The translations under genes were made by a program, and so were the position numbers. The notes below the pieces were generated by a model. That model was not told where the DNA came from. It did not search any database and saw only the letters and a program-made list of their open reading frames with translations. A stretch of DNA of 34,847 nucleotides from a virus, in IMG/VR virus record IMGVR_UViG_3300020421_002955, positions 1 through 34,847 of that record, one strand, 5' to 3'. How positions within the stretch are numbered: the stretch's first letter is position 1; the number at the start of each line of letters is the position of its first letter. This document shows positions 1 to 34,847 of the stretch, in pieces.

Positions 1-1021
1 GACCTGGATTATACTTAGCTATGAATGTCATACCAGCAGCTGAACCACAAGATCCATTATTAAATTGATCTCGACCTTGTGAACCTATTCCAAATAATAA
101 CTTTGTTCCAGAAGGAATCGTCCAGCCGTAGACAAGTCTTCTACCCCAACCTCTATTACCTGAAGGTGTATTATTAGCAAGACCTCCTGATCCACCAGCC
201 ATCTCAACAGTCAAGTTAGTGTTGATAGCAAATTCCATTGTGTAGTATCCGTCAAATAATGCAAATGGTTGTGCTCCTGATCCAGCCAAGAAAGTATCAT
301 ATGTAGAAGTTCCTGCAGCAGTTCTAATAGTATTCCACTGAGAACTCATAGCTGACTGAACTTCTCCAGTCCTAGAAAATGAACTTCGTGCAATAGTAAA
401 TTCCATATTTTGTAGTATCCAGTCATATTTTACAATAGCTGGTTTTGATAAAATAGAAATACCGTCAGTTACTTTAAATGTTACATCAATACTTGCACCA
501 TTTGAATCAATATTGCCAGCTACTGAAGCCGCAATAGCTGAGTCTTTTGTTTTAGGCGTGAATGTAAATACACTTGAATCTTGAGTCATAACAAAAACAT
601 ATTGAGCAGAATCTGCAAGAATAATGCTATTTGTAAGAGGCAATCCATCTGAATCGGCAGCTACTGCTTTTACAATTAATGGTGTTGCAGAATCTGCTAT
701 TGTCAAAGTTCCGGCCGGTTCACCAACACCTGAACCAATACTATCGGCCCAACGTGGATCAGCATTGACTATGCTTTGACTATACCAACCAGTTCCATTA
801 GAAAAATAAAGTCTATTATTTGATGATACAAAAGCTTGATCACCTGCACTCAATCCTGTGAGGGGCAATGCACCTATAGAATCATAGGTAGTAACTCCTA
901 TAGCGCTTACTTGTGCAGAATCTAATCCAACACTCGAATTGGTATTTAACAAAGCAACATTACTAGAATTACTTGCTTCCGTGGCACCGAGTATTGCAGC
1001 TATATCACGTGATCTACTCAT
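1..1021 (-). CDS. Tail-fibre/adhesin protein with glycine-rich end (3' partial)
   Basis: The frame is open from an ATG at 1021-1019 to the left edge (340 codons), so the C-terminus lies outside the window. The start follows AAAGGATAAGAAAG, a good ribosome binding site, 5 bases after the stop of the upstream gene. The first ~90 residues contain a module (LSAGDQAFVSSNNRLYFSNG) that also begins the 823-aa neighbour, followed by a similar Ig/cadherin-like segment ending in KVTDGIS. The two proteins are therefore paralogues at their N-termini. The last ~60 visible residues (AGGSGGLANNT, GIGSQGRDQFNNGSCG) resemble the glycine-rich fold of adhesins and of the ALK receptor type, with a pattern of basic residues, IPSGTKLLFGIG, Gly-rich turn and final TFIA strand. 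The probable role is a distal fibre or receptor-binding adhesin. The fibre assignment is firm; the glycine-rich domain is inferred from pattern only. Confidence 0.8.
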   Translation of the reverse strand, partial: MSRSRDIAAILGATEASNSSNVALLNTNSSVGLDSAQVSAIGVTTYDSIGALPLTGLSAGDQAFVSSNNRLYFSNGTGWYSQSIVNADPRWADSIGSGVGEPAGTLTIADSATPLIVKAVAADSDGLPLTNSIILADSAQYVFVMTQDSSVFTFTPKTKDSAIAASVAGNIDSNGASIDVTFKVTDGISILSKPAIVKYDWILQNMEFTIARSSFSRTGEVQSAMSSQWNTIRTAAGTSTYDTFLAGSGAQPFALFDGYYTMEFAINTNLTVEMAGGSGGLANNTPSGNRGWGRRLVYGWTIPSGTKLLFGIGSQGRDQFNNGSCGSAAGMTFIAKYNPG

Positions 1022-1026
1022 CTTTC

Positions 1027-3498
1027 TTATCCTTTAGATTCTGTAGTTGGTGCTGTAAAGTTACCAGTATATCTTGCATAATTTGAAACTCTTAAATCTT
1101 GCATATATCCATCAAAATAATTTCCAGGCGTACCACCACTTGCGGCGTCGAATTCTGTACCGAATGCAATAGTACAAGCAGAAGGAGCAGCATCTAAAGC
1201 ATCAGTGTTACCATAAATTGTTGTGCCATTGATATAAATCTCAATCTTATTTGATGTTCCATCGTTTAACACTATAGCAAAATGATACCAAGTATTAGCA
1301 CTAAATGAACCACCCTTATACTGTGAATTACCGCTATAGTGAATTGACCATTCACCATCTTCAACTCCTAGAATTAGTTGATTGTTACCATTACTATTCC
1401 TGTTCATAGCAAATATAGTTTCAAAAGTACCTGGATCGACATTACTATAAATAAAACCTTCAATAGTGCAAGGGTCTGTTACAGCGCTAAAAGTATCAAA
1501 CCATTCTTCTACTCTAAGATAATCACCTGTACCATCAAATTTTATGGCGCTTGAACTAGTAAATTTTCTTTGTGTGTTAGATGCTGTTACGTCCCCACGT
1601 TTGTCAAGAATAAATGTCTGGCCCGAAGCATCCCAAATATTATTTTTATTTGTAAGAGTAAGCAGTTGAGTACCACTGATTGCAGTGAGTGGAGAAGTAG
1701 GTGCTAAAAAATTAGTTGTATAAACTGCTGTACCTTTTACAAATCTTACATCAGCTATACTTCCAGAAAATTCTAGACTCTGATTTCCGGCAGCGCCAAT
1801 ATAAAGGCTAGCTGTACCACTATAATCTGTACTATCACTTGCATTCGTATAAACAGCTTCACCATTAATGAATATCTTAAGTGATGATCCACTTCTTGAA
1901 ACAGCTAAATGATTCCAAACGTTAGCTTTAAATTTACCACTACCTGTGGTGTTTGTAACTGTATTACCATTATACGTTGATATCACCCCGCCAACGTTGG
2001 TGTAATTTAGTATGATGCCAAATCCAGTTGATGCCGTGTAACTTGAATATGGATCCATTCGAGTAGACGCATTCGTAGTATGGAACCAAAATTCTACTGT
2101 AAAATCTCCACTTTCTGGAACTAGCTGTTCGCTAGCATTAGGAATTGTTAACCAATCTCCACTACCATCAAAATACACAGAACCACCATAAGCAGATTTT
2201 GTATAAGGCATATAATTATATGGACCATCTCTTTTTATTGTCGCGTCACCGCCATATGTTAAACTTTGCCGCACATGCGGTTTATTATGGAACACGGCTT
2301 GAGTGTTTGCGACACTAGTATCAATTCTACTTGTAGGAACTGGGAATGTATTGTTTGATTCGAGTGTACTACCATTAATCACGCGGCCATCAGCATACCA
2401 TCCATTTACATATGTTTGAGTTGCACCAGCTCCATCGACAGATTTACCGAATGAAAGTGGAGCGTTAGTGTTAGCTATCTGTGTAGAGTTGGTAACTCTT
2501 GCAACATTGACACCATCTGCATAAAGTGTATAATTGGTTCCATCAAATGAAAGTGCTAGATGCACCCACGTATTTGCTGAAAATTTTCCTGAAGTACTAT
2601 CAATATAAGATGCAGACGAACCATTGAAGGAATAGTAAAATCTAAGTTCTCCACTACTGCCGCCTAGAATTAGAAATTCTTTAGCATTAGTATTTGCCGT
2701 CCAACATCCGAAAATAGACCAGTGGCCAGTTGTTCCTACTGCAACACTTGGCATGCCATCTGCTTTAAACCATGTTTCAACACACCATGCTGTAGCAGAG
2801 AATGTTGGAGGAGAAGCCCATTCAACATAGCCATTACCAGAGGCTGTCATATAATTACTGTATCCTCCAGGATGATATGGAGTCCATGCTGATGATGTTA
2901 TATTGCCAACCTCAGTAATTGTCTGAGCATTACTAGATGCATCAACTTGATTATCAGTACCTGCTGTGTCAGCTTGTAATAATAGCTGAGTAAATTTTGA
3001 ATTTAGAATACTAAATGTGAGTGATATTGCACTTTGACCAGAACCAAAACTGATACCATCTGATGCCTTAAATGTTAAAGTAGACAAAGACGTAGTGGCA
3101 GAATCTTCACTAAACGGCGTAATTGTAAATACAGAAGAATCTTGGCTGATTGTTCCTAGTCCACCAAATGATCCATCTGAATCAACGCTAAATGTTAATC
3201 CAGCAACAGAGTTATCTGAATCTGTTGCTGTTAGTGTAATAGTAGTCGTAGCTCCAGCGGTTGAAAGTTCTATAGAACCAGCTGGACTGATAGTTAACGA
3301 AGGCGTAGCATTTATAAGTGCAACATTATACCAACCTGATCCATTTGAAATGTAAAGTCTACTTGTATTTGTTACATAAGCTTGATCACCACTAGTGAGT
3401 CCACTTGTTGGCAAATTTTCTTTAGTAGCATATACTGTAACACCACCTTCGCTAGCACCAGTGCTCCAACTACTTCTTATGTCTGTTAAATTTGCCAT
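1027..3498 (-). CDS. Tail-fibre adhesin with three LamG-like domains (823 aa)
   Basis: Residues 1-65 carry a fibre-joining module (LTSGDQAYVTNTSRLYISNG) shared with the next gene. Residues ~66-165 look like an Ig/cadherin-like beta domain (ATDSDNSVAGLTFSV, FKASDGIS). Three concanavalin/LamG-like domains follow at about 215-390, 440-600 and 650-815. Each shows the family pattern of an ET/EF/EG-W/F-F strand (VETWFKADG, TVEFWFHTT, TIEGFIYSN), then an N-x-W-x-H strand (ANTWVHLALS, ANVWNHLAVS, ANTWYHFAIV), then a Y/F-I-N-G strand. LamG-like domains often bind sugars, so binding of a surface glycan during host recognition is likely but inferred. The start lies one base after the stop of the giant fibre gene, with AGAGAA upstream as a weak binding site, so translation is probably coupled. 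The fibre/adhesin call is strong; the ligand is unknown. Confidence 0.85.
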   Translation of the reverse strand: MANLTDIRSSWSTGASEGGVTVYATKENLPTSGLTSGDQAYVTNTSRLYISNGSGWYNVALINATPSLTISPAGSIELSTAGATTTITLTATDSDNSVAGLTFSVDSDGSFGGLGTISQDSSVFTITPFSEDSATTSLSTLTFKASDGISFGSGQSAISLTFSILNSKFTQLLLQADTAGTDNQVDASSNAQTITEVGNITSSAWTPYHPGGYSNYMTASGNGYVEWASPPTFSATAWCVETWFKADGMPSVAVGTTGHWSIFGCWTANTNAKEFLILGGSSGELRFYYSFNGSSASYIDSTSGKFSANTWVHLALSFDGTNYTLYADGVNVARVTNSTQIANTNAPLSFGKSVDGAGATQTYVNGWYADGRVINGSTLESNNTFPVPTSRIDTSVANTQAVFHNKPHVRQSLTYGGDATIKRDGPYNYMPYTKSAYGGSVYFDGSGDWLTIPNASEQLVPESGDFTVEFWFHTTNASTRMDPYSSYTASTGFGIILNYTNVGGVISTYNGNTVTNTTGSGKFKANVWNHLAVSRSGSSLKIFINGEAVYTNASDSTDYSGTASLYIGAAGNQSLEFSGSIADVRFVKGTAVYTTNFLAPTSPLTAISGTQLLTLTNKNNIWDASGQTFILDKRGDVTASNTQRKFTSSSAIKFDGTGDYLRVEEWFDTFSAVTDPCTIEGFIYSNVDPGTFETIFAMNRNSNGNNQLILGVEDGEWSIHYSGNSQYKGGSFSANTWYHFAIVLNDGTSNKIEIYINGTTIYGNTDALDAAPSACTIAFGTEFDAASGGTPGNYFDGYMQDLRVSNYARYTGNFTAPTTESKG

Positions 3499-3499
3499 A

Positions 3500-6400
3500 T
3501 TAATTCTCTATCAATACCCAACCTTGAGCGACATTATAATAAACCAACCCAATACCTGCTCTGTCTACGTTAATTGTTAAATTAGTTGTTCCGCCTTGAA
3601 TCTTATGGCCATTCCTATTTATAATGATATTATTAGATGATGCATTACCAGTCACATCAATAATTCTGATTTCATCACCCAACGTTGCGTTAGTCGGAAG
3701 TGTTACAGTCTTTGATATCGATGTATCAATTAATAGTTTATCACCTGCACTCGCTGCAATTGGTGTTCCACTTGGAGCAGACCAAGAATTTGTTCGAATT
3801 GCATTGCTATTCGATACGAAACTTACTATTTTAATTTCATCATTCAAATCTGCTGCTGTATTTAGTACAACAGACATACCGTTATTAGCTGTGTAATCAT
3901 CAGAATCATTTAGTAATAAACCATTCATAAAGACTTGCATATTATTAGGCGAATACGCTAATGATGCACCAGCAGTATCATTACCAGTAAATATTGTTTG
4001 ACCTGAATCTGCAGTAAATTTATATAGATCCATATTTTGGCCAGGATTACTAAACGCTGAAACAATTAATTCATCATTCGAATTTGCCGAATCAGTAAGT
4101 AAAACACTAGTACCATTAACTGCAGCAAAATCTGTATTTCTAAGTAATATGCCGTTTAAATGAACTTGTAAAGCCCCAGGAGCATAAGCTAAAGTATTAC
4201 CATTAATGTCAGCGCCAGAAAATGAAGTTTGGCCTGCAGCTGCAGTAAATTCATAATTTTTGACATTTGGTGAAACTGCCACACCTTTACGATTAACTAG
4301 TGTTACAATATCATTTGAATCTGTTGCAGATACTAAAGTAACTATTGTATTTCCATTTGTAGAATAATCATCAGAATCTTTTAGTAATAATCCATTTAAA
4401 TAAACATCTAAAAATCCAGCTGAATAGTCTAGAGTATTTCCATTATCATCATTTCCAGCAATCGTTGTAATGGGATTTGGTGTTGTGAAATAATATTTTG
4501 TGTCTACTAAACTAGTATTAGTTAAAACTCTACCTCGACGCTCAACTATAGTAACACTAAATCCTGCTGTTAAACCACTAGTAAATGTAACTGCACTTGT
4601 AGTTGCAGTATAATCAACACCTACAATTTGTAAAATGCCATTCATATAAACGTCTAAGTTTGTTGCGTCGCGCGTAGTATGAGCAAATATAGTTTGATTT
4701 GAAGTTGCTGTATATTGAGATCTTTGTGTTTTAAACTCACCACGAGTAAAGTCTACTCTCGAGCCAACATAGTCAGAATCAATTAAGTTAAGTGTTTTTG
4801 CAGAATCGAGTCCACCTCCGGCACCACCTGCCCTTGCAGCCACGTATGCGCTATCAACTGTGCTTGTAATTAAACTAATTGTTGCAGCTGAGTCTGTACC
4901 CGCAGTTGTTCTAGCTTGTACATATGCACTATCAACAATAGCCAATATGCCAGACGAATCTTGGAATCTATCTCTTAATTGTATGTAAGCGCTATCAACT
5001 AAATTCAAAACATGAGATGAATCAAATGGATTAACTCTTGCATTGACATATGCAGAATCAACAGTTCCTAAAATATTATTTTGTACATAAGGTTTAAATG
5101 CAGCATCATTATAGTGGTATACTAAAGGTTTTAAACCACCGATTGCATTTACTGTACCTGTTTGATCTGTATATGCGGTTCCACCGCCACCTCCAGATGT
5201 ATCATAAGCATCTTGATATGTTGCTCCATCAAACATACGATACAGAGTTGCTAATCCACCAGCAAGAGTTGTAGTGGCAGAACTATTATTAACATTGCCG
5301 TATGAGTGCACCATTACTGCTGCAGCAGGTATAGATCCTCGAGGATTTGTTGTAGTGGCTACTCCATCAGTACCACTAAAATAACTACCTAGATCGGTAT
5401 TCATATATCCAGCGCTACCGTTTGGTACATCATAAAAATAAGCTACTATATTATACCATGGTGCAGTAGATCCAACCTTAGGAGTATGACAAGCAAACAT
5501 AAGTGTGCCAGAAAAACTATTCCATGGACTAACACCCGGGTTTGTAGTTACTGTAGCATTTTCAACTACAATCACATCACCTTTTTGAACATGATCATCG
5601 AACGTTGAATGCGACCATTTAAACCTACCATTACCAACATCATTTGCTGATGTGTACGAAAGACTATTAGTTCCGCTATTTAAGTAAACAGTTTTTGACC
5701 AAAGATTTCCACCACTAAAGTCATGAGAAATGCTAGTTTTAGTTCCAGTTCCGTCTCTAAACTGAATAGCGACATCACCTTCAATAGGTGACGAAATTGC
5801 TACTCTTTGATCACTATCAAAAACTTCAGTAATAGTGGTATTTTGAATAAATTTAAGGCTACTTACATATGCTGAATCAATGAGATTTCTTGTGTATGCA
5901 GAATCAATTGTACCAGTAATTTGATCATTAACATAAGGTTTCCAAGCCGAATCATTTCTAAACCAAATGAGTGGATTAGAATTTGTTAATGCTGTAACTT
6001 CACCTTGGTAATTGTCTGATGTGTTAACTGGAGTGCTTGTAATACCAGAAGTATCCCAAGTTGACTTAATAGTATTTTCAAACATTGTATATAGTGTAGC
6101 AGTTCCACCAGTAAGTTTCTGACTTCCTGTTGTACCATTAACATTAGGATCTCCGGAATATGCAACTACAGCATTGGCTGGTATTTCACCTCTTGGATTT
6201 GACGCATTATCAAAATACGCTTTTAGATTCGTATTCATATAACCAGTAGTATTTTGACTAGTCCAATATACTGGTACCGCAAGCATAACTTTAAGGTTGT
6301 TAGCATCAGTAATAGATTTGACTGCTACAATAAGATTACCAGTTTGTTGAGTTTGCCAAGCATTAACTGTATGATAACTATTATATCTTTGAACTGTACC

Positions 6401-9400
6401 AGATGAAACTACAATAACATCACCTGGTTTAGCAGCTGCAGCAAATGTTGAATTATTAAGTGTTAATTCTGCACCTGTATAATTTGCGCCAACAGACCAT
6501 GATACTATTGTACCACCGCCAAAGTTATGAGTAACACCGGTATTTCTACCTGGCCCTATTTGGAATTGTATTGCTACATCACCTTCCAGTGGAGATGATA
6601 TTGCTTCTCGCGTGGCACTATCCGTTACTTCGGTAATTGTACCTCCGCCCCCGCCTCCGCCCCCGCCTGAGCGGGCCTGTACGTATGCACTGTCGACAAT
6701 TGCTAATATGCCAGACGAATCTTGGAATCTATCACGGAGTTGGATATAGGCACTGTCAACTAGATTTAAAACATGAGATGAATCAAATGGATTAACTCTT
6801 GCATTAATATATGCAGAATCAATAAGTGATAATATTGTAGAAGAATCAACTCCAGAATTACCGAGGAATGTCATTGCAGTGATAACATCACCAGATTGAG
6901 CTGAATCAAGGAGTGTTATTGATGTGCCATTTTGCGCAGTATAATCAACAGAATCAATTAATAAAATACCGTTCAAGAATACTGATAGTTTATTTGTTTC
7001 ATAAGTAAGAGTTTGATTATTATCGTCAGCTCCAGTAAATGTAAAATCAGTTGCAGAATCTGCAGTAAAAGTAAAGGCTTTTTGATGGAGAGCTACTCTA
7101 TTTGAATCTATTCTAGCATCAATCAATGCAATAGTTGCCGCAGAGTCTACTCCTCCTCCACCGCCTCCACCGCCAATATCACTAAGTAATGCTATAGTAC
7201 CACTATTATTAGGTAGATTAATTGTTCTATCTGCGGTAGGATTAATTGCTTGAAGTTTTACCTCGTGTGCATTTGTCGAATCGCCTTCAAAAGCAATACT
7301 AGTAATACTATTAATGTTTTGGTCTAGTTCTAATGTAACATTATTTGATGCAATACCAGCATTAATTTGACCAGTAGTTCCTAAAAATGTCAGCGTTTCA
7401 GTCGCAGTATTAAATGTATGTGTACCAGTATTACCAGCTAAGGCAAATGTTCCGCCGCCTGCTGTTTGTCTTGCTTGAACATAAGCAGAATCAATAAGAT
7501 TAATTGTTTTCGCAGAATCGAGTCCAGCTCCACCTGCTCTTGCAGCTACATAAGCAGAGTCAATTGTACTAACTAATGACGTATATGCATGATTAGGATT
7601 TCCTGCACCAAATATAGGTGAAGATGAACCATATCCAGTAGTACCAGCAGTGTTATCGCCAACAACGAATGGATTAGTAAATGATCCTTTAGTGCCTGCT
7701 GATACTTGCGCTGAATATACTGAAACTAAAGGTAATGTACCACCATTTGCTGCAATTGCCGCACTAAATCCACCAGAATAATCGGTATCGTTTGTCCAAG
7801 GATAACCCGTTCCTTGAAAACTTAGAGTAACTGTGAGGTTATTTCTAACAGCATTTATGTATCTTGTAAAATTAACAGAAGTAGTATTTCCTGGAGAATA
7901 ATATTTACCTCCAGCATCTAAGAATCCAAGTATTCCACCACCATAATTAAATGGAAAAGCTATGCCATCGAATAAAAGTTTAAAGCATTCAGCTGAAGCA
8001 ACAGTATCAAATGTCCAACTTGCATTATTTGTACCAGTTGTTACACCAGTTAATCCAAGTGGAGTTAATATACTATTTGATGAAAAGGTAACTCTTGCAT
8101 TAATATATGCAGAATCAATAAGATTAATTGTTGAAGCTGAATCAACACCACCACTGCCAGTTGCATTAATAGTAATAGTCTTTGTAGCTCCAGTACCAGA
8201 AGCTACAACTCCTGGACCTACAAAGTTTAGTGTGCTTGCGGCCGTAGCTAATGTAGAACCAGAGTCTTGAATTGTTATTGTTGGTGTTGTAGTAGATTGT
8301 CTAGCTTGAATATAACTCGAATCAACTATTGTTGCAACATCTGCCGAATCTATTCTACCTTCACGGTCAACAATATAAATTGGTCCATTCATACCACTAT
8401 GGTATTGACAATTATAATGTAAATAATTAGGTGCATTCATAGGCACCGTAAATAATATTGAACCAGTTTGTGCACCGTTATTAGTTACACCTGATGTGTA
8501 TTGATTTCCTGTTCCAATGCCATTTTGTGTTTTAATGTGGAATGGATGACCACTCACACTAACATTAATCTTATAAGTTAATCCACGAGTTAGATATAAA
8601 GTTGGGTTTATTTGTGTAGTTGGAAAACCATCACCAGTAAATTCATAATTACCTGCATTAGCTACTACACTAAATATTGTTTCAGCTGGTCTGTTTGTTT
8701 CAATGTATGCGGCATTTATTAAATTAGTCGCATTGCCAGAATCTAAGAAAGGTGCTTCAGCTACGCGGGCTAAAACATATGCAGAATCTACTTTATCAGT
8801 AATTGTTGTATTAATTGAAATATTAACAGTATTACCAGAATCATTCAATGAAGCAGCAATATCAGAATCTGCTCTTGCTTTTGTGTAGTAAAGATTTGTG
8901 CTACCTTCTGTTAAACCATCTGTAGTTGTTGGTACATCACTAAAGTTTGCAATTTCTATCCAATTTCCTGCATGAGCAAAATACCCTTTTCCGGTGCCAT
9001 GAACATGAGCAAACATTCCATGATATGTAGAGGCACTTGGCAAATCGCCTGTTGTAGAATAGACATTCGAATATGTAAGTTTATTCGAACCAACATCAAG
9101 AGGTTTATTAAATACGAATTTATCACCAGCAGCATTATAAGTTAGTGTAGCACTTGCTCCTCCAATGGTGATACCTGCACCGTCTGCTGCAGCTGCATTA
9201 GCTGCGCTGTCTGCAAGAACAAGATTTTTATCATTTATTGTGAGTGTAGTTGAATTAATAGTAGTTTGCGTACCTTCAACTTGCAAGTTACCAAGAATTT
9301 GCACAGTACCGGTATTATCGCCTACAGCGGCTGGATCAATAATAAAGTTTTGAGGACCACGTATTTGATTAAACGTTACGTTATCAGTTGTACTTAGATC

Positions 9401-10090
9401 TTGATCTGTTTTTACTTTTAGTCTAACATATGCGGAATCAACGTGATTTGAAATATCAACTAGATCAAGGACAACTGGTGTATTTTGTAAATTATTATAA
9501 TTTCTAACATAAGATAAGTTTTGACCTTCGAGGGTCAAAGCATTATATGATTGCTTTAATTGGACATGCGCGCTATCAATTATGCCTTTAATCTCAGCGC
9601 TATCTAAAGCTACAGAAATAATATCAGCAGAATCTAGTACATTCGGTGTATTTGTAAAATTATTATAATCTAAATAATACGAAGGCGCTTGGCCATTCAA
9701 CTGAGTAGCATTATATGATTGTTTTAGTTGGACATGGCTACTATCGATTAGTAAAATTGCATCTGCAGAATCGAGAGCCTGTGTTGTAATAAGTCTGCCT
9801 ACTTCAGCAGAATCCAAAGAATTTTTGTATATAAGATCAAGTGTTTCAGACGAATCAAGAGAGTTAGCTTGTACAATAGCCAATACTTCTGCAGAATCAG
9901 TTGATCTTCTAGTAATAAGATCATTTACTATTGCAGAGTCGACAAAGCTTTTTATATTGTTATTTGCGTCTTTATAGTGAATTTTACCATCAGCAAAGTT
10001 AATTGCCAATTCACCATAATCGAGATCACTAGAGGTTGGGGTTCTTCCAACAACGGACGATCTTTTAAGTAGAACCTTTGGTGTAGCCAT
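3500..10090 (-). CDS. Giant modular tail-fibre protein (2196 aa)
   Basis: The N-terminus (VLLKRSSVVGRTPTSSDLDY, then GELAINFADGKIHYKD) matches the phage fibre N-terminal type seen in major-tropism-determinant proteins. Linkers of the DSAYVxAR type run through residues 50-240, 580-670, 840-875, 1080-1140 and 1675-1780. Residues 266-335 share a module with the 607-aa fibre (TINSTTLTINDKNLVLADSA). Residues 343-383 form a His-rich module, and 481-575 a cupredoxin-like domain. Residues 1151-1395 and 1417-1677 are two diverged copies of one domain (SSPLEGDVAIQF / SSPIEGDVAIQF). About five modules of ~70 aa with a V-x-x-NG-I/L-L-L core lie at 1003-1077 and 1785-2092. The C-terminal ~95 residues are a common fibre end module. 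TAGGA stands upstream of the ATG, and a late promoter 47 bases upstream drives it. The role is host binding as a long fibre, with high confidence; the arrangement on the virion is unknown. Confidence 0.92.
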   Translation of the reverse strand: MATPKVLLKRSSVVGRTPTSSDLDYGELAINFADGKIHYKDANNNIKSFVDSAIVNDLITRRSTDSAEVLAIVQANSLDSSETLDLIYKNSLDSAEVGRLITTQALDSADAILLIDSSHVQLKQSYNATQLNGQAPSYYLDYNNFTNTPNVLDSADIISVALDSAEIKGIIDSAHVQLKQSYNALTLEGQNLSYVRNYNNLQNTPVVLDLVDISNHVDSAYVRLKVKTDQDLSTTDNVTFNQIRGPQNFIIDPAAVGDNTGTVQILGNLQVEGTQTTINSTTLTINDKNLVLADSAANAAAADGAGITIGGASATLTYNAAGDKFVFNKPLDVGSNKLTYSNVYSTTGDLPSASTYHGMFAHVHGTGKGYFAHAGNWIEIANFSDVPTTTDGLTEGSTNLYYTKARADSDIAASLNDSGNTVNISINTTITDKVDSAYVLARVAEAPFLDSGNATNLINAAYIETNRPAETIFSVVANAGNYEFTGDGFPTTQINPTLYLTRGLTYKINVSVSGHPFHIKTQNGIGTGNQYTSGVTNNGAQTGSILFTVPMNAPNYLHYNCQYHSGMNGPIYIVDREGRIDSADVATIVDSSYIQARQSTTTPTITIQDSGSTLATAASTLNFVGPGVVASGTGATKTITINATGSGGVDSASTINLIDSAYINARVTFSSNSILTPLGLTGVTTGTNNASWTFDTVASAECFKLLFDGIAFPFNYGGGILGFLDAGGKYYSPGNTTSVNFTRYINAVRNNLTVTLSFQGTGYPWTNDTDYSGGFSAAIAANGGTLPLVSVYSAQVSAGTKGSFTNPFVVGDNTAGTTGYGSSSPIFGAGNPNHAYTSLVSTIDSAYVAARAGGAGLDSAKTINLIDSAYVQARQTAGGGTFALAGNTGTHTFNTATETLTFLGTTGQINAGIASNNVTLELDQNINSITSIAFEGDSTNAHEVKLQAINPTADRTINLPNNSGTIALLSDIGGGGGGGGVDSAATIALIDARIDSNRVALHQKAFTFTADSATDFTFTGADDNNQTLTYETNKLSVFLNGILLIDSVDYTAQNGTSITLLDSAQSGDVITAMTFLGNSGVDSSTILSLIDSAYINARVNPFDSSHVLNLVDSAYIQLRDRFQDSSGILAIVDSAYVQARSGGGGGGGGGTITEVTDSATREAISSPLEGDVAIQFQIGPGRNTGVTHNFGGGTIVSWSVGANYTGAELTLNNSTFAAAAKPGDVIVVSSGTVQRYNSYHTVNAWQTQQTGNLIVAVKSITDANNLKVMLAVPVYWTSQNTTGYMNTNLKAYFDNASNPRGEIPANAVVAYSGDPNVNGTTGSQKLTGGTATLYTMFENTIKSTWDTSGITSTPVNTSDNYQGEVTALTNSNPLIWFRNDSAWKPYVNDQITGTIDSAYTRNLIDSAYVSSLKFIQNTTITEVFDSDQRVAISSPIEGDVAIQFRDGTGTKTSISHDFSGGNLWSKTVYLNSGTNSLSYTSANDVGNGRFKWSHSTFDDHVQKGDVIVVENATVTTNPGVSPWNSFSGTLMFACHTPKVGSTAPWYNIVAYFYDVPNGSAGYMNTDLGSYFSGTDGVATTTNPRGSIPAAAVMVHSYGNVNNSSATTTLAGGLATLYRMFDGATYQDAYDTSGGGGGTAYTDQTGTVNAIGGLKPLVYHYNDAAFKPYVQNNILGTVDSAYVNARVNPFDSSHVLNLVDSAYIQLRDRFQDSSGILAIVDSAYVQARTTAGTDSAATISLITSTVDSAYVAARAGGAGGGLDSAKTLNLIDSDYVGSRVDFTRGEFKTQRSQYTATSNQTIFAHTTRDATNLDVYMNGILQIVGVDYTATTSAVTFTSGLTAGFSVTIVERRGRVLTNTSLVDTKYYFTTPNPITTIAGNDDNGNTLDYSAGFLDVYLNGLLLKDSDDYSTNGNTIVTLVSATDSNDIVTLVNRKGVAVSPNVKNYEFTAAAGQTSFSGADINGNTLAYAPGALQVHLNGILLRNTDFAAVNGTSVLLTDSANSNDELIVSAFSNPGQNMDLYKFTADSGQTIFTGNDTAGASLAYSPNNMQVFMNGLLLNDSDDYTANNGMSVVLNTAADLNDEIKIVSFVSNSNAIRTNSWSAPSGTPIAASAGDKLLIDTSISKTVTLPTNATLGDEIRIIDVTGNASSNNIIINRNGHKIQGGTTNLTINVDRAGIGLVYYNVAQGWVLIEN
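3815..4738 (-). repeat. Four tandem ~70-aa fibre modules at the C-terminal end of the giant fibre
   Basis: Residues 1785-2092 contain four successive copies of a beta-rich module; a fifth lies apart at 1003-1077. Each copy runs FTA/TAT-x-QT-x-F-x-G, then a strand with V-x-x-NG-I/L-L (VYMNGILQI, VYLNGLLLKDSDDY, VHLNGILLRNTDF, VFMNGLLLNDSDDY), then a turn and a hydrophobic strand before (S/L)NDE/D. Such modules are frequent in phage fibres and probably form an elongated shaft. The copies differ substantially, so they are old duplications. Confidence 0.8.
4910..5059 (-). repeat. 50-codon duplicated linker, copy 2 (DSAYVNARV ... DSAYVQAR)
   Basis: Residues 1678-1727 of the giant fibre match residues 1091-1140 (6671-6820) at 49 of 50 positions; the only change is V for I. 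The DNA differs at many third positions in one half and is identical over about 37 bases around 'aaacatgagatgaatcaaat'. The two copies bracket the duplicated ~250-aa domain. Confidence 0.9.
5060..5842 (-). repeat. Duplicated ~260-aa fibre domain, copy 2
   Basis: Residues 1417-1677 parallel residues 1151-1395 (5906-6640). Shared landmarks in order are TITEV, AISSP(I/L)EGDVAIQF, GDVIVV, GYMNT(D/N)L, NPRG(S/E)IPA, AVxVxSYGN / AVVAYSGD, LAGGLATLYRMF / LTGGTATLYTMF, WDTSG / YDTSG, then a K-PYV-x-x-x-I-x-GT(V/I)DSAY end. I recognise no known domain; it may be a receptor-contacting head or a trimerisation unit. Confidence 0.8.
5906..6640 (-). repeat. Duplicated ~250-aa fibre domain, copy 1
   Basis: Residues 1151-1395 form the first copy of the domain described at 5060-5842. 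It follows a nine-glycine linker (residues 1142-1150, seen as a C-rich tract near 6643-6668). Copy 2 has a five-glycine stretch inside it instead. The copies have diverged heavily in the variable middle and remain similar at both ends. Confidence 0.8.
6671..6820 (-). repeat. 50-codon duplicated linker, copy 1
   Basis: Residues 1091-1140 of the giant fibre form the partner of the copy at 4910-5059. It contains three DSA/DSS-type units (DSAYINARV, DSAYIQLRD, DSAYVQAR) and sits immediately before the nine-glycine linker. Confidence 0.9.
8366..8650 (-). other. Cupredoxin-like domain inside the giant fibre
   Basis: Residues ~481-575 read as a small Greek-key beta domain with the ligand layout of type-1 copper sites. 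A His in GHPFHIK (H515, or H518) is followed ~45 residues later by C561-x2-H564-x2-M567 in YNCQYHSGMNGPIYIV. The preceding strand GSILFTVPMNAPNYLHYNC matches the strand-then-Cys layout of plastocyanin-like proteins, in which His, Cys, His and Met bind one copper ion. The fold is inferred from spacing and residues. Metal binding in the virion is not shown. Confidence 0.6.
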
Positions 10091-10115
10091 CGTAATTCCT
10101 AATAAGGATAAATTT

Positions 10116-10133
10116 CAAGATTATCTAATCTTG
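10116..10133. other. Perfect 18-bp dyad between late promoter and giant fibre gene
   Basis: CAAGATTA and TAATCTTG are exact inverted repeats separated by TC, so a 7-bp stem with a 4-base loop is possible. On the minus strand the dyad lies immediately downstream of the late box at 10137-10144, near the expected transcript start. No clear U-tract follows, so it is not a convincing terminator for the 607-aa gene. It could be a 5' stabilising hairpin or a binding site. Confidence 0.4.
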
Positions 10134-10136
10134 ATC

Positions 10137-10144
10137 TATTTATA
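10137..10144 (-). promoter_or_regulatory. T4-type late promoter for the giant fibre operon
   Basis: The minus strand reads TATAAATA exactly, the T4 late consensus used by the gp55 sigma factor. It sits between the stop of the 607-aa fibre gene and the ATG at 10090. The 16-base minus-strand sequence TATAAATAGATCAAGA, including the box, is repeated exactly at 12575-12590 upstream of the 116-aa gene. It should drive the 2196-aa, 823-aa and adhesin genes. Confidence 0.75.
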
Positions 10145-10147
10145 CAA

Positions 10148-11971
10148 TTAATATGTGCCGCAATCTATAATATTTAATTCAACCTGACCGGTTGTAACAA
10201 CAAAATCTATTGAATCAAATGATGCTCCACCAATATTAGTCGATGTGGCTAATTCTGTAGATAAGGTTAATACACCAGATGCATCATCGTAAGTAGCATC
10301 TAATCCTTCTGCTGCTGATAATAATGATGCAACCCTATCGTCAACTCTTTCATTTGTGAAATAAAGATTAGTTGCACCTTCACTGAGTTGATCAGTATTA
10401 TTATCATTAAAATCTGAATCAAATCTTGCAGTTGTGTAATATAAATTTGTTCCTTCTGGTAATGCACCAGTATTTGTAGATCCTAAATCTGAATCAAAAT
10501 TCGTAGAAGTATAAACATTTTCGACATCGATACTAAATACACCGGTCGATGAATCATATGCTAAATCTCCTTGTGCAGCAAAATGTGCTCTAACCTCAGA
10601 AGAACTTGGTCCAGTATAAGTAAATTGTCCAGATGCCGAATCGTATGTTAACGAACCATCTCCACCTGCATCATTTACTGATAGAGAATTTTTAGCTCTT
10701 GCTTCAGTAAAGTATAGATTGCTTGAACCTTCACTTAAGTTATCTGTATTTTTAGCTGTAAAAGCGGTATCAAATCTGCCTTGAGTATAGTATAAGTTAG
10801 TGCCTTCGGCCACATCGGTTGTTGTTTTGGCTGCAAGAGCAGTATCAAATCTAGCTTGTGTATAATATAGATTTGTTCCTTCACTTAAATCTGTAGTTGA
10901 TTTTGCATTAAAATCTGAATCGAAACCAAGATATTTACCAGTAAGCGTGCCAGAAACAAAATCTCCAGCTACGTCTAAATTTGGTGCAGATATATCTTTA
11001 TTGAATACCCATTTATCGGTAGTAGAATTATAAGTCATTGACGCATTAGCGCCAGCTAAGAATATACCACCACCGTTTGAAGTGGCTGAATCAGGAGAGT
11101 TATCAGCAAGAGTAATTAGTTTATCATTAATTGTTAATTCAGTTGAATTAATTGTAGTAGTTGTACCATCAACTTGCAAATCACCTTGAATTACAACTTT
11201 ACCAGCTGGACCTGTATCACTGTTTGGATCAAGTATAATATTACCAACAGCTGTCAATATAGAATTATTAAGAGTGATTCCACCTATTGTAGCTGATGTA
11301 ATTGATGGATTATCAGATAAATCAATATTAACTTGGGCAATGCCATTTACATTTAAAGGATTTGAAACTGTAGTAGTAATATTACTACCAGTTGTACTAC
11401 CTAAAATACTAAGATAATAATCTGGTAGATGATTTGACCGCCAAGGCTTCTCGCCTGTATTACCTTTAATCAATCCCGCTGTTGCACGCATGAATTGAAT
11501 ATTTACAGCATCTGTTAGTGCGGTTGGATCAGCAACATTTGTAATCTTATTATTACTAGCGTTAACGACACCAGCACCGTTTGTTGTAAGAATAATATCG
11601 CCTTGAGCATCAAGGGTAATATCTGTATTTGTATTTGTGATTTTATTATCATCAATAACAAAATTATCAACTTTTAGTTTGTCGATTTTATTATCGGCAT
11701 CCGTAATGATAGCACTACCTGCAGTTAGTGTGCCCTTAGGATGGTCCATCATGTCTGTATAATATTTACCGCCAATTGTGTGGACTACAGTAGCAGCATT
11801 TTGACTATCGTTATATGGTCCAACACCAATAAAAAGTCTATCACCACCACTAGAATCGCCGGCCGCATAGGTATAACCCAACTCTCCGACCATTAAAACT
11901 TTCATAGCCGGAGTTACATTAGAAGTAGTACCACTAATTCTATGGAGAATTCTATTATTATATGTTGGCAT
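10148..11971 (-). CDS. Tail-fibre protein with NLYYT repeats (607 aa)
   Basis: The N-terminus (residues 1-90: NNRILHRISGTTSNVTPAM, then ELGYTYAAGD) is a fibre-type head with a GDRLFIGVG strand. Residues ~262-335 carry the module TTTINSTELTINDKLITLAD shared with the giant fibre. Five repeats of SEGTNLYYTxARFD type lie at 361-430 and 504-545, linked by NTDNLS-like turns; such repeats are common in cyanophage fibre proteins. The C-terminal ~55 residues end in a hydrophobic strand (VELNIIDCGTY). The start overlaps the previous stop as TAATG, so translation is coupled. It probably forms a separate fibre or a proximal segment that works with the giant fibre. Fibre identity is strong; its place on the virion is unknown. 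Confidence 0.88.
   Translation of the reverse strand: MPTYNNRILHRISGTTSNVTPAMKVLMVGELGYTYAAGDSSGGDRLFIGVGPYNDSQNAATVVHTIGGKYYTDMMDHPKGTLTAGSAIITDADNKIDKLKVDNFVIDDNKITNTNTDITLDAQGDIILTTNGAGVVNASNNKITNVADPTALTDAVNIQFMRATAGLIKGNTGEKPWRSNHLPDYYLSILGSTTGSNITTTVSNPLNVNGIAQVNIDLSDNPSITSATIGGITLNNSILTAVGNIILDPNSDTGPAGKVVIQGDLQVDGTTTTINSTELTINDKLITLADNSPDSATSNGGGIFLAGANASMTYNSTTDKWVFNKDISAPNLDVAGDFVSGTLTGKYLGFDSDFNAKSTTDLSEGTNLYYTQARFDTALAAKTTTDVAEGTNLYYTQGRFDTAFTAKNTDNLSEGSSNLYFTEARAKNSLSVNDAGGDGSLTYDSASGQFTYTGPSSSEVRAHFAAQGDLAYDSSTGVFSIDVENVYTSTNFDSDLGSTNTGALPEGTNLYYTTARFDSDFNDNNTDQLSEGATNLYFTNERVDDRVASLLSAAEGLDATYDDASGVLTLSTELATSTNIGGASFDSIDFVVTTGQVELNIIDCGTY
10682..10897 (-). repeat. NLYYT tandem repeats in the 607-aa fibre
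   Basis: Three ~25-residue copies run in a row (DLSEGTNLYYTQARFDTAL, DVAEGTNLYYTQGRFDTAF, NLSEGSSNLYFTEARAKNSL). Two more lie further on at about residues 504-545. The 2196-aa protein (LTEGSTNLYYTKARADSD) and the 609-aa protein (GAGPGNLYFTTARANSAI) carry single copies. Confidence 0.85.
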
Positions 11972-12192
11972 TAGAACGATGCTCCTTGAATTATCAACTG
12001 TCTAGGATTACGAACTAGATGAAATTTTTGTGTTGCTAAATCATATTCTAATAAATCTCCATCTTCATGATCTGCACATAATACATCTGTCAAATCACAT
12101 AAAGTTTGTGCCTGTGCTCCTGTAACTTTTCTTACAGGAGTACCAATAATAATCTTCTTAACGAAGGTCTGTTCGGTTGGATCTGCTGACAT
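11971..12192 (-). CDS. Small virion-associated protein, unknown (73 aa)
   Basis: I do not recognise this protein. It sits between the Ig-like 116-aa protein and the 607-aa fibre, with 12 bases before it and a one-base TAATG overlap after it, so it belongs to the same late operon. It holds two cysteines in an LCDLTDVLCADHEDGD stretch, with an acidic patch (DHEDGDLLEYD) and a basic end (FHLVRNPRQL). The segment DLLEYDLATQKFHLVRN resembles short beta-hairpin units that end fibre domains. A small baseplate or fibre-attachment protein is plausible from position only. Confidence 0.65.
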   Translation of the reverse strand: MSADPTEQTFVKKIIIGTPVRKVTGAQAQTLCDLTDVLCADHEDGDLLEYDLATQKFHLVRNPRQLIIQGASF

Positions 12193-12204
12193 TATTGTTG
12201 TCCC

Positions 12205-12555
12205 TTACGTTACTGACGGCGCAACTACAATTTTACCTTCTAAAATTCTCTCGGTAATTGTTGCTTGATTAGAATCAACATAGGAAATTTCTACATCATA
12301 AACATAATTTCCCTTTTTAAGGGCACTGGTTTCAACATTTGTGAGTGACATTGTGATAATGCCATCAGTAGTTGGAGTATTAATAGCTACAGCAAAAGCT
12401 TGAGTATCAGCGCTATCACTATTGAAATTGCGCTTCATTGTAGCTGCACTCGAATAATTTGTTAAATTTTTCTTATTACCTGAGGGATCGACAAGGTGTA
12501 GCTCTACCGCTATATCTGAGCCTTGATCAAACCTAAAATGTTCGTACTGTGCCAT
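12205..12555 (-). CDS. Small Ig-like baseplate/fibre-base protein (116 aa)
   Basis: This is the first gene of the left late operon, with its ATG 28 bases from a late box. The protein is a single beta-sandwich-like unit: FRFDQGSDIAVELHLVDPSG, then a short N-acyl-like loop, then DGIITMSLTNVETSALKKGN, then YVYDVEISYVDSN and a final EGKIVVAPSVT strand. This order (polar tether strand, 'dQGSd' turn, G-x-Y-x-YDV strand, 'il-G-x-i-x-V' strand) resembles the N-terminal domain of upper baseplate proteins that anchor fibres in other phages. Small proteins of this type occur in marine T4-like genomes. I infer a fibre-anchoring role from fold pattern and position. Confidence 0.7.
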   Translation of the reverse strand: MAQYEHFRFDQGSDIAVELHLVDPSGNKKNLTNYSSAATMKRNFNSDSADTQAFAVAINTPTTDGIITMSLTNVETSALKKGNYVYDVEISYVDSNQATITERILEGKIVVAPSVT

Positions 12556-12582
12556 GTTCCACCCGCAAAATGTTTCTTGATC

Positions 12583-12590
12583 TATTTATA
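12583..12590 (-). promoter_or_regulatory. T4-type late promoter, proximal, for the left fibre operon
   Basis: The minus strand reads TATAAATA followed by GATCAAGA, the same 16 bases as at 10129-10144. The ATG of the 116-aa gene is 28 bases downstream. The box is half of the perfect 12-bp palindrome TATTTATAAATA (12583-12594). Confidence 0.75.
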
Positions 12591-12594
12591 AATA
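12587..12594 (+). promoter_or_regulatory. Possible plus-strand late box inside the palindrome
   Basis: Because TATTTATAAATA is its own reverse complement, the plus strand also carries an exact TATAAATA. It points at the enzyme cassette, whose GTG start is 94 bases away. It may add late transcription of the cassette, or may be only the unavoidable shadow of the palindrome. Confidence 0.35.
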
Positions 12595-12616
12595 AAACTA
12601 ATTGTGCATATTACTC

Positions 12617-12624
12617 TATTTATA
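12617..12624 (-). promoter_or_regulatory. Second T4-type late box for the left fibre operon
   Basis: A second exact TATAAATA on the minus strand lies 34 bases upstream of the first, in the context TATAAATAGAGTAATATG. Its downstream bases share only GA with the proximal copy. It overlaps the spacer region just left of the rightward sigma70-type promoter, so leftward late and rightward early transcription would start within about 40 bases of each other. Confidence 0.6.
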
Positions 12625-12626
12625 CA

Positions 12627-12655
12627 TGTACAAAGAGCTCATTTTATGGTATAAT
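12627..12655 (+). promoter_or_regulatory. Extended -10 sigma70-type promoter for the enzyme cassette
   Basis: TATAAT is at 12650-12655 with TG at 12647-12648 (TGGTATAAT, an extended -10). A 17-base spacer separates it from TGTACA at 12627-12632, which matches 4 of 6 bases of TTGACA. This is a strong host-type promoter of the kind used for early T4-like genes, placed 33 bases upstream of the first cassette start codon. The -35 is itself part of the palindrome TACATGTA, a possible operator. Confidence 0.7.
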
Positions 12656-12670
12656 AAGTAGTATTAGTTA

Positions 12671-12676
12671 AGGAGG
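12671..12676 (+). promoter_or_regulatory. Strong Shine-Dalgarno AGGAGG deciding a GTG start
   Basis: AGGAGG lies 12 bases before GTG at 12689. No in-frame ATG occurs before residue 67, so the GTG is the only sensible start. The spacing is a little long, which may lower translation. Confidence 0.7.
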
Positions 12677-12688
12677 GAAGAAGTACCC

Positions 12689-13330
12689 GTGAATAAAAAA
12701 ATAGAAAATGATGCAGGGTACCTATGGGCTTTCAACTATGATAACGAAGAATTTGAAAGAGTTAGAGAAATATGTTTAGCCGACACGAATAATAAATTGC
12801 GCGAAAACTACACAAAAGAAAAATTAAAAATTTCTGACCACGTATTATTTCTTATTCAGTATAATCATAATAATGAACCTATAGCTATGGGAGGTGTTAA
12901 AGAATATACAGCTGATGTATGTCGAATTTGTAATCGATGGTATCTTTTTCCGAATTCCCGTGGTGTATGGGGTAAAAAAGCTGAACTAATGATGGCTATT
13001 CAATTTTTATTAAGTTCTTTTAAAGAAATATACAAATTAAAGTACAAATTTTATTTTATTAGTATGCAACAAAGGAACTCAAAAAAAGCAGGCAAACAGT
13101 TATGGTGGAAAGCATTATGTTCGACAGTCAAATCATTTAGTGATAAATGGAAAACCTATGATGATGGATTAGTACAAGTACATGAAGGTAATTTAGCATC
13201 TTGCTACCAAAATATTATTTACATGACTACAAATAATTATACATTTGAAGATTGGAATCCAAAAGTTATGTCTTATAATGAACACGCACTAAGGATGAAT
13301 TATGAAGCCAGTTTACGAAATACAACATAA
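12689..13330 (+). CDS. GNAT-like N-acyltransferase-type protein (213 aa)
   Basis: This is the first gene of the plus-strand cassette, translated from GTG. The layout resembles GNAT acyltransferases: HVLFLIQYNHNNEPIAMGGV (residues 51-70) looks like the beta4 strand pair, CRICNRWYLFPNSRG (78-92) like the central strand and acyl-CoA loop, and KKAELMMAIQFLLSSF (96-111) like the helix after the loop. A further strand, KYKFYFISMQQRN, follows. The classical Q/R-x-x-G-x-G/A loop is not clean, so cofactor use is uncertain. Within a set of sugar-active genes it might acylate an amino sugar, which fits the aminotransferase downstream. The function is inferred; the coding status is strong, and its stop overlaps the next start by 29 bases. 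Confidence 0.5.
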   Translation: MNKKIENDAGYLWAFNYDNEEFERVREICLADTNNKLRENYTKEKLKISDHVLFLIQYNHNNEPIAMGGVKEYTADVCRICNRWYLFPNSRGVWGKKAELMMAIQFLLSSFKEIYKLKYKFYFISMQQRNSKKAGKQLWWKALCSTVKSFSDKWKTYDDGLVQVHEGNLASCYQNIIYMTTNNYTFEDWNPKVMSYNEHALRMNYEASLRNTT

Positions 13331-13763
13331 TTTTGACGACGTAAGATTATTAGAAGAATTGAAAAGTCAAGATCCTACAGTTTATGCTGACGAAAAACAT
13401 GGATCATATGATAATTGGAAAATCATAAATCAAACTGTCAGATGGGCTGAAAGAGAAATGCAATTCTTTTGCAATCAATTTAAATTACCATATGGTTCTC
13501 CGAGATATTATCACCTTGATGCAAATTCAGTATTACTACCTCATATTGACTACAACACCACATGCTCAATAAACCACATTTTAAATGACGAAGCTGCACC
13601 AGTTACCTTTAACGATTACGGAGAATTTACATATAATACTGCAGTACTTGATACAACAAAAATGCATGGTGTTAACAACTTAGGTAAAAAAGATAGATAC
13701 CTATTCAAGATTTCATATTTTGAAACTACATACGAAGAGATTATTAAATGCTTACAGAATTAA
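13302..13763 (+). CDS. 2OG-Fe(II) oxygenase-like protein 1 (153 aa)
   Basis: A compact double-stranded beta-helix protein. The facial triad is visible as H81-x-D83 in LLPHIDYNT and H122 in KMHGVNN. R132 (DRYLFKISYF) sits at the usual distance to bind 2-oxoglutarate. The order RYYHLDANSVLLPHID, then NHILND, then PVTF, then MHGVNN and RYLFKISY matches short phage dioxygenases. Such enzymes hydroxylate or otherwise oxidise a substrate using Fe(II), oxygen and 2-oxoglutarate. The substrate is unknown. AAGGA at 13291-13295 precedes the ATG by 6 bases, inside the end of the previous gene. The family call is good; a role in oxidising a sugar, lipid or protein side chain is inference. Confidence 0.7.
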   Translation: MKPVYEIQHNFDDVRLLEELKSQDPTVYADEKHGSYDNWKIINQTVRWAEREMQFFCNQFKLPYGSPRYYHLDANSVLLPHIDYNTTCSINHILNDEAAPVTFNDYGEFTYNTAVLDTTKMHGVNNLGKKDRYLFKISYFETTYEEIIKCLQN

Positions 13764-14269
13764 AAGATAGATACGATTCTAAAAAATTATTAGATTGTAT
13801 TGTCGGACTAGAAGAACTTGGCCAACAAATTCATGTTAGTTCTATAGACGGTAAAAGATATTCATTCAATTCTGGAGATCTTACAAAATATAAACTAGAT
13901 CAAAATGATTTTACTGTTGTAAATGATTTATTTAAAAATACCTATGCTGAAGAAGTTTATAACGATCTAAACCAAAAGTACGATATTTGTCGAGGCAGAT
14001 ATATGACTCTCGATGAAAGTTTTAGAGGATATTCATATCATTACGATATAACTGATAGAATTCATATCCCATTGACCACAAACGAGGACTCATTGTTTAT
14101 TGTAAATGATAAAATATTTAAAATGCCAGAAGTTGGTAATACATATCAACTACACACTACAAATAAACACACAGCTATGAATTTAGGCAAAACTTCTAGA
14201 ATTCATTTTACAGTTTGCTTAAAAGCTAGTGCTGTAATGCGACAATATTATGCGAGGATGACGCAATGA
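13748..14269 (+). CDS. 2OG-Fe(II) oxygenase-like, Asp/Asn beta-hydroxylase type (173 aa)
   Basis: Residues 95-160 carry the core of the aspartyl/asparaginyl beta-hydroxylase-like group: H98-x-D100 in YSYHYDITDR, then R103IHIPLTT, then a G130NTYQLH turn, then H141 in NKHTAMNLG and R151 in SRIHFTV. H98, D100 and H141 would bind iron; R151 would bind 2-oxoglutarate. The ~90-residue N-terminal part is not recognised and may bind substrate. It overlaps the preceding gene by 16 bases and the following gene by 4 (ATGA), so these three oxygenase-like genes are translationally coupled. The sequence differs clearly from its two neighbours, so they are not recent copies. Confidence 0.72.
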   Translation: MLTELKDRYDSKKLLDCIVGLEELGQQIHVSSIDGKRYSFNSGDLTKYKLDQNDFTVVNDLFKNTYAEEVYNDLNQKYDICRGRYMTLDESFRGYSYHYDITDRIHIPLTTNEDSLFIVNDKIFKMPEVGNTYQLHTTNKHTAMNLGKTSRIHFTVCLKASAVMRQYYARMTQ

Positions 14270-14991
14270 AAGAAGCATTAGGTCAACTATTTAAAACACA
14301 TCCGCATCTTGAAGGTCAACCTGAAGATAAATTGATGGCTATGATATTTAGATATATTTCTTTGCCAGCTGTGGAAGAAGAAAGGTATAAAGAGTTACAT
14401 AGTACTCCAATCGTAGAAACCGATATCAATATCGATTTAGATCAATTCGATAAAGATATTGAAAAATATAGCCATGAGTTTACTCAATGGGGAAATACAC
14501 ACACATCTTATCCAAGATTTGGCATACCTCTTGTTAATTTAACTGGTAAACTAGATGAAATAAATGATCCATCTCGTATGCCCCTCGATGAACATTTTAT
14601 GTTACATCAAAATACCGATAAAATATTATTTGACCATGATATATTAGAAAAAACTGAAGTATGCAACATGTCTTCTCTATCCTCATTAATGGACGCGTTT
14701 GGCGATTATTTGTGTAGAAGTGCAATATTAAAATGGGATACTATGGGACATTTTAAAGCTCATGTCGATGTTAAAGTTCCTTCTCCAAACTTAAGATTAT
14801 GGGGAACAACATCGACAAATATGCAGTTAAAAATGAATGGAAAGGTTATAAATAGTATCAAACCTGGAAAGATTTACATATTTGATTCATCATTAATACA
14901 CGAAGCATTTGCAACAGGCGATAATGTATACCAATTCTTCATTGGTTTAACAATCGATGCATATGATACGATGATGGATAGGAGAATTTAA
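14266..14991 (+). CDS. 2OG-Fe(II) oxygenase-like protein 3 (241 aa)
   Basis: The C-terminal half (156-232) has the dioxygenase layout: ILKWDTMGHFKAHVDVKV with H166-x-D168, then NLRLWGTTS with R177 in the place of the R-I-H-I-P strand of the previous gene, then IKPGKIYIFDSSLIHEAF with H212. The usual C-terminal arginine is not obvious; NVYQFFIGL stands there instead, so 2-oxoglutarate may be held by R177 or the co-substrate may differ. The N-terminal ~150 residues are acidic, mostly helical-looking and unrecognised. GAGGA lies 7 bases before the ATG. The next gene begins in its stop codon (TAATG). Confidence 0.62.
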   Translation: MKEALGQLFKTHPHLEGQPEDKLMAMIFRYISLPAVEEERYKELHSTPIVETDINIDLDQFDKDIEKYSHEFTQWGNTHTSYPRFGIPLVNLTGKLDEINDPSRMPLDEHFMLHQNTDKILFDHDILEKTEVCNMSSLSSLMDAFGDYLCRSAILKWDTMGHFKAHVDVKVPSPNLRLWGTTSTNMQLKMNGKVINSIKPGKIYIFDSSLIHEAFATGDNVYQFFIGLTIDAYDTMMDRRI

Positions 14992-15572
14992 TGGCACTTA
15001 TTATTTGCGGTACACAAGGATCTGGCGTAAATACGTTTGAACAACGATGCGATTACCATAATATTGCAAGTGATAATTTATATAAAATTTATATTACTAA
15101 TCGTCGTGCAATGAAAACTGGTCATTCACCAATTTCTGGACCGTTCTTAAATGAAACAAATATTGATAGTATGATTGAAGAATTAGAATCTCAGTTTCCT
15201 GCGTTATATGATCATTTAATGAAATTTCATATTGATCGGCCTGTGTGGACTCAATGCGCGCCAGAATTTGGCAAATGGATAGTAGAAAATAAATCTAGTG
15301 ATAATCATAATGTACTTATTGTATCTGCACCAATTGATATACAGTGCGAACGTCTATTTGCTAGAGAAAAAATACGCGATCCTCGATTAGTTGGAAAATC
15401 TAATTCTTATCAGTTAGTAAAACCAGAATATATAAAAGAAATAGAATCACACGCAGCTGACGTAAGTTGGCTAGAATCTAATGCAGATTACCATATGAAT
15501 AATGATGGCACCCTTGAACAATATAATGCAGCGATTGATATAGTATTAAATGAATGTAATTTACTCGAATAG
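14991..15572 (+). CDS. P-loop nucleotide/metabolite kinase-like protein (193 aa)
   Basis: The N-terminus MALIICGTQGSGVNTFEQRC looks like a first beta strand and P-loop, but the invariant Walker A lysine is replaced: G7-TQGS-G12 is followed by V-N-T rather than K-T/S. Residues 107-114 (NVLIVSAP) form a further core strand. CERLFAREKIRDPR (119-132) resembles the arginine-rich lid of small-molecule kinases such as dephospho-CoA or adenylate kinases. The missing lysine suggests altered catalysis, a non-ATP ligand, or a binding role. GGAG at 14981-14984 precedes the start. In context it could activate a sugar or amino-alcohol by phosphorylation; this is speculative. Confidence 0.5.
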   Translation: MALIICGTQGSGVNTFEQRCDYHNIASDNLYKIYITNRRAMKTGHSPISGPFLNETNIDSMIEELESQFPALYDHLMKFHIDRPVWTQCAPEFGKWIVENKSSDNHNVLIVSAPIDIQCERLFAREKIRDPRLVGKSNSYQLVKPEYIKEIESHAADVSWLESNADYHMNNDGTLEQYNAAIDIVLNECNLLE

Positions 15573-16398
15573 AACACTAGCATATCATCACGACGATACA
15601 CTACTTATAAAAGATATGTGGGATTTGGGAGTATCAGGCTCTCAGATTGCAATGTCTCTTGCAAAAGCTCAAAGAATTTATGAATCTTTAAAATATTCAT
15701 TTGCAGATAATGAAACTTTTATTATGGGATGGAATATACTCATCTTAGTATCTAAAGATGCATGTGGTAAATTTAAAGAAGAAGATTTTGAAACAAATCT
15801 TGATAGATTAAAATTTCTTACGCAATCATTTAAAAAGCCAGAATTTGAAGTAGGATTTACAATCTCTACTGTATCACAAATACCATTCAAAGATACCGAA
15901 ATATTTACATCTTTATGGCCATTCGAAAAACAATGGATTGGAGATGGTGATTATGTGATGATCAAAGAGCCATTTCCATCGGGCTTTGATAGCTATCACG
16001 CAAAAACTCGAGGAATATCTTTAGAAAAAGCATTTAAACATGCAAAAGATAATGGTCTTGAAGTTAAAATGTTTGATTATAAAACTAAGTGGTCAGATCT
16101 AGTAGATGATATGATTCATTGTAAATATGTTATTAGCGAAAGATCTACACTTTTAGCACTTGCCCTTTTTACAAACACTCCGACATTTATGTTATCTGCA
16201 CCAGCTCATAAGATATATCTTGATGGCCAAGAAAGACCTGTGTTATTTGGTAATGGAAATTTAGGTATGACATGGAACGTAGATCACTACGATAAATATA
16301 TCACACAAAGTTATATGACAGTGCCATTTTTTAATGTTGATCAAAATGATAATTTGGATAGGATTGTAAAAGATGAAATGCATAATTGGTTGGGATGA
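15550..16398 (+). CDS. GT-B-like glycosyltransferase (282 aa)
   Basis: The C-terminal half resembles the nucleotide-sugar half of GT-B glycosyltransferases. WSDLVDDMIHCKYVISERST (181-200) and LLALALFTNTPTFMLSAPAH (201-220) match the common pattern of a strand, a Ser-bearing turn, a helix and a second strand ending in a small-residue loop. Residues 55-70 (ETFIMGWNILILVSKD) and 100-115 read as strands of an N-terminal Rossmann-like domain. No signal peptide or membrane span is visible, so it acts in the cytoplasm. It overlaps the gene before by 23 bases and the gene after by 26. The family within GT-B is not recognised; a polysaccharide pyruvyltransferase-like fold is an alternative. Confidence 0.5.
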   Translation: MNVIYSNRTLAYHHDDTLLIKDMWDLGVSGSQIAMSLAKAQRIYESLKYSFADNETFIMGWNILILVSKDACGKFKEEDFETNLDRLKFLTQSFKKPEFEVGFTISTVSQIPFKDTEIFTSLWPFEKQWIGDGDYVMIKEPFPSGFDSYHAKTRGISLEKAFKHAKDNGLEVKMFDYKTKWSDLVDDMIHCKYVISERSTLLALALFTNTPTFMLSAPAHKIYLDGQERPVLFGNGNLGMTWNVDHYDKYITQSYMTVPFFNVDQNDNLDRIVKDEMHNWLG

Positions 16399-16996
16399 AA
16401 AATTAAAAGCTCAGTATAGAGTTTGTAAATCTACTTTATCAGTTGATACATTGCCTACTCAAAATATGTTTTTACCTTTTAGAGATGGATCAACAGCCTT
16501 TACTATGTCACGATTTTTAGTACCAGAAATGATGCAATATCATGGATGGCATTTATTTTGTGATAGTGATTTTTATTTTTTAGATGATGCTCGAAAATTA
16601 TTACATTACGCAGATTCAAAATATGCAGTTGTAGTTTGTAAACATCCTGAGTATGAACCAAAATCTGATTTAAAAATGGATGGCAAACAACAAACTTCGT
16701 ATAAAAGAAAGAATTGGTCTTCTTTAATGTTATGGAATTGTGAACATCCATCTAACAGATTTCTTCGACCTCCATTTATTGCAGACTGTAATCCATTATG
16801 GTTACATCAGTTTAAGTGGTTAAAGGATGAAGAGATTGGTGAAATACCTTTAGAATGGAATTGTCTTGAAGGTTATTATGAATGTGATGATGCTAAGGCT
16901 ATACACTACACAGATGGGGTACCTTTATTTGATAAATACAAAAACACACCTCATGCCAAACTATGGTTAGATAGGCATGAACTTTTATTGCGTTAA
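16373..16996 (+). CDS. GT-A-like glycosyltransferase 1 (207 aa)
   Basis: The DxD motif that binds the metal and nucleotide-sugar is clear as D64-S-D66 in HLFCDSDFYFLDD. Downstream are WSSLMLWNCEHPSNRFL (115-131), a typical acceptor-side strand and loop, and AIHYTDGVPLF (176-186), matching the H-x-x-x-G end of small GT-A enzymes. The protein is soluble and, at about 207 residues, close to a minimal catalytic domain. It is the first of four short GT-A proteins in the cassette and overlaps its neighbours by 26 and 20 bases. The sugar and acceptor cannot be told from sequence. Confidence 0.72.
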   Translation: MKCIIGWDEKLKAQYRVCKSTLSVDTLPTQNMFLPFRDGSTAFTMSRFLVPEMMQYHGWHLFCDSDFYFLDDARKLLHYADSKYAVVVCKHPEYEPKSDLKMDGKQQTSYKRKNWSSLMLWNCEHPSNRFLRPPFIADCNPLWLHQFKWLKDEEIGEIPLEWNCLEGYYECDDAKAIHYTDGVPLFDKYKNTPHAKLWLDRHELLLR

Positions 16997-17585
16997 AGTA
17001 GGAACTCGATACGACTCTACATTTGTAATCAAACTTGAAAACATGATAGCTAAAAACTACCATGGAAATTTTAAGTTCTCATGTATTACAGACGACAAAA
17101 CCTTACCCTTACATATTCACACAATACAAATACCAGATTTCGGATTAGAGAAATGGTGGGCTAAAATGGTTTTATTCGATGAGACTTTTATTGAAGAAGG
17201 TTGTTTCTTTGACCTTGATACTGTAATTACTGGTGATATAACAAACTTATGGAATCCAGGTAAAATGCCTAAATTTATTCATACTGATTGGATAGATTTA
17301 AAACAATTAGATATGGACACAATTGGTAATAAACAAAGATATTGTTCCATAAATTCGTCTATTTTGATGTGGAACCAAATAACAAAGAGACACCATATTT
17401 GGGAGTATTTTATTAAAAACAAAAATAAAATTATGGATATATTTACAGGTATTGATTCTTTTATTGAGCATCGTTTTCCAAATGATTATGAACTTATACA
17501 AAGGCCAGAATCAGTGCATATTCTACTTGACAAAAAGCAAGATGAATTAGGGGAAGATCCATGGATACAAAAACATTGGAATTAA
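16977..17585 (+). CDS. GT-A-like glycosyltransferase 2 (202 aa)
   Basis: The opening MNFYCVKVGTRYDSTFVIKL and the strand FKFSCITDD (32-40) match the start of small phage and marine GT-A enzymes. The DxD motif is D79-L-D81 in CFFDLDTVITGDI. RYCSINSSILMWNQITKR (121-138) corresponds to the acceptor-side strand, and IFTGIDSFIEHRFPNDY (155-171) to the following helix and base-binding region. The KWWAKMVLFDE stretch (59-69) precedes the DxD as in related proteins. It differs clearly from the other three GT-A genes here, so each may add a different sugar or linkage. It overlaps the aminotransferase gene by 25 bases. Confidence 0.72.
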   Translation: MNFYCVKVGTRYDSTFVIKLENMIAKNYHGNFKFSCITDDKTLPLHIHTIQIPDFGLEKWWAKMVLFDETFIEEGCFFDLDTVITGDITNLWNPGKMPKFIHTDWIDLKQLDMDTIGNKQRYCSINSSILMWNQITKRHHIWEYFIKNKNKIMDIFTGIDSFIEHRFPNDYELIQRPESVHILLDKKQDELGEDPWIQKHWN

Positions 17586-18436
17586 GGCCTGATTGGACTC
17601 AGCCGCAATATCCAACAGGACATAAAATAGATTTATCAAATAACGTTTGTTTTGATGCAGCGCTGCCTACATATGAGTTTGATTTAAATCGATATTCAGA
17701 CACAAGTAAGTCATATAAAATATTATCAGATTATTATGATTTGTATGCTCGTCAGATTGCTATTGGTTTGGGCTTAAGCGAACTGATTATGAGAATAATG
17801 CTTATAATAAAAGAAAAAGGATTTAGCTTTGCATCTGGTCCAAATACATGGGCTCCAGTTGAAATGTGTAGAAGACTATACCAAATACCCACTGGAAATG
17901 ACGTTTGTTATATTGCGAATCCTCATGGCACAAACGGAACAATTATAGAAGATTACGATGAACTAATTTCTAAACATAAATTAGTAATTATCGATGAAGC
18001 TTATGCAGATTTTTGTGAGCAAATGCCAAAGGCTAAATATGGTTCTCCAAATGTTTTAGTATTAAAAACTTTAAGTAAGTCTTTAGCATTACCAGGATCA
18101 AGGTTTGGGTATGCGTTTGGCCACGAGGTTTTGATTAATGAAATACAGAATTTAAGACCTGCACAAGTGTCATTACCAGGAATAGAAAGCAATCTAATAT
18201 CGATTCTTGATGAAATACCCAATCACGTAAAAAGAATGAATGCTACTAAGGCATATATAGAAAAGAATTATGACTGTATACCTTCACATGCCAATTATGT
18301 GTTGATTAAAAATTATGAAAAATTTGCTCGTCATTTTCATGTAAAAGAACTTGATGGTCATTGTCGTATGGCATTGATCAACCGTAATATGGTAACTAAG
18401 AATGCTCTTGACAAAGAACACCCTTTCTTCGATTGA
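17561..18436 (+). CDS. HisC-like PLP aminotransferase (291 aa)
   Basis: A fold-type I PLP enzyme of the histidinol-phosphate aminotransferase group. Visible landmarks are LSNNVCFDAAL (25-35) near the N-terminus, IGLGLSELI (68-76) at the cofactor phosphate site, and NPHGTNGTII with N120. D145 in VIIDEAYADF would pair with the pyridine nitrogen. LKTLSKSLALPGSRFGY supplies the Schiff-base K173 and R181, and SHANYVLI (242-249) and HCRMAL with R269 follow. At 291 residues it is shorter than typical HisC (~350), mostly in the middle and at the end. No other histidine gene is near, so a role in histidine synthesis is unlikely. It may make an amino sugar or amino alcohol phosphate; HisC-like enzymes of this kind serve capsule decoration in Campylobacter (Cj1437). 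Confidence 0.78.
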   Translation: MDTKTLELRPDWTQPQYPTGHKIDLSNNVCFDAALPTYEFDLNRYSDTSKSYKILSDYYDLYARQIAIGLGLSELIMRIMLIIKEKGFSFASGPNTWAPVEMCRRLYQIPTGNDVCYIANPHGTNGTIIEDYDELISKHKLVIIDEAYADFCEQMPKAKYGSPNVLVLKTLSKSLALPGSRFGYAFGHEVLINEIQNLRPAQVSLPGIESNLISILDEIPNHVKRMNATKAYIEKNYDCIPSHANYVLIKNYEKFARHFHVKELDGHCRMALINRNMVTKNALDKEHPFFD

Positions 18437-19175
18437 ATTAAATCCTGTTGATATATGTAATAGAACGTGCGGATTTTGTCCACGCGGCCATGGATTTAAA
18501 AATACGAAGGCAATGATGGTAGATGATACAGTCATTGCAATTAATAAATCTTTACAAGATATAGATTATAGAGGCACTGTAACCTTTGCAGGTTTCGGTG
18601 AACCTTTATTGCAAAAAAATTTAAAGAAGCATGTACAATTGCTTTCAAATAATGTACAATTAAAACAGATAAAACTAATAACTAACGGAGATTTTTTAAC
18701 TCAAAAAACTGCATTCCAATTAATTGATGCTGGTGTCAACTGTATTAAAATATCAATGTACGATGTAGATGATAGTGAAAGATATGAAGCCTTCTTATCT
18801 CAGTATAGTCATGTAGAAAGAATATACAAGCATTATTATAATGGTTTACCAGAAGAAGTCGAAGTAAATCGTACTGACATTTGGCAGAAATCAGAAGAGC
18901 TTAGTATTAATAGAGCATGTTATTTACCTTTTTACAAAATGTTTATTAATTGGAATGGAGCTGTTGGCTTATGTAGTAATGATTGGTCACAATATAAAGT
19001 ATTTGGTTATGTACAAGAAACACCAATACATAAAATATGGGAATCAGAAAAATTTAAAGTGTATAGAAATAATTTAATGAAAAACAAACGTGCACTTAAT
19101 CCATGTATAAAATGCAATGTAAACGGCCAAATATTAGGAAAGGAAAGTTTTGAATATTACAAGAACAATGTCTAA
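18402..19175 (+). CDS. Radical SAM protein with SPASM-like C-terminus (257 aa)
   Basis: The radical SAM cluster motif is C19-x3-C23-x2-C26 in VDICNRTCGFCPRG. It is followed by FAGFGEPLL (62-70), the GGEP-type SAM-binding strand, and ITNGDFLT (93-100). The C-terminal part has C173YLPFYKMFINWNGAVGLC191, then IWESEKFKVYR (212-222) and C235IKC238, the layout of a SPASM/twitch domain that binds an auxiliary iron-sulphur cluster. Relatives modify peptides or sugars, including dehydrogenation, epimerisation and cyclisation. It begins 35 bases inside the aminotransferase gene, so the two are probably co-made. A joint role in making an unusual sugar, or in modifying a small peptide, is possible. No precursor peptide gene was seen beside it. 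Confidence 0.8.
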   Translation: MLLTKNTLSSIELNPVDICNRTCGFCPRGHGFKNTKAMMVDDTVIAINKSLQDIDYRGTVTFAGFGEPLLQKNLKKHVQLLSNNVQLKQIKLITNGDFLTQKTAFQLIDAGVNCIKISMYDVDDSERYEAFLSQYSHVERIYKHYYNGLPEEVEVNRTDIWQKSEELSINRACYLPFYKMFINWNGAVGLCSNDWSQYKVFGYVQETPIHKIWESEKFKVYRNNLMKNKRALNPCIKCNVNGQILGKESFEYYKNNV

Positions 19176-19764
19176 ATGTCCGATACCTTTCTGGCGTTAT
19201 TCTACAATGATCATGCATGTTAACGAAGAATATCCTCATCGTGTAAATGACTTCGCAAAATCATTTTCTAAAAACCAAGTAATGGCAAAATCTTGGTTAG
19301 TAGAACATTTATATATGGTTACGGGTACAGCAAACAATATCACAATACTTGGATCATGGTATGGCACAGTTATTGTACCTTTATTATTGAATTACTACTC
19401 AAACATTAAAACAATAAGACTTATAGATTATGACGAAGAAGCTCTTGCTATAGCGAGGTTTATGTTTGGCGATGATGTTACAACCCAAAAATCTGATGTT
19501 AGTTTTGATTGCGAAGAAATAGAATCTGATATTATTGTTAATACGTCATGCGAACATATGTGGCATATGAAAGATATAAAGTTAAACGGTTTGTGTGCCC
19601 TGCAGAGTAATAATTTCTTACAAGAAACTTCGCATATAAACTGTGTACACAGCCTTGAAGACTTTGTACACCAAACTGGCCTTCAAAAAATAGATTATGA
19701 AGGTGAAATACCCTTTGATGACTATCATGATAATAAAAGATTTATGTTAATAGGTAGACAATGA
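19150..19764 (+). CDS. Class I SAM-dependent methyltransferase-like protein (204 aa)
   Basis: The Rossmann-type SAM site is seen as ITILGSWYGTVIVPLLL (64-80, motif I with G67, G72) and the acidic end of strand 2 in IRLIDYDEEALAIAR (89-103). Motif IV-like residues follow in DIIVNTSCEHMWHM (127-140). The set GSWYG with NTSCEHM recurs in small phage methyltransferases. The start shown is TTG at 19150, just after AGGAAAGGAAAG; the ATG at 19168 (MSKCPIPFWR) is an alternative but has a poor ribosome site. The TTG start overlaps the radical SAM gene by 26 bases. It may O- or N-methylate the glycan made by the cassette; the substrate is unknown. Confidence 0.68.
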   Translation: MNITRTMSKCPIPFWRYSTMIMHVNEEYPHRVNDFAKSFSKNQVMAKSWLVEHLYMVTGTANNITILGSWYGTVIVPLLLNYYSNIKTIRLIDYDEEALAIARFMFGDDVTTQKSDVSFDCEEIESDIIVNTSCEHMWHMKDIKLNGLCALQSNNFLQETSHINCVHSLEDFVHQTGLQKIDYEGEIPFDDYHDNKRFMLIGRQ

Positions 19765-20531
19765 TCCATGTGCTTTGTAGCCGCTGGGGTGAAACATATG
19801 GACCTATATACGTCAACCGGCTTTTCAATATGGTTAAAAAACATATGCCATTTGAATTTATATTTCATTGTCAGACCCAGGACGCACAGGGAATAGATGA
19901 GCGTATATCTATACTCCCATTTCTACGAGACCTACCAGAATCAACGCCAGATGAGATGTTTGCATCAGATAACTGGTTAAATAATAAACCTCGTTTGTGG
20001 GATAGGCCAAAACTAAACTATTTCAAACCAAATGGTTGGGGATTGGATGGGTTGAGAATAGCTTTAGATCTTGATATGATTATACACAATGATATGACAC
20101 CACTTATCAATATGTTTAATAGACCAATAGTTGGTAGATCATGGTGGCATAATAGAAATCATGAGGCTAGACCAGATTGGAAACGTAGAAATGGCGCATA
20201 TACAAATGGTGGATTTTATATGTGGAAAGATAATCAACTTGAAAATATATGGAATGACTGTTTAAAAAATGCAGAGAAAATATATCACATTTATACTGGC
20301 GGCACAGATAATTTTATTAGTCAAAGACATTTAGATTTATTTGACTTTGTTCCATCTTCAATGTATTATTCATTTAATCGTGGATGTGAATGGCCAAATG
20401 ACTTAGATAAACATATTATTAGAAAAGATAAAATTATGTGTGCATTTAATACCGATCCTGGAGATGCCACAAATTTAGAATTACATGATGCAATTAAAAT
20501 ATATGATGAAGTAAAACAATTATGGCAATAG
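19761..20531 (+). CDS. GT-A-like glycosyltransferase 3 (256 aa)
   Basis: The protein opens with MIHVLCSRWGETYGPIYVNR, the start of a phage and marine bacterial GT-A group. The DxD motif is D103-L-D105 in IALDLDMIIHNDM (100-112). The acceptor-side RNGAYTNGGFYMW (143-155) is characteristic, as is the GGTDNFISQRH helix (180-190) with an aromatic-rich end (SMYYSFNRGCEW). It is the longest of the four short GT-A proteins. The ATG overlaps the previous stop (ATGA) and the next gene begins 10 bases before its end. A cytoplasmic role in building an oligosaccharide is likely. Confidence 0.78.
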   Translation: MIHVLCSRWGETYGPIYVNRLFNMVKKHMPFEFIFHCQTQDAQGIDERISILPFLRDLPESTPDEMFASDNWLNNKPRLWDRPKLNYFKPNGWGLDGLRIALDLDMIIHNDMTPLINMFNRPIVGRSWWHNRNHEARPDWKRRNGAYTNGGFYMWKDNQLENIWNDCLKNAEKIYHIYTGGTDNFISQRHLDLFDFVPSSMYYSFNRGCEWPNDLDKHIIRKDKIMCAFNTDPGDATNLELHDAIKIYDEVKQLWQ

Positions 20532-21133
20532 ATGTATATACATGCCGTATAGGCGACAAATATGGATTTGATTATGAAATTAATCTAATAGAAAAAATAG
20601 ATCGCTTACACGTAATACATTCAGAAATAAATGGATTAAAACTGCAATGGAATAAATTGAATTTTTTTAATCTTGATATCGATGAACCAATTGTAGTTTT
20701 AGATATTGATATTGATCTTATAAATGAATATGAAGATATATTAAATTATCCTATTGAAAGAGGACAATTTTTAAGTATGAGATCGTGGTGGGAAGATAGA
20801 AGCGATTGTGAATTAAACGGAGGGTTTTATAAATTTTATCCATCTGATACTAAATACATTTATGAAAAATTTATGTCGAATAAAGAATATTATGAAAACT
20901 TTTGGATAGAATTAGGATCAAAACCAGGACCAATAAATGGAGAAGAAAACTTTGTGGAATGGATGGTTAAGAAAGAACTTGACTTAAAATTTGTGCCTGA
21001 TACCTGGGTAGGCCGGATGGTAGAAGAGCCAACCAAAGAATGGCTGGCTCAAGCTAATCGTAAATATCCTGGTGATTATTTTTATTTAGATCAAATAAAT
21101 CCTGATGTTAAATTATTACACTATACTATGTAA
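20522..21133 (+). CDS. GT-A-like glycosyltransferase 4 (203 aa)
   Basis: The opening MAIDVYTCRIGDKYGFDYEI resembles the opening of the second GT-A gene. The DxD region is an extended D61-I-D63-I-D65 in IVVLDIDIDLI. SMRSWWEDRSDCELNGGFYKF (85-105) matches the acceptor-side strand of the third GT-A gene. The protein ends in KLLHYTM, the H-containing end of small GT-A proteins. It is the last gene of the cassette. Its stop codon lies inside the end of the opposing baseplate-block gene (8-base overlap, 21126-21133), so no terminator separates the two convergent operons. Confidence 0.72.
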   Translation: MAIDVYTCRIGDKYGFDYEINLIEKIDRLHVIHSEINGLKLQWNKLNFFNLDIDEPIVVLDIDIDLINEYEDILNYPIERGQFLSMRSWWEDRSDCELNGGFYKFYPSDTKYIYEKFMSNKEYYENFWIELGSKPGPINGEENFVEWMVKKELDLKFVPDTWVGRMVEEPTKEWLAQANRKYPGDYFYLDQINPDVKLLHYTM

Positions 21134-21617
21134 TTATTGAATTGTAAATAGTTAATGCCTCATATGGAGTTGATGATTCTCTAAGAGAAGTTTTATCTAC
21201 ATCACTTGCTGAATTTACTGCATCAACTTCAAACATTTCAAGTTTTAGATTAAATAGTTTTTCTACGTGATCAGCATTAGTTGAGTCATACGTAAGCAAA
21301 AATGCTCCAACATCGGCCATAATTTTTGCATTATCTTCTGGCCCAGTGGCTCTTACATAACTAACTTTTCCTTGTTCAATTAATTGTTTCTGATATTCTT
21401 CAATTTCTTCACCAATCTTCTCGTAATAGTTATCAGTCCAAGCCTCAATCTGAGCAATAGAACAAACCATCATTAGTTCCTGAAATAACGCTTGATCAGC
21501 ATCAACTAGAATATTAATATTCGTAATACTACCATCTACTTCTTCGATAAAGGCTTGAATATTTGTTCCTTCATCATTAGTAAAAATGGCTTGTAATAAA
21601 TTATTTTCTGTGATCAT
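21126..21617 (-). CDS. Small acidic protein at the end of the baseplate operon (163 aa)
   Basis: I do not recognise this protein. It is acidic and mainly helical in appearance: ADQALFQELMMVCSIAQIEA and YYEKIGEEIEEYQKQLIEQG suggest two helices or a coiled coil at 39-79. A more mixed C-terminal half follows (ADVGAFLLTYDSTNADHVEK). It is the last gene of the right late operon and starts in the stop of the 441-aa gene (ATGA), so it is made together with virion proteins. It could be a minor virion protein or an assembly chaperone; the acidic helical nature fits a chaperone slightly better. Function unknown. Confidence 0.6.
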   Translation of the reverse strand: MITENNLLQAIFTNDEGTNIQAFIEEVDGSITNINILVDADQALFQELMMVCSIAQIEAWTDNYYEKIGEEIEEYQKQLIEQGKVSYVRATGPEDNAKIMADVGAFLLTYDSTNADHVEKLFNLKLEMFEVDAVNSASDVDKTSLRESSTPYEALTIYNSIIT

Positions 21618-22939
21618 GTTATTTTCACTCCTAAATAGTGCGTCTTCACGTGTGTTGCTGTTCCTCCAGTCGGCACTCTCTGAGATCTATAGTTATCTTG
21701 CAACTGTTGATCTCGTCTTACTTGTGATGCGCCCGTCAAGCGAGTATCTAGCATTGATGAGCCGCATTGTGTACCAGCGTTATATTGGAATCTAACTTTA
21801 AATCCTTGAGTATTAAAAGCGAGGGCTTTCATAGCAAAATTAATTAATGTTTCAAAATTAGTTTTAGTCATTGTTTGTAAATCGCCATTCGCAGTATGAG
21901 TTACAGGTTGCCTATACTGATTACCTATACCCATTTTTGTTGGGTTTGCGAGTAAAGAAGTAACTCCACCAAAAGAATCAATAGCATCAACAAAAACAGC
22001 GCAATCATTTTGTGGACTTTTACCACCTAATTTGTCGCCTGTTACAATAAAATTATCTGATACTACATATCCGCTACCTGCTGTATTAACAGAAGTTGCA
22101 TATTGAGATCCAGCTATTTTTTCAACATTTAATTTAAATCCAGTTCCTGCGACCGTTCTATTGTATGCAGAATCTCTATATCCAGTAGGACTAGCTTGTC
22201 CGCTTGAATCAAATACAAATTGTTGACCCAATCTATTAGTGTTCAATTTATACAAATAGTAATTATTAACTACAACATTTTGAGTTCGAGCTTCTGGTAA
22301 ATTTCCTGCATTAAAAGCGGCAATATTGGCAGTATTATCGGTATAAACTGGTGTATTACTTACTATTGAATATCGTGGATTGCCAATTGTCAATGCATCA
22401 TGTATTATATAAAGTGGTTCAAATGTGGTCATATTTTGACCAGCAACTTGTTGTAAAACCGGTTTAGCAAATGTGTCTAAGAAATCTTGATCAGTAAATG
22501 GTATAAACTCTGAACTATCTTGGCTATCTCCACCTGCTTTATGACCACCACCAGGATTTGAAAATCTATGGTATACTGGCCAATTAGAACCTAACTGATT
22601 CTTCAAAAATGTCAAGTCAAATGGATTTGCGCCTTGACCGGGTGTAGGATTTGTAACAGTTTGTTCTATACGAGAATAATTAACTGTAGTTGTAGAAATA
22701 TTACCTAAAGCTCCATTGTTATTAGAAAATCTTCTATTATTATTTTGTACAGCTGAAGCTATAACATGGGTTTCAGATAAGTTACCTAAATTTCCACCAC
22801 TTCCTTGAACCGTAAGTTCAACAGCAGGGTTTTGCAAAAAAGATTTTTTTGCTGCCGCATAAATGTCATTCAATTCTACAAGGTTAAATTCTTTCAGATT
22901 CCCAGAATCTGTATAATATAAAGGGCTACGTACGGCCAT
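21614..22939 (-). CDS. Virion structural protein of cyanophage type, unknown role (441 aa)
   Basis: The N-terminus MAVRSPLYYTDSGNLKEFNL and the following helix (ELNDIYAAAKKSFLQN) resemble structural proteins found beside the baseplate genes of marine T4-like phages, but I cannot place it in a T4 gene. Asn- and Gly-rich stretches (SAVQNNNRRFSNNNGALGN, HRFSNPGGGHKAGGDSQDSS) sit in the first third. Two conserved-looking blocks follow: FTDQDFLDTFAKPVLQQVAG at about 157-176 and YYLYKLNTNRLGQQFVFDSS at 227-246. It belongs to the right late operon, 3 bases after the 187-aa gene and coupled to the 163-aa gene. A minor baseplate or tail component is the likely role. Confidence 0.65.
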   Translation of the reverse strand: MAVRSPLYYTDSGNLKEFNLVELNDIYAAAKKSFLQNPAVELTVQGSGGNLGNLSETHVIASAVQNNNRRFSNNNGALGNISTTTVNYSRIEQTVTNPTPGQGANPFDLTFLKNQLGSNWPVYHRFSNPGGGHKAGGDSQDSSEFIPFTDQDFLDTFAKPVLQQVAGQNMTTFEPLYIIHDALTIGNPRYSIVSNTPVYTDNTANIAAFNAGNLPEARTQNVVVNNYYLYKLNTNRLGQQFVFDSSGQASPTGYRDSAYNRTVAGTGFKLNVEKIAGSQYATSVNTAGSGYVVSDNFIVTGDKLGGKSPQNDCAVFVDAIDSFGGVTSLLANPTKMGIGNQYRQPVTHTANGDLQTMTKTNFETLINFAMKALAFNTQGFKVRFQYNAGTQCGSSMLDTRLTGASQVRRDQQLQDNYRSQRVPTGGTATHVKTHYLGVKIT

Positions 22940-22942
22940 AAT

Positions 22943-23506
22943 CTATCTTCCTGGTGTGAATAATGTTTTCAATACTACACTAGCTGAATCTAAAATCAAA
23001 GTAGTTGTTAAGTTTTGTAAATGTCTAGAAGCTATAGAGCTATCATGTATTTCAGCACTATCAATTGCTCCATAAGGCAATCTAACTGCCATATTAGAGT
23101 CAAAGCCAGTAGAATCTCCGGTAACTATAAGTGTTCTAAGTTTAAGATGGTGTCCTGTACCGCTATCAAAGTTTAGATGAGTAATATCTGCGCTGTTGGC
23201 TTGTAAATATCCAAAGTAACCGCTATCAACTTGTAGGTGTTTAATTATAGCACTATCAACTCGAATTAAACCGAAGTCTCCCGAGTCTAGTTTCATATAT
23301 TGCATATTCACACTATCTTGCATTTGCGAGACAGAAGAATCAAGGAAGTTCAATACAGACACTACACTAGAGTCTGCATTTGGAATCTGAGTCAATATAT
23401 TCGGGTTTAGATCGTCAAGATCACCGACATATCCTTGAAGTGCATTTGTCTTTTGCACCCAAGTTCCGATAGGATTAGTTAAGCTTACTTGTATAAATCT
23501 TGGCAT
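22943..23506 (-). CDS. Short fibre-like protein with decapeptide repeats (187 aa)
   Basis: The N-terminal part (MPRFIQVSLTNPIGTWVQKT) looks like an attachment segment. Residues 73-122 are five tandem 10-residue repeats of the form x-D-S-(G/A)-x-x-x-x-L-x: LDSGDFGLIR, VDSAIIKHLQ, VDSGYFGYLQ, ANSADITHLN, FDSGTGHHLK. Such short regular beta repeats suggest a small beta-solenoid shaft. The ends also carry DSAEIHDSSIASRHLQ and LDSASVVLK. The protein starts in the stop of the 68-aa gene. A short fibre or a baseplate spike extension is likely by pattern; no specific homologue is recognised. Confidence 0.68.
   Translation of the reverse strand: MPRFIQVSLTNPIGTWVQKTNALQGYVGDLDDLNPNILTQIPNADSSVVSVLNFLDSSVSQMQDSVNMQYMKLDSGDFGLIRVDSAIIKHLQVDSGYFGYLQANSADITHLNFDSGTGHHLKLRTLIVTGDSTGFDSNMAVRLPYGAIDSAEIHDSSIASRHLQNLTTTLILDSASVVLKTLFTPGR
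23141..23290 (-). repeat. Five tandem 30-bp units encoding 10-residue repeats
   Basis: Codons 73-122 of the 187-aa protein form five in-frame 30-base units with D/N-S at positions 2-3 and L at position 9. The DNA copies have diverged, so the period is clearest in protein. Confidence 0.8.
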
Positions 23507-23712
23507 TACAGTTTCTCTATCAGTTTGTTAATTAAGTCTTTCATTTCTCTTACTTCGTTTCGTAACTCAACCACTTCGTTATTTCGAGATTGCCTTAATC
23601 TTTTAGCTTCACGGGCTTGATGAATAGTTTTTTTATCAGTATTCAATATAGCCTGCGTATTTGTATCTCTAACTAATGTTTGTGATCCTTCAACTCTTAA
23701 ATAATTTTTCAT
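23506..23712 (-). CDS. Small coiled-coil virion protein (68 aa)
   Basis: Conserved small protein of cyanophage baseplate regions. The N-terminus MKNYLRVEGSQTLVRDTNTQ followed by AILNTDKKTIHQAREAKRL is typical of the family. Residues 43-68 (RNNEVVELRNEVREMKDLIN) have heptad-like hydrophobic spacing and should form a short coiled coil. It overlaps both neighbours by one base (stop/ATG), between the 1689-aa protein and the decapeptide-repeat protein. It may link two baseplate proteins or help assembly; the exact function is not known. Confidence 0.72.
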   Translation of the reverse strand: MKNYLRVEGSQTLVRDTNTQAILNTDKKTIHQAREAKRLRQSRNNEVVELRNEVREMKDLINKLIEKL

Positions 23713-26700
23713 TATACCGCCAATGCTATAACTCTTAAATCTTTGAAGATAGGAGGTTTAGCAGCATTTGTTGATTTCATTACAATTTTAATTACAAATC
23801 TAGAGAATGAAGTTGACAGTCCGTTTTGCCCACCTACCAAATATCTATAATCTCTAAATATATTTGGATTCTCATCAGATGGTAATTCAGTTTCTTTTGG
23901 TTGTTCTATCCAAGCAATATCATCAAAGTTTTCACCGTCATTGGCCACTTTATAATAAACTTCAAAATCAGCAACTGATGGGCGATGAGCTGAGAGTAAT
24001 ATCTTCAAGCCAATAGCATCTTCTTCAAGAGTCACTGGTCTTACGACGTGTTTACCTATATGCGATCCACCGATTGCAGCTATCTCATCAACAAAGTTTA
24101 TTGGCGTATTATGTTGAGGTGCATTAACTGGTGCATTTGCAGAATCTTGTTGATCAATATGATTATGAATCAAGAACATTGAAGCTCTTTGCATATCAAG
24201 CATTGGAGATACATCAGTATTTGCTGTACTCATATCTACATTAATTGTTGTAGACTTATTACCAGCTCCTAACTTTGTAGGTTCTAAGTCGCCATTAACA
24301 ATCATTCTTGGTGCAGGGAAAACATTATTTTCTCTAATATCTAAATCAGTAAATACTACATCTTTGGCATAAGGAGTTTCTGTACCAGCCAAAGATTTTC
24401 CTGAAGTAAATTTGCCTTTCATTGCTATTGCAGTATTTACAGGCATCAAAGGCTCAAGGAATGGAACGGCAGTTTCAAACATCATATTACGTGTCGTTAC
24501 TACGTTTGATCCACCAAAATTAAATGCTGAACTAGGATTGGTTTTAGATAGTGTTATTGTAAAATTATTTTCATCTACATCAACTACTGTTCTAGATCCA
24601 AGAATATCTGAACCAACTAATCCACCACCATATGCAGTGCCTGAATCAAGACCATAAATTTTTACATTATCTCCAGCCACAAACCCGTGATTTAATTGAT
24701 TCACAATTAGTGTAGAGCTAGAAGAATCAAATGTTAATGGATTTTCTCCGGCCAACTTTCTAGCTATTGGAGCATTTTCTAATACAGCTGTACCACTCGC
24801 ATCGAATTGAGCATGATGAATTTCGAACATCATATCTTTTGTTTGCGAAGGTTCCCAAGTGAACGAGTTTTGAGATAAGAATAAAGAACCTAATGTTGGT
24901 TGCTTAGTAACCTTTTTCTCAGTTGAATTTAAAATAAACTGTTCAGTTTCTGCAATATAGACATTATAATCTACAGTCTCAGCCTTGACAATAAATGCAT
25001 ATTCAGTATATCCATTAAGGAAGATAGGCTCTTCAAATTCAAAATCTGTAGGACCAGATGCATCATTAGTAACTGTCACATTTCCTGGATTAATAAACAC
25101 TGTTGATCCTGGAATTATGACATCAGAAGAAGGATGTCCATTTATCATGGGGCGTAGTTCTAATTGAACAGGAACTGAGTTAGATTTACTTGCAAAATAT
25201 AATCTAACGCGAGTTACGTATACACCGTTTCTTCTATCAACATAAAATGATTGAGCTAGCGGATCGCATGGCTTATCGTTTCCATCATCCGGTGGATCTA
25301 ACTCAACTGATGTTTGGAATCCTCTAATTGTAACATGTCTAGTTGATAATACGTCGCGCTGACGAGTTTCTATAACTCCATTTGCTGTAAATGTTGTTTT
25401 AGCTACTGATAGCGCATCTTGTTCTCTATCAGCCGTAATATCTAATAGTTTAAATTCTCTTTCTCCAGTTCTAAATCTAAAATTAGGAGTAGATGGAATA
25501 AAGAACGATCCTTCAATTACTCCTTGTGGACTAGTAGTAAGTGTTGATGGTCCATTCGGATGTTGAGTAGCGTTATTTAATCTATTTCCATACTCATCTG
25601 AAGTAGTAGCAAATCTTTGGAAAGCTTCAGATTTAACCCAAGCATCAACAGATCTACCATCAAATCTAGGCCACATTTGAACACTCGATCCTAATCCTTC
25701 ACCCCTGAAAAAGACCATTCGTGATCTCATAAAGGGAATAATAGCAATATTAACTACACGTTCGCCTATTACTTCTCTAATAGTTTCTGCTCTTACAACT
25801 CTATTAACTCGAGTAGTTTGTGTGTTACCGCTAGTAGAAACGGTTCTTCCGCGTTCTTGTCCTAGACTTGCATTAATATTATTACCTTGCCAAGACCAGT
25901 TCCAGTTATTAAAGTTAAATGCTTGAGTTGTATCTAGTCTTGTTCCTCCGTTAAATACACGAGGAGCTGTATAGATAACTTCTTTCCATTCGTCGGATGC
26001 TGGTGATAAAAGAAGATTACCGCGATGTGTAATCACCGCAAATGGATTGACATTAATAGTTTGCGATACTACAGGTTGTTGAATAAATGGAGTTTCATCA
26101 TATCTAATATATACGTTATCACCTTTTAGTACAGTATTTGTAGAAAGATCAGAATCATATATTAGACGAACATTTTCTTCGTTAAATGTTGGTCGCATAA
26201 TTCTAGCTTGTGGATCAATAGATGATCTAAATTCATCACTAACTGTGAATGATACTGCATGATCCGCAAAATTATCTACTAAAAACCCTGATTTTGTTCT
26301 ATCAACTCCAGTAGAATCAAACACTGCGAAGTTTTGTACATCAACTTCAAGCAAACTTAATGCCGTTGCTTCTTCTAAATCATCTACTCTATCTTCAAGC
26401 TTTTGTATATCTCGCATAGTGAAGCCTTTAGCTTCAATATTTTGCATTGTCATATCATCTACATTTTTTGATCCAGCATTCAATTTAATTCTATAAAGCT
26501 CTAAAGTATTAATTGGAGTTGGAGCAAATTGTGGTGTTAACGATGGAGTTCCTTGAACTACTGATACAACACCTTGGCTGTTTACAATAAGCTTATCATA
26601 CCTCGGTAAATAATACTCAGTATCGAGAGTAACTAAGCTAGTATTTACAGGAACTTCATTGACTCTTGCAGTTGCTGCACTAAAGCCATTATTATTATCG

Positions 26701-28781
26701 TCTTTACGAGATCTAAAATCTAAAACATCTGTTAATGAAACTACAGATCCATCAGCTTTTGTGTGATCAGGAATTTGACCATATGGAACTTGACCTGTGT
26801 AAGATGATGCATCAAAATAATCTCCAGTAGAACCATGATTAAAGTATGTAAATCTAACGTATACGTTACCAACTGGTGTTTTTGCTGTAGTCTTTAAAAG
26901 CAATTTACCAGTTTCATAGAAGTTATCTCTTGCACCATTATCAACAAGAAAATCTGCTCTTAAATCAGTACCATCAGAATCTACTGTACGAATTCTTTGT
27001 ACTTCAAAAATATCAGCTTTACCTAAATCAATGTAAGGTTGTCCTCCACTGCCAGGATTTGTAATAGTTGCAGCCATTGTTTGAGTAGCAAGAGATTTGG
27101 TTCTTGTAACACCATCTTTTTGCACTTGCACAATTGCTTCAATAGCTGTAGCAGCAGGTCCACCAGTTATAGACGCTGATTGTGTTCCAGAACCTGTGAC
27201 AGTGGTTGGAGTAAATGCAACACCAGCAACTGCAGAAAATACCCATTGATTTGCATTTGCAAAAACTTCTCCACTAGCTAGAGCAGGGAAAGTAGTATCA
27301 CCATTACCGTCAGTAGTTGCAGTTAATCTTCTTTGTGTTGTAAGTGTAACATCAGAAGTTGCCTTAACTCTATTTTCTGGAAAGTCAAATAGTAAATCAT
27401 TATTAGCAGCATCTTTGATAACTGCTATGGTATTTTCAAGTTGTAAGTTAGCAAATGAATTTGCGGCTGTACCAATTGATGCTACGTCTCTAAAGTTTTG
27501 ACTTGCATTCATCTTGATGTCCATCAGATAGAAGCGAGTTAAAGCTCCGTCTTCTTCTACTGATTTAACACGTGCAGTACCAATTGTTGAACCACCGTAT
27601 GATCTAACACTTCTTAAATTTTGCAACTCAAATGTTTCTATATTTGGTAATCCATTTATAGAATCAACTAAAACAAAGTTGCCGAATCCTGCAGCAACTG
27701 GTTCTGCATTTATAGTAACAGAAGTTAATGCTCTAGGAGTTGAAAGAATTGTAGCATCTGGTCTATGAGCTCTATATCCATTAACGTATGCTGTTCCTGG
27801 AGAAACATTAAGATTAAAATCAGATGCCGATGCTGAATCATAATGAATTAAAAATGGTCTCTTAATAAAATCGCCGTTAATTTCTTTTGTGCGAATGGCA
27901 CTAAAGTCACGAATCTTATTATAATCTTCGGTACCACTTACAGCTTCTATAAGTCTACCACCTCTGATTTTTCCAAAAAATACAAATGTATCAGCTGAAT
28001 CTTTATCAGACTCATTTGTCAGTGTTAATCTAATTCTATATCTGTCTGCACCTGGTGCAGTAAGATTTGGATTTGAAGTTTGATTATCATAGAGAGCAAG
28101 AGTATCACTTACTGTAACAATATCTTGAGTTACTACAAATCCTACATTTTCACTAGGAGCTGAGTCGTATTTTGATACCATTATTGATTGTGCATCTGCT
28201 TGCACAAAATGACCTTGTGTAAAGAATGTACCTTCTTGAGTTGATGCTCGAGTTCCTCTACCAATTGCTTTATCACTAGAAGTATTCGTCGTTTGAACTT
28301 TTAGTGTAACACCACTACTAGTTCCAACAATATTTTCTCCTGCAGTCAATCGTACTGGTGCAGATCCAATAGTACCTGAACTTTGATTAGTATACTGAAT
28401 ATAAAGAGTTGCAGGATCGCCAGTCAATGCATCAACTGGGAAAATATCAATTACTTTTACACTAATGTTTGAAGTTTGACCAACAAAAGTATCATCAATC
28501 ATTGAGGTAGTACTAGCAGGCAAGCTGGTAGTTGCATCAATTTTTACATATTCAAGTTGATTATTTACTATCATACCACCTGGTACAACAGAAGCTCCTT
28601 CTTTAAATATATTTCTTCCAAATCTTTCAATTTCTTTTTGGATAATAGTTTGCATTTGCGTAAGCTCACGAGCTTGCAATTGCTTACCGCTATTAAAAAG
28701 TATGCGATGATAGTGATCGCTATCTCTAAAGTCATCTCTATATGTTGTTGCAAATAGATTTTTAGTAAAATTATTAGGCAT
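23712..28781 (-). CDS. Large DUF4815-type baseplate/virion protein (1689 aa)
   Basis: The N-terminus (residues ~12-72: YRDDFRDSDHYHRILFNSGK, QLQARELTQMQTIIQKEIER, FGRNIFKEGASVVPGG) matches the DUF4815-type domain of large marine T4-like virion proteins. A coiled-coil stretch lies near residue 790 (DIQKLEDRVDDLEEATALSL). Near 1020 is IPFMRSRMVFF, then FFIPSTPNFRFRTGEREFKL and DPLAQSFYVDRRNGVYVTRV, all recurrent in cyanophage homologues. It follows gp8, the place where T4 carries gp9 to gp12, so it may take over part of their role as outer baseplate proteins. AAGGATGAGCG precedes the ATG. The family call is strong; equivalence to a T4 gene is inferred. Confidence 0.85.
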   Translation of the reverse strand: MPNNFTKNLFATTYRDDFRDSDHYHRILFNSGKQLQARELTQMQTIIQKEIERFGRNIFKEGASVVPGGMIVNNQLEYVKIDATTSLPASTTSMIDDTFVGQTSNISVKVIDIFPVDALTGDPATLYIQYTNQSSGTIGSAPVRLTAGENIVGTSSGVTLKVQTTNTSSDKAIGRGTRASTQEGTFFTQGHFVQADAQSIMVSKYDSAPSENVGFVVTQDIVTVSDTLALYDNQTSNPNLTAPGADRYRIRLTLTNESDKDSADTFVFFGKIRGGRLIEAVSGTEDYNKIRDFSAIRTKEINGDFIKRPFLIHYDSASASDFNLNVSPGTAYVNGYRAHRPDATILSTPRALTSVTINAEPVAAGFGNFVLVDSINGLPNIETFELQNLRSVRSYGGSTIGTARVKSVEEDGALTRFYLMDIKMNASQNFRDVASIGTAANSFANLQLENTIAVIKDAANNDLLFDFPENRVKATSDVTLTTQRRLTATTDGNGDTTFPALASGEVFANANQWVFSAVAGVAFTPTTVTGSGTQSASITGGPAATAIEAIVQVQKDGVTRTKSLATQTMAATITNPGSGGQPYIDLGKADIFEVQRIRTVDSDGTDLRADFLVDNGARDNFYETGKLLLKTTAKTPVGNVYVRFTYFNHGSTGDYFDASSYTGQVPYGQIPDHTKADGSVVSLTDVLDFRSRKDDNNNGFSAATARVNEVPVNTSLVTLDTEYYLPRYDKLIVNSQGVVSVVQGTPSLTPQFAPTPINTLELYRIKLNAGSKNVDDMTMQNIEAKGFTMRDIQKLEDRVDDLEEATALSLLEVDVQNFAVFDSTGVDRTKSGFLVDNFADHAVSFTVSDEFRSSIDPQARIMRPTFNEENVRLIYDSDLSTNTVLKGDNVYIRYDETPFIQQPVVSQTINVNPFAVITHRGNLLLSPASDEWKEVIYTAPRVFNGGTRLDTTQAFNFNNWNWSWQGNNINASLGQERGRTVSTSGNTQTTRVNRVVRAETIREVIGERVVNIAIIPFMRSRMVFFRGEGLGSSVQMWPRFDGRSVDAWVKSEAFQRFATTSDEYGNRLNNATQHPNGPSTLTTSPQGVIEGSFFIPSTPNFRFRTGEREFKLLDITADREQDALSVAKTTFTANGVIETRQRDVLSTRHVTIRGFQTSVELDPPDDGNDKPCDPLAQSFYVDRRNGVYVTRVRLYFASKSNSVPVQLELRPMINGHPSSDVIIPGSTVFINPGNVTVTNDASGPTDFEFEEPIFLNGYTEYAFIVKAETVDYNVYIAETEQFILNSTEKKVTKQPTLGSLFLSQNSFTWEPSQTKDMMFEIHHAQFDASGTAVLENAPIARKLAGENPLTFDSSSSTLIVNQLNHGFVAGDNVKIYGLDSGTAYGGGLVGSDILGSRTVVDVDENNFTITLSKTNPSSAFNFGGSNVVTTRNMMFETAVPFLEPLMPVNTAIAMKGKFTSGKSLAGTETPYAKDVVFTDLDIRENNVFPAPRMIVNGDLEPTKLGAGNKSTTINVDMSTANTDVSPMLDMQRASMFLIHNHIDQQDSANAPVNAPQHNTPINFVDEIAAIGGSHIGKHVVRPVTLEEDAIGLKILLSAHRPSVADFEVYYKVANDGENFDDIAWIEQPKETELPSDENPNIFRDYRYLVGGQNGLSTSFSRFVIKIVMKSTNAAKPPIFKDLRVIALAV

Positions 28782-28791
28782 CGCTCATCCT

Positions 28792-30135
28792 TTAGAACTG
28801 TAAAATAACTTTTACGTCTTCTGCTTGCACATTCGACCGTAAGATAGCTGCTCTATTATCTATGTATAATATATCACCGGTGTTAGGATTGACTTCTGGA
28901 TTGATCTTAGCAGAATCAATAATTCCAGTACCTACACCATTTGTTTCATTAATAACTTCCCCATCTTGGAAATCAGAAAAACCAGTTGTTGTAGTTTGAT
29001 GATAATAAATGTCTGATGAATCTATATCATCAATGTATGCTTCAGCCAAGGTAATTTGACCTCTGATAATTTTATCTTTAGTAAAAGCTTGTACTACACT
29101 TGACAACTTCATTCTTTTTAAAGTATTACCAGTTGTTGCTGTAAATACTGCACCTGCATCATCTTTAATATCTTTGACCAATGTCACTTGTCTAAAGTCT
29201 TGATCTGTGATGAAGTTACTATCTGTTCCTTCAATACGAGAATGGAACATAATAGCTGCAGATTTTAAATCAACTCGACAGTCTGCACCAATTCCAGAAT
29301 CTGGACCAAGAACTGCACGTGCTGTAGCACCACCGCCACCACCACCAGTAATTTCAACTTCAGCTCGAGTATATCCTAATCCTAACTTTTGAGTAGTACC
29401 GCTATCAGCCATTTTAATCCATGCTAGTGTGCCAGTTGCTGAATCAATTCTAGCTATAGCTTGGGCCCCAGTACCAGAACCAAGAATATTAACTGTTGGA
29501 TTTGATGTATATGCACTACCAACTGAAGTAATAATAACTGATGTTACTGCTCCTACTTTGGCAGTATCTTGTATTTCTTCTTGTTTTAATTGAATACCTG
29601 TTGACGATGAATCAGTTTGCAATTGTTTTTTAACTGGTAAAAAGTTAGATGACATAAATGAGTTTGCTCTTGATGCACTAACAGTAAATAAAAATTTCCA
29701 AACATAACCATCTGATAATCTAAATGAATCATTGTTTGCACTTGTTGGTTCTACAGTAGATCCAACTGCCACTCCGCTATTATCTCTACCAGTTTCTAAA
29801 CAAATATACACATTGTTATTTCCATTCATTACATAATATGGATTAGCAGGATAGCCAGAAACTTGACTATCGAATTGTGAATATATTGTACCGTTTGACC
29901 AATTATATCGTGGAACTACAAGAGATGTTGCTTGAACTTTCTTGACAGATTGCATTTGGTTTCTTGCGCCAGTAACATCACTCGCTCTGTTAATCGGAGT
30001 TGGTACTGTATCAGCGCTATCCCAAATTTCTGATCTGCCAATACCAATATAATATCTCGCAGTATTTTGGGCAAACTGATCAAAAAATTGTCTAGCTAAA
30101 AGAGTTCTAAGAGCATCGGTTACAATTGCTGGCAT
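28792..30135 (-). CDS. gp8: Baseplate wedge protein gp8
   Basis: T4 gp8 landmarks are in order: an N-terminal helix region with ARYYIGIGRSEIWDSADTVP (T4 FGRSEPW), VVPRYNWSNGTIYSQFDS (T4 VIPRRDWGDTRY), then an N-V-Y-I-C-L strand, then SDGYVWKFLFTV (T4 GDGYVWEYLFEI) and, near the end, GDILYIDNRAAILRS (T4 MIYMENRPPI). At 447 residues it is longer than T4 gp8 (334), the extra part being a DSA-containing, Gly-rich stretch around 200-290. In T4 gp8 is a wedge component that binds gp7 and helps the baseplate change shape on contact. It starts 2 bases after the 609-aa gene. Confidence 0.92.
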   Translation of the reverse strand: MPAIVTDALRTLLARQFFDQFAQNTARYYIGIGRSEIWDSADTVPTPINRASDVTGARNQMQSVKKVQATSLVVPRYNWSNGTIYSQFDSQVSGYPANPYYVMNGNNNVYICLETGRDNSGVAVGSTVEPTSANNDSFRLSDGYVWKFLFTVSASRANSFMSSNFLPVKKQLQTDSSSTGIQLKQEEIQDTAKVGAVTSVIITSVGSAYTSNPTVNILGSGTGAQAIARIDSATGTLAWIKMADSGTTQKLGLGYTRAEVEITGGGGGGATARAVLGPDSGIGADCRVDLKSAAIMFHSRIEGTDSNFITDQDFRQVTLVKDIKDDAGAVFTATTGNTLKRMKLSSVVQAFTKDKIIRGQITLAEAYIDDIDSSDIYYHQTTTTGFSDFQDGEVINETNGVGTGIIDSAKINPEVNPNTGDILYIDNRAAILRSNVQAEDVKVILQF

Positions 30136-30137
30136 GA

Positions 30138-31967
30138 TTAAGATTCCTGAATTCTAAGTAATACGTGAAGGTTTGTTGAAGTATGACCTGCATCTTGAGT
30201 TAAGGTTATTTTAATTTGTTCTCCTGCATTATAATCAGCAGATAATGTAGCATTCAATGTTTGAGCACCATCTCCTGTAACTTCAATTGAAGTATTTCGT
30301 GTTGATGTTGTACCATTTCCATGTTTAATAATAACTGATAATTGAAATGTTGATGATGAACCACCATAACCTGAAGCATTAAAGCTAGCTGTAATATTTT
30401 TAAGTGAACCACTAGTTGGCATTACTATACCATCAGGCGAAGTAGAACCATCAACAGTATGTAATTGAACACCTGAAGCACTAGCTTGAGATCCATCTAA
30501 TCCAAAATGTAAATATTGTACAGCACCTGCACTTACAGCAGATCTATTAATTTCAAACCACCCATCACTATCTGCAAATTCAAAGATATTTTGACTTGAG
30601 TTATAGTGCATCGCACCTTTTCTGTAATGCGAACTATAGAAAGCATTATTTTTATAATTATTTCTTTCTGTCGTAGTATTTTGTGGTACAAAAAGTAAAC
30701 CTTTATTTCCTAAATCTGTAAATGCTCCACCAGCTGGTGTATTTGTGGTTACCCTCCATCCATTATGAGCAGCATTTGATGATGCAGCCATGTGTATTTC
30801 ATTTGCATTAACAATTATTTTACTATCACTACCAGATTTGATAGTTCTAGTTGCAGCAGAATCAAAGGAAAGCGGTTGACCTGAATCCATACCGAATGTA
30901 GTTCCAGGAATACTTAGCTTACCGCCGTTATCTGTTAATCTTAATGTTCCAAGATGTATAGTGCTTCCGCTAAGATGTAGGTCTTTCCATTTTTTAGCTG
31001 ATGTACCAAGATCACGAACTTCATTTTGGTCAGGTACAAGATCATATGGAATTGCTGCATTAATAGCAGTAACAATTCCTGTTACTTGAGAAGAATCTGG
31101 TAAAGCCGAAATTGCAGATGCTATAGTTGAATATTGTACTCCATCTAAAGTATCAGCATCTACGTTAAGTGCATCAACAAAACTTTTATTTACTCGAGTA
31201 TCAATTGCTGAGTTGGCTCTTGCTGTTGTAAAGTATAGATTACCAGGACCTGCACCACCATTTGAACCAGCAGAATCTTCAGGAGTAGTATCCGTTACAG
31301 AACCCTGCAATGCTGCTGTTAAGACAGCTAATGTAGTATCAACTTGATTTACTCCAATATCAAAATCTAATTTAAATTGTGCAAACGCTGAATCAATAGA
31401 AGAATCAACCTGTGTCAATGTTTGTAGTGTCATACCAAGTGCACGAGCTGAATCTAAGCCACCGGCTTGTCTAAATTGTATATATGCAGAATCAATATAT
31501 GCTGTAACATCAGTAGAATCAAGGCTTAATCTATTTGCTCTAGCAGAATCTAAGAAACCTGCACCAAATAATGCATCAATTGCAGAAGCTGAGTCGAGAA
31601 GCTTTGTAGTACCTCCACGAATTCCAAGAATATAATCGCGATCGGCTTCTTTCTTAATATCTGTTATAAAGGCTAATGTGCCTGTGCTATCTTGTAATGT
31701 AATATTATTAACGCCAGTAGGATCTGCAGGAATTAATCTAGTAACAGAATTAAATGAGTCTTTCGTTGCACCGTCAAATAAAATACCATCAAAACCAAAT
31801 CCAATACCATTGCTATTAACACTTTGCAAATTAAGCTGCAGTGAAAGAGCCGTTATGTTTGAATATAGTTCAGTAAAGTTGGCATTAATTTTGGTAGCGC
31901 CAGTACGTAGATCATCTCCGGTACCATCGTTGCCTACTGTTCCAGTAAATATGTTTTGTCTTGCCAT
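30138..31967 (-). CDS. Fibre-like virion protein with NDGTGD-type head (609 aa)
   Basis: The N-terminus (IFTGTVGNDGTGDDLRTGAT, then KINANFTELY) is a well-known attachment segment of marine phage structural proteins. Residues ~115-270 hold many DSA/DST units (LDSARANRLSLDSTDV, YIDSAYIQFRQ), a single NLYFTTARANSAI unit and gp34-like coil linkers. LGTSAKKWKDLHLSG (~316-330) is a common fibre strand. The last ~120 residues (YLHFGLDGSQ to HVLLRIQES) look like a jelly-roll knob. AGGA stands 6-7 bases before the ATG and a late promoter lies 27 bases upstream. It is the first gene of the right late operon and is placed before gp8, so it is probably a short fibre bound to the wedge. Confidence 0.8.
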   Translation of the reverse strand: MARQNIFTGTVGNDGTGDDLRTGATKINANFTELYSNITALSLQLNLQSVNSNGIGFGFDGILFDGATKDSFNSVTRLIPADPTGVNNITLQDSTGTLAFITDIKKEADRDYILGIRGGTTKLLDSASAIDALFGAGFLDSARANRLSLDSTDVTAYIDSAYIQFRQAGGLDSARALGMTLQTLTQVDSSIDSAFAQFKLDFDIGVNQVDTTLAVLTAALQGSVTDTTPEDSAGSNGGAGPGNLYFTTARANSAIDTRVNKSFVDALNVDADTLDGVQYSTIASAISALPDSSQVTGIVTAINAAIPYDLVPDQNEVRDLGTSAKKWKDLHLSGSTIHLGTLRLTDNGGKLSIPGTTFGMDSGQPLSFDSAATRTIKSGSDSKIIVNANEIHMAASSNAAHNGWRVTTNTPAGGAFTDLGNKGLLFVPQNTTTERNNYKNNAFYSSHYRKGAMHYNSSQNIFEFADSDGWFEINRSAVSAGAVQYLHFGLDGSQASASGVQLHTVDGSTSPDGIVMPTSGSLKNITASFNASGYGGSSSTFQLSVIIKHGNGTTSTRNTSIEVTGDGAQTLNATLSADYNAGEQIKITLTQDAGHTSTNLHVLLRIQES

Positions 31968-31993
31968 TTTCTATCCTGCAATAATATTAATCT

Positions 31994-32001
31994 TATTTAT
32001 A
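31994..32001 (-). promoter_or_regulatory. T4-type late promoter for the right virion operon
   Basis: The minus strand reads TATAAATA followed by AGATTAATAT, in the short gap between the 360-aa and 609-aa genes. It is 27 bases from the 609-aa ATG. It should drive the operon 609-aa, gp8, 1689-aa, 68-aa, 187-aa, 441-aa and 163-aa. Confidence 0.75.
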
Positions 32002-32005
32002 TATG

Positions 32006-33088
32006 TTAATACTGCTTATTTGAGGTTAAATAACCTATTGCAACATAATTCTGAGGACTTACATAGTCAGCATCATATGTTGGGAAGGATTTCATATCAA
32101 ACGTTTCAAACGCGTTATCATATCGAATACCTGTTCCAGCAGAATCTAGGTTATCAAAAGTGATTCCATAATCTGCCCATTCTTTAAGATCTTTATAAAG
32201 CAACATAACATCATTAATTGTTGCGTATTGTTTACCGCCTACTGTTGCAGCCATTGCTGAATCAGCCCAATATCCAGTCAGTCGATATGGACTAGTTCTA
32301 AACTGCGGTTCATTCATATGGAACTTGGCGCCAAAATTAGATTTAGCTCCATGCGCGGTGTAATTATTTAGGTGTGATATATCACCTTGTGCCTGTGGCG
32401 GATTGATACTACTAATTGCATCTGCGCTATCAACAACAAAGAAAATATTTTTAAATGGATCTGGAACAGACTCATCTGTAATAATATTAATTGTGTCAGT
32501 ACCTTCGATCGCAACTTCGTTAGCAAGATAAAATCCAGTCGGATGTACAAATCTTCTCCACAGCTGTTCCCAAACACCAATCGAAAGCGGTGACTTAATT
32601 AAAATTGAGAATACTTGGAACTTACCACCATCTTGAATAACCTTACCATATTCTGCACCAAGTTCTGATTCTCCAACATTAAAAAGAAATTTCTTTGGAT
32701 AAATGATCTCAACTTCTTCGTCAAAGAATCCGCGGAAAAATCCTTCACCAGAAAAAAGAGAACCTTTTACACGAAAGAAATTTCCAAAGTTTCGAATAGC
32801 TTCTCGCGGAAATGAAAAATTACCACCAGATACACCAAGTGCTAGAGTTTCAAATAACTGATCGAGTCTTTCTAAACTTGCATCTTCTGTTTCTCGAATA
32901 GTATTTAATTCATGAATCATTCCATCAAAATTAGTATCAGAATCTTGGAATTCATAGTAACCCTCAAGAAATGCAATTAAATTAGGATAGTCTTCCCTGA
33001 AATATTCAGGCAAGATCTCTTCTATCAAGCTTCTTCTAAAATTGATATCGATTCTATCAAAATGTTTGAGGGTTTCTTCTTTAGCCAT
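32006..33088 (-). CDS. gp6-adjacent baseplate/virion structural protein (360 aa)
   Basis: This protein follows gp6 in marine T4-like phages. Landmarks are INFRRSLIEEILPEYFREDY (14-33), NLIAFLEGYYEFQDSD (36-51), FFRVKGSLFSGEGFFRGFFD (~108-127), EVEIIYPKKFLFNVGESELG (~129-148) and LWRRFVHPTGFYLANEVAIE (~180-199). This set recurs in cyanophage homologues annotated as virion structural proteins, and is probably a wedge component. The C-terminal third contains DSADAISSINPP, YWADSAMAAT and NLDSAGTGIRYD, the same DSA units seen in the fibres. It starts in the stop codon of gp6 (TAATG). The exact T4 equivalent is unclear. Confidence 0.82.
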   Translation of the reverse strand: MAKEETLKHFDRIDINFRRSLIEEILPEYFREDYPNLIAFLEGYYEFQDSDTNFDGMIHELNTIRETEDASLERLDQLFETLALGVSGGNFSFPREAIRNFGNFFRVKGSLFSGEGFFRGFFDEEVEIIYPKKFLFNVGESELGAEYGKVIQDGGKFQVFSILIKSPLSIGVWEQLWRRFVHPTGFYLANEVAIEGTDTINIITDESVPDPFKNIFFVVDSADAISSINPPQAQGDISHLNNYTAHGAKSNFGAKFHMNEPQFRTSPYRLTGYWADSAMAATVGGKQYATINDVMLLYKDLKEWADYGITFDNLDSAGTGIRYDNAFETFDMKSFPTYDADYVSPQNYVAIGYLTSNKQY

Positions 33089-34847
33089 TAGTTATCGACT
33101 TCCAATGTAGTGGTCTGTCTATCAATCAGTGCTGAAGTTGATGAGTTGGTTGAATCAAGTTTCAATACATAATTTCGTAGAGGTTTAACAAAGCTTTGAT
33201 TTTCTGGTACAACAGAAAGACGAAGATATGTTGATCCTAATATAAGAGCTTCTGGTTTAATTCCAGTTATATCTACTACTCCTGATGGTGCATCATATTC
33301 ACCAACGTTATCTTGTAAAACATTTCCTGCCAAATCGTATATTTGCAATTTAGTACCAGAAAGTTTATTTCTTAATTGTGCTACAACTCCACGGAATTGA
33401 AATGTATCTGAAATGACAGTATGGTTAATATCATCTGGATCTGCAATTCTCATAGGGAATGCAAGCTTATGTGCAGTTGCAACACCTACAGATGGAGTAA
33501 ATCTTAATTGACATTTTACTTCAGTTCTTGATGATAAGATAGCTGGACTTAAGGCATCTACCTCGGTCAAAAGATTCGATCTACGAAATACTGATTCAAA
33601 TCTTTCAAGGTTATTTGCAAAAAAGTTTTTCTTAAAATTAAATACATCTGTTTCTACAGAAGCTAGAGTATTACCAGTAAGAGCAGGATCAAAATTAAAA
33701 ACTGTATTCAATTCAATAAACACTGTGATTGGATCTACAAACTTTGTTTCAATTGACATCACAGATAGATTCTTAGTAAAGTTATTTACGATACTTGACT
33801 CTGTTTCTGTTTTTGTATTTGTTGCAGTACCAGTTTTATATAGAATAGAGACATATGCTCTTCCATAATCAATTGGTACATTCTCGTCACCTGACCAAAC
33901 TGTCACATCTTCAATCACGGTGTAATTACTTTGTATCGTAGCTTTATAGTCGAGTGATGTAACTAACCTTTGTTGTGTGGCATATGCAAATGGAGCCAAG
34001 TTTTTAATAGAATCTATTGATTGTTTTTCTGCACCACCTGTTGACTCAGCCGCAGTTACTACTGAAACTGGATATGATTGACCATTTACTGTAACATTAC
34101 TTGTAGACGAAAAGACGGTACCTTCATTTGCAGTAGGACCACTGACAGAAAGATATTTTAAAACGATTTTATTTCCAGGATCTGGTGATTTACCAAAAGA
34201 AATGCCATCACCAAAATTAATTTCATAAAACCCGTTTGGAGCTTCACGTATTGTATATAGCTCTGATTCAGGAGTAATAACAACAGCATCTTTTACTGGT
34301 GAATAGCTGACAAAGTTTGAAGAACTTGAAGTATCAAAAACTTGCATGACCGTAGTGGCTTTATCCATCTTCTGATCAGGAATAACATATATTTGTCTCT
34401 CGGTTTTTTCACCTACTAAGAATGTCTTTGTTTTTTCAATACCTTCGTGTACTGGAATATCGAATGAACCTGCAGTCGTTTCAATATTATAAAGTCCACT
34501 GCCGTTATCTTTTGCATTGAATGCATCGAGTGTTCTAAACGTATATGTAGTGCCATCGATTTGTGTAGTAAACGTCAGGCCTTTTGGTACGAGGACGGCC
34601 GGAGGACGATTTGCCACACCAGCAAGATTAAACGAAAGATTTAATAAAGCCTTCGAAGCAGTCATCGATCTTACATCATAACCGAGGGTTTCGGCATGGG
34701 ATACAACAGAACTTCGAAGCTGGGCTGTATTAAGAAATGATTCGTTCAATGCAAAGTTTGCTGTGAGTCCGTTAATATGGGTATTATATGCCAATACGTC
34801 GAGAACATTTGATAGACCCGAGGCATCGAAATCATAATCTGCATATT
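33088..34847 (-). CDS. gp6: Baseplate wedge protein gp6 (5' partial)
   Basis: The gp6 signature is in the visible N-terminal part: YADYDFDASGLSNVLDVLAY, then NTHINGLTANFALNESFLNT, AQLRSSVVSHAETLGYDVRS. The frame stays open to the right edge, so the start is outside the window; the apparent start at 34794 is only an internal TTG (Leu in DVLAYN). The middle shows the baseplate J-like motif YEINFGDGISFGKSPDPGNK and RLVTSLDYKATIQSNYTVIE. Gp6 forms the ring that joins wedges of the T4-type baseplate. About 30-50 residues are probably missing at the N-terminus. It ends by overlapping the 360-aa gene. Confidence 0.92.
   Translation of the reverse strand, partial: YADYDFDASGLSNVLDVLAYNTHINGLTANFALNESFLNTAQLRSSVVSHAETLGYDVRSMTASKALLNLSFNLAGVANRPPAVLVPKGLTFTTQIDGTTYTFRTLDAFNAKDNGSGLYNIETTAGSFDIPVHEGIEKTKTFLVGEKTERQIYVIPDQKMDKATTVMQVFDTSSSSNFVSYSPVKDAVVITPESELYTIREAPNGFYEINFGDGISFGKSPDPGNKIVLKYLSVSGPTANEGTVFSSTSNVTVNGQSYPVSVVTAAESTGGAEKQSIDSIKNLAPFAYATQQRLVTSLDYKATIQSNYTVIEDVTVWSGDENVPIDYGRAYVSILYKTGTATNTKTETESSIVNNFTKNLSVMSIETKFVDPITVFIELNTVFNFDPALTGNTLASVETDVFNFKKNFFANNLERFESVFRRSNLLTEVDALSPAILSSRTEVKCQLRFTPSVGVATAHKLAFPMRIADPDDINHTVISDTFQFRGVVAQLRNKLSGTKLQIYDLAGNVLQDNVGEYDAPSGVVDITGIKPEALILGSTYLRLSVVPENQSFVKPLRNYVLKLDSTNSSTSALIDRQTTTLEVDN

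Follow-up and report, generated by a model that had tools for sequence, protein, structure and literature searches.

Gene content and conservation of the locus

The window analysed here, the whole 34,847-nucleotide stretch of virus record IMGVR_UViG_3300020421_002955, is a fragment of a T4-like phage in which a cassette of enzyme genes lies antisense among minus-strand tail genes (Table 1). The cassette consists of 13 plus-strand ORFs of 153-291 amino acids between 12689 and 21133, every ORF overlapping its successor; the sequence-only reading had counted twelve genes, although its own list sums to 13. On the right border the 3' end of w1 overlaps the last cassette gene, and a PHROG search with w1 at 1e-3 gave no match. 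The places matched by w5 in Mosig and HTVC008M (tblastn) carry VrlC annotation, the P-SSM2 match of w6 is annotated gp8, and the best gp8 match of w6 among annotated phages was that of C48C1 (33.5%).

Table 1. Features of the window with coordinates, strand and basis of assignment
Feature	Coordinates	Strand	Description	Basis
v6	12205..12555	-	L-shaped tail fibre assembly-like protein, left border	phrog_3304 E 3.3e-16
Late motif, second	12583..12590	-	upstream of v6	overlaps plus-strand copy 12587-12594
Late motif	12617..12624	-	T4-type, TATAAATA, upstream of v6	sequence
Cassette promoter	12627..12655	+	sigma70-type, TGTACA-17-TATAAT, TG extension	sequence
GNAT	12689..13330	+	GNAT-fold acyltransferase-like protein	AF2 model, Foldseek
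OX1	13302..13763	+	2OG-Fe(II) oxygenase-like, H81-x-D83, H122, R132	motif
OX2	13748..14269	+	Asp/Asn-type beta-hydroxylase-like	PDB 7v4f 'Beta-hydroxylase' E 1.2e-14
OX3	14266..14991	+	2OG-Fe(II) oxygenase-like, H166-x-D168, H212	motif
KIN	14991..15572	+	P-loop-like, GxQGxGxxT, no Walker-A lysine	alignment
GTB	15550..16398	+	GT-B fold glycosyltransferase (probable), nearest GT9 heptosyltransferases	AF2, Foldseek, VIA
GTA1	16373..16996	+	GT-A-like glycosyltransferase, DSD motif	phrog_28018 E 3.6e-43
GTA2	16977..17585	+	GT-A glycosyltransferase (probable), DxD	phrog_1962 E 8.7e-12
HISC	17561..18436	+	compact HisC/CobD-like PLP aminotransferase, Lys173	Pfam E 1.3e-13
RSAM	18402..19175	+	BtrN-like radical SAM/twitch enzyme	PDB 4m7s BtrN E 7.2e-28, residues 8-255
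MT	19150..19764	+	methyltransferase-like, in nearly fixed end	weak match, annotated homologue
GTA3	19761..20531	+	GT-A glycosyltransferase (probable), middle of nearly fixed end	hhalign vs GTA2 E 1.3e-7
GTA4	20522..21133	+	GT-A-like glycosyltransferase, DID, last gene	motif
w1	21126..21617	-	uncharacterised protein, right border	converges with GTA4
w5	23712..28781	-	VrlC-like virion protein	tblastn
w6	28792..30135	-	T4 gp8-like baseplate wedge	phrog_438 E 1e-79

It was clearly seen that a plus-strand enzyme cassette between minus-strand virion genes is real, as had been claimed from the sequence: all 13 genes are found again, with order and strand unchanged, in four further viral contigs (G001/L003, G002/L005, G003/L062 and G004/L064; five records counting the window) at 34-100% identity. 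Three contigs that begin inside the block agree in order to the contig end, over 7 genes in L001, 12 in L002 and 4 in L004. G005 was the sole cassette with both flanks that lacked RSAM and HISC; GNAT and GTA1 are absent there too, an antisense GNAT match (weak, E 1e-4) being judged spurious. Megablast of 10000-22940 against annotated phages gave no match.

This conservation already disfavours reading the block as genes assembled by chance or in decay, or as an anti-phage defence island, a view that we consider barely credible. KIN would suit it, since it evolves fast (dN/dS against L002 of 0.38) and has no P-loop lysine, as would a single weak PADLOC match, that of MT with a homing endonuclease model (E 0.0022); against it stand dN/dS values that lie at 0.05-0.17 for all but one of the 11 genes compared, the conserved gene order, catalytic motifs intact wherever inspected except in KIN, and PADLOC results otherwise blank in a scan that covered 10 of the 13 proteins.

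Assignment of the cassette proteins

When scanned singly against Pfam and PHROG, most cassette proteins stayed without assignment; family or fold could be backed for 8 of the 13 products, and the remaining ones rest on motifs. Judged by its AF2 model (mean pLDDT 72.7), the GNAT product has a GNAT fold: the 50 Foldseek matches listed against the PDB were all acetyltransferases (best E 2.3e-5, query TM 0.34-0.51, rmsd 4.4-7.7), which backs the earlier description, and Pfam, PHROG and NCBIfam searches gave nothing meaningful.

An HxD...H motif is invariant in all three products described as 2OG-Fe(II) oxygenase-like, the family being profile-firm for OX2 only, and OX1 and OX3, like MT and GTA4, are identified mainly by motif. 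In OX1 the iron triad and the Arg are invariant in three aligned rows, hhalign against OX2 gave E 5e-5 (probability 67), and the Pfam search gave no meaningful family. The H, D, H and 2OG-binding Arg of OX2 are invariant in the aligned rows, its scores against Pfam Asp_Arg_Hydrox (E 0.0018) and NCBIfam TIGR04531 (E 4e-6) being below cut-off. OX3 keeps its triad in seven rows and has Q or T instead of Arg at the single column checked (223); its profile scores are weak (Asp_Arg_Hydrox E 0.041, hhalign against OX2 E 0.033), and the PDB search gave nothing meaningful.

Mixes of 2OG oxygenases, glycosyltransferases and PLP or radical SAM enzymes that act on phage DNA exist, and from such parallels DNA hypermodification by the cassette could be imagined. 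The Asp_Arg_Hydrox/beta-hydroxylase type of OX2 and the position in the tail region make it very improbable; a Tet_JBP scan gave a match in 0/8 records, which are fragments, and the control was likewise without match.

The P-loop resemblance of the supposed kinase holds, its Walker-A lysine does not. KIN of the window and the five closer orthologues aligned lack the K of GxxxxGK[ST], with V/V/Q/V/V/R at the lysine position in the window, L005, L002, L003, L047 and L048; in L003 the next residue is a K, and only the distant G005 protein has the Walker-A K. A solved-structure search with KIN returned only weak stretches (dephospho-CoA kinase E 0.083 and worse). The methyltransferase-like identity of MT is drawn from a homologue at 31% identity annotated putative methyltransferase and from spermidine synthases, which MT matches weakly (E 0.012).

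Five of the products, GTB and GTA1-4, are probable glycosyltransferases. The GT-B-like description was confirmed at the level of the modelled fold (mean pLDDT 79.8): the best Foldseek match was WaaC at an E of only 1.1e-3, and VIA aligned 187 of 282 residues with WaaC (Z 10.3, rmsd 3.5). The GTB model is thus GT9-like, and ADP-heptose may be the donor. Among the four proteins called GT-A-like, GTA2 is supported by a PHROG named glycosyltransferase and by a DxD invariant in three rows (its solved-structure search gave 0 matches), and GTA3 by homology. GTA1 belongs to a PHROG of unknown function, some of its relatives being annotated glycosyltransferase; GTA4 shows a DxD invariant in six rows and a weak profile match to GTA2 (E 0.037).

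Pairing of a BtrN-like radical SAM enzyme with a HisC-like aminotransferase

The aminotransferase and the radical SAM/SPASM-like protein of the earlier list proved firm by profile and PDB matches. HISC lies firmly inside the HisC/CobD-like superfamily by sequence (PDB 1h1c, E 1.2e-14), and D145, Y148, K173, R181 and R269 are invariant in nine rows; we take K173 to be the PLP lysine, and D145 and R181 to be the acidic and basic residues of the cofactor site. Identity as HisC itself is unsupported by the score against the HisC equivalog TIGR01141 (87.6 bits, cut-off 276.55). RSAM has all seven cluster cysteines, the radical SAM motif (C19, C23, C26) and the four of one auxiliary cluster (C173, C191, C235, C238, in a twitch region aligned with BtrN), all invariant in eight rows. 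CxxxCxxC was present in 65 of 68 viral RSAM matches, the other three (L004, L190, L220) beginning past the motif.

The ketone product of BtrN is subsequently transaminated. BtrN itself, a radical SAM alcohol dehydrogenase of butirosin biosynthesis and of the same twitch type as RSAM, carries out the two-electron oxidation of 2-deoxy-scyllo-inosamine (PMC9012708, available part). RSAM differs in having a HisC-like partner within a phage cassette and a substrate predicted to be a sugar. Of the 68 viral RSAM loci, 44 carried HISC no more than 4 kb away (20 of 25 after clustering at 60% identity) and 24 did not, the RSAM query being one whose eight rows all came from HISC-paired loci. These counts, as all those of our viral scans, are not prevalences because the scans were built on short peptide patterns. 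HISC occurred in none of 39 other phage loci, namely 29 GTA1 loci (three cassette phages among 32 left out) and 10 further pieces from G001-G005 and C48C1; L019, one of these control loci, gave a weak match (E 6e-4) once the cut-off was relaxed. RSAM was absent from the 80 bacterial HisC loci scanned (best 80 of 534). From the GTA1 side the link is weak, with RSAM in only 2 of the 29 other GTA1 loci.

Since a BtrN-like enzyme is paired with a HisC-like one, conversion of C-OH through C=O to C-NH2 on a sugar is suggested by these sequences. An amino sugar is thus indirectly supported, the amino-alcohol proposed earlier receiving no specific support. In the literature searched, mostly excluding subscription papers, neither the pairing nor the cassette layout was met, and the pairing looks new.

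A bacterial source of the pair was sought and rejected: at E 1e-20 RSAM relatives were rare (1 of 289 genomes in the class of an Acetobacteraceae genome, 6 of 292 in the phylum of a cyanobacterial MAG), and none of these seven loci contained HISC when scanned, two of the seven spanning just 2.3-2.6 kb.

The closest solved relatives of RSAM and OX2 belong to antibiotic pathways, and that of OX2, a hydroxylase of antibiotic biosynthesis, counts against glycan tailoring. These relatives would suit a small-molecule pathway that makes, for release during infection, an antibiotic-like amino sugar or a modified amino acid, and such a product has been proposed for another cyanophage cluster (PMC7824862, available part). 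Five probable glycosyltransferases, the linkage to tail genes and the lack of recognised carrier-protein, scaffold-forming or export genes in the cassette argue against this pathway, which we regard as improbable.

Promoter and late motifs

For these motifs only position and conservation are informative, since their numbers were not above chance: 8 against 7.1 for TATAAATA, 4 against 5.0 for TGNTATAAT and 55 against 60.7 for promoter-like sites overall. The sigma70-type promoter architecture was the same in all six intact gaps examined, those of the window and G002 being near-identical, and the minus-strand TATAAATA copy was likewise present in 6/6, the plus-strand copy missing from three. In 11 pieces of six records, with ORFs from a simple longest-ORF caller, 28 of 42 TATAAATA sites preceded an ORF of the same strand by 15-130 bases (random mean 2.4), as did 6 of 27 TGNTATAAT sites (random mean 1.6). 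A conserved sigma70-type promoter on the cassette together with T4-type late motifs on the flanking virion genes makes early expression of the cassette likely.

The nearly fixed end and the question of the acceptor

In 76 of 80 loci MT precedes GTA4, and in 74 of these 76 exactly one ORF separates the two. GTA3 is one of several alternative families in this middle position; a solved-structure search with an alternative middle gene gave 0 matches. This near-constant MT-one ORF-GTA4 end is the second pattern that looks new. w1 lay downstream of GTA4 in 38 of the 80 loci, no more than 600 bases away in 19 of them; among the 67 loci long enough for this count, 44 had w1, w2 or w5 antisense within 6 kb of the end.

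That the near-constant end adjoins virion genes counts against a host-envelope target and supports the same chemistry acting on the phage's own virion, for which we see a minority but serious chance. The hydroxylases would then act on tail proteins (v3, v4, w2 or VrlC), MT-GT-GTA4 would attach the initial sugars, and variation in the middle would alter the fibre glycan. In six loci (L256, L269, L273, L279, L284, L285) GTA4 runs in the same direction as an OX3-like gene, v6 and v4, which fits virion decoration better than a host target. C48C1 has two same-strand ORFs directly before v6, annotated hypothetical, that look by eye like a GT-A protein and a 2OG oxygenase; OX2 belongs with hydroxylases of the Asp/Asn type; and the structural neighbours of GTB include TibC, which glycosylates a protein, and peptide-bound POMGNT2. 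On the other side, the cassette has a sigma70-type promoter as against late motifs on the virion genes, the S+T+N content of ten flanking proteins (0.17-0.32, no baseline) gives no clear signature, and no acceptor motif was identified. We lean towards the host envelope.

A model for the cassette

We consider the cassette quite probably a glycan-tailoring operon, for which the resemblance of GTB to heptosyltransferases also counts. A co-inherited glycan-modification cassette is upheld by the conserved order, the enzyme families and the glycan genes beside relatives: G008 carries GT8, DegT, RmlD, epimerase and PIG-L genes followed by a GTA1-RSAM-HISC set, and G003 has another cluster, in which 6 of 10 scanned proteins scored over the cut-off, with genes for GT25, epimerase, sulfotransferase, fatty-acid desaturase, methyltransferase and aminotransferase. 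None of three outcomes that would have spoken against such a cassette turned up: assignment of most genes to unrelated families, genes scattered and never co-occurring in relatives, or a fully known pathway covering them all.

Expressed early, the operon would build and tailor a glycan. GTB and GTA1-4 may draw nucleotide sugars from the host, because no sugar-nucleotide gene was recognised in the cassette. RSAM would abstract hydrogen at a carbinol carbon and oxidise it to a ketone in the manner of BtrN, HISC would transaminate the ketone to an amine, GNAT could acylate this amine and MT methylate, and the three oxygenases may introduce hydroxyl groups into the sugar or into an amino-acid group attached to it. 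A near-constant end that acts on a constant acceptor would consist of MT, GTA4 and a single gene between them (usually glycosyltransferase-like), the middle genes being swapped between phages and determining the variable structure. The acceptor is predicted to be a host envelope glycan, so that the product would mask or alter the receptor and block competing phages or progeny re-adsorption. Taken whole, from early operon and sugar amination to constant end and host-envelope target, the explanation has a chance slightly short of even.

Rather doubtful, yet worth stating, is a joint reading of a T4-like phage surface-type locus with constant MT-GT-GTA4 end, exchangeable middle and virus-only sugar amination in place. 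RSAM and HISC, often with a phrog_28018 glycosyltransferase, would there aminate a sugar hydroxyl without nucleotide-sugar intermediates, by an amino-sugar route so far seen only in viruses.

With these patterns a "glycosyltransferase-rich variable region" becomes a defined locus with near-constant end, swappable middle and conserved promoter, and RSAM plus HISC a named candidate two-enzyme amination step recurrent in many viral contigs. If the host envelope is the target, T4-like phages would have a candidate means to change which phages infect a cell; if the fibres are, virions would be glycosylated via a dedicated pathway.

Comparison with known phage clusters

The word "undescribed", used before, was too strong: the general kind of this cassette is already published, for pelagimyophages (PMC7029224) and jumbo cyanophages (PMC7824862), both sources being available in part, and it is the layout and the RSAM-HISC pair that look new. 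The host recognition cluster (HRC) of pelagimyophages contains glycosyltransferase and radical SAM cassettes beside VrlC, is bounded by neck genes and was interpreted as altering the host O-chain (PMC7029224). Our cassette shares both enzyme types and lies in the corresponding place, near VrlC-like w5 and tail fibre assembly-like v6. The HRC was described as non-syntenic, whereas here the 13-gene order is common to five records and the MT-one ORF-GTA4 arrangement recurs in 74/80 loci; the aminotransferase pairing and the promoters are absent from the HRC description in the available text of PMC7029224.

The glycosyltransferase/2OG-oxygenase clusters of jumbo cyanophages were proposed to decorate surface polysaccharide or make a metabolite (PMC7824862). 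The LPS/capsule clusters resemble our cassette in several glycosyltransferases, the second-type (2OGFeDO) clusters in 2OG oxygenases and methyltransferases; they carry epimerases, sugar kinases and nucleotidyltransferases, or a halogenase with carbamoyltransferases, none of which was recognised in the 13 genes.

Among annotated genomes, Pelagibacter phage Mosig EXVC030M (MT647606) has MT and GTA4 homologues one gene apart in its tail-fibre region, and an annotated aminotransferase, a molybdenum cofactor (MoaA-type) enzyme and an Asp_Arg_Hydrox protein beside tail fibre genes. It differs in its middle genes (carbamoyltransferase, nitroreductase, desaturase), and GTA4 and MT share only 25-31% identity with their Mosig counterparts.

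Layout and conservation of the cassette

The minus-strand run of T4-type virion genes in the 34,847-base virus record (the window) is interrupted by 13 short plus-strand genes, neighbours of which overlap throughout, and the G+C content is 0.29-0.34 inside this block versus 0.34-0.40 in the surroundings. The sequence-only reading had placed and described the cassette correctly in coordinates and content, its count of twelve genes being corrected here, since the ORFs number 13. They are named, in order, GNAT (acyltransferase-like), OX1, OX2 and OX3 (2OG oxygenases), KIN (P-loop-like), GTB (GT-B), GTA1 and GTA2 (GT-A-like), HISC (aminotransferase), RSAM (radical SAM), MT (methyltransferase-like), GTA3 and GTA4 (GT-A-like).

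Coordinates of the cassette and of other loci mentioned in the text
Feature	Location	Strand
Cassette of 13 genes	window 12689-21133	plus
gp8-like baseplate wedge	window	minus
VrlC-like protein	window	minus
Tail fibre assembly-like protein	window	minus
Long tail protein v3	window 3500-10090	
Long tail protein v4	window 10148-11971	
QueC-like protein, G006	L066:2190-2729	
Synechococcus phage S-SCSM2R locus	L007:14992-25426	
Locus with outer-membrane-barrel-like protein	L168:11671-13472	
Second cluster, G003	L150:2042-13534	
Similar ORFs, G001	L147:1-8000 and 11664-12824	

All 13 genes, with order, orientation and flanking genes kept, were found in four other viral records (G001-G004), the per-gene identity to the window being 34-79% in G001, 75-100% in G002 and 40-73% in G003 and G004; three more contigs start within the cassette, and their gene order agrees over the stretch present. 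Against contig L002, 11 of the 13 genes were compared, and dN/dS was 0.05-0.17 in ten of them and 0.38 in KIN. G005, with both flanks present, runs OX1, OX2, OX3, GTB, KIN, GTA2, MT, GTA3, GTA4 and thus has nine of the 13 families; GNAT, GTA1, HISC and RSAM are missing, and a ketoacyl synthase and a further 2OG oxygenase (weak match) are added. Ten families are present in G006, which is cut off at one end, together with a QueC-like, a second radical SAM and one unassigned protein; the QueC-like protein (179 aa) sits between GTA1 and HISC. G007 contains cassette families in a reshuffled arrangement.

Predicted proteins

Residues 8-255 of RSAM align with BtrN (E 7e-28), an enzyme that converts 2-deoxy-scyllo-inosamine to a ketone (PMC9012708). 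The three radical-SAM and four twitch cysteines of RSAM do not vary among eight viral sequences. HISC belongs to the HisC/CobD type, is short and has the PLP lysine; its score is far under the HisC equivalog cut-off. The closest solved structure to OX2 is PDB 7v4f, an entry mentioned in a study (PMC9814697) of a caprazamycin hydroxylase that is presumably Cpz10. OX1 and OX3 retain the HxD...H triad, and the profile links of both are weak. The predicted structures of GNAT and GTB match GNAT acetyltransferases and GT9-type heptosyltransferases, respectively. GTA2 was assigned to a glycosyltransferase PHROG and GTA3 is homologous to GTA2; the PHROG of GTA1 is of unknown function, with a glycosyltransferase annotation on some relatives, and GTA4 has a DxD motif and little else recognisable. 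In MT, with weak profile support, the glycine and acidic positions that make up the class I methyltransferase motif are conserved. KIN has no P-loop lysine and should therefore not be credited with standard kinase activity.

The RSAM-HISC pair

In a first comparison of 19 loci HISC was matched in 16, and 15 of these also had RSAM, the lone exception being a weak HISC match in phage Mosig. Scanning viral contigs with the RSAM alignment, a query biased toward the pair since all its eight rows came from RSAM-HISC paired loci, yielded 68 loci, where a HISC-family gene lay within 4 kb of RSAM in 44 and within 400 bases in 34, GTA1 within 4 kb in 37, and HISC or GTA1 in 59. By 60%-identity clusters (any member) the corresponding values were 20, 15, 14 and 22 of 25. 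As controls, HISC was found at 0 of 39 other phage loci and at none of 7 loci surrounding bacterial relatives of RSAM, and RSAM at 0 of 80 bacterial HisC loci (the best 80 of 534). In the reverse view, RSAM occurred in only 2 of 29 other GTA1 loci. In G008, genes for GT8, DegT, RmlD, an epimerase and PIG-L are followed by a GTA1-RSAM-HISC trio, then by a v6-like gene (v6 being the left boundary of the cassette) and long ORFs.

Judged from the sequences, the simplest reading of the pair is that a C-OH group of a sugar would be converted to C=O and then to C-NH2; the resulting amine would then be acylated by GNAT. That GNAT, GTA1, HISC and RSAM are all missing from G005 fits this reading, as one case, and the predicted RSAM-HISC amination step is plausible.

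Campylobacter phage CJLB-12 (Firehammervirus, L008) has BtrN-like genes close to a HISC-family gene on the opposite strand, thus the pair is found also in a phage with a quite different host. HISC and RSAM lie upstream of a 2,214-aa long tail fibre gene in S-SCSM2R, an arrangement repeated with an ORF of 2,228 aa in L213. In L168 an AMP-binding enzyme accompanies the outer-membrane-barrel-like protein near the pair.

The nearly constant end

GTA4 used as a query gave 211 loci, the best 80 being kept. In 76 of these 80 non-independent loci MT and GTA4 share a strand, MT standing at most 2.5 kb upstream; a single ORF of 150 aa or longer separates them in 74, and two such ORFs in the other 2. Among the 78 intervening ORFs of the best 80 loci, 18 belong to the GTA3 family and 56 to another family, the remainder being the two pairs, one GTA2-like and one radical SAM-like by eye. 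In the family of 56, the three members aligned share a DFD motif, and a search of solved structures returned no relative; this family may be a glycosyltransferase one. Where more than 3 kb of downstream sequence was present (67 of these best 80 loci), the right-boundary gene w1, the tail gene w2 or VrlC lay antisense within 6 kb in 44, and in six GTA4 loci GTA4 was co-directional with an OX3-like gene, v6 and v4. Clustering the best 80 at 70% identity gave 14 clusters (MT in 13, virion genes in 12), and at 50% identity 3 clusters (MT in 3, virion genes in 2).

Expression signals and the possible acceptor

The gap between v6 and the cassette carries on the plus strand a -35/17/-10 promoter with TG extension and on the minus strand the T4-type late motif TATAAATA, both in six of six intact gaps (window, G001-G005), which represent at most five independent ones, because those of the window and G002 are nearly identical. 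Of 42 copies of TATAAATA in the phage pieces tested, 28 stood 15-130 bases ahead of an ORF on the same strand, versus 2.4 at random. From this placement the virion genes look late and transcription of the cassette looks dependent on a host sigma factor. A plus-strand TATAAATA overlapping the minus copy occurs in the gaps of the window, G001 and G002, and is absent from those of G003-G005.

The cassette probably serves glycan tailoring. If the cassette is expressed early, this speaks for a host target, and the host envelope is a quite possible, tentative acceptor; decoration of the phage virion is still compatible with such timing, and the virion is a somewhat less likely acceptor.

Relation to known loci

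The location of the cassette is the counterpart of the pelagimyophage "host recognition cluster", which is located between VrlC and gp14, a neck gene; radical SAM cassettes and glycosyltransferases have been described from it, and it is proposed to alter the O-chain of the host (PMC7029224). Glycosyltransferase clusters, and clusters with 2OG oxygenases, are on record for cyanophages as well (PMC7824862). The cultured pelagiphage Mosig (EXVC030M) has MT and GTA4 homologues with one gene between them in a region of this type. In the corresponding region of phage C48C1 no cassette homologue was found; its w1-like gene and v6 are separated by just two ORFs, both on the virion strand, which by eye resemble a glycosyltransferase and an oxygenase. 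This kind of locus is therefore already known; what the present analysis adds is the common order of the 13 genes, the divergent promoters, the pairing of RSAM with HISC and the nearly constant end.

Other loci in the same phages

The second cluster of G003 encodes an epimerase, a methyltransferase, a sulfotransferase, GT25, a fatty-acid desaturase and a class III aminotransferase, and by eye G001 has ORFs resembling it plus a ketoacyl-synthase-like ORF. The long tail proteins v3 and v4 have internal similar stretches in common and are rearranged among relatives, a pattern as expected for adhesins under diversification.
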